Source of the DNA: Hydnum rufescens UP504
Lineage: Eukaryota > Basidiomycota > Agaricomycetes > Cantharellales > Hydnaceae
Assembly: GCA_014904985.1 (NCBI GenBank)
Contig: MU129052.1
Coordinates: 101,113 to 165,112 of the forward strand
DNA length: 64,000 bases
Reading direction: 5' to 3'
Part shown: positions 1-64,000 of the stretch, piece by piece
Layout: each line of letters opens with the position of its first letter
Position numbering within the stretch: position 1 is the first letter of the stretch
The notes under the pieces: model-generated
The model's input: the letters and a program-made list of their open reading frames with translations, nothing else
Told to the model about the DNA's origin: nothing
The model's database searches: none
Position numbers and translations under genes: made by a program

Positions 1-2677
1 ATTTGATGCCAAAGCCATTGGGTTATCAAAGTACAGAGAATCAGAGTCAGATTCATCAATGAAGGGCTTTGATTGAATGCAAGTAGACCTTGCAATGCCC
101 TTGGACTTCACAGCAGAAGCTGGGGCTTTCTGAGATTTCCATGAGGTCAGTTTGGGCTGCCTTGTTGAAGTCGTGGTTGACTCGGATCCAAAGTCTAGCC
201 CTGCATCTTGGACACAGCAGACTGCATTACCATCCCTGTCAATGACCAATGGGACAGCAGTGTCATCATCAGCATCATCCTCGCCCCATCTTTCAAGCTT
301 AATGGGGCAGCTATTCCCCTTTTGGAACTCGGAAACAAGGAATCTCCACTGTCCACTTTCCCAGCTCTTGTTGGTGTGGCTTGGATGTGGAGCAGGGCAT
401 TCTTCTTCAAGCAGCCACCCAACGAAGCGAATACGATGCCGGCGAAGCAATGCAAGTAATCGGACCCAAGGAACAGAAACCGGAAACCAGGCATGGCCAT
501 TGGAGATGAACAAGTTCCTCAAATACTTTGAGGTCGCAGAGTAGGCCGAGTCTCTGGTCTTAAGTTCATGTTCTCGCTGTACTTTTTCTGCCTCTTCATG
601 CCACTTCGAAATTCCAGTAGCATCCAGCCACTCATTCATGAGTTTAACGAACAGCTCCTCAAGAGACTTCTTCAGATTAAACTGCTTCTTGGCAAGCTGT
701 TGGATTTCTGAAGATCCAAAAAGGATGGCATTCTGTGCATGGGCAGCATATGCATCAGGCCGAGAGCAAACAACAAATGCAACAACATGGGCATCAAAAG
801 TGGCCATGTGCTGAATTTTGCCCATGAGAAGCTTCTTTTTCTGATGGATGTATTTGGCGAGCTTGGTGCCACTTGTGACTTGGACATCCTTATCCACCTT
901 CGATTGTTGGGTGAGTGATCGCAGGTCATCTAGCCATGCCTCTAGGCCGTCGGCGTCCCCATTGAACCGTTCTTTCTCCTTGGCATATTTGAGTTGAAGT
1001 CCACCTGGAGACACTAAAAAGTGGAAGGGGTTTATCAGCATCAACTAAACCATCACAATAAACACGGAGGACTAACGTTTGGGAAGACCAGCAAGTTTCC
1101 ATTTTCAACTATATCCATTGAATGGATTAGGCAGCCACTTGGAGTGGAAAGAGTCACCAAGATTTGCCAGTCGGAGGACTTGATGCAGTGAGCAGTTATA
1201 TTTTTTGGCCATGGCTTCCAAAGTGTGATGAAAGGCCTCAGTAACCCCATGCACTTCATCCACCAGTGCAGTAGGAAAGGGACCCCTATTGTACTGTGGT
1301 TGGTGAGGCTGGCCTTCTCCATCACTGCTCAATCAGGTGTCATTGATGTCATTGTCATCTTCGATGTCGCTAACACCTGCTTCGATATCTGAGCCCAGAT
1401 CAGCATCTCACGACTCCACTTCATCCTCCGAAATTGCTTCCACTCCCTTGCCCTTGCCATAGGGGACCTTGAAGGGTACACGAAGTTGTTTTCTTCGAGT
1501 GGACTTCAAAGTTGGCAAGGTGTGTGCATCAGTCACTGGGAGTTGGATTGATGGCAACACTTGATCCTTGGGATGACGAATGGGCAGCACAGGAACCGGT
1601 GCAGAAGGGCGAGTGCTTGTTATAGCAGGATTCACAGAGGGGCGACTCCCTGACAATGGCAATACGGACAGTTGGGACTCTGGATTGCTTAGGAGGAAGA
1701 AGTTAGATCATACATGAAGAACTGAAACCCAATCAAACATACCTTGACTTCTTAAGAGCCTTCACCAACTTCAGGATTTTGATCTCAAATTGTTCCAGCT
1801 TGAGACCGCGAGTGTTGGCAAAGAAGGCCAATCCTTCAACAATGCCAAGAGTGCCACATGGACCCTGCCTCATCTCTTTAGCAAGACAAGATACATTTAC
1901 ACCTTGAAAGATGTGATTAAGAGTGTGATCAATGAACTCGCAGTCTTCACTGGGATCTGCCCCTTGGTCAGGGAGGGACCAGAGTAGGGTGTCGACCTGG
2001 GTAGCATCCCAGACATAGAGAAGATCCCCTGGGCGTGCTTCTGGAATGCTAGTAGGCAGATTAAGTGCCAATGTCCATGTGTCATTGAGCAATTTGCGAG
2101 GGTCACCAATTTGTTGTGCTTCGTCCAACAGCTGGTCAGGCATATCAGATTCTGGCATAGACCCTCCATCATCAGAGGAAATGTCCATGACTGAGGATGG
2201 TCTGACATGACTGCCAGACAGAAGCACTGTGGGTTCTTCATTGTACCCAAACGTTGAAGATGCACATTTGGGTTCAGAGCTTTGGACGGGTAGGAGAGGA
2301 GGATCATTGGGGTAGTCTACCTGACTGGAAGTAGGAGTTCTATTCAGAAGTGATGCCGATCTCCGAGACTCATGCTGATATTCGACTTTGGGGATTTTAG
2401 GGTGAGATTTGAGTTGGATATATGCCCGATTCTTAGGGGGTTGTGAGGGGGTTGATGCGATGATGCGAAACTTCTTGTTCCTCTGGTTGCCTCCAGGTGG
2501 ACCCAATTTTTCCTGCTGTAGACATCATGTAAGAACAGGAGCAGGGATTCTAAGTAGAGGCGTACATACCATGTTGGCAGTTTCGTCATTGACTTCGTCA
2601 TTGACTTCGTCATTAGCTTCGTCATCTACCTTGCGCCTGCCAATATTGATCTGAGGATACGACAGTTCCTGAGACAT
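1..2677 (-). pseudogene. large hypothetical protein, multi-exon, partial and decayed
   Basis: A long minus-strand gene that runs off the left edge of the window. I chose the Met at 2677, which opens a short acidic exon with repeated NDEV units; another Met at 2737 is possible. Three GT-AG introns fit well: 2516-2569, 1688-1742 and 1014-1076. Joined, they give a low-complexity, serine- and proline-rich N-terminal half and a helical, charged C-terminal half (around 900-540, for example KLAKYIHQKKKLLMGKIQ). The frame is broken three times, at 1408-1410, 1333-1335 and 1105-1107. All three are TGA in one reading frame, and arginine CGA would restore each. I do not recognise a catalytic domain. It resembles the long lineage-specific proteins common beside Agaricomycete transposons, but that is inference. 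The spacing and same-strand arrangement with the next gene suggest they may belong to one unit. Confidence 0.55.
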
Positions 2678-3539
2678 TGCATTCTGTTGCGAATAATAGG
2701 TGAGCTTGAACTTGCAAGACAAGAAATCAGGAGACATACAATTTTGGATGACTCCTGTGCACCTGAGGATGATGGTTCCTCAGATGGGTCATCGAAGGCT
2801 TTGTGTTTGGGGACTCACAGTTGTGATTTTCGGTATGTGACAACTTGGCGCATTGCGAAAACACCCTTCACAAATTTTCTGGCCGGGTTGTTGAAGAAAT
2901 AGTTCTAAAACTCCCCAAGCTCGAAAATAACATTTCAGGGTGATATTGGGCAACACTTCCAGTCGGAGACCCAGTGTATGGTGAGATGGGGACAAGGAGA
3001 GTGTAATAGAATTGTAAAGAGAGTGAGCAATGTCTTGGTCTTGAGTCGGAGAAAAACAATGGTGAAGCAAATGCCACCCCCCGCAGTAACAGTTCCCACT
3101 ACTCTATCCAGGAGATTCAAGAAAATATTCAGGAATTTCCCAAGACCAAGCTGTCTGGAATGTGCTGGCTTGTGGTTCAGAGGTGCGACAAATTTAATAT
3201 GATGGTCCCAAAGGAGAGTGGATGATACGCAAATGATCCACCTCTCCAGCTGAGATGCTCAAGAGATAACTCAGGAGCCTCTCAAGCAGAGTGGTTGGTG
3301 CGTTTTTGGTGCATAGTGAGAACATCTCACTTGGTATTTGCCGATCTATTCAATGCCTCAACAGAATACCGATAAATGCCATTCCCATATGTAGATATAC
3401 ATACATCCATACATACATGCAGGATTAAAAAAAATGAGGTGATGGGACAGGGTAGAAGAACAATGAGAGAATAGCAAAAATATTAATCATCTCCCTCTGC
3501 TACAAATGACCTCATTGGGCTTCAGAAAGAGGGTCAGTG
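2678..3539. other. spacer between the two minus-strand hypothetical genes
   Basis: About 0.86 kb between the presumed end of the upstream gene and the start of the next. I see no convincing ORF on either strand. A short imperfect CATA microsatellite lies near 3400-3420. Any promoter of the gene starting at 2677 should be here, but I cannot point to a specific element. Confidence 0.4.
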
Positions 3540-6500
3540 CTGAACATGAAGAATCCCACTGGATGAACCATTCTTGGGACTCCGTGGACCCAATGGCTCA
3601 TATGCATTGCGAGGGGCGAGAATACCTGATGGACGCATCTCCCAGAGCAGCCGAATCTTTTGCCTTCTGGGCAAGCTCACGAACCAAAATATCGTACAGT
3701 CCTCCAGTAATGTAGAGAGGGACCCAGAATGGCACGATATTGTGGTTAAACCGATCCATGTGGGAATTCACAATCATCACTAAATGTCACTGTACCGCAT
3801 GATCAACCTCATCCAGAGCTTCCAACAGCCACTTTGTGCTGAAATCCACTCGATCCATAACCTGTGGTGGAGGATAATCACAATCATGTACAACTGGAGG
3901 ATAGCGATAGAAGTCCAGGAAGCGATAGTGAATGTAATGCCGTTAAGGAGGCATCTGTGCCAGGAGGTGGAGGAAAGAGGTGTAACTCCTGTAGGTCGCC
4001 AATCTCTCGATGGGGAGGCACATGCTCCAGTAGGGTGGCAAGATCACTCAGGGATGTCTGGTATGAAAAGGACATCTTCGACGTAATCAGGATCCAGCAC
4101 ATATCAAAAGGAAAAAATGGCTTCATGCCAACTGACAGGCACTGAAACAGCCTGTTCAAATTCCCACAGCAAATAATGACCTGAGACAAATCAGTCAAGA
4201 ATGAGGTCCCACCTCCGCTGGGATTTAAAGGCCAGCAACACTTTTTGCTTCTTGCATGCTGGGCCTTTTGCTGTTTTGTTCTTATGAACACGAACCCCGA
4301 GAAGGCCATCATGCATCAGCAATTGGAAAATTGCCTTGATGTCTACATCGGCAGTGACACCAAAGAATTCGATGCGATACCAATTGCCAACAACAACAAG
4401 TGGATTGAGGTCTTCCACCATTTCCCCAGAAGGCTCAAGACCGACTTCATTTGTACCCCCTTGCTCATCACAAGGCGAAAGTGGTGGAGCGATTGGCAAT
4501 GCTGCTTGAAAGGGGGGATCCACTGGCATATGGTCCTGAGGAGGGGGTACAGCTTGCTGCACATCCTGCATTTCGGAATTGCCAGGGTCAGGGGGAGACA
4601 CCACAGGACACACAGGTGTCTCCTGCTCTTGATGGTTGATTTCCATCTCTGGCCCATATTGCTGATTGGGGGGGGAATGAGGAGGGGAATGGCGAGGAGG
4701 GGATCGGTGAGGGGATCAGCGAGGAGGGGATCAGCAGGAGGGGATCAGCGAGGAGGGGATCGCAGAGGGGATCGGCGAGGAGGGGATCGGTGAGGGGATG
4801 GTGAGGAGGGGATCGGCGAGGAGGGGATCGGCGAGAAGGGGAATAGCGAGAAGGGGAATGGCGAGAAGGGGAATAGCAGAAGGGGAATGGTGAGAAGGGG
4901 AATGGAAGCGATGAGGAGAACGGAAGCGGGAAGGAGGCAAGCGACGCGAGGGGGAACGAGAACGAGACCGACGGGAAGGGCGACGAGGAGATGCCGAACG
5001 ATGGGGGGAGTAACATGAAGCGATGGCGGTAATCACCCTGAGAATATCGTTGCGAACCACACTCACCACTGGGTAAGCGACGGCCAGTAACTCGAGGTCG
5101 ATTATTCTTACGTGGGCGTGCTGGCCTTGGATTCGAGCATGGCTGGGACCATCTCTGAAGCACATAAGTCTCCAGGGTGGTGCAGTACACCTTATGCTTG
5201 CTCTGAGCGGCCAGGACCATCAGAAGGATGCGCTCGTGGGCATCTGCATTTCCTGCCAATGCCAGACCCAGGTCCACAGTGACCTGTGCCCACAGGGGAT
5301 CTTCATTCCGGGCCTTCTCAATCTGGGCCACAATGCGCACCTTTGCAGCGATCTCCATGTCATTCAAACGTGGCTCCTCATCATCTTCAACAGACAGATC
5401 GGAATCCAAATCGTTCCACTCTGGAAGATTGGTCGTGGGATCGACCCAAGGGGTTAGATCCTCATGGTCTAGATTGGGGGGGGTAGGCTCTTCGTCGAGA
5501 TCGATCTCAGCATCAATAGCAACGAGTTCGCCTTTTCCTTCCGGTGGCGAGGTCTTACGAGATGGCAGTGGCACCACATGGCAAAGGGTGACTGATGAAG
5601 GACCGAGGAGATTAGTGAGTGTTGCAGCCATAGCACTGTCCACTTCGCGAAGGCTGGCGCCAAACAAACCGTTGAAGATGGACCATATAGACTGATTATT
5701 ATCAGACATGAAGATCGGATACTGGATGTACCAAGGTGATGGATGCTTGACCTCTGCTGCTCGAGACATCTTCCAAATTTCCACAAAATCCCCATGCGGC
5801 TCAGTATGTTCAGTGACACGTTCAGCAGCCTCCTGGGTCTCCAGGTTGGAAATGGAACTGAAGGAATCTAGAGGATGGACCTCCCTCTCCTCCAAAACCC
5901 GAATCCCATGCAAGGGAACACCGTGGCGCTCCAACTCGGTGACTGGGACATCCACATTATCCATGATGAAGAAACAACCAATCAATGAGTGATTGACTCC
6001 AAAACAAGGCGGCTCCAAACCACAGACAAAGGCTATATGATCGAGGGTGTGATGCATGAGAAGTCGTGTGGTTGCAAGCATCTCCGCTTCAGTGTCCTCA
6101 ATGGCCACAACCTCCTTAGTAATTGCATGCTTAGAGTAGGATGCCTGGGCAGCTTCCGGTAGTTCTCGATCCCTACTCTCGACCAGAAGCATCACCAAGT
6201 CAGAGTGGTGGTTGGGTTGGAAGAGTGGCACGTTGTTGAGGTCCAAAAGGAAAAACTGCGCAGCCTCCAACCACCAGCAGTAACAGTCAACATGCGAATA
6301 TAAGCTTCCCGCACATTTCACTGATCCAGCAGTTATTGAGGTACCAATCGTGTGTGAGGCGAACTTTGCCGAATGGTAAGAACAGTGTGGTTCAGTGCTG
6401 GAGGAGATAGGGATGATGCAGGGCATTGCAATTGTAAATGTGCCTCACACACAGCTTGTCAATGAATGACCAGGCCGAATGTGGTTGCTGCCAGGATCGA

Positions 6501-7146
6501 ACATCGCAGGGAGACTCGGGCCAATGTCTATGCAGGGTTTCTCCAGGTAGCATAGAGTTAAGGCCAGAAAACAACAGGTTGAAAGGGGGACGTGCTGGAA
6601 CGGCGCCGGGGTTCTCCAACAGTCCCAATAGTTCCTCAGACATATCCTTCTCCCAAAGGGTATTGGTGTATTTGAGCACCCAGCCTTGGATACTGACAAA
6701 ACGGTCGTCAGAGATAGGCCGTTCACCGATGGCATCTTTGAAGACCAAGTTAGTCTTTGGGAACTCCTGATATGAAATTTATATAAATGCACCACGTCGC
6801 TTCTGCTTGAAGTGACAGAAGTACCGCTCGCAGACCTCTCCGTATGACTCGAGAATTGAAACGACAACTGGGCTTCATGGGGGTGAGAGGTTCGCCCAAC
6901 CGCCATTGCAACGGCCTGGAATTGTCCAAGGTGTCCACGGGTAAAGACTTCTCGGGTTTCGACTGTAGAGCTGGTGGTAGAGGCGGGTGTCGAAGTGTTA
7001 ACTTTCTTTTGGAACTTGGGGAACACCTTCTGTGAGCTGCCAGACGATGACGCTGCAGGGGTAGGAGATGCCAGCGTCGAAGAATGTTCGGTCGTTTGAC
7101 TCGGTTTCTTGCTCGAGGTCGGTCTTTTTGATGTAGTTCTCACCAT
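3540..7146 (-). pseudogene. large hypothetical protein with SR-like tract, decayed
   Basis: A minus-strand gene starting at the Met at 7146 with a Ser/Thr/Lys-rich N-terminus (MVRTTSKRPTSSKKPS). The longest open block is 6426-4588. It holds a conserved-looking core around 5720-5600 (MSDNNQSIWSIFNGLFG), an acidic stretch near 5500-5350, and a tract of SPSRxSPSR repeats encoded by the minisatellite at 4660-4905. A further block at 4646-4191 ends at a TGA (4191-4193), and coding potential continues to about 3540 through more TGA codons and at least one frame change. Near 6790-6750 the frame changes across a stretch too short for a normal intron. No enzymatic family is evident. It probably belongs to the same lineage-specific group as its downstream neighbour. 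Exon structure is uncertain. Confidence 0.45.
4660..4905. repeat. GC-rich minisatellite inside the hypothetical gene
   Basis: Imperfect tandem units built on GAGGGGATCGGCGAG and, further right, GAGAAGGGGAATGGC. On the minus strand they read as Ser/Pro/Arg/Leu-rich repeats such as SPSRYSPSRR and ADPLLADPL. The array lies inside the open block of the hypothetical gene and changes frame-specific composition without creating stops, so length variation here may be tolerated. Confidence 0.8.
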
Positions 7147-7149
7147 CTC

Positions 7150-7760
7150 TCTAACAGACCCGTACGACCCCAGAGCAGACTAACCACTCCAAAGTGCAAA
7201 GATAAGTTTGAGGGATAACTGAGACTCTGAGAGGTCGGAAGGAGAGTTAAAGTTGAGAAGATTTGCATCTGCACATTCGATTGAGGATGCCGAATATTTG
7301 TGCCAAACGTTACGGGACTTGATACTATTAGCCACATTAAAAAGGATACATTGTAATATTATTCCTAAGGCATTATCTATGAGTCTACAGCTGGAGTTGA
7401 TTGAACTCACTTGAGCCACTTCTGAAAACTAACGTGGCTCTTCGGGCGATATAGTGTACTTATGGCAGACTAGATAATACGTGTTTTCAGTATTCCATTT
7501 AAATCATATACATGTGCCAGTCCCACACGAATCCGTGATGCGATTCGAACTCTGTATCTAAAATGCAACAGTCCATTTCCATATATATATATGTTCACAT
7601 GACTCCGTGACACGATTCGAACGCCGTATCCAAAATTCCTTAAAATAACAAGCGAGCAGTGACTCGGGACGCGGCATCATACTGATATAATGAGTTCCTG
7701 AGTTCTTGGCGAATATCGCTCCAGGACGAGGGCATCCCATTCATTTTGGAGTGTGTGAAG
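7150..7760. other. non-coding stretch, no feature recognised
   Basis: About 0.6 kb upstream of the minus-strand hypothetical gene. The ORFs here are short and have no coding-like composition. A promoter for the gene starting at 7146 would lie here. A phrase resembling 'CACGATTCGAACTC/GCCGTAT' occurs twice (about 7530-7560 and 7612-7630), suggesting a small decayed duplication. Confidence 0.35.
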
Positions 7761-8268
7761 GATGACCGGGATTGAGGTCAGAGTCGCTGGACATGGGGAC
7801 GCAGTCTGAGAATCTATCCGTCCGGCAATATAAGCCTGACCAGTTTGAAGAGATGAGTCCACTGAAGGCTTACTGGTTTTTATTTGGATTAAATCCTCTT
7901 CTGTGAGTCTTCCCCAGTGATTGGATTCGGTTCCATTTTCCAAGATATATTTCTCTATCAAGTGACGCTCGTAAAGGTGTCCTAATTTCGAAGATACAAT
8001 GGGGATTTGGGGGGGATAACCGGGATTGAGGTGAGAGTGGCTGGGCATTGGGGCACAGTCTGAGAATCTATCCATGCTGGCAATATGAGCCTGGCCAGTT
8101 TGAGGAGATCAGTCCACTGAAGGCTTACTGGTTTTGATTGGGATTAAATCCTCTTCCATGGGCCTTTCCCCAGTCATTGGATCGGTTCCATTTTCCGAGA
8201 CATAGTTCTCTATGAAGTGATGCTTGTAAAGGTGTTCTGATTTCGAAGACACTGGGCACGTCCCCAGA
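7761..8268 (+). repeat. 254-bp tandem duplication
   Basis: Two adjacent copies, about 7761-8014 and 8015-8268, each beginning GAT(G/A)ACCGGGATTGAGGT and ending in ATTTCGAAGA. They differ by scattered substitutions and small indels, so the duplication is not recent. Neither copy has a convincing ORF. Function unknown. Confidence 0.85.
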
Positions 8269-9239
8269 CAATGCCATTGTTGTTAACTGGAAACAGCCAC
8301 AGCGTTATGACTCATGTCGAAATAGTCACAATAATCGAGCGTCACGTCACACGATTCAACTTAGGGGCTATACGAGTTGCAGTCCAAGTCTGTATCGGGT
8401 ACACCTCTTGGATCTATGTGGACAGGTGTATTGACTGCGGTGTGAATATTTGAAAATATATTGGTCAAAGTCTGACTTGACAAAACAACTGCAAGAGCTC
8501 AAGACAGAGCTTCTTAGCCTGAGCCTGCGTGTGCAAAAGATTGCCTCTCCGTTGGCATCCAAGCTCTCCCAAATGTGTGTTGCACATAGTGATTTTCTCC
8601 ACTAACAAATGAACACGCCTGTTTCTCCTACACCTTTAGCTCCACCATTCGCAAATCTATCACCTGTGTTCTGACTGTCACCAACCAAAAAGCATGCCAG
8701 AATCTGTGAGAATATTACAAGAACAAGAAGTACCTTCCTCTGGATGGACCTGCACATAAAGAAAACCCATGCCATCCGCCATCGATTGACAAGGGTGGGT
8801 TACCCCCTTCTTGCTATTCCCCTATTGACGCCCAATGCGCCTAATTCTTTTTTCTGGCACCAGCAATCAGGGAAGACAGAAAAGCAACACAAACAGGACA
8901 TTCACTTCCCTACCAGGAAATACACTCTTAAGGCATGAGGGAGCAAAGTGAAAATCACTCATCAGCTTCGACCTCACTGTCATGTATGTGGAAGAATTTT
9001 TGACTTGGAGGTCAGGAAACACTGTTGTATGAGCGAAAGTGGCCAGTATTGATCAGGCGAGGGTGCAGTTGATATAGCTAGTCTTAGAACATTATTTGAT
9101 TTTTGATTCGTGAACAAATTCGAATTTACTTTGAGGTGCATGTCTCTTGCTGGGGTGTTGAATCGCTGGTTTTCCAGTTTGCATCCGGAAAGTTCATTTT
9201 GACACTGCTTGTAGCCTTATTGCTTGGAATTGTGATCAT
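8269..9239. other. non-coding stretch, no feature recognised
   Basis: Nearly 1 kb between the tandem duplication and the motif array upstream of the KDZ gene. Only short ORFs without recognisable similarity. I see no inverted terminal repeat matching the one found 3' of the KDZ gene. Confidence 0.35.
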
Positions 9240-9740
9240 AAAATCTGTGGACGGGCATTCTACCCAGTCTGTGTGTCCCAGGCTTACACAATCCAGTTTG
9301 ACAGACAGAGTCATCGCTCGTGAACAAACATTCTACCCAGTCTGGGTTTACGCAACCTGGTTCGACAGTACTGATTACTGCCACGTATTGGGTCCACCAT
9401 TCTGATTGGCATCACACTTGTTGCTCTGTAAAATCCGTGAACAAGCATTCTACCCAGTCTGCATGTTCCGTCACACCACTGCTTGTAGCCTTATCACCTG
9501 GAATTGTGATCATAAAATCTGTGGATGGGCATTCTACCCAGTCTGCATGTCCCAGGCTTACGTGATCCAGTTCAACAGCTACTGTCAGAGTCATCACTCA
9601 TGAACGAACATTCTACCCAGTCTCAACCCGGTTCGACATTACTGATTACTGCCCACGTATTGGGTCCACTGTTCTGGCTGGTGTCACTCTCATCCTCGTA
9701 AAATCCATGAACAAGCATTCTACCCAGTCTGTGTGTTCTG
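9240..9740 (+). repeat. array of a 16-nt motif upstream of the KDZ transposase
   Basis: The phrase CATTCTACCCAGTCTG, or a one-base variant, occurs six times at roughly 75-115 nt spacing (near 9257, 9329, 9445, 9529, 9608 and 9715). It is usually preceded by GAACAA(A/G) or GTGGA(C/T)GGG. Longer flanking phrases, such as that for 'CTTGTAGCCTTAT', also repeat. The array ends about 190 nt before the KDZ start codon. Its position and spacing resemble subterminal repeats that bind a transposase in other DNA transposons, but that role is inference. Confidence 0.7.
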
Positions 9741-12700
9741 TGTTTAGGCGGTTCATGTGAGTGACACTTGATTATCTTCCTGGCTCCTACTATTGGTGAG
9801 TACAATTCTGTTACTCAGGCCATTGCCCACTAATGCTGATATGTTGGCCATAAGGGTTGTGATTAATTCATCCATAGAATTTGCATATGACTGTCCCACC
9901 AAACCAACAAGCACCACTGCCCATTCACCATGCCTCCCAAACCCTCCAATGTCAACATTCCAATTGATGAGAGCAACCCACAATCCTCTCGTAAGCGTAA
10001 ATGTCCCTCCAGCAGGCTACAAACCCATCCCTCCCCACCAACATCTGCTGCATACTTGAGTGCATATGAAGATAGTATGAGAATGTTCCAAGCTGTGACC
10101 AATTCCATAACTAAATGGAATCCCGCCCATGGGGCATCAAAGAGTATGACCCCCACTGTGAACCTGGGGCCCACATTGGCATCGATGTTTAGAGTGACAC
10201 CACTCCCCCAATCCAGTACCAAGCATGTATCCACCATGCAAGGTACGGCTTGGAAACTCAATCCCAATAGCAATACATTTGTGGCAGTTGTACCAACGAA
10301 TCGAGGCACTAAGGTGCAACGACCGACTCCCCAAGCCAATATATCTAGGCCTCGCTATCACCAAAATGCACCGTCTTCCGAGCCATCCCATCTTCCTGAT
10401 CCTGGTGGTCCATCTATGTTTTCTGGTGACATCGAAGAGGAATTGGCAGCAGGTGGCAGCAATGTTTCTTCTTTAACCTCACCCAAGGCAGTCAAGGAGC
10501 CCTTTGTCATTCAATACCCGCTGTATGCCAGAGATCTTGACCGGATATCTGTGGAGCAGAAACTGTCTCAACATGTGCGTCGACAGGCTGTTGCAGTGCA
10601 ATGTTGGAATTGTGATGTCATACCTGGCTTAATTCATCCATATATGGAGCACATGCATGAATCACAGTGAGGCCAGCTGCCTACAAGCCCTGTGCCACAC
10701 ACGTGCTCTTGCGATGGCATTGGGGTAATGAAGCAGGTGACTGCGGTATACATGGATCATGAGTACATGCTTGGTTTGATCTTGGTCCAGAAACTGGTAA
10801 TTGTCCATCTAGGCCTCAACTATGTGCAACTATGCATATGTCCATGTGCCCCTGCACCTGTCCAATTGGTAAAGCGGGGTTTGTTCCCCTGCTTGCCAGT
10901 GTATCCAGCTCTTGCTGTCAGCCTCGACATGCTGGAGTTTGTGTCCATGTTGTTTGTACACTTGGCTCCAAATGAGACAGCATGGGCAGATGCCCTGACC
11001 TCATTTTTGGCAAGGTGAGGCCATGTATTCGAAGCACAGGACTTGCTCTGCTGACGATTTGCGTCTGCCTTAGGCCAATACCAGGTCCTGGTATGCATTG
11101 TTACTGCCGAGATGGATAAACAGATCAGTGTGGCATGGCATGTAGTCCTCTCGCAAGACCCTGCTGATAGGGGTGATATTCCTCCAGAAACAATAATGTT
11201 ACCCATAATCGATGACTCCACCCCTATAATGAATTGTTTGTACATCAGTGTGCTGAGTCCCGACGGTTGGTCTGTTCGCCAGCCCTCTACTTCCACCACA
11301 GAGAATTCTTCTCAGTCTCATTGCAATTGCTCCACCTGTGCCCAACCCAACCTCCATACTCATTCTAACACCCATTCTGTACCGTCTGATTACCTTCGTT
11401 CTTGGTGTCTGTTGTGCTTCGGAGGTGATGTATCAGGAGGGGGTAAACTGTGAGTATTTTGCAATTTATCCTCATGTCTCTTGCTAATTTAGTGACGTCT
11501 TTTGCAGGCCCGACTTTTTCTTATGCCTTGATGCCTGCTTCGCCATCAGGAGGAACAAAGACTATGATCAGCGGCCAGGCCACAAAAAGCAACTGGGCAT
11601 TCAGGACCCTTGCATTGTTCCACCTGGAACCCACAAATTGCCCTGAAGTTTCCTGGAGATCTGGAAAGCAAGGGTTGAAGAAGCCCATCCTGGCAATCCA
11701 GCTAGGTGAATGTTGAAGAAGGGAGAATATGCCCTGGACAGCCCAGATGCTGATGATGACATTATCGAGGCTGGGCTACATGTCCCAAATTCGTCGCTAA
11801 ATATCTGTGGTGAATCCTTTGTTGCTGCAGATGGTGACAGGGTAAAGACTCCTGGAGAGCACTTCTCAGACACTGGTGTGATGGCAGGTGTATGTCGTCA
11901 TGATCATGTGGTCATGTGGGTGAATATGTGGACTCCCGGTGAACAGCAATTCTATGCATTGGCTCTCATTGACGCGATCATGGCCGAGCTTCCCACGCAC
12001 TGGCGAGTTGGTATCCTGTATGATATCAGCTGCCAGATTCATCACAGCATACTTAAGTGGAATCTGTTGCCTCGGTGGATACCCCGGATTGTGTTTGGAA
12101 TAAGTGTGTTTCATGCATATTGCCATCAATGGGTGTGCCAGCTATGGTACCATCCTCGGAAGGGGGGTGTCTGGGGCCTCACTGATGGAGAGGTTGCAAA
12201 CACCTTTGGAATGATCTTCGGTGCCTCATTCCAAATCTCTGTGTAACCAGATTCCATTGACGTTTGTTTGTTTTGGATCTCCAAATTGAACATCTGGACC
12301 ACTTGAAGATGCAACAGGCAGGTGTCTGGTTGGAGAAGCGTGTGAAAGCTATGAAGGCTCGCCTCATAATTGCTCAGGAGAAGAGAGCCAGAATCCCACT
12401 CAGCAATGAGTTCCTGCAGTCTCAATTTGAAGAACAGTGAGCCTACCAGAGCCGACCTCTCGAGCAACAATCAAAGAAAAAGGGATTCCTTGCTGTTGAG
12501 AAGATCCTGGCTGTCCGTCAATGCCTTGATGCAGCTTGGGATCTTGTTGAGGCCCTCCAGAAGCAACTCATTGCCATACCAGTGTCTGACACCATTGCAA
12601 CTCAGAATGAGGTTGGGGAGATTACATCTGCCCTTGCTGAACAAGAGAAAGTTGTCTCATGCTTGTCGAAGCAAGAGGATGATTTAACTGCCATCCTCAA

Positions 12701-12867
12701 GCTTGGAGACCTGGTGTCATATGACAACCTCAAGAAAATGAAGGATCACCCATGGTTTGAACACCAACTTAATATGCGTGCACTTAAAGCACACATTCTT
12801 GCCAAGGCATGCCAGAGGAATTTCAAGGCACATAATCTCACTGGTGCTTTCAGGAGCAAAGCCTTAG

Positions 12868-12934
12868 GCAAGTTATTCATAGTTGGAGTTTAACTTGTAT
12901 TATATTGTATTAACATTATTATCCTTGATGATAG
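12868..12934 (+). other. probable GC-AG intron in the KDZ gene
   Basis: Joining the exon ending CCTTAG to the one starting ATCACAG keeps the KDZ frame open (KAL then DHSTAEHM). The donor reads GCAAGT, the classic form of a GC-AG intron. The acceptor is GATGATAG and the length is 67 nt. The other KDZ introns in this gene use GT donors. Confidence 0.65.
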
Positions 12935-13479
12935 ATCACAGTACTGCGGAACACATGAATAAAGCATTGAAATGGTGGTATTGGTCAATCAAGAACCTTG
13001 TTATGGACTACAATAAGCACCGACTCAGTATGATCAAGCTTCGCAGATGGCGTGGGATTCCCCATAATGCAGTCATCCCTCCTCCCATTGAGATGAAGGG
13101 TCTTTTTAGTCTTGATGTGTACAATGATATCTGGCAAGATATTGGACTTGCCAATGATGAATTTGGCAGACAGGTCCCTCCTTGGCTAGGGGATGAGGAT
13201 GTCCAAAATGGGATCCAAATTGTTCAAGAAATTATGAATTGCTGTGATGAACTATATCTCTGTGAATGTGAACGGTCCTCTTTGCAGCATTGGTTCAATG
13301 ATGAATCGGCTGCATTGATCGCCGTTTTACAGGCTTCCAAAGGTAAGGGGGTGATATCTGGCAGAAGGGTGTGCTAATTTAGTCTACCTGCAGAGGATGC
13401 TGACCTCCAGTTCTTCTTGTGGGAACATGCTCAGTGGCTTATAGATTTGGGCAAGAGGTGGGGATGCTCCATTGATGCA

Positions 13480-14000
13480 TTAGCCCCCAATGTTGCTCAG
13501 TCCGAGGTCAGTCAATCCGAGGTCGGTCAATCTGAGGTTGGTCAATCCAACGTTGGTCAATCCGGGGTTGGTCAATCTGGGGTTGGTCAATCCGAGGTTG
13601 GTCAATCTGGGGTTGGTCAATCCGAGGTTGGTCAATCTGAGGTTGGTCAATCCAAGGTCACTCAATCCGAGGTCACTCAATCCAAGGTCACTCAATCCGA
13701 GGTCACTCAATCCGAGGTCGCTCCATACAAGGTCACTCAATCCAAGGTCGCTCAATCCGAGGTCACTCAATCCAAGGTCGCTCAATCCGAGGTTGGTCAA
13801 TACAAGGTCACTCAATCCGAGGTCGCTCAATCCAAGGTCGCTCAATCCAAGGTCACTCAATCCGAGGTCGCTCAATCCAAGGTCGCTCAATCCAAGGTCG
13901 CTCAATCCGAGGTCGCTCAATCCAAGGTCGCTCAATCCAAGGTCGCTCAATCCGAGGTCGGTCAATACAAGGTCGCTCAATCCGAGGTCGCTCAATCTGA
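13480..14000 (+). repeat. 15-nt tandem array encoding pentapeptide repeats
   Basis: About 35 units of a 15-nt repeat, consensus GGTCGCTCAATCCGA or GGTCACTCAATCCAA, in frame with the KDZ C-terminal exon. It encodes (V-A/T/G-Q-S-E/K)n. Because the unit is a multiple of three with few stop-prone triplets, two further frames (one on each strand) are also open across it; I treat those as shadows. Unit variants are interspersed, as expected from unequal exchange. The tail beyond it is acidic (SSDDDEEFEPEP) and ends SETSSDEE. Confidence 0.9.
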
Positions 14001-14404
14001 CATGCCTCAATCTGGCATCTCTTGGGCTGATTTCCCTCAACAAGGTGGCAGAACCTTGACTAGTGAGACCAGGGCTCTGCTTGATTGCAGGGTGCCCCTC
14101 CCACCCCTGTCCAAGTTGGCAGGGTCCTTAGCTGAACAAGCAGCAATCCCAAAGTTGCCAAGGTCAGACAAATGGACAGTGGGCCCTGGAGAAGGGGAGG
14201 TGGATAGCTCAGATGATGATGAAGAATTTGAGCCAGAGCCTCGGCCAGTTATTGCTGACCCAGTCCTACTCACAGCTACAGACCTCCTTCATGAGGGTCA
14301 TTTGGATGATATGGGAAGTGAGACTAGTAGTGATGAAGAATAAGTCCATGTTATCTACATATGTACTTAGCAAAAATAATACAGAAACTGAAACCATTCA
14401 GTTA

Positions 14405-14640
14405 ATTGTGGGGGGCCCCTAGCTGAACTTAGAAAATACTCGGGTTTGAAATGAGGCCTTTGGAGGCAGTGCTGAGGGGCCCCTGGGGCCCCTGGATCAG
14501 TACTTGAGCCCCCCTGAGCCCATCCAAGTTAGCCCACAGGGGCCACCAGGGGCCCCATGGGCTGTATATCTAATTAGAGCATATAAATGCAACCCTCAAA
14601 GTATCTAATTAGATACTGATAATTGGCTGACCAGCCTGTT
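14405..14640. repeat. terminal-repeat fragment related to the 5-kb palindromic element
   Basis: Read on the minus strand from 14640, this begins GGCTGGTCAGCCAATTATC, continues through TATCTAATTAGATA and TTGCATTTATAT, and ends in several GGGGCCCC palindromes. The same order of motifs forms both ends of the element at 34916-39909. It starts about 60 nt after the KDZ stop codon, so it could be the 3' terminal repeat of the KDZ element or a separate truncated insertion. I found no matching left end upstream of the KDZ gene. Confidence 0.7.
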
Positions 14641-14935
14641 GCTAGATGTCTAAGCCCTGAATCATATGATAATAAGTTCAAGCCCATAAAAGTTTGAAAT
14701 CAGAAATAGCCTCTAAGTTTCAATTTCACAATTGTGATACAAGTAGTCCAGCTAGAGTCAGAAACATTACATCATATCTGAGTCATCCATATCATTTCTA
14801 TAACTAGTAAGTCAGTCAATTCATTGAGGCTAACCTGAGCCCTCCCATACCTTTTCATTCCCAATCCCTATAACCTCAGCCAACATCTGGTGGTGTTAGT
14901 AATTTCTGCAGAGCTATAAAGCATCTTCTACAGCA
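14637..14935 (+). repeat. dispersed 300-bp repeat, copy 1 (probable solo LTR)
   Basis: Starts TGTTGCTAGA and ends near CTACAGCA. It is colinear over about 300 bp with 58503-58806, with scattered, mostly transition differences. TG...CA ends and a TATAAAG motif near the 3' end fit a solo LTR. No coding region. Confidence 0.7.
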
Positions 14936-14959
14936 GACCTGTCACATGTTAAATAGGGG

Positions 14960-15865
14960 TTATTGCAACACTCTCAAGGAGTAAATGTGGACTATCTCCC
15001 TCAGTTTTGTTCAGATCACCTCAGAAAAATAGCTCCTGGAAAGCTATGATCAATACCTATCCAACAATACCAAATATGCACTTATCAGATGCACACTGCA
15101 TCCTCCAGGTCGATTTTACCTCATGCTCCACACTGTTCTTCAGTATTTCATGAATATCTCCACCAGTTTTGATCTGATTTGTTAGAAAAGACCACCCCTA
15201 GAAAGACACTGAAAATCCGCATTGAATGGTACAAAGGTAAAGACTAATGGATTAGATCTTGGCTTCCTGTAATTTAGTCTCCCCATGTCTCATTTGATCT
15301 TTACCTCCACTTTTATGATTACTAAAGGCAATTATGATTCCAGAACCCTATGTCCGATGGAGGGTACGTCTAGGGCGATCGGTTCCACCTTTCCCCAAGG
15401 GATCTTGTTCAGTAGAAGAGGAGGAATACCTTGGTTAAGCCATATTTCCCTATTCTGACTTGATATTGGAATATCTCCTTCATTTTTGAAGCTTTTGACT
15501 TGATTTCTTTTTCATAATTTTTTCCTTAACCCACCTTTCCACTGGTCACCATAGTATTTTTATGTGATGTATATTAAGTGCAGGAGATGTGAATTTCTAT
15601 CATCTTTCCCCCCATCCCCAGTTGAAAAGCTAGTTGAACTACTGCTGGTGTCAGGGTAAATTCCACAACTCAACCCTCACTAATAACACTTTTGATAGGC
15701 TCTCAAGAGGAGGACCTAGAGTGTGATTCCCTGATTTAACACCCCCTTCATTTATTGTCTGGATAGGTTCTGTCTATACAGGACAATTTCACCTGTCCAA
15801 AGACCTCTCCTCCCCTTGGACCTGAACATTTGGATTGACCCTGTGATCCCCTCTCTTCATCCTCA
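14960..15865 (+). repeat. LTR-family fragment, plus orientation
   Basis: Diverged copy of the LTR found intact at 46278-47453. Shared blocks include CTTCATTTTTGAAGCTTTTGACTTG near 15480-15505 (given here only as a landmark) and the terminal block ending CTGTGATCCCCTCTCTTC near 15858. The 5' end is truncated near the solo LTR. It faces the opposite way to the copy at 16960-19421. Confidence 0.6.
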
Positions 15866-15951
15866 TTTCCATTTCATGGACTGTGGTTGGATTTGACTTC
15901 CGTTTCCTGCTTACACTGGATTGTTGGGATGGGACTGGATCAGCATGAGAT

Positions 15952-16374
15952 CTAGTTTGGGTTGTGGACACAGGTGGAGGTAGCAGGGGGGGCCACCTTT
16001 GGGCAGCCAGTAGCAGTGGAGGACTTGTCCAAGGTGAGGGCTTGGCTATAGGAGGTGGGCTGGGAAGAGGCCAGGACAGAGGAGAGAGCAGATACATCCT
16101 GCTCAAGTTTGTCAAAGCAGTTGTGGATATCTTCAGTGAGGATGGCAAGTTGGGCAGCAATCCAGTTACCTGCCTCCATGTTGCATTTATTCTGCCATGC
16201 CAGATCCAGGATACCCTTGAAGTCCTCCACTGGGATGGAGAAGGTCTTGGGTTCTTTGGCCTGGGAGCATTGTGATGCTGTTTTCTTGGCTGAGATCTGC
16301 TCAAGGAGTTTAGTGGCACAAGCACTCTGGTCTTTGTAGCCATGCTCAAGGGCCTCTTGAGAGGCCCACCACAC
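15952..16374 (-). CDS. hypothetical ORF between inverted LTR-family fragments
   Basis: A 140-codon minus-strand ORF starting MWWASQEALEHGYKDQS. It is rich in Ala, Gln and Ser, with a helical stretch (LAILTEDIHNCFDKLEQD) and a Ser/Pro-rich tail. It sits between two LTR-family fragments that face each other, so a gag-like or LINE ORF1-like origin is possible. No zinc knuckle or RNA-binding motif is visible. Another frame (16349-15789) is open over the same stretch but has low-complexity Pro/Ser composition and looks like a shadow. Confidence 0.35.
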   Translation of the reverse strand: MWWASQEALEHGYKDQSACATKLLEQISAKKTASQCSQAKEPKTFSIPVEDFKGILDLAWQNKCNMEAGNWIAAQLAILTEDIHNCFDKLEQDVSALSSVLASSQPTSYSQALTLDKSSTATGCPKVAPPATSTCVHNPN

Positions 16375-16959
16375 CTTGGTAGCCTACCAGGGATGGTTCC
16401 AGATGTGGCCTGTAGAACAACCAGAGTCTCCCCTAAAGGTCTTCACACCTTTTGGTGCTACTCTGGTCACCAAAGCTGCCTATAGGGTGCACAGAGGGAT
16501 CTCACCAACTGTCATGCTGGTCCTGTAGGTCTTCTCCCAAAATCTTATGTGTGCAAGGGAATCAACTCAAGCATTCTGGGCATTTACCACCTGGAATCTA
16601 TAACAGAATGGACTTAGGTTGACAATTACCTCATCTTCAGAGTTTTAACTTTGCTTAGCTCATCTGTGAAGTTTGACTCCAGCAGTGGTTTCACACATGT
16701 GATCTGTGATGAGAGCCAAGGTGCCAAAAATTAGTGGTGTCACTCAGGTTTGAACCTCCAACCTCTTAATGCCATTACAGCAACAGTGCATATTAGACAG
16801 TTAAGTCAACACAACTGTGCTAAAATAAGAAAATTAGAAGACTATGTACTGGCCCTTCTGAGTTCCAAGTGCCAAATAGACTTTTCCCTCTCACTCACAG
16901 GGTGGGTTGATCAAACATGGTGTTCTCCATCATCATATATATAAATGGTGAAGATTCCA

Positions 16960-19421
16960 AGTTAAGTTAGTCAATCCAAAAGCACAGTGTAAGCAGGAGA
17001 AAAAGGGGGAATCTCTGCTACACTCCGTGATATGGAATCAAGAATGAAGAATGGGGGCCACCAAAATAATCCCAATATTTAAGTCTGAGTGTAGGAGGGT
17101 CTTTAGGATAGAAGATAATCTGCTGTCAGCAGTAGTTGCCCAAGCAGATGAATAAAGAGGAAATTATGCCACAAATACCACACTCCAAGGTTCTAGTCTT
17201 GTGGCCTTAGACAAAGTGTAGTAGTAGCAGTGTCCTCAGATGGAATTCACCCAGAAATCCAGCAGCAATATTTCAGTGCTTCAGACTGGGGAGGGGGAAG
17301 ACAATGGAATTTTCAACACAATTTGCTTAATATACAACCCAGCTATGATATCAAATATCCGACAGAAGCAGGGGGATAGGGGAAATATGTAGAAAAAGGA
17401 ATCAAGTCAAAAGCTTCAAAACTGACAGAGATATTCAATTTACAAGGCTGGGGATAGGATAAAGCATAAAATGACTATTTCTCCTTCCCTTTTGGACAGA
17501 TCCCCTTGAGGAATGGTGAAATGAGTCATCCTGGACATCCTATCCTTCGGATATAAGGCTGCTGGACAATATTCAATATTTGAAAATTGGAAGGAGGAAT
17601 GATGTTCTCCTGAGACATAGGGGGAAATTTGTATGCAGAACACTGAGTTCTTCTTCGCTCGCAACTCCTTTTATTCCGTTGGATGGTAATTTTCAATACC
17701 TTTCTAGGCGCAGTTGTTTCATGAAAATCTGATCAAAACTGAGGGAGAAATTTGAAATATACACCTTCTGATTATGAATGAGCAGGTGGAATCATTCCAG
17801 AAGCTTCAGTTTTGATCTGATGAACATGTAATTGGTATCATTCGATAGGTATTGATCACAGATTTCAGGGCGCTACTGTTTGTTACCAGTCACATTGCCG
17901 TACCCTAGTAATTGCCGTTTTCTTCCTAGATCCCTCAATTCTCCTCCTTTGGTGTCCAAATTCATGTCATGGGTGTGTTCAGAGTGTATCTAGGATCCTG
18001 TGCAAAAAACACCCAGAAATAGTTGAATTGCACCCTAACAAGGCAAATTGTTTGTGGGATATTGTCAAATTCACATATTTTTTAGGCTTAAAAAAGGATT
18101 TATGATTTTTATGGCCTCTCTGTGAGTACAGAATTACTTGGGATGTGTAGGGAAGGATATTGGCTATCTCTGGGAAGAGTCTGGGCTTTCCCTGAGTCAC
18201 AGCTTACCAGAAAAGGGACAATGCAAGTGAGCCAGGCACACCTTCAACTTCAATATCTTCCCCCAAGCAGCATCAGTCCACATTTCCCCAACACCAGATA
18301 GATAATTCATCGAACAGACCTCATCACTGTCATCTGCAACCTCACCCAGCATGGATTGGGGCACCTGGGGATGCCCAGTTGAACTCTTGGACTGAAACTG
18401 CAGCAGTCCAGTCAGATTAGGGTATGTGGACAAACCCGTGCCTGGAACTTATCCAGGCCCACCCCCACCACCTGTCACACAATAAGCAGGTCAGAAAAGT
18501 CCAGCAGAGGGGTTCTTTTGCTGGATCAACACTTGCAGCAAGTTCTAGGGTACAGCAACAACTGAAGCAAAATCGGGACCCCAACACAGATTCCACCTCC
18601 TGCCCCCAATTTTTCATATAATTGTCTATAATTTTGCTGAACTGTAGATACTGTTATTCTCTATGTATGTGCCAAATTTGAGCCCTATTTGAGAAGTTTA
18701 ACATGGTTAAAAGCATGGATCTCTCATAATGTGGCAATTAACCAGTAACAAACAGTATATTTTCAAATTGACCAGATACAAATTGACTTTGAAAAGTGAA
18801 AAATACTCCTTGAGAGCATGGATTCCATAGTAAAATAGTTCTAGAGCATGCAGTTTTAATCAGATTGACCTGTACTTGGTATCATTGGATAGGTGTGAAT
18901 CATATCTTTCCAGACACTATTTTTTGGGCTGATTCAATCAAAACTGACAGAGAAATCCGATGAATACTCCTTGAGAGTGCCACATTTGCCCCTATTTGAT
19001 TATGTAATGCATCCCCAAGTAGGAATGAAGGCCCGGGTGTGTAATCCATTGTATTACATAATACCAATTCATTAGGGTCGCCCTTAAGGCAGCAGGATTG
19101 ATTTGAAGGGATTGAAGGAGAATTCAAGATGATATACAGAAGGGCAAGTTGAATTGCCGGGTCCACCATATCATGGCTTATGGTAGGGCATAGATGAATA
19201 CAGTCCCTGTGGCCTGTTGAAGACCCCAGGAGATTGACTCATGTACAAGAAGAATGAGCATTCCATTTACATGTTTTCAAGCATATGGAATTCAGGCTCA
19301 TTCTTGGACAAATGAAAGAATTGTTATTCGGACAACATATTGGTACATTTTTAATTCATTCATTGGAAAATTCAACACTGAAAGGGAACTCTATGTGGTA
19401 GGGATTTTTCCCTCCAACAAT
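16960..19421 (-). repeat. LTR-family copy, minus orientation, interrupted
   Basis: On the minus strand it starts TGTTGGAGGGAAAAATCCC at 19421, almost the same start as the LTR at 47453. Homology continues to about 18880, is replaced by other sequence from about 18880 to 17770, and resumes to about 16960. Matching landmarks are the AAAACTGACAGAGAAAT module (near 18940) and the CAAGTCAAAAGCTTCAAAACTGA block (near 17405-17425, a landmark only). The insert holds only weak ORFs (18617-18197 on the minus strand) without recognisable similarity. Confidence 0.6.
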
Positions 19422-19589
19422 GGGAATAGTGAATTTTCATTCCTAACATAAACAAGTCAATTGTGGACAGCCTCTTGCATGCCTTTTCTGTGGTAGATTC
19501 AGATTCCCACTCCCAGTCTACTTTTCCTATCATGGGGGGAAAAATATAAGAGAATGTAAGTCTAATTTACCTTAACTTCAACAACTTTT

Positions 19590-19950
19590 TACTGACTGTC
19601 TTGGTTGATTTCATTGACTTTTGGGGGTGTTTTTTATTGACTTCCAGGGGTGTTTGATTGACTTCTGGGGGGTATTTTTATTGACTTTGGGGGGTGTTTT
19701 ATTGACTTCTGGGGGTTATTTTTATTGATTTCTGGGGGGTGTTTTTATTAACTCTTGGGGTATTTTTGTTGACTTTGGGGGGGAAAAGAATGTGAGTCTG
19801 ATTTACATTAATTTCAACAGCTTTTACTGACTTTCTTAATGACTTCTGTTCATTTTGGTGGTTGACTTGGGGTGGCCATTTCATCAACTCTGGGGGCTAT
19901 TTTGGTCAACTCTGGGGGCTATTTTGATTAACCCTGGGGGTGATTTTGTT
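19590..19950 (+). repeat. G-rich tandem array with TTGACTTCTGGGGG core
   Basis: About ten imperfect units of roughly 28-30 nt, each TTGACTT(C/T)(T/G)GGGGGTGTTTT or a TCAACTCTGGGGGCTATTTT variant. Runs of four to six G in regular spacing could form G-quadruplexes. The array ends about 150 nt before the first Helitron-like coding sequence. Confidence 0.8.
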
Positions 19951-20089
19951 AACTGTTGATGGTGGTTGTTCAATGTTGGGGAATTAAGGTCATCCCTGGA
20001 ACCCCAAGGGACACCCAGCCCTGACCACACTAAAAATCAAAGCTGTAGCAGAGAAAGACAGGAGAGAGAACTCCACTCCCCTGTGAAGG

Positions 20090-23000
20090 AAAGATCTACT
20101 CCACAACCCAACAACATCAAATCAGCCAATTACAAGCACAGGCTGATGTATTGCCACCTCTTCAGGCAAAACACATTTATCATTGTGCTGTCAACCAGCC
20201 ACAGGGACCATCCCAAGCTGGACCATCTCAGGTCCCTGTGCCAAATCCACACATTCCACCACACATTCCACAACACAATTTCCCACTATAACCACCATTT
20301 GAATTAAATCAGCAGCATCAGCAGCAGTCACCAATGCCACAAACCCACACTTCACAATCTGAAACAGTAACATCATCATCATCTGCATTGGATGAAAATA
20401 TGGGTTCTGGGGATGATTATGAACCATCAACACAATCATCACCTGAAATTGAGGATGATGAGGCTGATGACTTTCTTGATACACCACCCTCTGCCTGGCC
20501 TTGCCAAAATGCATGGAGGCCTCAATGATATGAACAACTTCCTGATTGTCAAGTTCACCATGCACCTCAAATACTACAAACACCAGAGCATGTTCCACCT
20601 CCCCCACATGGCCATAATCAAGGCCAACTTGGAAGACATCTTCATGGTCATAGCTATAGAATTCCCATGCAAGGCCATGGCCAAGGTGCTGGGGCACCTG
20701 CTGGAGGTGGTGGCCCTGGGGATTCAGACAGTGATGGTGATGGGGTTAATGATGACCATGCACAAGGACAGGGTGCTCCAAGAGAACCCCATGGCCATGG
20801 CCAAGGTTGAGGAGAGGGTTGAGGTTGAGGTCAAGGGGAGGGTCAAGGTCAAGGGGAGGGTCAAGGTCAAGGAGAGGGTTGAGGTTGAGGTCAAGGTCAA
20901 GGTTGAGGTCAATGGCCCATATGCATTCAGGATCCATGGGCAACTCTCACATCTTCATGGAGCACTTCTACCAGAGGTGCAGCTTATTTACACCAGTATG
21001 ATGATGCATTACTGAAAAATACTTCTCTTTTCAGGCTGGACATGATATCAGCTATGCACAGATGTATATCCATAACACTCAGGAGGCACTTGCACATGCC
21101 CATCAACAGTGGGTGGCCCACAACCAAGGCACTACACCTGAAATTATGCTTGAGCTTCAGGATATGATGCATGCCAATAATCCCTACATTCCCATGTACA
21201 GAACTGCTCATGAGATTTTGCTTGCTCTTCCAGTAGCTCAGTGTAATGTTGAGTGTTGCATTCATCTGGATGAAAGTGCAGATCAGCACCATTACAATCT
21301 CCCCCAAGCTGACCAGATTGCAGCAATTCTCCCAGGGGATGGAGAAAATGCTACCCATGGTCAGGACATTGTCTTACATCTCCAGCAAGGGGAAAATGGC
21401 TTGCAGCATATTTATGAGGACAGCCCAACCTATACTCCACTGCTGTATGTCCTATTGTTTCCATATGGGGAGACTGGGTTTTGCCATGGTATCCCATTGG
21501 TTGGAGAAGATGAGCCTGATGAAGACAGTGAGATTATTCTATGGCTGAATTAAACCTATTTCTGAATTATGACTTCTTTATAGATGCTGAAGGGAATAAT
21601 AGCATGGTGTCATACACATGCTTTTGGGCATACCGTCTTCATAACCGCATGCTCCCTGCACATGGTGCACACCCAGCTCAGATGGAACCCACAACCATCT
21701 TCCACAGTGGCTGTCTCTCTCATCAACTTATTGTTGATGTTTGGGCATGTGTGGAACAGCTGAATCTCTGCTGGATTAGGCAGAATCAGGCTACTATTCG
21801 TTCTGAACTCTATGGTGGCTTGGTTGATGCCATGAATGGGAATCAAAATGCTAATGCTGCTGCACTGGGACAGCAAATTATCCTGCCTTCATCCCATATT
21901 GGAAGTCCTCAGCACATGATGCAGCTATACCAAGACACCATGGCAGCTGCATGGTTCTATGGACCTGCAACCTACTTCATCACTGTCACTGCAAATCCTA
22001 ACTGGCCTGAGATCCTTGGGGCTATACTTCCAGGCCAAGTTCCAGCAGATCAGCCTGATTTAGTGGATCGTGTCTTTTATGAGAAGCTCAGTCTTCTATT
22101 CAAGACACTTGCTGTGGTGTTTGGAAAACAATTGGCATGTGTACATGTCATTGAATTCCAGAAACGTGGCCTACCCCATGCCCATCTTCTATTATGGATT
22201 GACTGGGAGGATAAACCTCAAACTTCAGAAGATCTTGACAAGGTCAGCTGGACTGTCATCACCTTATGCTCTCAACTGAGATATTGACTTAAATAACAGG
22301 TCATTTGGTCTCACCTACCAGATCCTGAGACACAACCAAGGCTCTATGCACAAGTGACATCAACCATGATCCATTCCTGTAAAGTTGGCAGATGTCGTGA
22401 TGTGGAGGATGGAAGATGCACCAAAGGCTTTCCAAAAGAATTCCGTGATGAAACATCCATGGATGGGAAAGGATTTCCATTATATGCTCGCCCTGACAAT
22501 GGCCAGACCTGGGTCAGCCATGGAAAGACATATCACAATGGCCATGTTGTTCCCTATAATCCACACTTGCTTATGCTCCTTGGATGTCATGTCAATGTTG
22601 AATTCTGTGCTAACATGCACAGTAGCACAAAGTACATCCACAAATACATCACCAAAGGTCCAGATCGAGCCACACTTGAGATGAGACGTGATGAAATCAA
22701 GGAGTACATTGATGCATGATACATTGGAGTACCAGAGGCCTGCTGGCGCATTTTCCATTATGAGCTCCATGAGCAAATCCCAAACATTGTCTGATTGCCC
22801 TTCCATCTCCCAGGTCAACATTTGGTCCACTTCAATCCTGAAGATACCCTTGCCAATATAGTGGAGGACAATGCAAATAATGAGAGTATGCTTACTCAAT
22901 TCTTCAAGGTGGGAAACAACAGGATTGATCATCACAGAAAATTTAGCACTCACTTTCTTGCCTCACCTGCAGACTAACCAAAACAATGTTCCAGGAGCAT

Positions 23001-25125
23001 GAGCTCTCACATATCAGGAGTTTCCTCAGCATTTTGTCTGGGCAAGAAAGGTCTGGAAGCCACGAGAGAGGGGCTTTGCAATTGGTCGCATGTATGGTGC
23101 ATTCCCATCTGCAGGAGATCGATTCTATCTCCGCACTCTCCTCACAATTGTGAGGGGTCCACAATCATTCGAAGATCTGCACACTGTGGATGGATCCTTC
23201 ATGGGACCTATAGACAAGCCTGTTTGGCCATGGGATTGCTTGAAGATGATGGTGAATGGCGGCTCTGTCTTCAAGAAGCTTCCATCATGCAGACTGGATA
23301 CACTCTTCGATCCCTATTCTCAACTATCCTCCTCCACAATAATCCATCACGTCCAGACCTCCTTTGGAATGAATTCAGGCAGTTCATATGTGATGATCTT
23401 CACCACCAACTGCAACAACCTCCACATAACATCCCTGCACCTACAAATGATCAGATCTATGATTATGGACTCTTCCTCCTTTGTGAAAGATTGGCTCAGG
23501 CAGGTCAGAGGATGGAAGTAATTGCTCCAGGCATGCCACAGGTTGAAGGCCATTGGGTAGATCAAAATGCAAATCCACTCATTGAGCGCCAGCGAGCACA
23601 CAATTATAATGAGCTCCAGGATCAAGTTGAGAGGGACCTCCCCCTTCTTAACAATGAACAAATGATGGCATACACTGCAATTTGTGCAGCATATCAATCT
23701 GGAGATGGGGGTACATTCTTCATCCATGGTCCTGGGGGGTGTGGCAAAACCTTCCTCTACAATGTTGTTACTCGAACTGCACGAAGTCAGGGGAAGATTG
23801 TCCTCTGTGTTGCATCCTCTGGCATTGCATCAATGTTGCTTCTCCTGGGTGCAACTGCACATTCTACCTTCAAGATTCCTATTCCCCTCATGGAGGATGG
23901 TGCATGCCGAATTGAGAAGCAGGGGTTTGTGCAGATCTCATGCGGGAAACCACCCTGATCATCTGGGATGAAGCTGGAATGATGCACCGAAATGGTCCAG
24001 AAGCAGTAGATCGCATGCTGAGAGATATCCGGGATGATGATAGGCCATTTGGGGGTGTGACTACTGTTTTTGGTGGAGACTTCCAACAAGTCCTTCCTGT
24101 CATTCCAAAAGGGTCTCGGGAACAGATTGTCCATGCCTGTCTCCACAAATCCCTACTGTGGCGTAACACTCACATCTTCTTCCTCACCAAAAACATGCGA
24201 CTTGAGAACAACAATGATCCTGCTACAGTCAACTTTGCCAACTGGCTCCTTGATGTTGGACATGGATGGCTTCAGGGCAATTCTGCATCAATCCACCTTC
24301 CCAATCACATGAAGGCTGGAGGAGAAGGAAAACTCCCAGATCTGATTGATGCTATTTACCCAAACATCAACCAGCCCTTGGCCGAACCACGCCCTGACAC
24401 CTACTTCCTTGACCGGGTTATATTATCACCACGAAATGATGATGTCCATCACATTAATTCAAAAATAATTGATAAATTCCCTGGCGAAGAGAAGGTCTAC
24501 CACTCTGCAGACAGCATACTTCCAGAGGATGGAGTTGATGATCCAATCCATAATCTTCCCCTCGAATACCTCAATTCTCTCAATGCATCTGGCCTCCCCA
24601 TTTCACACCTCACTCTCAAAGTTGGTGCTCCATTGCTCATCCTTCAGAATCTATCAGTCCAGGATGGTGTCTGTAATGGTACCCATGCTGTGATTCTGGA
24701 ATTGAACAATCATGTTATAAAAGCTCGGATTCTGGGTGGATCACATGCTGGGAATATCATCTTGATTCCACGTCTAAATCTGACACCTTCAGAAACAGGT
24801 ACAGTGGCTTTGGAGTCTCAAATTCCATTCTAACATCAATTTTCTCTTCACAGGTGAATTTCCATTCAAAATGCTCCATCGCCAATTCCCTGTGGCTCTT
24901 GCATTTGCAATGACCATAAACAAGGCCCAAGGCCAATCAGTTAAATTTGTTGGCCTTGATCTTCAGGTTCCTTGCTTTGGCCATGGACAACTATATGTTG
25001 CACTTTCCTGAGTGACTTCCCCTCAAGGGCTGAAGGTCATCTTCCCAACAGAAGAGCCTGTCACTGTAAATGTTGTATATAAAGATGCTTTGTTGCTTCC
25101 TGCTGTACACAATATTATTCCCTGA
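20090..25125 (+). pseudogene. Helitron 1 Rep/helicase gene, nearly full length, decayed
   Basis: Rolling-circle transposon protein. A Pro/Gln-rich then Gly/Arg-rich N-terminus (20090-20990) precedes the Helitron-like N domain (21060-21700). The Rep region carries FITVTANPNWPEI near 21980 and the HUH-bearing EFQKRGLPHAHLLL near 22160. Next come CTKGFPKEF near 22420 and the HKYITKG block near 22640. The PIF1-like helicase has Walker A GPGGCGKT near 23735, Walker B LIIWDE near 23960, GGDFQQVLPV near 24075 and the C-terminal [10 protein letters not shown] near 24915. Introns are 22243-22299 and 24799-24853. TGA stops at 22717, 22792 and 25009 fall at invariant arginines (DARY, RLP, ALSRVTS). Frame breaks lie near 21545, 23192 and 23930. 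The stop is at 25125. I could not fix the Helitron termini (TC...CTRR and hairpin). Confidence 0.93.
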
Positions 25126-26424
25126 TGAAATGCATTTCAATTTTGGTATAATCAATATAGCTATCTGAATATAAGGAATTGAGTCAAATAGAATTTTAGT
25201 GCAGGTACAGTATATACAGACATTATTATGGTAGGCTCAAAGCAGCCACCTACTGCAAGAGTACCAGCCATGTATGGACAAAGCAGCCACTAAGGCAAGA
25301 GTACAAGCTGGCATGCACAGGTGACAGCCTTTACTCATACTGACAGTGGATTTAGTACTCTCAGGCCAGACAAAGGATGCTAACCCTTGCTGCCACAGTC
25401 TGGTGAGGTGTAAGCCAACCAAGGTTATAATGGGACTAGGTCCCTGTTCACTTTCCCATTCCAGGGCAGGTGCTTCACTGATGCCAGAGGTGCAGATCTG
25501 CACCTGTCCCCAGTCACTGTCTCACCCACCCAGACTGGAGCTGAGTGGACTAACCACCTAATGCTGCAGGCTCCTCCTGAGCTAGTAGGTGCATGGTGGC
25601 CTGTCATCTGAAGATGTTGGCTGGTTATTACAACCCATTCTGTGACTTATAAGGCCCCTATCTCTAGACAGCTGAATATCATCATTGAGACCCTTCCAGG
25701 ATTTGGGGTGTAGAGACCAAGATAGTCTCCCCTCTATGGACCCTTCCAGGCATAGGGAGGCATCAAATTTGTAGACAGAGGCAGCATAAGCTATGCTAAC
25801 TGGCCTTAAACCAGACCTTGGCTTAGGCAGTTCAGGTAGGCATTTACACTGCATATGCAAAAGAGGGAGGTGTCACCATCATGATTTAATTTGCTTTACC
25901 AAGGCAGAACCTCTGTACATGGCATCCTGAGAGTAGATAGTGGGGGCTGGGCTTTTCAGTGCTCTTTTCACCCACTTTGTCAAGGTGGTGCCTAGCACAC
26001 CCATCTAGTCTCAGGTGCAAGTGTAAATAGCCACATACCATATGTGTCATGCAAACAAGGTGTTGCTATTATGATTTAACCAACTTAACCAAGGCTGGGC
26101 CTTCAGTGTGTGGCAGCCATGTTTCCCACCTGTGAGCAGTGGCATCACTATTGCTTTTTAACTGGCTTAACCAAGGCCAGACCATGCACACAGGACCCAT
26201 AAATGAAGGCTTATCATGGCTGATGAGTGGCCACCCATAGAGGCACAATGGGGCATTGCTATTGTGCTTTAGCCCACTTTACCAAGGCAGGACCCCATGC
26301 ATTGCTTGTACACTGGCCCAGTTATTCAGCAGGGCAGTTTACCAACCTACCCAGGTCCTGAACTTCAGCTGGAATCAGTTGACATTTAATTTGGCTGGGG
26401 AGCATGGGAAGAGAATCAATGATC
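25126..26424. repeat. non-coding stretch with diverged 110-130 nt repeats
   Basis: No gene is recognised. From about 25870 to 26300 the phrase TTTA(A)CC(A/C)ACTT(A)ACCAAGGC with flanking CTATT(A/G)TG recurs four times at 100-130 nt spacing, suggesting an old tandem array. The upstream 25126-25860 part should contain the Helitron 3' end, but I could not identify a hairpin plus CTRR terminus with confidence. Confidence 0.5.
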
Positions 26425-26830
26425 CATGTCTAGGCATGTCTAGGTGTGTCTAGGTTGTTCTAGGTGTGTCTAGGTGTGTTCTAGGTGTGTCTAGGTGTGT
26501 TAGGTGTGCTAGGTGTGTTAGGTGTGTCTAGGTGTGTCTAGGTGTGTCTAGGTGTGTCTAGGTGTGTCTAGGTTTGTCTAGGTGTGTCTAGGTGTGTCTA
26601 GTGTGTGTCTAGGTGTGTCTAGGTGTGTCTAGGTGTTGTTAGGTGTGTCTGGTTTTCTGGGTGTGTCTGGGTGTGTCTGGGTGTGTCTGGGTGTTCTGGG
26701 TGTGTCTGGGTATGTCTGGGTGTGTCTGGGTGTGTCTGGGTATGTCTATGGGTGTTCTAGGTGTGTCTAGGAGTGTCTAGGAGTGTCTAGGACATGTCTA
26801 GGACATGTCTAGGTTATGTCTAGGTATGTT
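26425..26830 (+). repeat. TGTCTAGGTG minisatellite
   Basis: About 40 units of a 10-nt repeat, mainly TGTCTAGGTG. A homogeneous block of TGTCTGGGTG variants runs from about 26650 to 26745, and ATGTCTAGGACATG forms lie at the right end. The block structure indicates local spread of variants. The motif degrades gradually after 26830 and is still visible as scattered TAGACA/TGTCTA words up to about 28700. Confidence 0.9.
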
Positions 26831-27107
26831 CATAGGCATGCCTAGGACATGTCTAGACACATCTAAGCATGTCTAGACCTATATTGTATGTGCCTAGACA
26901 CATACTCACTGGTATGTACTGCACCACAATACTCTTAATGATGAGTTCCTCTGTTGTATCAAGGGATTGTGTGTCCACATGCCTAGACATGCATAGACAC
27001 ATATTTAGATCAGTTTGAGAATATCTAGGCATGCCTATGCATGATACTGCAAAGGATCATATGAGGGAGCCCCTATTGAAATGCTGGGTTGTGGATTAAT
27101 TCCCCCC

Positions 27108-27592
27108 CTGCATCAGGAAAATCATTTACTCTCTGAAGATGGGATGTATCTCTGAAGACTCTGAAGACTCTAAAGCTGTGGAAGAGGGTGTAGTTAGAAT
27201 AGGCTGAAGAGAAAAATGACTCAAACATCCCACAACCAAGATTCAAACTTTGCACACAAACCTCATATATACCTCAAGGTTGTTTCAATAAAATTCCCCC
27301 CATACATATTGCCTGGTGCCTATGTATATAGGAATTATGTAACATCTCTCTACATGGTAGCTTAGGTAACATAATGATTATGTAATATCTCCAATATAAT
27401 GATTGTGTAATATTTTCAATATAATGATTATGTAATATTACCATATATGGCAGCTTATGTAATTCATCTTCCAGTACTTCCAGTACTTTAGAAGGCTGGA
27501 AGAAGGCCTCTTCACAGACTCTGAAGAAGGGACTTACTGTTAGGCCCTTCCCACCTTCAGAGTCTTTGAAGTGGCTTTTGATTTTCCTGATG
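27108..27592. repeat. foldback repeat with GCATCAGGAAAATCA ends
   Basis: The left end reads GCATCAGGAAAATCATTTACT. The right end is its reverse complement, TGATTTTCCTGATGC near 27580. CTCTGAAGACTCT motifs are also mirrored. The interior holds AT-rich units such as TTATGTAATATTACCATATATGG. A related left end occurs at 57695. No transposase is present, so this looks like a non-autonomous foldback or MITE-like element. Confidence 0.65.
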
Positions 27593-27779
27593 CTGGTACC
27601 CCAATAGAAACTCCCCAATGAGAAAGGGGGGGAGGGGGGGGCCAATGGTTAGACTGAATCTGTGTTCAAGTCCAAGTTCTTCCATGATTTTCTCACAAAC
27701 ACTCTGGCAGCACCTGGGTTATTCATCTAGAGACCATTTGGACCCTACCTAGGGCACCTGAACAAGCACCTTTGGGTCA

Positions 27780-28560
27780 GAGATTAGTAGTAGACAGATC
27801 CACAGGAGCAAAAACAACTATTTTGACAGCATTGGACTCCATGAAGCACCTAATGATGTCATCCAAGCAATTGCCTTTGTTTTGATTTGGACACTAGTAG
27901 ACACACATCTGCAATGGTCCCACAATTATTGATCTAGACACCATTAGACATCTCTTAGTACTGCCACCGGAGCAGGTGCCATTATGTCAAAATGTTTGAT
28001 TTAGACACCATTAGACACCACCTAATGATGTCACCTGAGTAGGTGCCCTTATGTCAAAAAGTTTGATTTAGACATTACTAGGCAGGCATCCACAAGAGTC
28101 CCACAATTTAGGGATCTAGACACCATTAGACACCTCTTAGTAATGCCACTTGAGCAGGTGCCTTGGTGCCAAAATGTTTGATTTAGACACCCATAGGCAT
28201 GCATCCACAAGTGCTGACTTAGACATTAGACACCATGAGACACCACCTAATGATGTCCCCTGAGCTGATGCTTTTATTTCAATTTAGACACTAGTAGACA
28301 TGCATCTGCAATAGTACCATGATTATTGATCTAGACACCATTAGACCCCCACCAGTACCACCACCCAAGCAGGGCCCTAGGAAGATGTTTGACCTAGACA
28401 CTATTAGACACCATGAGATGCCTTTGTTTGAATTTAGACACTAGTAGACACCATTAGACACTTATTAGGACTGCCACTGGGGGCCTTGGGCTCAAAATGT
28501 TTGATTTAGACACCAGTAAGCACACAGTACAGATGATAGACACCTCTAAGGCTCCAGAAA
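27780..28560 (+). repeat. dispersed TTAGACACCATTAGACACC repeats
   Basis: Diverged units of about 120-140 nt contain GATTTAGACACCATTAGACACC, ACCTAATGATGTCACC and GAGCAGGTGCC (landmarks near 27960-28150). At least six recognisable units lie in loose tandem order. There is no coding potential. The TAGACA word links this region to the TGTCTA minisatellite to its left. Confidence 0.65.
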
Positions 28561-29177
28561 ATATCTTATTAGACATGCCTAAATTAGAACACTCTGACTG
28601 GGGAACAAACCCTCCCAGGTGGCACCTGTGGCAGGCTATTTTAGACATGTCTATATAGTGAACTTGGAAAAAATTCCCTAAAAATACTCCTCAGGCATGT
28701 CTTAGACACACCTATACTGAGAACACCTCTTAGGTGGTTTCCAGATGCAAACTCAAACCACCCCAGAGGTACTGTTTTGAGGGTGCATTAGGTGGAGACA
28801 GGTGGTCCCCCACCCTTGACATATTTACAAATAAACCATACCTCCCTCCTGTAGCCCCAAGACATCCCTCCCCACTCCCTAAAAAGGAGAAAGGAAAAGG
28901 TGACTGCCTAGATAGATTAAAATGATATTCCATCTTTCATTTCTTGCACATGTAGTACCAGTATAACACCTTTGCACAAATGCTGATTCTTCATACCCAC
29001 AATGCCCAGGCTTCTGCAGCACACCCAAGGTCATTTCCACATAGCCAGCCCCCTCCCAAGTTTGTATTAGCACTGCCTGCCTTTACTGGATGATTGGCCC
29101 TCCAGAAATACCCAGTCCTTGACTGCATTGAGGACTGCCCACAAATCTATGCCAGACCCTCTTCCCAGCCTACAACA
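28561..29177. other. spacer, no gene recognised
   Basis: Low-CpG sequence between the TAGACA repeats and the HNH-like gene. Short ORFs lack recognisable similarity. A 5' region for the HNH-like gene would lie here. Confidence 0.35.
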
Positions 29178-30240
29178 ATGCCCAGCATTAAGATTTACCT
29201 ACCTTCTCCTTCAACTCAGGAGTGGATCATGGCCCTTTCTATCCCACACTCCAAAGCTCAGTGGCTGTCTCACTGCCCTCTTAAGTGGCTGAGATATGTC
29301 ATGTTTGCCATATGTGGGGCAAAAGGTGACCTCTGCACTGATAAAGAGGGAAACCTTGTTGATTACAACTTTAGTTTGGATGACCCACTTGCTGAGCATT
29401 ACTATTACCTTCCCAATGGTAAAATTCCTTGTTCAAGCTCTGCCTTCTGCTGAATCTCAACCAATTCCTAGGAGCCTCTGCCATCTCATTGATCCCAGCA
29501 TTTTCAATGGACACATCACCACCACTGCTAAAATGCCACATTGCTCTGATTTCCACAAAGACATCATCAAATGTGATGGCAACAATTGTGTCATCACAGG
29601 ATGGTTGGATGGCAAGGCCACCCACATCTTCCCCTTATGCAAGGGTGAAATGGTGCTGTACATCCCTTTCTTTGGTTTTACAATGCATTGATTTGCTTCT
29701 AGTCATTTCAGGTTGTTGGTGAAGGACATGGAGGATTCTATGAGTCTGAGCATGCCCTCCATATCAACTTGGTGCAAAATGGGCTTTTTATTAGTGATAG
29801 TCTTCACAAGTAGTGTGGCAAAGCTCATTTGGGATTCCTTCATGTATGTCCTGCTATCTCATTGGGAAAGTAATCCTGCTAAGGACTGATCTTTAGACTC
29901 CCAACTTTGCCATGGACATCAGAGATGTGCCTGATTTGAACAATGGCTTGATACCACAAGAACATCTGACCATGCAGTTTATTGGACCACATCTCCCTTC
30001 CAGAAACAGTCCAATACCTGAAAATGACATTAAAATAGGGGACTCATGCACAGAGCTCCACCTTCACCCATGCTCCTCAACTTCATGTACAGCACTGCTG
30101 TCTACTGCCACTGGGGGGAAGGATGGGTTTTAAGAAGTTGGTGAATGAGTACTCTCCAGCATTGGCACTGCCTCCCCCCACTCCACAACAACCTTTGCCT
30201 GGTAGCACAGAATCTGATGATTTGACCAATAAAGACTGGA
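29178..30240 (+). pseudogene. HNH-type gene of the basidiomycete family, decayed
   Basis: The start MPSIKIYLPSPST at 29178 and the block LKWLRYVMFAICGAKGDL (about 29285) match the N-terminal part of a protein family common in Agaricomycetes and annotated as HNH nuclease-domain proteins. After a probable intron beginning near 29421 comes DPSIFNGHITTTAK. The nuclease-like core follows: NCVITGWLDGKATHIFPLCKG near 29590-29645, which has the Cys and the ATHI.P histidine of the motif, then ESEHALHINLVQNGLFISD near 29740-29800 and TPNFAMDIRDVPDLNNGL near 29905. The reading frame changes several times and contains stops, so it is a pseudogene. Activity of the family itself is predicted from sequence, not shown here. 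Confidence 0.75.
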
Positions 30241-30254
30241 TCCCCTAGATAGAT

Positions 30255-30920
30255 ATTATAGATATTCTATCCAACTAGGTGCCAAAGTATGGCTGCCTAA
30301 GGTGTGCTGGAGTTCATTGAGCTTTGTGTATGGATTAGGAGAGTGTGGGTAATTGTATATGCAGCAACCATTTTTGTTGCACTGACTGTATGAAGAACCA
30401 TCAAGGTGGGTTGAGCTGTGTACCATGTGAGTAAGAACCAAGTCTCATAGGTGACCAGTGGATAGGGGGACATGAGCAGAAATAATGGGATTGATATTAC
30501 CCATTCTGTAACTGTCCATTAAATGTGTTAGGAAGAAGGGAAGAGAGGACATGAAAAGATAAGACACACCTTGACAATAATGTGTGCATGGGGCAGGCCT
30601 CACTTCTGGAATTCAATGATGTACACATGATATTGTAGGTGGAGGAGTGTCTTGATCTTGGCCAGCAGTATTTGCAAATGTGTCTATCAATGTAAAGGGA
30701 TCATCAAAAGAGAACAAAAGTATAAAAGTTATAGGAGCCAGACCTTGAACACATGGTTTGTGATGTGGGAGAGTTCTATTGCAGACTGATCTTAGGTGGC
30801 TTTTTATCTCAGGCCAGTTTGGATTGCATGTAGCAGTAATCATGAGATCAGGTTTTCCTTTGTGGCATACAAGAGCAAGGGCATCAGCTACCTTGTCAGA
30901 GTAGTACTTTGGAGACCCTG
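30255..30920 (-). pseudogene. Helitron 2, Rep-domain fragment left of the chromovirus
   Basis: Minus-strand continuation of the Helitron at 52990-57713. It opens SPKYYSDKVADALALV, then LMITATCNPNWPEI near 30830. The catalytic FQK-stop-GLPHAH segment near 30600 has a TGA at 30600-30602 exactly where the family has arginine. It continues to LTHMVHSSTH and SQCNKNGCCIYNYPHSP near 30340, and is truncated near 30255. Its first codons follow on directly from the ...LPASFTGS end of the piece near 52995, so the chromovirus was inserted between them. Confidence 0.85.
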
Positions 30921-31498
30921 TAATATCGCATTATTCGACTTCGAATATACGCGGGAGTCATCATTAGATGAGGCAGAGTCGACATTCCTGTAAACAGAGG
31001 AGAGAGGGTAATCCTCCCGCTCTAGGCACTGGCTTCGAGCAGACGGGCCATGCACGAGGCTAAGCACTGGCTTCACCTTGTACGTGGGAGAAGCGGAGGG
31101 AGAGGGGAAAGGAATAAGGGAAGTGTGGTAGTTGCTGGCTAAGGGGCCAGACTACTATCTAAGGAGGCGAGGGAGTGGTCAGCTAGTAGGTCAGAGAAAG
31201 GACTCACTTAGTAGAGTCACGCTTGTATGCGACTCTCCCTTATCCTTCACAGCACTGTGCTCTATGGCGATGGTTCAGGTAGCTTAATCAAGCGGGTCAT
31301 AATGTGACTCAGTCACATGGCTGCATAGTTTCACAGGTCTCGCGAGAGCGAAGATGTCTGGGCAAAAAGATGAATTTGATTCTGCTGCGTTAGCGACTTA
31401 GAATCATCGTGGCCATGCTATTACATAATAGTACAGACGAAGCGACGGACATAGGGGATGACTGCTATGTACATACAAACCATGAGCACTATATTACA
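30921..31498 (-). repeat. 3' LTR of the chromovirus
   Basis: On the minus strand it starts TGTAATATAGTGCTC at 31498 and ends GCGATATTACA at 30921, 578 bp, with an 8-bp inverted terminus (TGTAATAT...ATATTACA). It begins about 20 nt after the stop codon of the last ORF and is followed directly by Helitron sequence. Confidence 0.8.
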
Positions 31499-31517
31499 GA
31501 GCCCCCCAGCGTGGACA

Positions 31518-34129
31518 CTACGATTCTTGTTCCAGGAGGCCGAGGTCTTCGATACCTAGGTCATCTAACGTAATCTCATACCTTTCGAACCACCCGTTCC
31601 ATCTGAAGTGTTCACCGGTGTACATGCCATGGGCCCCAATAGAGGTGGGGTCGACTTCCAGGATGGCGTGGGCTAGCCATACGAGGACGTCATGGTGGGG
31701 ACCTAGGAACAGGATTTGCACGTTGAATTTGATGGGATCTTTGTATGATAGATGTCTTTCGAGTACCCCTAATACCTCATTCGTGGCCTTAATGATCTGG
31801 GTGGTGAATGGATGTTCAATAGGTTTGAGATGATTCACCCTCTGCTTAAGATATCGGATTGCAATTAGGGGTGAGATCAAGTATTGCAACATGAGGCTTT
31901 GGGAGGTCCCGAAAATCTGAGGGGGGCCTTGGGGGTAGAGAACCCACATGAGGTTGGCCGATTTGAACGTCATGCTGGGGGGGCAAGCTGGGCTACTGCT
32001 TACAAGAACCATTTCTGGGATAGGACATTCGTTTTTATGCCCCATGCGGCATATCTTGACAGTCTCCAAAATCTGGTTTTGGACTTCCCCACTCCACGTA
32101 CAATATTTTCCTTCCTTGTATGGCCGGGCGCATGCTGAGGGCTCTGAAGGGTAGAACTTCGCTGCCCCCTTTTGGCTCTCTAGGGCTCTGCAGGCATGGT
32201 CTCGATGCATAAAGACCAGGATGAGTTGGGGTTCTTCATAGAGCCATTCTTTGACCCCAGAACCGTAGCATTCAACTAGTTCCTCCTCCAATTGTGCTGG
32301 GGAGTTCAAGTACACGAATGGGGATAATTCCACTGGGAACCTCTTCATTCGCGCCTCGGTTTCTCCCCAGATTTCATCAGGGTCGGTCATAGGGGGCACG
32401 TTCCCTGATGCCTTGGTGGGGGACTCATCAGACAGGAGAGAAGCCCCTTCTGGCAGGGTGAAATCATTATCCTCCTGAGATGCAAAGTCCTTGTAAGGTT
32501 TGAGTTCTTCCTCAGGATAGGAGGGAGCATCCTGTTGCTGGCATACTCATCTCTCCTCTGGCGATTCCACACAGGACCTTCTTGCTGCACCTCGAGTGGA
32601 GGGGTAACAGGGGTCTATGTCGTCGAGGCGCTCCAGCAGGGCGGGGGGAGTGCCATGGGTGCAGGCGGAGGGTTGATTAGGCGCGCTGCCAACTCAGTCC
32701 GTAAGGCGGGTTTGGGGAAAGGTTCAGGCTCACGCCATTCATGTCCTTTGCGTTCCATCCATTCATGACACATCGGATAATTCTGATGGAGGAAGGCTGG
32801 GGGGGGAGGAGAGAATTCATGATTGGCCCACTTGGTCAGAGGCAACATCGCCTCCCCCAGGCATTCCTGCAGCTGCTTCAGTACTGGCAGATAGTTGCCT
32901 TCCTGGATTTGCGACAGCCATCGGAGCAGCCCCTCCAGGTAGACTTCACTGGGTGGGCCCTTGGCTTTGCGGAAGTAGGCTGGATGATGCCGGTAGTAAG
33001 GGCCAGTGTGCCTCGTTTCCTGCAGGTGGTTTTTCTTCATCACCCATGCATATTCGGGTGGGCTCACCAAACGTTGAGAGAACTGCCCTCGGACGTTCTG
33101 CTTGAATTTCTCCTGAACAACCTTGCGGGGGTATGAGTCCGTCATTCTCCAGGAGGGGTGCTTTTCACGTATCTCCCGTTCAGCCGAAATCCACAAGGGT
33201 GAGTTCTGAGTCATCCCCCTGGGAAGAAGCTCGAGGGGAGGGTTCTCGTTCTCGATTTCCATCACCCATACTGGGACTCCTAATTGCACGAGCCCCTCAC
33301 TGATGAGTCGGGAGTGGGCATCCTGTTTCAATATGATGAGCCCCACAAGACGTATGGTCGTCCAGAACTGTGGAGGGTGGAGCCGTTCCTTGAAGCAGAT
33401 GAGGTATAATATGATGCGGAAGGCCATATTGGCGAACCCTGTCGCATCAAGTACTCTCCTTCGAATCTCCTGGGTGACGTGGATGGCTTTCCAAGCTGGG
33501 GCCGGGGTTGATCCCTGCTGTAGGAGATACATCCATGTAGAGCCGAAATGCCAGTCCTGATTGTAGGCAGAGGGAAGAAGGATGTGAAATTGGTTCATAA
33601 TCTGGTCTATACGTCTAATACAGCGCAGCATCGCATGGCTAGCGTCCTGGGCATCATTCAGGAATTTGATCAACAGGGAGCGAAGTTGAGGGTTTGGCCC
33701 CCGTGCTTGGAGGAGGTGGACATGAGGGTCAAAGTCGAACTGGCTGACATCAAAGGGAATGAAGGCATGGTGCAATGGGAAGGGGAAGTTCTTAGGAAGC
33801 AACTGGGTGCAATACATCCATTTGAACTTTCCCAGCCGTCCCCATTCGTCCAAGTGCTCCCATCTGTAGCTGTAGGGATCTTTAGCGGATGGAGCTTGGC
33901 CCTGGACTCGAGGAAAGGCCCCAGCGAGGTTCAGAGTAGTTAGGCTGTAGACATAAAAATATCCGCAGCTCTCAAGCGATAGGTATTCGGCAGGGCGCCT
34001 TTCGGGGTTATCCTCTTCGTCTCTGTATTGGGCATAGTAGGGATCCGAGGGATCCGTACCCTCCCCAGGCATGGCGTAGTGGCGACCTTGCCTGATGCCC
34101 TTATGTCTTCTGGGGCCTGGATGCTGCAT
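31518..34129 (-). pseudogene. extra long ORF downstream of pol in the chromovirus
   Basis: About 870 codons from the Met at 34129 (MQHPGPRRHKG) to the stop at 31518, between the chromodomain and the 3' LTR. It is in the same frame as pol: after the pol stop TAG at 34310 the frame stays open to 32615, so an upstream Met at 34282 or readthrough is also possible. A one-base change in a run of six C near 32640 shifts the frame. The second half (32399-31518) continues with the same composition. The sequence is globular-looking and rich in Trp, Tyr and Pro, with segments such as FRWNGWFERYEITLDDLG at the C-terminus. No signal peptide or clear transmembrane helix is visible, which argues against an envelope protein. 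I recognise no domain. Position and size are unusual for a chromovirus. Confidence 0.65.
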
Positions 34130-34309
34130 AAGTACTGTTGGTGGGGTTAGCTGCTGGTAGAGGGAGGACTGGGAAAGGGAGTAAGCGAGAACATGGGAGA
34201 GAGGCAAATAGGAAGTGGGGAAGAGGAGATCAAGGGAGCCAGGGGCTTTTAAGTTGCAGAGATGGGGGTAGGGGAGCTCCACAGCTGCCTCGTGGGGTCC
34301 GCAAGTACT

Positions 34310-34904
34310 CTAGGCATGCTCCTCCAGGGTCCTGCAATACTCCCTGAGCCTGGAGAAAGCATTCCACAGCCTGGGTTCTGACTCGAAGGTATCGTGCTCC
34401 GGCCCATAGCCCTTCCATCTTACGAGATACTCTCTTCTTCATTTCTGTGGATTGTATCAATGCCCAACTATTCTTTCTACTTCATACTCTTCTTCTGTGG
34501 CTAATTCTCTCATTTCTGGGAGCTTCGCTTGTTCTTCTGCCTGGTCATTGCGGTAGTATTTCATTAGATGTTGTATATTTATAACAGGGTGCATCTTATA
34601 CTCAGGCAGTATCTGGAGGCGATATACTACTGGGTTGATCTTTTCTGAGACCAGGAAAGGGCCTATGCGACATTGTACTAGCTTTCTCCCTGTCCCTTGT
34701 ATGTCCACTAGCTCCAAGGAATGAGGGTTCACTAGAACCTCATCCCCTTCTTCAAATTCCTCATCGCGTCATTTAAGATCGTAGGCTTTGGCTTGCCTGG
34801 CTTGGGCTTGTACTAAAGCATCCCTTGCTCGGGATCGGTGCACCTCAAGCTTGTTGATAAAGGCTGTTGCTGCTATGCCATTGGGCTCAAGCCAGGCGAT
34901 TCCT
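34310..34904 (-). pseudogene. integrase C-terminal region and chromodomain
   Basis: C-terminal part of the chromovirus pol. It includes the basic segment around 34780 (ARQAKAYDLK, TGA, RDEEFEEGDEVLV), the SH3-like block GPFLVSEKINPVVYRL near 34640 and LPEYKMHPVINIQHL near 34590. The chromodomain follows: EEEYEVERIVGH, then EYLVRWKGYGPEHDTFE near 34400 and LREYCRTLEEHA before the TAG at 34310. Three in-frame TGA codons replace arginines, including 34457-34459. The chromodomain places the element among the chromoviruses, whose integrases are steered to marked chromatin. The N-terminal integrase domains lie beyond the 5-kb insertion, at 39921-40648. Confidence 0.88.
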
Positions 34905-34915
34905 CTCTTTACCAG
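34905..34915. repeat. target-site duplication, left copy
   Basis: CTCTTTACCAG, identical to 39910-39920. The pair brackets the 5-kb palindromic element, and one copy belongs to the chromovirus integrase coding sequence (minus strand CTGGTAAAGAG). Confidence 0.85.
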
Positions 34916-35099
34916 CCTGGTCAGCCAATTATCGGTATCTAATTAGATATTTCAAAGGTTGCATTTATATACTCTAACTAGATATCAGACCCAGGGGGCC
35001 CCCAGGGGCCCCTGCAATTCAGTCGAGGGGGCAGGTCAAGCAGCCCAGGGGCCCCTGGGGCCCCTAGCCATTAGGATTATTTATTATTTATGATTTATT

Positions 35100-36505
35100 A
35101 TTTATTTATTTGTTTATTATTATTATATACACTAGGCTCGCCCAGTGGGGCTCACCCATGCACTCAAGAAGAGCAGCCAGAGGCTGCTCTTCTTGCGCAA
35201 TGTAGCCAAGGAAAATACATACTGGGGGGGACTCACCATATATAGGGCCACTCGTTGGGCGCGTTCGGTTCTCGTTTGGTGCATTGCCGTTCGTCGCGTC
35301 ACCGTTCGTTGCGTCGCCATTCGTCATGTCGCCATTTGGTGTGTTGCCGTTCGGGCCCTTGTTGGTTTCGCGGGTTTTCGTTGTGGCCACAATCTAGAGT
35401 AATAAAAGATATATTAGTACAAATATTCAAACCAGCGCAAAAAGAGCAGCTTTCACTGCTCTTTTTGCACGGGTGTAGCTACTGGGGGGCGGGAAACTCA
35501 CCTTATATAGTACCACACACCCGCCGTGGCGGGTGTGTGGTTCCTCAGGCCCTCCTTTGACATGGTCACACCCTTGTTTTGTGCGTTGCTGTATGTCGCA
35601 TTGCGGTGTGGCGCATCTTCGTTTGGTGCGTTGCTGTGTGTCGCGTTGCGTGCCTTGGAGGTCTCAATCTAGAATAATAACAACACGTTAGTAACAAAAT
35701 CCAAAGCAGCGCAAAAAGAGCAGCTTTCGCTGCTCTTTTTGCGCCATTGTGTCTACTAAATATAAATAAAACATACCTTGCAGTACCCCACACCCGCTGC
35801 GGCGGTGTGGGGTACTGGGGCTGTGTACTGTGGCTCGTACGTACGGCGGTTCGTACGGGCACCCGTCGTTTGGGTGGCGATAAGGGGGTTATGGGGGTTC
35901 TGCCCCAGTACGTTTGGGACGTCGAGACCTACAAGATAAGACTTTAAATTAGTTAAGAATTAAAAACCATGCAAAAAGAGCAGCTTTCACTGCTCTTTTT
36001 GCATGGCTGTTGCTACTGAGGGGGGCGGGGACTTACCTTACATAGAACCACACACCCGCTGTGGCGGGTGTGTGGGTCCGGGGCCTCATTTGGCGTGGTG
36101 CCGTATGTCGCATCATTGGCGCAGGGCCATGTCACGTCGTTGGCGTGTGGCTGGGTTGTGTTGTTGGCGCATTGCCGTGTATCGCTTTGCCGTGCGCCGC
36201 ATTGCCGTGTCACGTCGTTGGCGCGTTGCCATGTCACATTGTTGGCACATTGTCATGTATCGCTTTGTCGCGTCGCATTGCTGTGTGTCGCGTTGCCGTG
36301 TGCTGCACTGCTGTTTGGGCTCTCGTCGTTTTGCGGGTTATCATGGTGCGTTGGACGGGCCCAATCTACAAAAAGGCGCATCAGTAAAAAACATTCCAAA
36401 GCAGTGCAAAAAGAGCAGCTTTCGCTGCTCTTTTTGCGCCATTGTATCTACTAAAACAATACTCACCTTGTGACCACACACCCGCAACGGTGGGTGTGTG
36501 GTCGG
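35100..36505 (-). repeat. left cassette array (minus strand)
   Basis: Five intron hairpins (near 35166-35194, 35437-35468, 35709-35744, 35969-36003 and 36405-36439) and four exon-end hairpins. On the minus strand the introns are 36366-36466 (101 nt), 35929-36036 (108), 35669-35776 (108) and 35394-35501 (108); a fifth donor is at 35236. Donors are GTGAG, GTAAG, GTATG, GTGAG and GTGAG. Acceptors are GTAG or CTAG. The exons between them are 329, 152, 167 and 157 nt. The exons are rich in AACGC-type words and would encode Asn/Thr/Ala/Gly-rich peptides such as NGDATNGDATNG, but their lengths do not keep one frame. Confidence 0.8.
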
Positions 36506-36559
36506 GTGCTTGCCTTTTCAGGCGGTTGTTTATTGTGGTTCGGAGATGGGGAGTAAGAT

Positions 36560-37198
36560 GTAGATTCAACGCCAGCAAGTGCCAATACTCAAGAAGTGCC
36601 CAAGCGCTGGCACTACACGCACAATACACATTAATAGCAAGCATGTAAATGTGTAATAAATACTATATAATAAATATTTGTCCAAAAAAAAGGAAGAAGA
36701 CGATAATAGTAAGGCAGAGTTCAATAAGACATGATATGGCTAATTGGATTGGACCACTTCTACACATCAGAATAGGCCCAAATTTAAATATAGTAATGGT
36801 ATGTATACACCCTACATGGGCGGCTAATTATATTGGACGGTTCTCACATTTTTCAAGTTTTCACGCCTTCAATTCCCTAAATAGGGAATTGAAGGTGTGA
36901 AAACTTGAAAAATGTGAGAACCGTCCAATATAATTAGCCGCCCATGTAGGGTGTATACATACCATTACTATATTTAAATTTGGGCCTATTCTGATGTGTA
37001 GAAGTGGTCCAATCCAATTAGCCATATCATGTCTTATTGAACTCTGCCTTACTATTATCGTCTTCTTCCTTTTTTTTGGACAAATATTTATTATATAGTA
37101 TTTATTACACATTTACATGCTTGCTATTAATGTGTATTGTGCGTGTAGCACCAGTGCTTGGGTGCTTCTTGAGTATCGGCACTTGCTGGCATTGAATT
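36560..37198. repeat. central near-perfect palindrome
   Basis: Arms of about 319 bp mirror each other around 36879 (TTCCCTAAATAGGGAA), with only a few mismatches. The identical open stretch on each strand (36649-36900 plus and 37112-36861 minus) is a consequence of the palindrome. It lies between the two outward-reading arrays, where a bidirectional promoter would be expected; AT-rich TATATAATAAATATT lies in each arm. The promoter role is inference. Confidence 0.9.
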
Positions 37199-39600
37199 GT
37201 GCAACTATGCAGCCACACCCAGCAACAGCCCAGACAGGCGAGCACACGACCACACACCCACTGCGGCAGGTGTGTGGTACTATTTAAGGTGAGTTCCCTT
37301 CCCCCAATGATACTGTGGCGCAAAAAGAGCAGTGAAAGCTGCTCTTTTTGCGCTGCATCGAATTTCTTTACTAACTTAGTTATTATTCTAGGTCCTGGCC
37401 TGGTCCCAGGTGCCAAACAACGAAATCCAACCGGCCAGGCCCCCACGGCAACACGCCAAACGAAACCACACGAAACGAAAGGAAACAACGCCAAACGAAA
37501 GCACGAGAGGTGGCAACGCGAACCACACACCCGCTGCGGCGGGTGTGTGGTTCTATATAAGGTAAGTATGCTTATACACCCACAACGGCATGAAAGAGCA
37601 GCAGATGCCGCTCTTTTGCGCCGATTTTAGTTCTTAACTAATACAGTATTTATTATTCTAGGTTATCGACCAGAAGCAGCAAAATGACGATCCGCCGAAC
37701 GAACCACCCAGAAATGATGATGCGACCTGCCAATGACGGCTGGCCAGACAAAACCCTGATGGAACCACACATCCGCTTCGGCGGGTGTGTGGTAAATTTA
37801 AGGTAAGCATCTGTACAACCATGCAAAAGGAGCAGCATATGCTGCTCCTTTTGCGTGGCTTTTCTTTTTTTTCTTTTTCACTAACTATTATTTTTTATTC
37901 CATATTGTCATTTGAACACACAACAAAGCCCCCCACCAAACGAAAGCTACGAACGTAACCCGCCAAAACCCCAACCAAACAAAACCCGCGGCCCACCAGA
38001 CGAACCCGGGACCGGAAACCCACGATGCGAGACCACAGAAAACACAGACAGAACCACACACCCACTTCGGCGGGCGTGTGGTCATGTCAAGTAAGCATAT
38101 GTACAACCGCGCAAAAGGAGCAGCATACGCTGCTCCTCTTGCGTGGCTTTTTTCTTTTTTTTTTTTCTTTTTCACTAATGTATTATTTATTTATTTTAGG
38201 TTGTTATCGGAACCCACAATGAAGCCCCCCGCCAAAACCCCAACCAAACGAAACCCCCCACGATCAGCTAACCAGACGAAACCCGCAACGCGAGACCACA
38301 AAGCGCAGACGGAACCACACACCCACTTCGGCGGGTGTGTGGTAATCACAAAACCAAGGAGAAGAACAGCAGGAACATAGAGTGCCACACACCTGCTGTG
38401 GTGGGTGTGTGGCATATTTGGTAAGTCTTCTTTTAATAGCTACAAATGCGCAAAAAGGGCAGCAGTTGCTGCTCTTTTTGCGCAGTTGTTACTCTTCAAC
38501 TGACACTTTATTTTTATTCTAGCCTAAGATGTCCTACCTAAACCCGCAAAACCACACAGCCACAAACGCAAACCCGCAACGACGAATGCAACGCAGAAGC
38601 CCCAAATGCCACCTCGTGACCATGCGAATAGGACCCACGCAAAGGGGCAACCAAAGGCCCACCATACCCCCTACGAATGCATGACGGCAAACGACGCCCC
38701 GTGCCAACGCATGATACCGAAATGAGCCAGACCACATACCTGCTGCAGCGGGTGTGTGGTCACCTAAGATGAGTTCCTTTCCCCCGTAGATACAGCAGCG
38801 CAAAAAGAGCAGCGAAGGCTGCTCTTTTTGCATCGCCTTTAACTATTTACTAACCTAACTTTTTTTATTCTGGATCTTGCTCCCCCAAAAACCCCCGAAC
38901 CCACGTGAGCTCCATACAAAAAACCGAGAGTGGAAGCGGTACGAACGAGTACCCCCACCCGCTTCGGCAGGTGGGTGGTACCATGGTTTTTTTTTTAAAT
39001 TTTATTTTATTTCTATGCATACAGTGATGCAAAAGGAGCAGCACAAGCTGCTCCTTTTGCATTGCTTTTGAATTTTTTACTAATGTATTCTAGGATCCGA
39101 ACCGAAACCCGCAAAACACACCACCCGCCCCCATATGCAAACTACACGACAGGGGGCCAAAATGAGTACCACACCCGCCTCGGCGGGCGGGTGTATGGTA
39201 CCATAAGGTATTTTTTTAAAATTTTCTATACGTACAGTGACGCAAAAGGAGCAGCACAAGCTGCTCCTTTTGCGTCACTTCAAATTTTTTTTACTAATGT
39301 CCACTATTATTCTAGGATCAAATCCAAAGCTCCAAAACGACAACCCACCCCCAACGGACATGCGTGGCCAGTCGAAACAATCCGTGCAATGGTGGACCGC
39401 CGAGCCCCCCAAATGGCCACCGATGAGCCGGTCGAACCCCCACCCAACCCCCCAAGGGAGAATTGGCTGGTACCACACCCGCTGAGGGGGGTGTGGTATG
39501 TTTTTTTTTAAATTGAATTTTTAAATAAATAAATAAATAAAGAAGTAAATAGGAATGGAACCTACCACCCATGACCGGGTGGTGTAATGATAATAAATAA
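37199..39600 (+). repeat. right cassette array (plus strand)
   Basis: Eight intron hairpins (near 37319, 37594, 37823, 38109, 38448, 38799, 39027 and 39240) and about eleven exon-end hairpins. Well-formed introns are 37289-37391 (103 nt) and 37562-37661 (100 nt); the exons between introns are 170 nt (37392-37561) and 141 nt (37662-37802). Further units have donors GTAAGC near 37803 and 38090 and GTAAGT near 38420, with acceptors TTTAG near 38200 and TTCTAG near 38521, 39094 and 39316. Two units look broken: the acceptor near 37895 lacks AG, and the donor near 38769 reads ATGAGT. Outer units are shorter, with stems grading from CCACACACCC to CCACACCC. Confidence 0.8.
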
Positions 39601-39909
39601 TAATTATAGACGAAACATCACCCCAGAGGGGGTATAATATAATAATAAATAATTGTGATCATCCCCAATAAGCCCATATGGCCCACTGTGCAAGTCTGAG
39701 CTTAGGTGACTGACCAATGCCTAACCCAATATATTGAAGTTCTGTGGCCAGTCTAAGTCCCACACAGGGGCCCCTGGGGGCCCCTGCTTGAATCACAGAA
39801 ATCAGGTTAGCCGGCCCCAGGGGCCCCAGCATCAAAACCTCTAGTTAGACTATATAAATGCAAGGCTCATAATATCTAACTAGACCTACATTTGTGGCTG
39901 ACTGAGTTG

Positions 39910-39920
39910 CTCTTTACCAG
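39910..39920. repeat. target-site duplication, right copy
   Basis: CTCTTTACCAG, identical to the copy at 34905-34915, directly after the end of the 5-kb palindromic element (...GGCTGACTGAGTTG). Confidence 0.85.
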
Positions 39921-40648
39921 GTCTATTGCCACTGCTTTCGTCTGTGGTGCATACCCATGCAATAGGAAGAAGGGTGAATAGCCCGTGGAGGAGTGTGGCG
40001 TAGCATTGTGGGCCATCGCTAGCGTCCCTAGCCACTGGGCCCAGGAGCTACAATTGCCCACAGTATACACTTGTAATGCTACCTCTAGCGTGTCATTAGC
40101 CTTTTCGGTCTGCCTGTCCATTTGGGGGTGATGTGAAGTCGAGAGCAGTAGGCCCAGGTCTAAGTGCTTGGCCACCGACACCCAGAAAGACTTGGCCCAT
40201 CTGGCGTCTCGATCAGCGATCATTTGGTGGGGGATACCATATTTCAGAACCAGGTGTTGCACGAATAGCTTCGCGAACCCCTCCTGCTTTAGGTTGGAAG
40301 TAGTGGGGATGTACTGGACAAACTTTGTAAGCTTGTCTATGATCACTAATACTGCGTTGAACCCCTCTGACTTCAGGAGGCCCATAATCAGATCTAGCGT
40401 AACTACTTCGAATGGAAGCAGCGGGATCGCATGGGGGCGTAGCTTTCCTGCAGGGCCACGTTTGTCTGACTTGGTCTTTTGGCAGACGTCGCATGTTCTT
40501 GTAAATTCTATGATGTCAGCCCACATTCTGGGCCAGTAAAATCTCACGGCTAGCTTGTGAAACAGCCTGGAGGACCCTGCATGTGCTGCTTCCCAGGGGG
40601 ACTCATGAGAATCTTGGATTATTTTCCTCACCTCCAACTTGGGTATGC
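39921..40648 (-). pseudogene. chromovirus integrase, zinc-binding and catalytic domains
   Basis: Minus strand. The HHCC zinc-binding part shows HAGSSRLFHKLAVRFYWP followed by CDVCQKTK. The DDE catalytic core shows VTLDLIMGLL (first Asp), MIADRDARW (second Asp) and QTEKANDTLE (Glu). AMAHNATPHSSTGYSPFFLLHG follows (positions about 39990-39950, key residues N-x-x-x-H and GYSPF). The open frame is interrupted on its N-terminal side by the 3.2-kb foldback at 40649 and on its C-terminal side by the 5-kb element at 39909. Catalytic residues are intact, so damage was mainly by insertion. Confidence 0.92.
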
Positions 40649-43600
40649 TATAGAAGAAGGATTAGGAGCTCCGATGACTGTTAAATCAAACTCTGGTTCA
40701 GCCAGTGTGTAGATGGGAGACTGTATTTCTGTTTTTATTCAATGGGCTGGTTCACTCTGATGGTTGATCACTCTCTAACAAGTTAGGTATGGTATTCAGT
40801 GGAGGATAAGATTGTGGTATGGACTAGCTATAGTCAATGATATATCGTGGGATGCTTGTGAAAGGCTTATACGTGTTGTATTGAACTGTTTACTGCTATT
40901 TGTGGGTACCTATTTGTGTCCTCCTGGTCAAAATGCGGATTCTAAAGAGGGTTCTAGACTAGTTTAAGCTTGATTTAGTATGTCAATGTGTTTCTTTCTT
41001 CTTCTGACTTTGTTTTTACTCACCTTTCCTTGGATGTCCAGCAACTCTAACCTTAGGTCCTGCAACTATCCTTGGCTCAGTATTTCACATAGAGGGCTTC
41101 CAGTGACTTAGTCTTAACAACCTTGTATATGACTTAGCTTCAGATGGCTTTAGATCAGTACTCTCTTAAGATGCAAGCAGATTTGTAGACAGTAGTATAT
41201 TCCAGTAGTGAGAAGATGATGGGGGGATACAGGAAAATCTACCAGCTTTTATACCTTTCTGAAGGTGGCTGTGTTTAAAGAATATGACTCACTCCTAGGT
41301 GAGTCATATGTGAGAACAATAGGGTTGTCAAGGAGGGTGAGTCATTCATAAAGCGGTTGCATGATAGGTGAGTCATTCATAAACAGAACAAAAGGGTTGC
41401 TAAGAAGGTGTTATCTTTCATAAAGTGGTTGCAAGGAGGGCGAGTCATTCATAAACAGAACAAAAGGGTAGTCAAGGGAGTGTTATCTTTCTTATCTGTG
41501 AGGTTCTAGAAGTTATTTGTGGCAATGGGAGATGAAATCAAAGGATATTTCCGAGTTCTTGGAGATTAATTTGTTTGTAGTCCAGTGGTTAAGATGTTTT
41601 TGTTGCTGGTTGATAATGGGGACAAGTGCATGGGATGGGATTTGATGCAGAAACAACAGTTTCCATCCGTAATAGACGTTCTTGGTATCATTCGATGTGG
41701 ATTTTTAACAGCTTTCTGGGCGCGGTGGTTCCGAGCAGATCCGGTGTAAACTGACAGAGAAATTCGTTTTTTACTGATGGGTGTTTATTCTGATAGTAAT
41801 ATCGTTCTGTAGAGTTCAGTTTTGATCTGTTCTTTGCGTGCTCAGTACCGTTGGATGCGAATTTTTTATATCTTTCCAGGCGTGGTTGTTCCGAGAGGAT
41901 TGAATGTGAACTGATGGAGAAATTCGTTTTTTACTGAAAATCCTGGATTTTGACAGTAATATTGGTCTGGAGAGTGCATTTCTGGTCCGTTCGACTTGTG
42001 TTTGGTACCATTCGAAAGGTATGAATTGTGGCTTTCCGAGAGTTATATGGGCGTACCTCTCCGATCAAAACTGACGGAGTTATAGAATGAATTCGATTTC
42101 TGCGTGTAGCTGTAATTGATTTCATAATAGGTCACATGATCATTCCAATGGCGGGGATCAATGGATATTCACATTTTCTGATACTGGATGTTTTTATCTT
42201 CTACAATGCTGTGGAAGATAAAAACATCCAGTATCAGAAAAAGCGAAATTACACAACTTCCAGCCATTGGACGATCACATGACCGATTATGAGATTAATT
42301 ACGGCTACGTGCAGAAACGAAATTCGTTTTATAACTCTGTCAGTTTTGATCGGAGAGGTACGCCCATATAACGCTTAGAAAGCTACGATTCACACCTTTC
42401 GAATGGTACCAAACACAAGTTGAACGGACCAAAACTGCACTCTCCAGGCTAATTTTATTATTAAAATCCAGGATTTCCAGTAAAAAACGAATACCTCCGT
42501 CAGTTCGCATTCAATCATCTCGGAACAACTGCGCCTAGAAAGATATAAAAATCCGCATCCAACGGTACTGAGCACATGAAGAACAGATTAAAACTGAACT
42601 CTACAGAACAATATTACTATCAGAATTAACACCCATCAGTAAAAAATGAATTTCTCCGTCAGTTTACACCAGATCTGCTCGGAACCACCGCACCCAGAAA
42701 GCTGTTAAAAATCCGCATTGAATGATACCAAGCACGCCTATTACGGATACAAACTGCTGTCTCTGCATCAAATCCCACACCATGCACTTGTTCCTTTTAT
42801 TAACCAGTAACAAAAACACCTTAACCACTGGACTATGCTCAGATTAATCTCCAGAACCCGGATATGTCCTTTAATTTCGCTTCCCATGAGCCCCAAAACA
42901 CATCACAAGATCAGTGACATCATGCTCCAACCACTCCACAAGCTCAGCAAATTAGTGACATCATTCCCTTTATGAATCCTTTTGTTCTCTTTATGAATGA
43001 CATCACTATGACTTCACTATGACATCACACTCTATGGATGACTCAGCTATGACCACATTATGACATCATTTCTTTATTACTCTTTTGTTCTACTCCACTA
43101 TGATCTCATAGCTTTATTACTCTTTTGTTCTTGCTCCATGCACAGCCACCTTCAGATAGGTATATAAGCTAGCAGATTTTCTTGTTCCCCCCCATCTCCT
43201 CACTCTGGAAATCAACCACTGTCAACTACTGTCTACCATTCTGCTTAATATCTAAAGAACTGTCTATCTAAAGCCATCTGGAGCTAAGTCATCTTCAAGG
43301 TTGTTGAGACCAAGCTACTGGAAGCCATCTATGCGAAATACTGAAGCCAAGGATAGTTGCAGAACCTAAGGTTAGAGTTGCTGGACATCCAAGGAAAAGG
43401 TAAGCATAATGAAATACGAGTCAGGAAAGAAGATTGAAGCATACTAACCAAACTAACCAAGCGCTGACCATTCTATAGCCCACAGATATCCGCATTTTGA
43501 CTAGGAGGATGTAAACAAGGACACACAAATATCAGTAAACGAACAAACACAACACGAACACGTATAAGCCTTTCCACAAGCATCCCAGATGTATAAGCCT

Positions 43601-43871
43601 TCCTATAAGCATCCTCCACATATAAGCCTTTCTATAAGCATTCCATACAACGTATAAGCCTTCTTATAAGCATCTACGATATATCATTGACTATTGCTAG
43701 TCCATATCACATTCCATTCTCCAATAAACACATACATATCTTGCAGAGAGTGATCAACCATCGAAGCGAACCAACCCATTTGAATAAACAGAAACACAGT
43801 CTCCTATCTACACACTGGCTGAACCAGATTTTGATTTGACAGTCATCGGAGCTCCTAACCCTTCTTCTATA
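40649..43871. mobile_element. 3.2-kb foldback element in the chromovirus pol
   Basis: A giant inverted repeat centred near 42205. Both outer ends read TATAGAAGAAGG(A/G)TTAGGAGCTCC inward, and the arms of about 1.6 kb stay alignable by eye, with point differences and indels, up to a tight centre (GATGTTTTTATCTTC and its complement). Flanks on the minus strand are GCGT on one side and GCAT on the other. Removing the element and one 4-bp copy restores the pol frame (CLCVPKLEV), so it is a true insertion. No coding sequence. The arms contain copies of the AAACTGA(C/T)(A/G)GAGAAATTCG module also seen in the LTR family. Confidence 0.85.
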
Positions 43872-46277
43872 ACGCATAAGCAGGCAACCCAATTGGTGTC
43901 GCAGAAGATGAGAAGGCCCTCCTCTGATCGATAGAAGCATTGTGCTGCTGAAAGCTCCTCTTCATCGTTGACGGCTTCCTTCCATGGCTGCTTGAAGCTG
44001 GGATCGTCCTGATATCCTTGAACGAAGGCTTCTGTTCGCATGGGGCTGATGGAAATATCCAGTGTCTGGGGCATCCATTCTTGACTAGGGGGATTGGACA
44101 TCTTACCCCTCCGCCTTGCTGCTACTTCTAGCTCATCTGCTGTTGTTGGAGGTATCCCTTCTGACTTCCCTTTGGCCTGTGCTTGTGTCGATAGAAACAC
44201 TGCTCGTTCTGCTGGTCTCCTTTCTACAATGTCTCCCCACATGAATAGGGATTGCACAGGGAGTTGGCTTGGTAAAGCCAGGGAGTTGTCTTCCATGGGC
44301 GATTGATGTGCCAGGATTTGTTGCAGCCTGGAGAGTGGATCTATGTTCGAGTGTACAACTCCTGCTCGATGTACTATATCCAAGCCTGGGTATGCTGTGA
44401 ACACTGCCCCCCATGCCGCGAGACGCCTGTTGGCATTCTCGTAGGTTCGGGCCCACTGTAGGGCTGCGTGATCTGTGATCACTATGTTCTTTTCGCCTTC
44501 AATAAATGGTTGGAATCGCACTAGTGCTTCCTTAACTCCCAGAGCTTCCCTTTTGGTTGCTGAGTAGTTCCTTTCAGCTGACTTCAGAGATCTGCTCCAA
44601 TAGGTGATCACTCGCTTGACATTGACTATTGTGTCTTCTACACTTTCGGCCCAAGAACCTGGATTGGGTACATTGTCTGTATTCTTCAAGACTTGATGGG
44701 CTAGTTTTGGGACCGGCTCGCCCTTGGCATGAGCGTCTACAACCTTATCATAGACCTTCGTGCCTTTCAGATCTTGTAGAGCTATGGGCTGTACTTGCTG
44801 TAGACTGGCTCCCATCGCTACGTCAGAGGCATCAGAGTATATGTGGTACGGTTTTCCAGGCATCGTGTGCCCCAGTATGGGGGCCAAGATGAGTCCTTCC
44901 TTAACGTCTTCGAAGGCTCATTCCTGTTCTGCCCCCCAGGTCCAGCTCGTGCTTTTTCATAATAATTCGAACAATGGCGCAGCCCACTCTGAATAGTGGG
45001 GTATGTAGTGCGAGAAATAGACGGCCATTCCCAAGAATGTTTGTAGAGTGGCTTTATTATGTGGGTGGGCCAATCCTGTAACGGCTTTGATTTTTTCCTT
45101 GTGTGTTGACAGCCCCAGCCAGGAGACTTTTTGTCCTAGTAGCAGGATAGAGGTATACATGAAATGACATTTCTTTGGCACTAGAGTCAGCTTGGCTTCT
45201 GCACTAGCCTGGAAGACTCGGTTGAGATGCTCCAGGTGCTCCTCATATGATTTCGAGTACACCACTATATCATCTATGTAGACTAGCGAGAATATCCACA
45301 GAAAAGGGGCTAGGATAGATTACATCATCCTTTGGAAAATGGAGGGGCCATTTCTGAGGCCGAAGGGCATCCGTTTGAACTGCCAGAGCCCTCGATGCGA
45401 ACAAAAAGCTGTCTTCTCTTTATTGTCCTCATCCATCATCATCTGATGAAATCCCACTAGCGCATCAAGGGCGGACAAAACCTGTGATCCAGACAGGGCT
45501 TGCAGGATTTCAGTTTGCCATGGGATTGGGAACTCGTCTGGTATAGTCATGGCGTTGAGTTTCCTGTAGTCTACACAGAACCTCGGCTTCCCGTTTCTAT
45601 ATGCTATTACTACAGGAGCAGCCCAAGGGCTTTTCGAGGGTTCCACTACTTCCTGATGAATCCATTTATCCATCTGCTTGTCGATCACCAGCCTTTTCGC
45701 TGGGGAGGCCCATACATCGGCATGGAGACTGGGTGAGCCTCCTCTTTTGTGCGGATCTTGGTGATCGTATCCAATGTCCCCAGGCGATTGTTGAAACCGA
45801 ATGCCTGGATGTGCCTTCTGATCAGCTTCAGCGTTTTTGCTCGTATGTCTGAAGGGGCGTCTGGAGCTATGTCTATAAGCTCCTCCAGCTTCTTTGATTC
45901 GTACATTGTTGGGTCCACGGGTTCTGATGTCTTGGGGCCCCACAGCTCGTCCAGATCATCGGGTTCGGGAGGAATCTCCAGCACTCGCGACTTTGCCAGC
46001 ACTTGATCAGATAGGTCCCTGTCCCCTAATGATCCCCGAGCGATCTTCTGTACTACATGGGCATAGGCTCTCAAGCACCGTGTCCACTCATCGTCCTTGG
46101 CTCTGTCGAAGTATTGCTCTGGATCATGCAGTATGCCTAGTATGTCGCCCTTGCGTATCCATTCTGCTGAGGGGGATGTATTGGCTACCGGTATGATAAG
46201 CTCCTCCGATCTAAGCAGCATCAAAGGGGCCGCTGTAAGCAGGATGGTTATTAATCCAATCCAACTACTGTCCACGA
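43872..46277 (-). pseudogene. chromovirus reverse transcriptase and RNase H
   Basis: RT motifs on the minus strand: WAAPVVIAYRNGKPRFCVDYR near 45590-45560, ALDALVGFHQM, MPFGLRNGPSIFQRMM near 45350, and the catalytic YIDDI near 45270. RNase H shows YHIYSDASDVAMGASL near 44845 (Asp), RNYSATKREALGVKEAL near 44560 (Glu) and ITDHAALQW near 44475 (Asp). About 60 extra residues lie between the first Asp block and ITYWSRSLKSAERNYS. One frame is shared from 45943 to 43872, with stops TAA at 45320-45322 and TGA at 44957-44959 and 44918-44920. A frame change near 45700 separates the 46275-45685 block. RNase H continues until cut by the foldback at 43871. Confidence 0.92.
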
Positions 46278-47453
46278 TGTTGAGCCGGGGACGAAAGAGG
46301 GGATCACAGATCTAATCCGGATGTTCAGGTTCGAGTGGGGGAAGGTCTTTTGAACAGGGGAAATTGCAGTGAGCCAACAAAGCCCAAGCAATTAAGTGAG
46401 AATGTGTCTTTCAGTCAAATTACCACACCCTAAGAATCTCTTCTTGAGACCTTAGTCAAAGTGTAGTTAGAATTCGCTTTTTGTAGTGAGAAATCACCCA
46501 GGGACCAGCAGCTGTTCAAGGAGCTTCAAACTGGAGGGAGGGGGAGAACTCATGAATTTGTGTGCTAGCTGCACCTAATATACAATCCAGACTTCGACTC
46601 AATAGAAAGTGAAAAAGTCGGACTTAAGGGACACACAGAGAAAAAGAAATCAAGTTAAAATCTTCAAAACTGATGGAGATATTCCAATTTCAAGATAAAA
46701 GGGGAGATTGACACATTACATGCTATTCCTCCTTCAAACCTGGACAAGTTCCCTTAAGGAAAAGTGGAATAGGTCGCCCTGAGGGTCTTCTCCATCGGAC
46801 ATAAGAGGGCCGGAAGTAATTCGCTATTTTGAATGGTGGAGCAAAGGGGGAGTCATGGGGAGGGAGTTGTCTTGTGAAAAATGGAGTTCGCGTCCGCTCG
46901 TTTTGCCCTTGGTACCGTTCGATGCGCATTTTTAACAGCTTTCAGGGCATGGTCGTTTCGAGTCGATCCGATCAAAACTGACGGAGAAATTCGAAAAATA
47001 CTCCTTCAGAGTAGTGCAGCCCCTATCTGGATCATGTGATGGATCCGCGAGTCCAGAATTGGAACTAGGCCCGGTCCGCGTCGTTACATAATCACAATTC
47101 ATCGCCTTAAGGCAATAGGATGGCTTGGAAGAGCAGGCAAGTCATCCAGACTTGAAGAAAGATGGCAAGTTGAATTGCCTTGTCCAAAGAAAATGGACTT
47201 GAAGTAGGGCATAAACTGCCCCTTTTTGATGAGGACTGTTGAAGTCCGACGGATAGTCAATAAATTGACTGGTAGACATGGTAAAGGAATGAGGTGATAT
47301 TATGGGTTGGAAAGGGGTAGGAATCCAATTGATTTCTTGAATAAATGAATGGCGATAAAATTAAATGAGCGCGGTGACATATAATTGATTCGTTCGTAGG
47401 GAAAATGGCCTCGGATGAGGATTTCTATGGTGTAGGGATTTATCCCTCCAACA
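46278..47453 (-). repeat. complete LTR inserted between protease and RT
   Basis: On the minus strand it starts TGTTGGAGGGATAAATCCC at 47453 and ends GGCTCAACA at 46278, 1176 bp. Inverted ends are TGTTG...CAACA. Diverged relatives lie at 14960-15865 and 16960-19421. Contains no internal domain, so it is probably a solo LTR. I see no clear 5-bp target duplication (CACGA against CCGCC). Confidence 0.7.
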
Positions 47454-48115
47454 CCGCCAGGAAGCAACTGTTGCTCATAGAGAGCGTGACCCTCTCCATG
47501 AACCATTTGTCGCATCCCTTAGCTGAACCTTCCATGGGAACCCTGGCGACCCAACCGGAACGGATCCTCACGTCCCTTGCAGCTTTCAGCAAGCGGGGCG
47601 TGCGTCGGTGTTCTCAGTCGTTGGTAGGGTTCCTGGAAGCGGCTAGGTATGCGGCGCAATTTTTTATCTCTGGAGGATGGCAGGGCCAGACTTGGAACTT
47701 TTCTGGTGAAAAGGGAGTTGAGTAGGTGCATACATTGAACTGTTCCCCTGGCTGGTTAATCGCCAGGCATGTCTCCTGCACTGTCCTCAGTACCGAGACT
47801 TCATAATTGACCTGAAAGTCTTCTCCTAGTAGTACGGGAACATTCATGCCTGGGATCACGTAGGCTTCTTCGACGAATTCCAGGACTCAGTTATTCGTTG
47901 TGGGCATGAAGACGCAAAGGTTTATAAAGCCCAGGATCTTTGCCTGGTTGGTGAGCTCAAAGAGGCTAAGTTTCATTCCCTTTTGTAGTTTCGGGTGGAG
48001 CTCTAGGGCATTGTAGCATTCCTCTGATATCAGGGTGATGTCGGTGCCGGAATCCAGTTGTAGCTGTACTTCCGGCTTGAAAGAGACCCTAAGTGACCCC
48101 CATACACGCTGAGAG
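47454..48115 (-). pseudogene. chromovirus aspartic protease
   Basis: Minus strand. The catalytic motif is QLDSGTDITLISEEC near 48060, and the flap-side motif NVPVLLGEDF near 47835 matches the second conserved block of retropepsins. A TGA at about 47886-47888 (TTNN, stop, VLEF) replaces an arginine-compatible codon. Sequence after 47730 loses clear similarity before the inserted LTR. Confidence 0.8.
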
Positions 48116-48472
48116 CTGTAATGCCGAGGGCAGATTTCCCTGGGGGCGTAGTCCTAGCTTTTTGACAATGAATGACCTTCACTGGAAGGTCGTTTGGTGC
48201 CTCTTGAGATCCAGGCAGAGGGCCCCTGATGGGCATCGACATTGTTGCCATGGCTGTGACTTTCTGATGTGTCTTTTCGAGGTCCCCAGGAGTTTGTTTC
48301 TCTGGCAGCTTCTTCGGCAGATCCAAGGGGACTTTTACGGGAGGGGGAAGCAGTATATTACTTGTTGCTATATTTACATTATGCAATAAGTCGAGGTGTG
48401 TCCCTATGTACATGGGCTTCCAGCAGGGTACAGAGGGGCTAGATGATGAAGCTAGTTTCATCTGCCCTGTAT

Positions 48473-51052
48473 CTAAAAATTCAGCATCACATTGACCATT
48501 GCTGAATACACTGCCTTGTAGTCGGGCATTTCATACTGCCTATGCTCCTTTTTAAGTGTCTTCCTTTCTAGACAATTAGAATACGCCCCGAAGTGTTTGC
48601 AGTCCCTGACCCAATGTTTTTCACTTCCGCATGCAAAGCATTTCTGGTTAGGCTTGTGATGGCTAACTACAGCGTCGTCCCAGGGATAGGGGTACATCTT
48701 TTCCACGCTATCGGCTACCTTACCTGGTGGGGTGGAAACAACATTGTGGGCAGTAGGATCGGCCCCCTGCACGTTTCCCTACATTGAAGGCTGCTGATGA
48801 AGCTTTCCCTCCTTCCACTTCCTCACTTGAGTAGTAGAAGGCTCCGTCCAGGTCATCATGGTGTGAAGAATGTAACGATTCACCCTCACTTCTTCCTTCA
48901 TCATCCTCCTGTGCCATGAAATTCGCTCTCTTGGGGTTTTTTGATTCCTGACAGCATCGGTAGTTCTGTGAGGACCTCCATTGTGTCACTAATGTTGCCT
49001 CGAACTGTTTGGTGTACATCAGGACAGATTCGATTGGGGGTCTGTCACTCCATCTTAGCATGATGTCCCATTCAGTAGGGGCATTGTTCATTACCGATGC
49101 CGTTTCCTCAGGACTATTCGGGGTGAACCTGAGGAAAATGTGGGAGAGGAGGATGTGCCGCTGGATATACTCGGCAGGCGATTTGTTGGGATGGCCGGCA
49201 CTGCAGAAGGTTTCTTCGTTGTACTTGATACATTGGGCCATGTACCAGGCTTCCCCCAGGTATCAGTGCAATACCCATTCCCATAGGTTATCCCAGGACT
49301 GCAGGATGGAGTGCTTGATGGGTGCCAACTGGCTCGCCAGGCTGTAGTGACAGCCCCTTTGAATCAGAAGGCAGCTATTTGAGCCATTTGGCCTTCTACC
49401 GTGGGACCCAGACCATGAGATCATTGCACTCATAGAGCAGTCGATCACCGTGTCCTGGTTGCCATCCCATTCAGGCACAGCCGTCCACTTTAGCTGATTA
49501 TCCCAGGTTACGCCTGGTGGGGGAGCATTGAACAGGGTCCCTGGTGGTCCTGGAGGTCCAGGAGGGCCAGGGGGGCCTGGAGGGCCGGGAGGACCACCCG
49601 AACCTGAGGGCCCTCCACTAGGGGTATCCCAGGACTCGGGCCTCCTCCCCCATGCCCGGGTCTGTCATCATCAGGCAGCCCACCTCCACCTTCCTTCAAG
49701 CTGTCCAGATGCAGAGGGGGTGGGGGCTGAGGATTCTTGCCTTAGGGTCCCCTGCAGGAGGATTCAGACTTCCTTTCTGTGAGGAGCCTTGTGAAGGCAC
49801 AGGGCACTGGATGGACCTTCCAGTTCTGAGAGGGGGAGAGTTGTGGATCAAGGGGGAAGAGGGTGCGTGAGAAGGAGGAAGGAGCCATCTTGACTAGGTT
49901 CATGTAGTAGTCGTGGGCTCTTGTGGCTCCTGGGGCTGGCAAGGCTGGGGTATCTGTAACCACGTCCCAAGCAGGACCCGGGTGCTCATCACCTCTGCCC
50001 GTCATGTTTGCTTGCCCAATCAAGTAGTTGGTGAGAGGCAAACGAGCGCGAGAAGGGCCTGGAGGTTGCAGGGTGAGGGAGTCTCCACTAGGATACCTCC
50101 CCACCATGCTTTCCACTAGAGGCCCCATTTCCCAGGATCCTGGGAGCCCCCTATTCAGGTTTTGTGCTTTCAAGGGGGTCCACAGAGCGTTCCTCAATCC
50201 CTCTCCAAGAGTAGAAACTCATTGCGAGAGGGTGGCGAGTCTGTTGCGGGGGTTTGGTGTAGGGGTGGCCGACTCCTGGGATAATGAGTCATAGAGGGGG
50301 ATATCTTGCCACATTGAAGGGGATGCGTCTAGGTCAATAGACAAGGCACGGAACATTGAGGAGTTCCCAAGCCTCGTCCAATCGGAAGGAGGCGTAGGTG
50401 TAGGCCAGGCTGGCAGGTTGATTATGGAGCCGGGCCCTGCTCTTGGGCCATGAGCAGGGTCAAGGCTTGCACCCATGCTCGGCTCCTCGAATTCTGAGCC
50501 TTGGACGAAGAGGCCCAGCCCATGTGGGTCAGTGCCCACTCTGAGGAGTGGCTGTACATCGAGTGCCTCTTCCAGATTCACGTCATACTCGGCGTATTTT
50601 AAGGCTTGGTTCCCTGAGAACGGATGCCTCATCGCCTGTATGATAGGCCGTGCCCCTTCTATATTGCCCTTGATCGCTTCCCAGCCCACGGCTAGAGCTC
50701 TCCAAGTGATCCTTTTGGTGGGGAGATGTGGATCATGCCACGCCTTATGTAGGCATTCCTTTAGCTTGGGCATAGGGGGAAGTGAGTCTTCAGAGGCCAT
50801 AGGCATGGACAGGCTCTCTCCCTGGTGTAGCTTTTTCAACTTATAGAGCCGCGCAAAGGTCAGTTCGACCTGGAGCTTCAGGAGTTTATTGGCCATCTTT
50901 AGCTCCTCAATACACTTGGACATCCATAGTTGTTCTGCTAATTTTCCCTCATGGTCTATTACAAATCTGTGGTCCTCACTCCCTACTATAGTTATGACAT
51001 CGGAAATGACCTTGTCCAATGGTATCTTCATACTAGTACTTTTGGAACTCAT
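48473..51052 (-). pseudogene. chromovirus gag with CCHC zinc knuckle
   Basis: It begins MSSKSTSMKIPLDKV at 51052 with a 277-codon open block of unknown fold. A region near 50200-49740 and a Pro/Gly collagen-like tract (minus-strand GGPPGPPGPPG near 49600) follow. The gag core continues VPEWDGNQDT near 49470 and SPAEYIQRHILLSHIFLRF near 49180, then NNAPTEWDIMLRW near 49070. A CCHC knuckle, CFACGSEKHWVRDC, lies near 48640-48600. Several frame changes split it (near 50210, 49740, 49260 and 48780). The order and motifs match Agaricomycete gypsy gag proteins. Confidence 0.82.
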
Positions 51053-51115
51053 GAATATAAGACGCCACGTTGATAGCCAAACGTACGATTCTATAGTTCC
51101 CTAAAAATGAACGGA

Positions 51116-51604
51116 ATCAAATTCATCTTTTTGCCCGGACATCTTCACTCTCAATAAGACCGTGAAACTATGCAGCCACTGACTCTGAGTCGCGTATACG
51201 AAGACCCACGTCGATTAAGCTACCGGTCTCGGTTCACGCCTTCCTCTCCCCGAACTCGCCATAGAGCACAGTGCTGCAAAGGATAAGGGAGAGTTGCGTA
51301 CGAGTGCAACTCTACTAAGTGAGTCCTTTCCTGACCTACTAGCTGACCACTCCCTCGCTCCTTAGATAGTAGTCTGGCCCCTTAGCCAGCTACTACCACA
51401 CTTCCCTTATTCCTTTCCCTCTCCCTCCACTTCTCCCACGTACAAGGTGAAGCCAGTGCTTAGCCTTGTGCATGGCCTGTCACCTCAAAGCCAGTGCCTA
51501 GAGCGGGAGGATTACCTCTCTCCTCTGTTTACAGGAATGTTGACTCTGCCTCATCTAATGACGACTCCCGCATATATTTGAAGTCAAATAATGCGATATT
51601 ACAT
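51116..51604 (+). repeat. inverted, 5'-truncated copy of the chromovirus LTR
   Basis: Reads GAATCAAATTCATC...GCGATATTACA on the plus strand, so it is the reverse complement of the left LTR (30921-31384 part). A direct 5' LTR would read the other way. It joins gag leader sequence at about 51115 and is followed by unrelated sequence, not by Helitron text. Confidence 0.85.
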
Positions 51605-52069
51605 TGGTTCCCTCTAGCTGATGAGGCAGTAAAACCAACTTCACCCTCCACATCCCGCAACTCCCAGTCCACTCTCTGTCCCCTTCCTTGTCCCATGAAA
51701 TGAGTAAACGACTGAAGACACCAAGCTAAAACCCGCATATGGCAATCCCCACCACATCCCATTGTCCAGCATGATGACATGCTCTATCATGCTACTACAC
51801 ATGAATGTGTGGTGATCCCACCCGCGGTTACACTCAATGGAGCGTTATCGAGAGATCACACAATGACTGGATGAGCCAGTGAACGAGTATATGGACCCGT
51901 TCTCATCAGCCCCATCACTACGTACCAATTCCTCATGGTATGGATGAAGTTGCCCCAGCACAATATAACATGATGTACTTCATATATGAGGAGGGACTAC
52001 AGGAGTGGCACATGGACCGGGAACTCCTTATTATGGTTCAGACCAAGCATAGAAAGGCTACAGAAAAGC
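51605..52069. other. unassigned sequence before the assembly gap
   Basis: About 465 bp with no recognised feature. A plus-strand open stretch from 51940 (MDEVAPAQYNMMYFIYEEG) runs into the gap. It may be part of another element. Confidence 0.3.
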
Positions 52070-52452
52070 NNNNNNNNNNNNNNNNNNNNNNNNNNNNNNN
52101 NNNNNNNNNNNNNNNNNNNNNNNNNNNNNNNNNNNNNNNNNNNNNNNNNNNNNNNNNNNNNNNNNNNNNNNNNNNNNNNNNNNNNNNNNNNNNNNNNNNN
52201 NNNNNNNNNNNNNNNNNNNNNNNNNNNNNNNNNNNNNNNNNNNNNNNNNNNNNNNNNNNNNNNNNNNNNNNNNNNNNNNNNNNNNNNNNNNNNNNNNNNN
52301 NNNNNNNNNNNNNNNNNNNNNNNNNNNNNNNNNNNNNNNNNNNNNNNNNNNNNNNNNNNNNNNNNNNNNNNNNNNNNNNNNNNNNNNNNNNNNNNNNNNN
52401 NNNNNNNNNNNNNNNNNNNNNNNNNNNNNNNNNNNNNNNNNNNNNNNNNNNN
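52070..52452. other. assembly gap
   Basis: 383 undetermined bases. The sequence right after it (CGTCTCCAAAGTAC) is the same Helitron text that directly follows the LTR on the left side, so part of an LTR may be hidden in the gap. Confidence 1.
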
Positions 52453-52976
52453 CGTCTCCAAAGTACTACTCTGACAAGGTAGCTGATGCCTTGCTCTTGT
52501 ATGCCACAAAGGAAAACCTGATCTCATGATCACTGCTACATGCAATCCAAACTGGCCTGAGATAAAAAGCCAGCTAAGATCAGTCTGCAATAGAACTCTC
52601 CCACATCACAAACCATTGTTTCAAGGTCTGGCTCCTATAACTTTTATATTTTGTTCTCTTTTGATGATCCCTTTACATTGATAGACACATTTGCAAATAC
52701 TGCTGGCCAAGATCAAGACACTCCTCCACATACAATATCATGTGTACATCATTGAATTCCAGAAGTAAAGCCTGCCCCATGCACACATTATTGTCAAGGT
52801 GTGTCTTATCTTTTCATGGCCTCTCTTCCCTTCTTCCTAACACATTTAATGGACAGTTACAGAATGGGTTATTGCCTTGACAATATCAATCCCATTGTTT
52901 CTGCTCATGTCCCCTATCCACTGGTCACCTATGAGACTTGGTTCTTACTCACATGGTACACAGCTCAACCCATTCT
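52453..52976 (+). pseudogene. second, inverted copy of the Helitron 2 Rep fragment
   Basis: Plus-strand text nearly identical to the reverse complement of 30920-30390, including PKYYSDKVAD, ITATCNPNWPEI and EFQK-stop-SLPHAHIIVK; the stop is TAA here and TGA in the left copy. It ends at about 52976, where it meets the oppositely oriented piece of the same Helitron. Either an inverted duplication or a scaffolding error. Confidence 0.8.
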
Positions 52977-52989
52977 TCTCTCTTTAGAC

Positions 52990-54756
52990 CCAGTGAAACT
53001 GGCAGGCAGTGTAAATGAATCTTCATCATTGTCATCATTGTTGTTATTGTTATTGTCTGTGTCACCTGTGTGGAAGTAATTGAACTCTGCATGCTTCCCT
53101 TTTCTGATGAACTCAAGTACCTCATCTCCTACATGTGAATACATGTCACAAGACTGCTCACAAACAAGGCACTGAAATGTGGCCCCATGAGCAATTGAGC
53201 TTTGTAGTAAGCTTGCTGTGTAAACTGCTTGCACATAGATGAGCCAAAACCTGGAGTGGCATGAGGGTATGGCAAAGGGTATTGTAAAGGCTCATATAAA
53301 TGGTGTAAAATGGGAACTTTGGTAGGAGTAGAGTCAGCAGCACATTGTACAAACAACTGATGTGAATTTGGGGAAGGAGCATTGCCAATGTGGTACAAAG
53401 CAGCAATTTCAGTTGTAGCAGGAGCAGCATCAAGAAGCTCTATATATGCATGTTCTGCCTCAGGGTGGAATGCAGAGAAACAGGTATATATATGGAGTAA
53501 AGGGTTGTACTGTTCTTATGGTTGCTTAAGTTAGGTTACAAACCATGGAAACCTGAGTTCAAACCTGAACCTAACCTGTGGTCAGGTTCAGGTTTTGGGC
53601 CCCCATGTTTTCAGGTTCAGGTTAGGTTCAGGTTTAACCAATGTTCAAGCCTGAAATCATGAGCCTCTTCAGACATGAGAAATATCTGAGCTGAACACTG
53701 ATTTTAACCATAATCCAGAATGAGTCATCAATTCTGGCAAGTTCCATAATTATGTAAGCAGGTTCCTTAGTGGAGAAATCTGTTACTTTGAAGTCAAGTT
53801 AAACATAAAACCTCATGCAAAGTTTATATTGACTATAGATAGTCTATGTATACTCAATATAAACTTTGCATGAGGTTTTATGTTTAACTTGACTTCAAAG
53901 TAACAGATTTCTCCACTAAGGAACCTGCTTACATAAATCTGGAACTTACCAGCATTGATGACTCATTCTGAATTATGGTTAAAATCAGTGTTCAGCTCAG
54001 ATATTTCTCATGTCTGAAGGGGCTCATGATTTCAGGCTTGAACCTTGGTTAAACCTGAACCTAACCTAAGATTGGTTTTATTCAGGTTAGGTTTGTGTTT
54101 TGCCAATTGAGGAGATTTAGGTTATGGTTAAGTTCAGATTTCTCCCAAATGAGGCAAAACCTGGCCTGAACCTAACTTAGGCAACCATAACCATTCTATA
54201 TCAAGGTACATGGCTTCCACCATGGCAGCAGGTACATGATGCTTGTGTGCTGTTCTGGCCTGGCCAGCAGGGTCATAAAGGAACCAATGGGCAGGGTGGT
54301 CTGGCTGCTCCATTGGGAAAGTGTGGTGATATGTGTGGCCAGACATAGACAGCCAGTAGGAACTCCCTAATGCAAATAAACACAGTAAGGACCCAGGTTT
54401 TCTATATAGGGTCATAAATGATACCTCAATACTCTGAGAAGCCCTCTGAGACACCAATAGCACTGAAGTTGAATAGATAATTGAGCTCATGAGAATGCTC
54501 AGAAGCAGCAGCAGGGGAGGTATCAATAAGGCTCTGAATGCAAGGAGGGAGGGGGGGAAGACATGGCAAAACCTTAGTCCCACCCTTGCAACACCAAGTG
54601 AGAAGCTTTGCCTCAAGGAGGAGAGCCCCACAGTGCAGACATGGATTGGAGCACCAAGGAGCCACTATATGTGGGGGTGCAAGAATGTGAAAATAAGCAT
54701 ACAGAGGAGAGGCAGAGTGAGCAGCAAGGGGACAGGTCAAGTGATGCCAGTTTGAA
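52990..54756 (-). pseudogene. Helitron 2, N-terminal part, with foldback insertion
   Basis: Minus strand. The Helitron-like N domain shows NPCLHCGALLLEAK near 54650, WCCKGGTKVLPCLPPLP near 54600 and LNYLFNFSAIGVSEGF near 54460. HTYHHTFPMEQPDHPAHWFLYDP follows (landmark near 54340-54270). After the foldback at 53516-54190 come HAYIELLDA near 53440, CDMYSHVGDEVLEFIRKGKH near 53125-53090 and SFTLPASFTGS near 53000, where the text breaks. A short AAT/AAC microsatellite encodes poly-Asn near 53040. Frame changes occur near 54420 and 53160. Confidence 0.85.
53516..54190. mobile_element. 675-bp foldback element
   Basis: Both ends read TTATGGTTGC(T/C)TAAGTTAGGTT inward. The arms mirror each other to a short centre near 53840 (GACTATAGATAGTC). 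The inner 130 bp of each arm is almost identical; outer parts contain several AGGTTCAGGTTAGG words. It interrupts Helitron 2 coding sequence. No ORF. Confidence 0.88.
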
Positions 54757-54761
54757 GCATG

Positions 54762-55148
54762 TATTAAGGGTCATTTGTAGTATGAGGAGGTGATTATGTA
54801 ATCAGGTTGAGTATGACAGAGAGTTCTTTAAGACAATTGATGAGGAGTTGTGGCATGAGGATTATGTAAGGTCACAAAAGATGAGCATGGGAAAGGAGTG
54901 AGGTGGGAGACTAATTCTCAATGAAGCTTAACATGAGAGGGGAGTTTGCAAGAGGCAAAAGGCTAGTCACAAGAATGAGAGTTCAATTGAAGACAATATA
55001 TTCTCAATCTTCTAAGCAGTGAGAGTACAAGTGTATCTATTTATATAGAAGATCAAGGAGAGATTACTAGGGTAGTTACTAAGGAATGCCTATGTGGCAA
55101 GGTCATGTGATGAGGTTATGTAAGAGGTTATGAGTACAACTCATAACA
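54762..55148 (+). repeat. left LTR of the non-autonomous element
   Basis: 387 bp. The first dinucleotide is TA where the right copy has TG, a single G-to-A change at the terminus. It ends TCATAACA. Confidence 0.9.
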
Positions 55149-57017
55149 GTACCCCCCTTTAAGTGTGGAGCCCTCAGAGTGCCTTATTTAAGGGGTTGAA
55201 AGTGAAGGAAAAAATAGGAGAGTGAGAATTTGAAGAGAGAGTAAGGAATCCCCAAGAGGGTCCCAAGAGAATTAGGGAGAGTGTCATGAGAATTCCTTGA
55301 AAGTGTTGTGAAGGGACTGTGAGAAAATTGCAAAGTGTCATGACAAAATGAGAGTGTCATGAGAGGTCTGCAAAAGGACTGTGGGAAAGTTGCAGAGTGT
55401 CATGACATTTTGTCATGAAAGTGTCACAAGGGGTCCACAAGAGGACTGTGAGAAAATTGCCAAGTGTTGTGACAAAATGTTGCAAAAGTGTCCCAAGGGG
55501 TCCATGAGAGGACCATGAGAAAATTGCAAGTGTTGCAACAAAATGTCACAAAAGGACCATGAGAATTTCACAAGATTGTTGCAAGAGGTCTGCAAGGGGA
55601 CCATGGGAAAATTTGCAAAGTGTTGCAACAAAATGTCATGAAAGGACCATGAGAAAATTGGAAAGTGTTATGACAAAATGTCACAAAAGTGTCATGAGGG
55701 GTCCATGGGAGGTCCATGAGAAAATTGCCAAGTGTCATGCAAAAGGACTGTGAGGATTTCACAAGTTTGTTCCAAGAGGTCCACAAGAGGCTCACAATAA
55801 ATCCATGAGTGGACTGTGGGAAATTTTGCAATAACTGCAATAGGGACTGTGGGGGACTTCTGGGAGTACATAGGGCAATTGTGAAAGTGAGGAGGTGTGG
55901 GGGGGTGTACCTGTGAGGGGGGGAGTGGACTCATGAGGGGAGGAGTACTTGCAAGGGAAGAGTACTCACATGGGGAGGAATGGGCTCACAAGGGGAGTGG
56001 CACAACCTTGAGGGGTTACAGCATGACATTGAGAAGTTGCAGTGCAACATTGTGGAGTTGTGGCATGGTATTGAGAAGTCATCACACAACATTGCAGAAT
56101 CATGGCACAACATTGAGGAGTTGCAGCACAACATTGTGGGATTGCAGTGTGATATTGAGAAGTCATTGTGTGACATTGCAGAATTGCAGCATGACATTGA
56201 GGATTTGTAGCACAATATTGAGGAATTGTGGCACAACATTGAGGAGTTTCAGTGCAACATTGAGGAGTTGCAGTGCAACATTGAGAAGTTGTTGCATGAC
56301 ATTGCAGAATCACAATGTGACATTGTGGAATTGTGGCATGACATTGGGGAGTTGCAGTGTGATGTCAGGTGAGGGGGGGAATGTCCTGAGGACATGTTGG
56401 GCTCCTTGATTTTGGGTTCACAAGTTGCATGTCCCAAGGAGCTGGGTGATATGCAACAGGTTCAAGGTATCATGGAGTGGTGGGGGGTTGCTCAAGCCTG
56501 GCTCCTGTGGGTGCTGCTCAATGGTCCCAGCCTGGCATTAGGGCTCTGAATGCTGAGCTGAGGCATGGGGGGATGGAGTGTGAGTCCTTGAACATTGCAC
56601 ATCAAGGAGTCAGTTGGGCAATGGCAACCAGTGGCACATATGTGATGGAATTGCCTCATGGTGTGTCATTGAGATTGTCTTGAGGTGAAAACTTGTCATC
56701 TTCCTCAGGGAAGGTTTGGGGGTCAAAGCAGGGGCTTTGAGGTTCAAGGGGGCATGGGGTGAACTGTGAGTGGTGAGCAGTGGATCAGGCTGCTTGTTGT
56801 GGTCATGCATTTGCCTTGCAAGTAGGCAATCATGAATTGCAGAGTGTGGATTGAAGTTCTTGAGTGTCCTTCTCAAGTGCTGTGAGATGAGCATTGGTGC
56901 ATGCCATGTCTGCTTGAAGTTCTTGCATCATGTGATGCATGGCCAGAAGCAGTGGATGCATGGTGGCAGGAGGCATATCAAGTATCAGGAGAATTAGTTA
57001 TTTTAGATTGAGAATAC

Positions 57018-57405
57018 TGTTAAGGGTCATTCATAGTATGAGGAGTTGATTATGTAATCAGGTTGAGTCTGACAGAGATTTCCTGGAGGCAATTGATGAG
57101 GAGTCTCAGCATGAGGATTATGTAAGGTCATGAAAGACAAGTATGTGAGAGGAGCAAGGCAGGAGACTAATTCTCAATGAAGCTTAACACAAGAGAGGAG
57201 TTTGCAAGAGACAAAAGGCTAGTCATAAGAATGAGAGTTCAATCAAAGACAATATATTCTTAATCTTCTAAGGAGTGAGAGTACAAGTGCATCTACTTAT
57301 ATAGAAGATCAAGGAGGGGTTACTAAGGGTAGTTACTAAGGAATGCTTATGTGGTGAGGTCATGTGATGAGGTTATGTAAGAGGTTACAAGTACAACTCA
57401 TAACA
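57018..57405 (+). repeat. right LTR of the non-autonomous element
   Basis: 388 bp, TGTTAAGGG...CATAACA, followed by the GCATG target duplication. Differences from the left copy are mainly transitions, so the insertion is not very recent. Confidence 0.9.
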
Positions 57406-57410
57406 GCATG

Positions 57411-57713
57411 GTCACAGGCAAGAGTGAGTCTAGCCTCACAATCATGACCAGACTCTGCCTGGTATGCAATGCAGTGTCTGATAGCATGGGGGGCACTGGA
57501 GGGAGCCATGTAACAAAGAAGAGAGAACTGGCTAGAAGGCAGGAGCATGCAACAAAGACTGAAGCATACACTGAGAGTGGCAAGTAGCAGACCAATCAGA
57601 GGTGGAGGCAAAACATTTGAGTCATGGGCTACAGTAAGTCTAGGCTCACAATCATAACCAGACACTGTCTGGGTTAGAACAGTGTCTGACAGTGCAACAT
57701 CAGGGAAAATCAT
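57411..57713 (-). pseudogene. Helitron 2, most N-terminal recognisable piece
   Basis: Minus-strand open stretch with RE.RL-type repeats (AESGHDCEARLTLACDHA and SGYDCEPRLTVAHDS) that resemble the charged repeats before the Helitron N domain, with Cys where Arg is expected (CGC-to-TGC change would do this). It is contiguous with 54756 once the LTR element is set aside. The call is weaker than for the other pieces. Confidence 0.5.
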
Positions 57714-57779
57714 TTCCTCTAAAGATTGGGTGTATCTCTGAAGGCTTTGAAGGCTCAGAAGTTCTCAGAAGACACTTGG

Positions 57780-58060
57780 AAGGTCTGGAAGCCAGGAGTG
57801 GCCATGCATATACAAGCAGCCATATATAGAGATCTTATGTAAGCTACCATTTATAGAAATATTACATAAGCTGACATATATAAAGACATTACATAAACTG
57901 CCATATATAGTGATATTACATAAGCTTCCATATAGGGAATGTTACATAAGCAACTACAAAGGAAAATTACATAAGAAGCCATAAAAGGAATAATATATTT
58001 GGGTTGCTATGTAAGCACCCACACACAGGCAATATGCATGGGGGATTTTGTTGAAAGCCT
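57780..58060 (+). repeat. AT-rich tandem units with TTACATAAGC and CCATATATAG
   Basis: Six or seven imperfect units of about 30 nt, such as ATTACATAAGCTGCCATATATAG. The same words occur inverted at 27300-27470 and in the core of the palindrome at 61370-61730. No coding potential. Confidence 0.75.
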
Positions 58061-58502
58061 GGAGGTATATATACACCTCTGAATGTCTGTGTGCATCAGA
58101 AGCTGAGTTGTGGGATGTTTGAGTTGAAATGACTCCATTTAATGAACAAAATAAAAAGTTTTCTACATGTCAAAAAATATGCTTATGTAACCAAGATTTG
58201 TAATCAAAAACCCAGACTCAAAAGTATGACTAAGCAAAGATATGACTCAGCCTGATTTAGTCATCCAAACATCCCACAACTGTGCCATTCCAAACATCAC
58301 ACAGACTTTGATGCAGAAGAGTACACACACATCCAAAAATGCATATAAGGAATCAAGTTTTGTAGTTTTAGGTAGCTTTCAGATAAGACTCCCCTTGAAA
58401 TAAAGTAGTTACAGAGGAGAAATTTAAGTGGCCCAGTGACTGAAAGGCATACTCAGAGCAACAACAAGAAGGTGTAGATAGTTGTAGCACCCTCAGTGTA
58501 GG
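58061..58502. other. spacer, no gene recognised
   Basis: Low-CpG sequence. A short mirrored word, TGGGATGTTTGAG near 58105 and CAAACATCCCA near 58265, is the only structure I see. Similar words occur near 27220. Confidence 0.3.
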
Positions 58503-58806
58503 TGTTGCTAGACATCTAAGCCCTGAATCATATGATAATAAGTTCAAAGCCCATACAAGTTTTAAATCAGAAATAGCCTCTAAGTTTCAATTCAATAATT
58601 GTGACACAAGTAGTCCAGCTAGAGTCAGAAACATTACATCATATCTAAGTCATCCATATCATTTCTATAACTAGTAAGTCAATCAACTCATTGAGACTAA
58701 CCTGAGCCCCTCCCATACCTTTTCATTTCCAATCCCTATAACCTTAACCAACATCTGGTGGTGTTAGTAATTTCTGCAGAGCTATAAAGCATCTTCTACA
58801 TCAACA
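58503..58806 (+). repeat. dispersed 300-bp repeat, copy 2 (probable solo LTR)
   Basis: TGTTGCTAGACATC...ATCAACA, colinear with 14637-14935. The TGTTG...CAACA ends are cleaner here than in copy 1. No target duplication is evident. Confidence 0.7.
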
Positions 58807-59025
58807 GCAATACTGATAGTGGAGTCAGAATTGATTTCTGAAAGGTAACATCCTTGTTGATTATATGTGACTTCACTTTAGACTTGGTTTTGGTGTTGAA
58901 TACTTAGAGTTGTCAAGCTAATGGGAACAAAAGTATAAACAGGTCTTGCAAGGGAGCTGTATTTATTTGAGTAACTACATAAGCCTCATGAATGGGGTTG
59001 CAAGTGAAGAGGGGGATGAAATGTG

Positions 59026-60540
59026 CTACACTCCACTACTGTGGCTAAAGGCAATGCAGCTTGGACCAGATGGCTTCCTCTTTGTGATGTTGGAGTCAGA
59101 GAAGAGAGCCTGTGTCATGTCTGACATTGAGTCATCCATGGCAGTGTCAGCAGAGTTGGTGGAATTGAAGGAGTAGCTGGGCAATGAGTAGCACCATGAC
59201 TCTGCCAGAGCAATTGAGGCTGTGGTGAATTCATCATCACCATCATTGATGTCATCATTTTCTGTGAGTGTTGCTCCAGAAGGGTCACCCTTGGACCACA
59301 ACACCAATGTGTTCCCCTTGCCATCTACAACCAGAGGAAAGTTAGCAGGGTCTTTGTCTGCTAGCTTGACATGGCCTATAAGGGAGCATGTCAGTGCCCT
59401 TATGGCAGTGGTGGCACAGTGTGGTGGAGGGGGTGGTTGCTGACCTGGACCAAGGAGGGCAAAGAACACTTCTTTCTTCATCATCTTCTTCCATAAGTGT
59501 TCAAGTTGCTCCAATGTTGCATTATGAAGTGTGTTGTGGGAGCCTGGCAGTGTGCCATTGACAGCCTTGAAGCTGATGAGGGTGACTGAACCTTGCCAGT
59601 ATGTTTGTGCTGCTGACACCCAGGGGTACACTAGCTTGTCATTATTAACTTGGAGTGGGCAAGGGTTGGGATGGCATCTGTGAGGGGCTTGTCAGGCTCT
59701 GCAGAGCAACCCATGAAGTGGGCAATGCTACTCACTGTGCAACATCAACATGAACTTTGTTATGGCCTTTGAGTAACTCCTCTGCTGGTCCCCTGTGCAC
59801 TTGAGGGTCACTTCAGTGTCAATGCTGTTGGGGGGAAGAAGTCAGTGCAACACCTGAAGGCATGTAATGCAGGCATATGAGATCCAGGGCTGCAGCAGGA
59901 GCTGTTCATAGAGGGAAAGCAGTTTGAATACCCTTGTGTGGCTCTCCATGGCCTGCTTGATGTATTCTTTGGGGACATTTTCCTGGCATGCAATGAATTG
60001 CCTCTCATGGCAGTCTGGGTCATGGTGTGATGACAGAACAACAGAAGCATCAACATCAAACCATTGGAGGCCTTGGATGTGGGGAAGGATGAATCCTTCA
60101 AAGCTATCCATGGCCTTGCAGCTGGAGATTATCCTGGGGGTGGTTGTGACATCTTGATCTACCTTGTGCAGAATGCACATGGTGCCAGTGATTCAATGGA
60201 GGGCTTTGAAAGCATCAGTTCCAGTCAGGGAGGTATAGCACACAATGGATTCCCAAAGACTGTTTCTAGCCTGCTCAAGTATGGCCTTGGCATCAGGGTG
60301 GCACTACAGCACCAGGAGTGTTGGTAAAACACAATGATGGCATAAAACCCCTGCCCTACTCACCAGATCAACCCACACAGTCTGCTTCATCACTGTACTG
60401 TGATGGGCTTCATGTGGGGGTGGAGAGCAGAAGGTTGAGACTGGGGCAGAGAGGGTGAAAATAGTGCCAACCCCCCATTTGAGGGGGGTTAAATCTATGA
60501 AAAAATGGGAAGCAACTGCAATGGGGGTGGCTGGGGCCAT
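59026..60540 (-). pseudogene. hypothetical protein, decayed
   Basis: Minus strand. Coding-like blocks are 60540-60304 (MAPATPIAVASHFFIDLTP), 60180-59842 (SFEGFILPHIQGLQWFDVDAS) and 59631-59026 (YPWVSAAQTYWQGSVTLISF; acidic Ser-rich end). The frame between 59842 and 59631 contains a TGA near 59841 and others. I do not recognise the family. The Met at 60540 and an intron near 60300-60180 are guesses. It may extend upstream of the palindrome at 60775-62760, where another minus-strand ORF lies (63845-63480). Confidence 0.45.
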
Positions 60541-60774
60541 AGTGCCATGTGTGTGAGTGAGAATTGGGCATGTGCAGAGATCAGTGCCATGCCTGGATCA
60601 CTTTGTGCCCAGATCACCCCAATATTTTGAATCCATTAGCAACCCCACAGCCTAGTCAGTTTCCATCACAATGCATGCTCCAAAGTATGAATCACTGAGA
60701 CATAATTGCAAGGTCCTGTGCATGGCATGACCAAAGGTGGAAGTTCATGCATGACAAACTGGAGACCAGCTGAC

Positions 60775-62760
60775 TGTGCCACACCTCAGGCATATAGATT
60801 TGGACCCTTTGGGTCAGCTTTTACTGCACAGGAGAGGTCCCAAAGGGTCCCTTGACCCATCACAGACTCATGACTGGGGACTACATTGACTCATGAGGGG
60901 ACAGTGCCAAATCATGATTTGGGCATGGTCAGGGCAGGGTATTGACAATAAAACTCATGAGATGGGGCATCCCACCCATGGGTGGGACCTGCTGACCCTG
61001 AGTTAGAGCATTAGACCCATGGGTTTGACCCCTAGACCCATGGGTTTGAGCCCTGGACTCTTGAGTTGGATCCTCAGACTCATGAGTTGGGCCATCAAAC
61101 TCATGAATTAGACCCTCAGACTCATGAGTTGAACCTCAGACTCATGAGTTGGGCCATTAGACTCATGAGTTGGGCATCAGACTCATGAGTTGGGCCATTA
61201 GACTCATGAGTTGGACCCCCAGACCCATGAGTTTGACCCCCAGACCCATGGGTTTGACCCCAGACCCATGGGTTTGATCCCTGGAGTCATGAGTTGGACC
61301 ATCAGACTCATGAGTTGAACCATCAGACCCATGAACAACCCTCAACATTGCCATATTGGGAATACACCATATATGGCAAGAGTATATAATATTATTACAT
61401 AATTGATTATGTAATATTTCCATATATGGTGATATTATTCACTGACATATTGCCATATATGGAAATCTTATGTAATTAATTGTGTAATTAATTATGTAAT
61501 GCTTATGTAATACTTTTATACATAGTAATAGCCCTTATATGGAAATATTATTATAGGGCTATTACTATGTATAAAAGTATTACATAAGCATTACATAATT
61601 AATTATACAATTAATTACATAAGATTTCCATATATGGCAATATGCCAGTGAATAATATCACCATATATGGAAATATTACATAATCAATTATGTAATAATA
61701 TTATATACTCTTGCCATATATGGTGTATTCCCAATATGGCAATGTTGAGGGTTGTTCATGGGTCTGATGGTTCAACTCATGAGTCTGATGGTCCAACTCA
61801 TGACTCCAGGGATCAAACCCATGGGTCTGGGGGTCAAACTCATGAGTCTAATGGCCCAACTCATGAGTCTGATGCCCAACTCATGAGTCTACTGGTGCCC
61901 AACTCATGAGTCTAAAAGGCCCAACTCCATGAGTCTGATGCCCAACTCATGAGTCTACTGGTCCAACTCATGAGTCTAATGGCCCAACTCATGAGTCTGA
62001 TGCCCAACTCATGAGTCTACTGGTCCAACTCATGAGTCTAATGCCCCAACTCATGAGTCTAATGGCCCAACTCATGAGTCTGATGCCCAACTCATGAGTC
62101 TACTGGTCCAACTCATGAGTCTAATGCCCCAACTCATGAGTCTGATGCCCAACTCATGAGTCTACTGGTCCAACTCATGAGTCTAATGCCCCAACTCATG
62201 AGTCTGATGCCCAACTCATGAGTCTACTGGTCCAACTCATGAGTCTGATGCCCAACTCATGAGTCTAATGGCCCAACTCATGAGTCTAATAGCCCAACTC
62301 ATGAGTCCAATGGTCCAACTCATGAGTTTAATGGCCCAACTCATGAGTCTGATGGTCCAACTCATGAATCTGAGGGTCTAATTCATGAGTCTGAGGGTTC
62401 AACTCATGAGTCTGAGGGTCTAATTCATGAGTTTGATGGCCCAACTCATGAGTCTGAGGATCCAACTCATGAGTCCAGGGCTCAAACCCATGGGTCTAGG
62501 GGTCAAACCCATGGGTCTAATGCTCTAACTCATGGGTCAGCAGGTCCCACCCATGGGTGGGATGCCCCATCTCATGAGTTTTATTGTCAATACCCTGCCC
62601 TGACCATGCCCAAATCATGATTTGGCACTGTCCCCTCATGAGTCAATGTAGTCCCCAGTCATGAGTCTGTGATGGGTCAAGGGACCCATTGGGATCTCTC
62701 CTGTGCAGTAAAAGGCAACCCAAAGGGTGTCTAATCTGTATGCCTGGGCTGCTGTGCCAG
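60775..62760. repeat. 2-kb palindrome with CTCATGAGT satellite arms
   Basis: Ends mirror each other (CTCAGGCATATAGATT near 60785 against AATCTGTATGCCTGGG near 62732). Inside each arm lie the words CAAATCATGATTTGG, CCACCCATGGGTGGG and an array of AACTCATGAGTC(T/C) units. The left array covers about 61060-61330 and the right, expanded, about 61770-62480. The centre near 61545 is an AT-rich palindrome (CCATATATGG words). The repeat unit is itself palindromic, so single strands could fold at every scale. CpG is almost absent. Confidence 0.88.
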
Positions 62761-63479
62761 GTGGGCAGGCTTGAGGAGTGTGGGCCAGTTGCCACAACTT
62801 CAGCCAGAACTCTCTAGATGGTGTGTGGGTTGTGACAGGAAGCAAGAAGGGTTGTCTGCAACACACAAGGTTTTCTTTGAGCTGACTGAGATGGCCACAC
62901 AAAGAAACATCTGGCAATCCCTGCTCCTTCATTACACTAGCCTACTTGAGTTGGACTCATATCTCCCATTGCAACCTTGAACAACAGGGCAAGCACAGCA
63001 GCCAAGCCAAGGCAGGGTTGGCCCCCAATCTTCAGACCATGCAATTCATCACTGACTGCAGGGTGCTGCATCCTAGATCTCTGAATTCCCAGATTTTGGC
63101 AGTGATTTTGAGCAGTCACAGCAGTGACCTAGGGTTTTGCACCATGCCCCCCTCAAGAGTAGATTTCACCCTGCACCCACATGTGCACTCTGTTACTCAC
63201 TGTGCCAGAACCTGTGGGGTGGAGCACAGCAGTGGACAGCCTGCAGCAACTCTGTGGAGCATTAGGGGCATTATATTAGGCACAGGGTAAGGCTAAGAAA
63301 TGGCTGAGTTCCTTTACACAGATGTCTGCTGCCCCTGCACCTAGGGCATGGTGTGGTCTGGTGACATCACAGATGTCTGAGGCAGGAAAGCTATTCTTCA
63401 AGGATGCAGGCATAAAATGGTGCACATTTAATTCAGGGATAATTTACCATGAACCTGTGAGGTGATAATGCACCCTTGA
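62761..63479. other. spacer, no gene recognised
   Basis: Short ORFs on both strands without recognisable similarity. CpG-poor. Contains no visible repeat. Confidence 0.3.
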
Positions 63480-63845
63480 CTAAACACTTGCCCCACAGGC
63501 ACTGATGCAGCTGGGGGGCAAAAGAAACACTAAGTAGGGGGAAATAGTGCAGGCAGAATATACCTGGGGTTCACAGCCACACATGGAAGTTGAGTGGATG
63601 CAGCTTGGTGAGCCCACAGCCACAACTGGGTTGTCAGTGTCATTGGTGCCATTGCCAGCAGCAGCACCCCATCGACCTGGTGGCAGCAGTGAGGCACCAT
63701 TGAGCTTCATGCCAGTGTCATCAAAGAATGCTTGGGGGTTATTCTGCCAGGGTGCTGTAACAGGAGTGCCAAGATGGAGACACAGGAGTTGAGGTTGAGA
63801 CAGAATGAGGTGAAGCCTGAAGGAGCTGGATTGAGAGTAGTGCAA
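63480..63845 (-). CDS. hypothetical ORF fragment
   Basis: A 121-codon minus-strand ORF. The middle part (APWQNNPQAFFDDTGMKLNG, GNGTNDTDNPVVAVGSPSC) has coding-like composition, and the ends look non-coding. It could be an exon of the minus-strand hypothetical gene at 59026-60540, separated by the palindrome. No family recognised. Confidence 0.25.
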   Translation of the reverse strand: MHYSQSSSFRLHLILSQPQLLCLHLGTPVTAPWQNNPQAFFDDTGMKLNGASLLPPGRWGAAAGNGTNDTDNPVVAVGSPSCIHSTSMCGCEPQVYSACTISPYLVFLLPPSCISACGASV

Positions 63846-64000
63846 TTGATGCTAGCCTCCTGTGTTACTCATGCATGGCATGCCTGATGAGAGCATGGGA
63901 ATGGGGATCAAGAGTAGGATCCTGGTCCAAGAGTCAAGAATAGGGCATTACCTATGTAGGCAAGAGCAAAAGTGATATGATGGTATATATGGCTGCTTGT

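Follow-up and report, generated by a model that had tools for sequence, protein, structure and literature searches.

A palindromic transposon-like element of probable KDZ affinity with two divergent arrays of predicted exon-intron cassettes in Hydnum rufescens

Non-autonomous transposons are usually viewed as a pair of ends with filler between them. Drosophila FB is a foldback element, with large inverted arms, central symmetry and repeat arrays in the arms. Among host genes, the multi-intron host genes of snoRNAs combine non-coding exons with one structured RNA per intron. Galileo is described, in excerpts of two sources, as a foldback element of the P superfamily (PMC4168063, PMC2775673). 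Within the Kyakuja-Dileera-Zisupton (KDZ) transposons, Zisupton is reported to produce 8-bp duplications and Kyakuja 7-bp duplications with CA..TG termini (PMC12730594, in the portion available).

The locus compared here lies in a window of 64,000 nucleotides from Hydnum rufescens UP504. An initial annotation described a transposon-like palindrome in which exon-intron cassettes form two divergent arrays, and this description is supported (Table 1). The element is probably a high-copy, non-autonomous member of the KDZ family whose conserved cargo, as predicted from sequence, would be two divergent, spliced, hairpin-studded non-coding units.

Table 1. Features of the element and of the KDZ transposon in the window
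Feature	Position	Strand	Remarks
KDZ transposon, likely mobilising family	1..14638	-	15,668 bp in all, C144:100083-115750
CxC1-like cysteine cluster (KDZ-associated), PF18802	10824..11009	+	24.4 bits, below the 26.9-bit cut-off
KDZ transposase domain, PF18758	11512..12198	+	124 bits, E 7.3e-36
Target site duplication, left copy, CTCTTTAC	34905..34912	.	8 bp; empty site also compared
Whole non-autonomous element	34913..39909	.	
Left terminal region	34913..35014	.	common to KDZ transposons; ~98 bp at 87% identity to the window's KDZ element
Cassette L4	35391..35551	-	154.8 bits
Cassette L3	35666..35823	-	140.3 bits
Cassette L2	35926..36086	-	133.7 bits
Cassette L1	36363..36512	-	127.8 bits; exon-end hairpin, donor, intron hairpin, branch, acceptor
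Left transcription unit (promoter role putative)	36561..36669	-	same TATATAG site as on the right, 36663-36669; leader from 36628
Central palindrome	36564..37197	.	316-nt arms, 36564-36879 / 36882-37197, 97% complementary
Right transcription unit (promoter role putative)	37092..37200	+	TATATAG 37092-37098; conserved 5' leader from 37133
Cassette R1	37239..37394	+	139.0 bits
Cassette R2	37512..37664	+	folds into both hairpins, z -5.6
Cassette R3	37754..37906	+	covariance model; acceptor lost in window copy
Cassette R4	38043..38202	+	113.7 bits
Cassette R5	38374..38525	+	128.7 bits
Cassette R6	38721..38876	+	covariance model; donor AT for GT, acceptor TGG for TAG in window copy
Cassette R7	38940..39096	+	covariance model; no consensus donor
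Cassette R8	39156..39318	+	covariance model; weak donor GTATTT
Right terminal region	39755..39909	.	155 bp, 97% identity to the right end of the same-contig KDZ element
Target site duplication, right copy, CTCTTTAC	39910..39917	.	

Ends, target duplications and transposon family

The element begins with CAGCC and its termini read CA...TG. Its right end was placed correctly in the initial annotation, and its left start moves from 34916 to 34913. The diverged terminal repeats described there measure 63 nt at 75% identity in inverted orientation. A target duplication is indeed present, with a length of 8 bp in the comparison across copies and not the 11 bp first proposed, which consist of the 8-bp duplication and a CAG that the target site carries. 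The joined empty site, CAG included, occurs at 15 places with at most 3 mismatches, one of them exact, against 0 for the reversed control. The window copy is inserted in a retrotransposon. Read from flanking sequence, 8-bp duplications border 8 of the 9 full copies; they are exactly 8 bp long in L069, L070 and L073, and the other five, window copy included, allow 1-3 extra bases. The ninth copy, L071, has Ns at its right end.

A KDZ transposon with closely similar ends and an 8-bp duplication lies ~20 kb from the element on the same contig. Its right end, at C144:100083, falls outside the window, and both ends are flanked by the 8-bp TTGCTAGA; the position of the second duplication was predicted first and then found there. 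Both terminal regions of the element match those of this KDZ-encoding transposon, and the target duplication is equally long in the element copies and in the KDZ element. The shared ends and 8-bp duplication make a non-autonomous KDZ element the most likely assignment, a family that the initial annotation did not name. The element itself appears to encode no KDZ transposase; no open frame longer than 156 aa lies wholly inside it.

All 299 bp of the KDZ end are matched at 18 places. Five of these (in the window and on C452, C374, C249 and C170) have a KDZ domain ~2-3 kb inside in the same orientation; for the other 13, none such occurs among the 150 scored of 584 candidates. On C17 a KDZ domain lies outside the end, and on C19 one lies 9 kb inward. 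Two stretches with the right end only, L077 and L078, are the right part of KDZ elements and gave no Pfam match. A match to the splicing factor Prp19 in the KDZ element was set aside, as it has the look of a piece of a captured gene, repeated in tandem and with broken frames.

Cassettes, splice signals and hairpins

Left-type ends number 212 in the genome, autonomous relatives included. A second copy with the same cassette architecture was sought, and all nine full copies examined share the palindromic two-array design, with 11-12 outward-pointing cassettes per copy and 100 in total. The presence of copies at many sites argues against an assembly construct. A covariance model built from 25 rows (8 from the window, 9 from L069 and 8 from L075) returned 100 full-length matches of at least 68 bits, and each of them, judged by where it sits in its copy, reads outward. 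The other 99 matches, with E up to 0.001, score at most 48.9 bits and occur on both strands.

Each cassette follows the order exon, exon-end hairpin, 5' splice site, intron hairpin, branch site and TAG. By the model, the window copy holds 12 full-length cassettes, 4 on the left reading on the minus strand and 8 on the right reading on the plus strand, in agreement with the outward-reading tandem cassettes first described. The donor and acceptor pair proposed at 37289/37391 is correct when the sequence is read. A consensus donor and acceptor had been claimed for every cassette; in the window copy, four right-arm cassettes (those starting at 37754, 38721, 38940 and 39156) are damaged or weak. 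In all nine copies the donors of the final two cassettes on the right are weak, so splicing need not involve every cassette. The proposed intron range of 100-108 nt is too narrow: 84 introns with both ends located by script span 93-116 nt (mean 104, sd 6.5), and an intron minus its hairpin measures ~66 nt. The near-perfect central palindrome is confirmed, and its arms have been homogenised within copies (97% alike, versus 84% between copies). A TATA-like site and leader are common to both arms in an alignment of 54 arm sequences, collected by a 16-base key taken from the leader itself.

The recurrence of splice signals on the correct strand, noted at the outset, is borne out by consensus donors upstream of 72 of 104 intron-type hairpins in sense, against 0 of 104 mirrored and 4.8 of 104 shuffled; 7 of these 104 are terminal hairpins and do not belong to cassettes. 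Under strict patterns, the full set of U2-type signals (GTRAGT donor, CTRAY branch and YAG acceptor at fungal spacing) is complete in 57 of 104, versus 0 of 104 mirrored and 0.7 shuffled; most such cassette counts are inflated by the common ancestry of cassettes and copies. Pairwise identity between cassettes is 0.84-0.89 in the stems, 0.83 at the donor, 0.77 at the branch site and 0.87 at the acceptor. It falls to 0.36-0.62 in the spacers and exon flank, and exon starts reach 0.42 versus 0.37 when shuffled. With the stems and splice signals preserved amid randomised exon bodies and spacers, it is splicing and folding that seem to be under selection.

The stems are ~11-22 bp long with loops mostly of 4 nt. 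Compensatory changes give covariation at 13 pairs versus 4.6 in shuffled alignments, and none of 500 shuffles is as high. GNRA loops close 107 of 207 intron hairpins in sense and 1 of 207 in antisense (7 of 33 versus 0 of 33 among diverged representatives). This covariation and the strand bias of the intron loops favour hairpins that function as RNA and, together with strand-specific model scores, lend support to the structured intronic RNAs suggested initially. Exon-hairpin loops are a weak sign of RNA, with UNCG in 49 of 189 in sense versus 14 of 189 in antisense and in 1 of 22 versus 0 of 22 diverged representatives. Over the inner 12 pairs of unique hairpins, G-U outnumbers A-C at 18:6 and 59:26. 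Wider fixed windows give 196:59 and 84:85 in unique hairpins and, in representatives, 26:15 and 14:15, with no bias there for exon hairpins. A search for known structured RNAs in Rfam gave 45 weak matches, none at gathering score. A spliced retrocopy, sought at one exon-exon junction, was not found: all 22 matches carry 3 mismatches and are unspliced, and their retention of the acceptor AG is uninformative, as the mismatch limit selects for AG.

The exact stem core of the intron hairpin occurs at 2112 places genome-wide, and these many similar introns form a natural library for studying the influence of nearby hairpins on splice-site use. Viral contigs yielded no match to the intron hairpin. 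Among 50 places listed of the 2112, about five looked isolated, and the two that were read (L081 and L082) both match element copies over nearly the whole 351 bp. The proposed spread of solitary introns is not supported, as cassettes in the tested stretches, these two included, lie inside element copies.

A proposed mechanism and its alternatives

A KDZ-family transposase would recognise the ends of the element and move it in trans, leaving the 8-bp duplication. One promoter, present in two copies in the palindrome arms, may drive outward transcription of two non-coding RNAs, to judge from the orientation of the signals and from the conserved TATA-like site and leader that recur in each arm. 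Each RNA is predicted from its signals to contain 4-8 spliceosomal introns. One hairpin would close each exon just before the donor and a second would form inside the intron, leaving the donor in a short open stretch. Serial, efficient splicing might then sustain expression of the RNA and shield it from spliceosome-coupled RNAi, so that transcription of the element continues and transposase can reach its open chromatin. Such escape from silencing is the likeliest role we can infer, and a tentative one. It is somewhat easier to entertain, if still short of probable, that the selected cargo is the spliced structured non-coding RNA, with arrays of hairpin-bearing introns acting in cis for anti-silencing or expression and with splicing itself, rather than a protein or just a terminal repeat, needed for spread. 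Argonaute-type domains are present on three contigs of the genome. In Cryptococcus, intron number is reported to modulate mRNA accumulation (PMC3744415) and poorly spliced transposon RNA to feed RNAi (SCANR; PMC5851062), as far as the available parts of these sources go.

Regular exon-intron anatomy and consensus signals could also be the remains of protein-coding genes with many introns that have decayed in the arms. However, no protein gene was found in the element body, the longest open frame wholly inside being that of 156 aa. From copy to copy, homologous exons show differences of 1-2 nt, exon lengths modulo 3 divide 23/21/18, and in 26 of 62 exons stop codons interrupt all three frames, on which grounds coding exons are rejected. 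Exon starts are near random next to conserved stems and signals, so the cassette RNAs predicted from sequence look non-coding, and gene decay is the least probable account of the arms. The spliced variable repeats first envisaged thus fit for RNA but not for protein, given the exon differences and lengths. It is also very improbable that the element is a hAT or Mutator-like foldback element. Mutator-like elements make target duplications of 9-11 bp, which 11 bp would fit; this is rejected because three copies (L069, L070 and L073) have exactly 8 bp, the length common to the copies, and it is a KDZ transposon that has similar ends. Duplications of 8 bp are also made by hAT elements, according to the text available (PMC12730594), and hAT transposase domains exist in the genome, one of them ~7 kb inward of a left end at C142. 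By eye, this is the only hAT domain within 10 kb inward among 100 listed of the 212 left ends, and a KDZ domain lies nearer, ~2 kb inward of the same end, so hAT was set aside.

The hairpins might instead act as DNA: as palindromes, subterminal or internal, they could be bound by transposase or extrude as cruciforms, with splice-like motifs duplicated along with an ancestral unit. Both arms repeat the stems, which at the DNA level are near-perfect palindromes, palindrome-correcting repair could make compensatory changes, the arms of the central palindrome are homogenised within copies, and exon-hairpin loops and G-U counts show little strand bias in diverged representatives. What makes this unlikely is that GNRA intron loops are strand-specific, that donor, branch and acceptor are conserved while adjoining spacers randomise, that the full cassette model exceeds 49 bits on one strand only, and that no hairpins of cassette type were found in the stretches read of the similar-ended KDZ transposon. 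A mobile array of small RNAs, in which introns release mirtron-like or other regulatory hairpins, would suit the one look-alike hairpin per intron, the many exact cores and the Argonaute-type domains. Nevertheless, the stems are short for Dicer substrates and their loops mostly of 4 nt, no Rfam family is matched at gathering score and the exon-end hairpins are left unexplained, which renders such an array a little less likely again. A KDZ-family element with spliced non-coding cargo remains the preferred explanation.

Comparison with known systems

No transposon of such architecture was found in the open-licence literature searched. Here the supposed filler keeps its intron signals and hairpins across 100 cassettes in nine copies while the intervening sequence is randomised, a pattern that suggests splicing is under selection within a selfish element. 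In Cryptococcus, genome defence recognises transposons by their inefficient splicing, in the part of the source available (SCANR; PMC5851062), so that an element with strong introns makes this arms race testable.

The element resembles KDZ transposons in its CA...TG termini and 8-bp duplication but is 5 kb long, with no transposase gene found; instead of genes it has a central palindrome and a pair of intron arrays. With foldback elements (Drosophila FB, Galileo) it shares large inverted arms, central symmetry and arrays of repeats in the arms. Foldback elements consist mostly of long inverted terminal repeats; those of this element span only ~63 bp at 75%, beside 316-nt palindrome arms and inverted but diverged cassettes. 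Its arms are divergent intron arrays, and its ends are KDZ-like. Like snoRNA host genes, it seems to have non-coding exons and one structured RNA per intron, yet it lacks an Rfam match at gathering score and has conserved hairpins at exon ends too. Introners are also non-autonomous transposons carrying spliceosomal introns, but an introner, as described in the available text, is one intron in a host exon, whereas this element holds many introns in its own putative transcripts (PMC9860276). The window copy does not behave as an element spliced out of a host exon, as it sits in a retrotransposon and has many introns of its own. Internally symmetrical fungal stwintrons, finally, are likewise symmetry-related spliceosomal introns in fungi; as far as the excerpted source describes them they are nested, whereas the introns of this element stand in tandem and within a transposon (PMC8469720).

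Element ends and the KDZ transposon

The palindromic element is inserted in an inverted Gypsy-type retrotransposon. The window copy was compared with eight further full copies (L069-L076), the set being chosen by recognition of both ends in left-end and right-end searches. All nine copies start with CAGCC and finish with GTTG or GCTG. In the printed flanks, 8-bp duplications surround the window copy (CTCTTTAC) and seven others (AGTTAAAC, GGTTACCA, GTTGGATG, AAACATTC, GACTATGT, CACAATGA, CATAAAAC); that of L071, with Ns at its right end, is unreadable. The duplication is exactly 8 bp in L069, L070 and L073, and 1-3 further chance bases are possible in five copies, including that in the window. 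The 11-bp duplication described in the initial annotation is really 8 bp followed by a CAG belonging to the target, as the joined empty site seen in other retrotransposon copies contains CAG. This site was found at 15 places with at most three mismatches, one of them exact (control, 0).

A second left-type end adjoins the gene of a KDZ transposase (PF18758 domain, E 7.3e-36; a CxC1-like match fell below the cut-off). The nearest KDZ proteins with a name, after an unnamed top match, are from Hydnum rufescens, in line with a host that is probably Hydnaceae-like. The other end of this KDZ element was predicted about 1 kb past the window from the flank TTGCTAGA and related stretches, and was found there: within C144:99950-101112, CAACTCAGTCAGCC comes after TTGCTAGA. 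The KDZ element measures 15,668 bp, with TTGCTAGA as its 8-bp duplication, and its ends are 97% (right 155 bp) and 87% (left ~98 bp) identical to those of the palindromic element, which is most likely a KDZ element of the non-autonomous kind, with foldback symmetry. The 299-bp KDZ end occurs at 18 places in the genome; five have an identically oriented KDZ domain ~2-3 kb in from the end, and the other 13 have none among the KDZ domains listed, the list being incomplete. Palindromes rich in GGGGCCCC lie just within both ends of the element and likewise near both KDZ ends, and are candidate transposase-binding sites.

Genome-wide, the 21-base left-end pattern has 212 occurrences with at most two mismatches (reversed control, 0), a count that takes in autonomous relatives with CAGGC ends. 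At least 40 scored candidates came from each of the searches made with the centre, the left end and the right end, and the intron-hairpin core has 2112 exact places (control, 0). Two KDZ relatives (L077, L078) have open frames without a Pfam match near the right end.

Features of the window and of related stretches
Feature	Position	Remarks
Palindromic element	34913-39909	non-autonomous
Cassette R2, right arm	37512-37664 (+)	
SH3_Tf2-1 and chromodomain matches	34.3-34.7 kb	retrotransposon around element
Integrase-like frame	39.9-40.6 kb	retrotransposon around element; judged by eye
GGGGCCCC-rich palindromes, element	34995-35067; 39757-39830	
KDZ element	1-14638; L080	right end C144:100083
KDZ left-type end	14618-14638	
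GGGGCCCC-rich palindrome, KDZ left end	14476-14556	
Apparent captured PRP19 splicing-factor gene fragment	~7645-8251 (-); L079 2320-2870	in two KDZ copies; ~2 tandem copies, period 255 bp; broken frames
15-bp repeat, QSEVG-type	13495-13997	33.5 copies; frame after conserved part of KDZ transposase
Minisatellites	26427-26876; 60994-62579	10-bp unit TGTCTAGGTG, ~40 copies; 21-bp units, ~15 and ~37 copies

Cassettes, splicing signals and promoters

Read outward, a cassette comprises an exon body, an exon-end hairpin (CCACACACCCGC...GCGGGTGTGTGG), AAG, GTRAGT, a spacer, an intron hairpin (GCAAAAAGAGCAGC...GCTGCTCTTTTTGC), a TACTAAC-like branch and TTATTCTAG. Left arms hold 4-5 cassettes and right arms 6-8. 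A covariance model trained on 25 cassettes, of which the window supplied 8, L069 9 and L075 8, gave 100 full-length matches of at least 68 bits, 12 in the window copy and 11 in each of the other eight, all on the outward strand as judged by place in the copy; the scores are not independent, since the 25 training cassettes were also scored and the copies are kin. The other 99 matches (E up to 0.001) all lie within the nine copies, on both strands, and score no higher than 48.9 bits; neither the KDZ stretches (L077-L080) nor the remainder of the window had a match.

Of 104 intron-type hairpins, 7 of which are terminal, 72 have a strict donor upstream (0 mirrored; 4.8 expected from shuffling), and donor, branch and acceptor occur jointly at 57 (0 mirrored; 0.7 shuffled). 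Among 25 diverged cassettes, pairwise identity is 77-89% in the donor, branch, acceptor and both stems versus 36-62% in the spacers and exon flank; the first 80 nt of exons are 42% identical, against 37% when shuffled (80 sampled pairs, 29 exons). By these signals the cassette introns look genuine, and their splicing is predicted. They average 104 nt (range 93-116; 84 introns). One spliced exon-exon junction was sought as a retrocopy and not found. Donors of the last two right-arm cassettes are weak in all nine copies, which would suit outward reading that often ends ahead of them.

The 62 exon lengths fall 23, 21 and 18 by remainder modulo 3, homologous exons show 1-2 nt differences between copies, and 26 exons have a stop in every frame. 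This evidence indicates that the RNAs would be non-coding. A TATATAG-type site and leader (TGTATTGTGCTTGTAG...GGCAATTGCC) recur in 54 distinct arm sequences, those of the L075/L076 subfamily among them, and suggest one promoter in each arm, firing outward; because a 16-base leader key gathered the set, only sequence outside that key tests conservation. Identity between the palindrome arms of one copy is 97% (median of 29 loci) and between copies 84% (266 pairs), so the arms are homogenised; among the 31 loci tried, L029 and L070 gave no ungapped arm of sufficient length. The L075/L076 subfamily has a different central palindrome with leader and cassettes unchanged, so the centre can be replaced or rebuilt.

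RNA or DNA action of the hairpins

Covariation and the intron loops argue that the hairpins act as RNA; action as DNA is a less likely alternative. Compensatory changes occur at 13 of 29 pairs of the two stems; shuffling gives 4.6 (none of 500 shuffles reached 13), and sliding the partner gives at most 4. Cassette R2 folds with a z-score of -5.6. Of 207 intron loops, 107 are GNRA in sense and 1 in antisense, many of the loops being related by descent; among 33 representatives less than 85% alike, the counts are 7 and 0. For exon loops, UNCG is found in 49 of 189 in sense and 14 of 189 in antisense, which says little, because the representatives give 1 of 22 versus 0.

G-U versus A-C pairs bear on the same choice. 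Wider fixed windows gave 196:59 in unique intron hairpins and 84:85 in exon hairpins (representatives, 26:15 and 14:15). With counting confined to the inner 12 pairs, unique hairpins gave 18:6 (intron) and 59:26 (exon), and earlier trimmed-stem counts were 37:19 and 71:27. The G-U test supports action of the intron hairpin as RNA and is neutral on the exon hairpin.

Proposed mechanism and known systems

In the proposed sequence of events, the KDZ transposase would move the element, two outward non-coding RNAs would be made, and their serial introns would be removed. Splicing and folding probably matter to the element's spread, because it is the stems and splice signals that are conserved. No such element was found in the open-licence literature searched, and we know of no close match to a structured intron-array cargo. 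Argonaute-type domains are present on three contigs of the genome.

In Cryptococcus, mRNA accumulation is modulated by how many introns a gene has and where they lie (PMC3744415), and transposon RNA that is poorly spliced enters spliceosome-coupled RNAi (PMC5851062). These two reports make a role of the element's introns in expression and escape from silencing the leading guess, albeit a tentative one. The latter report gives an average of 65 nt for Cryptococcus introns, which the element's introns resemble once their hairpin is excluded (66 nt).
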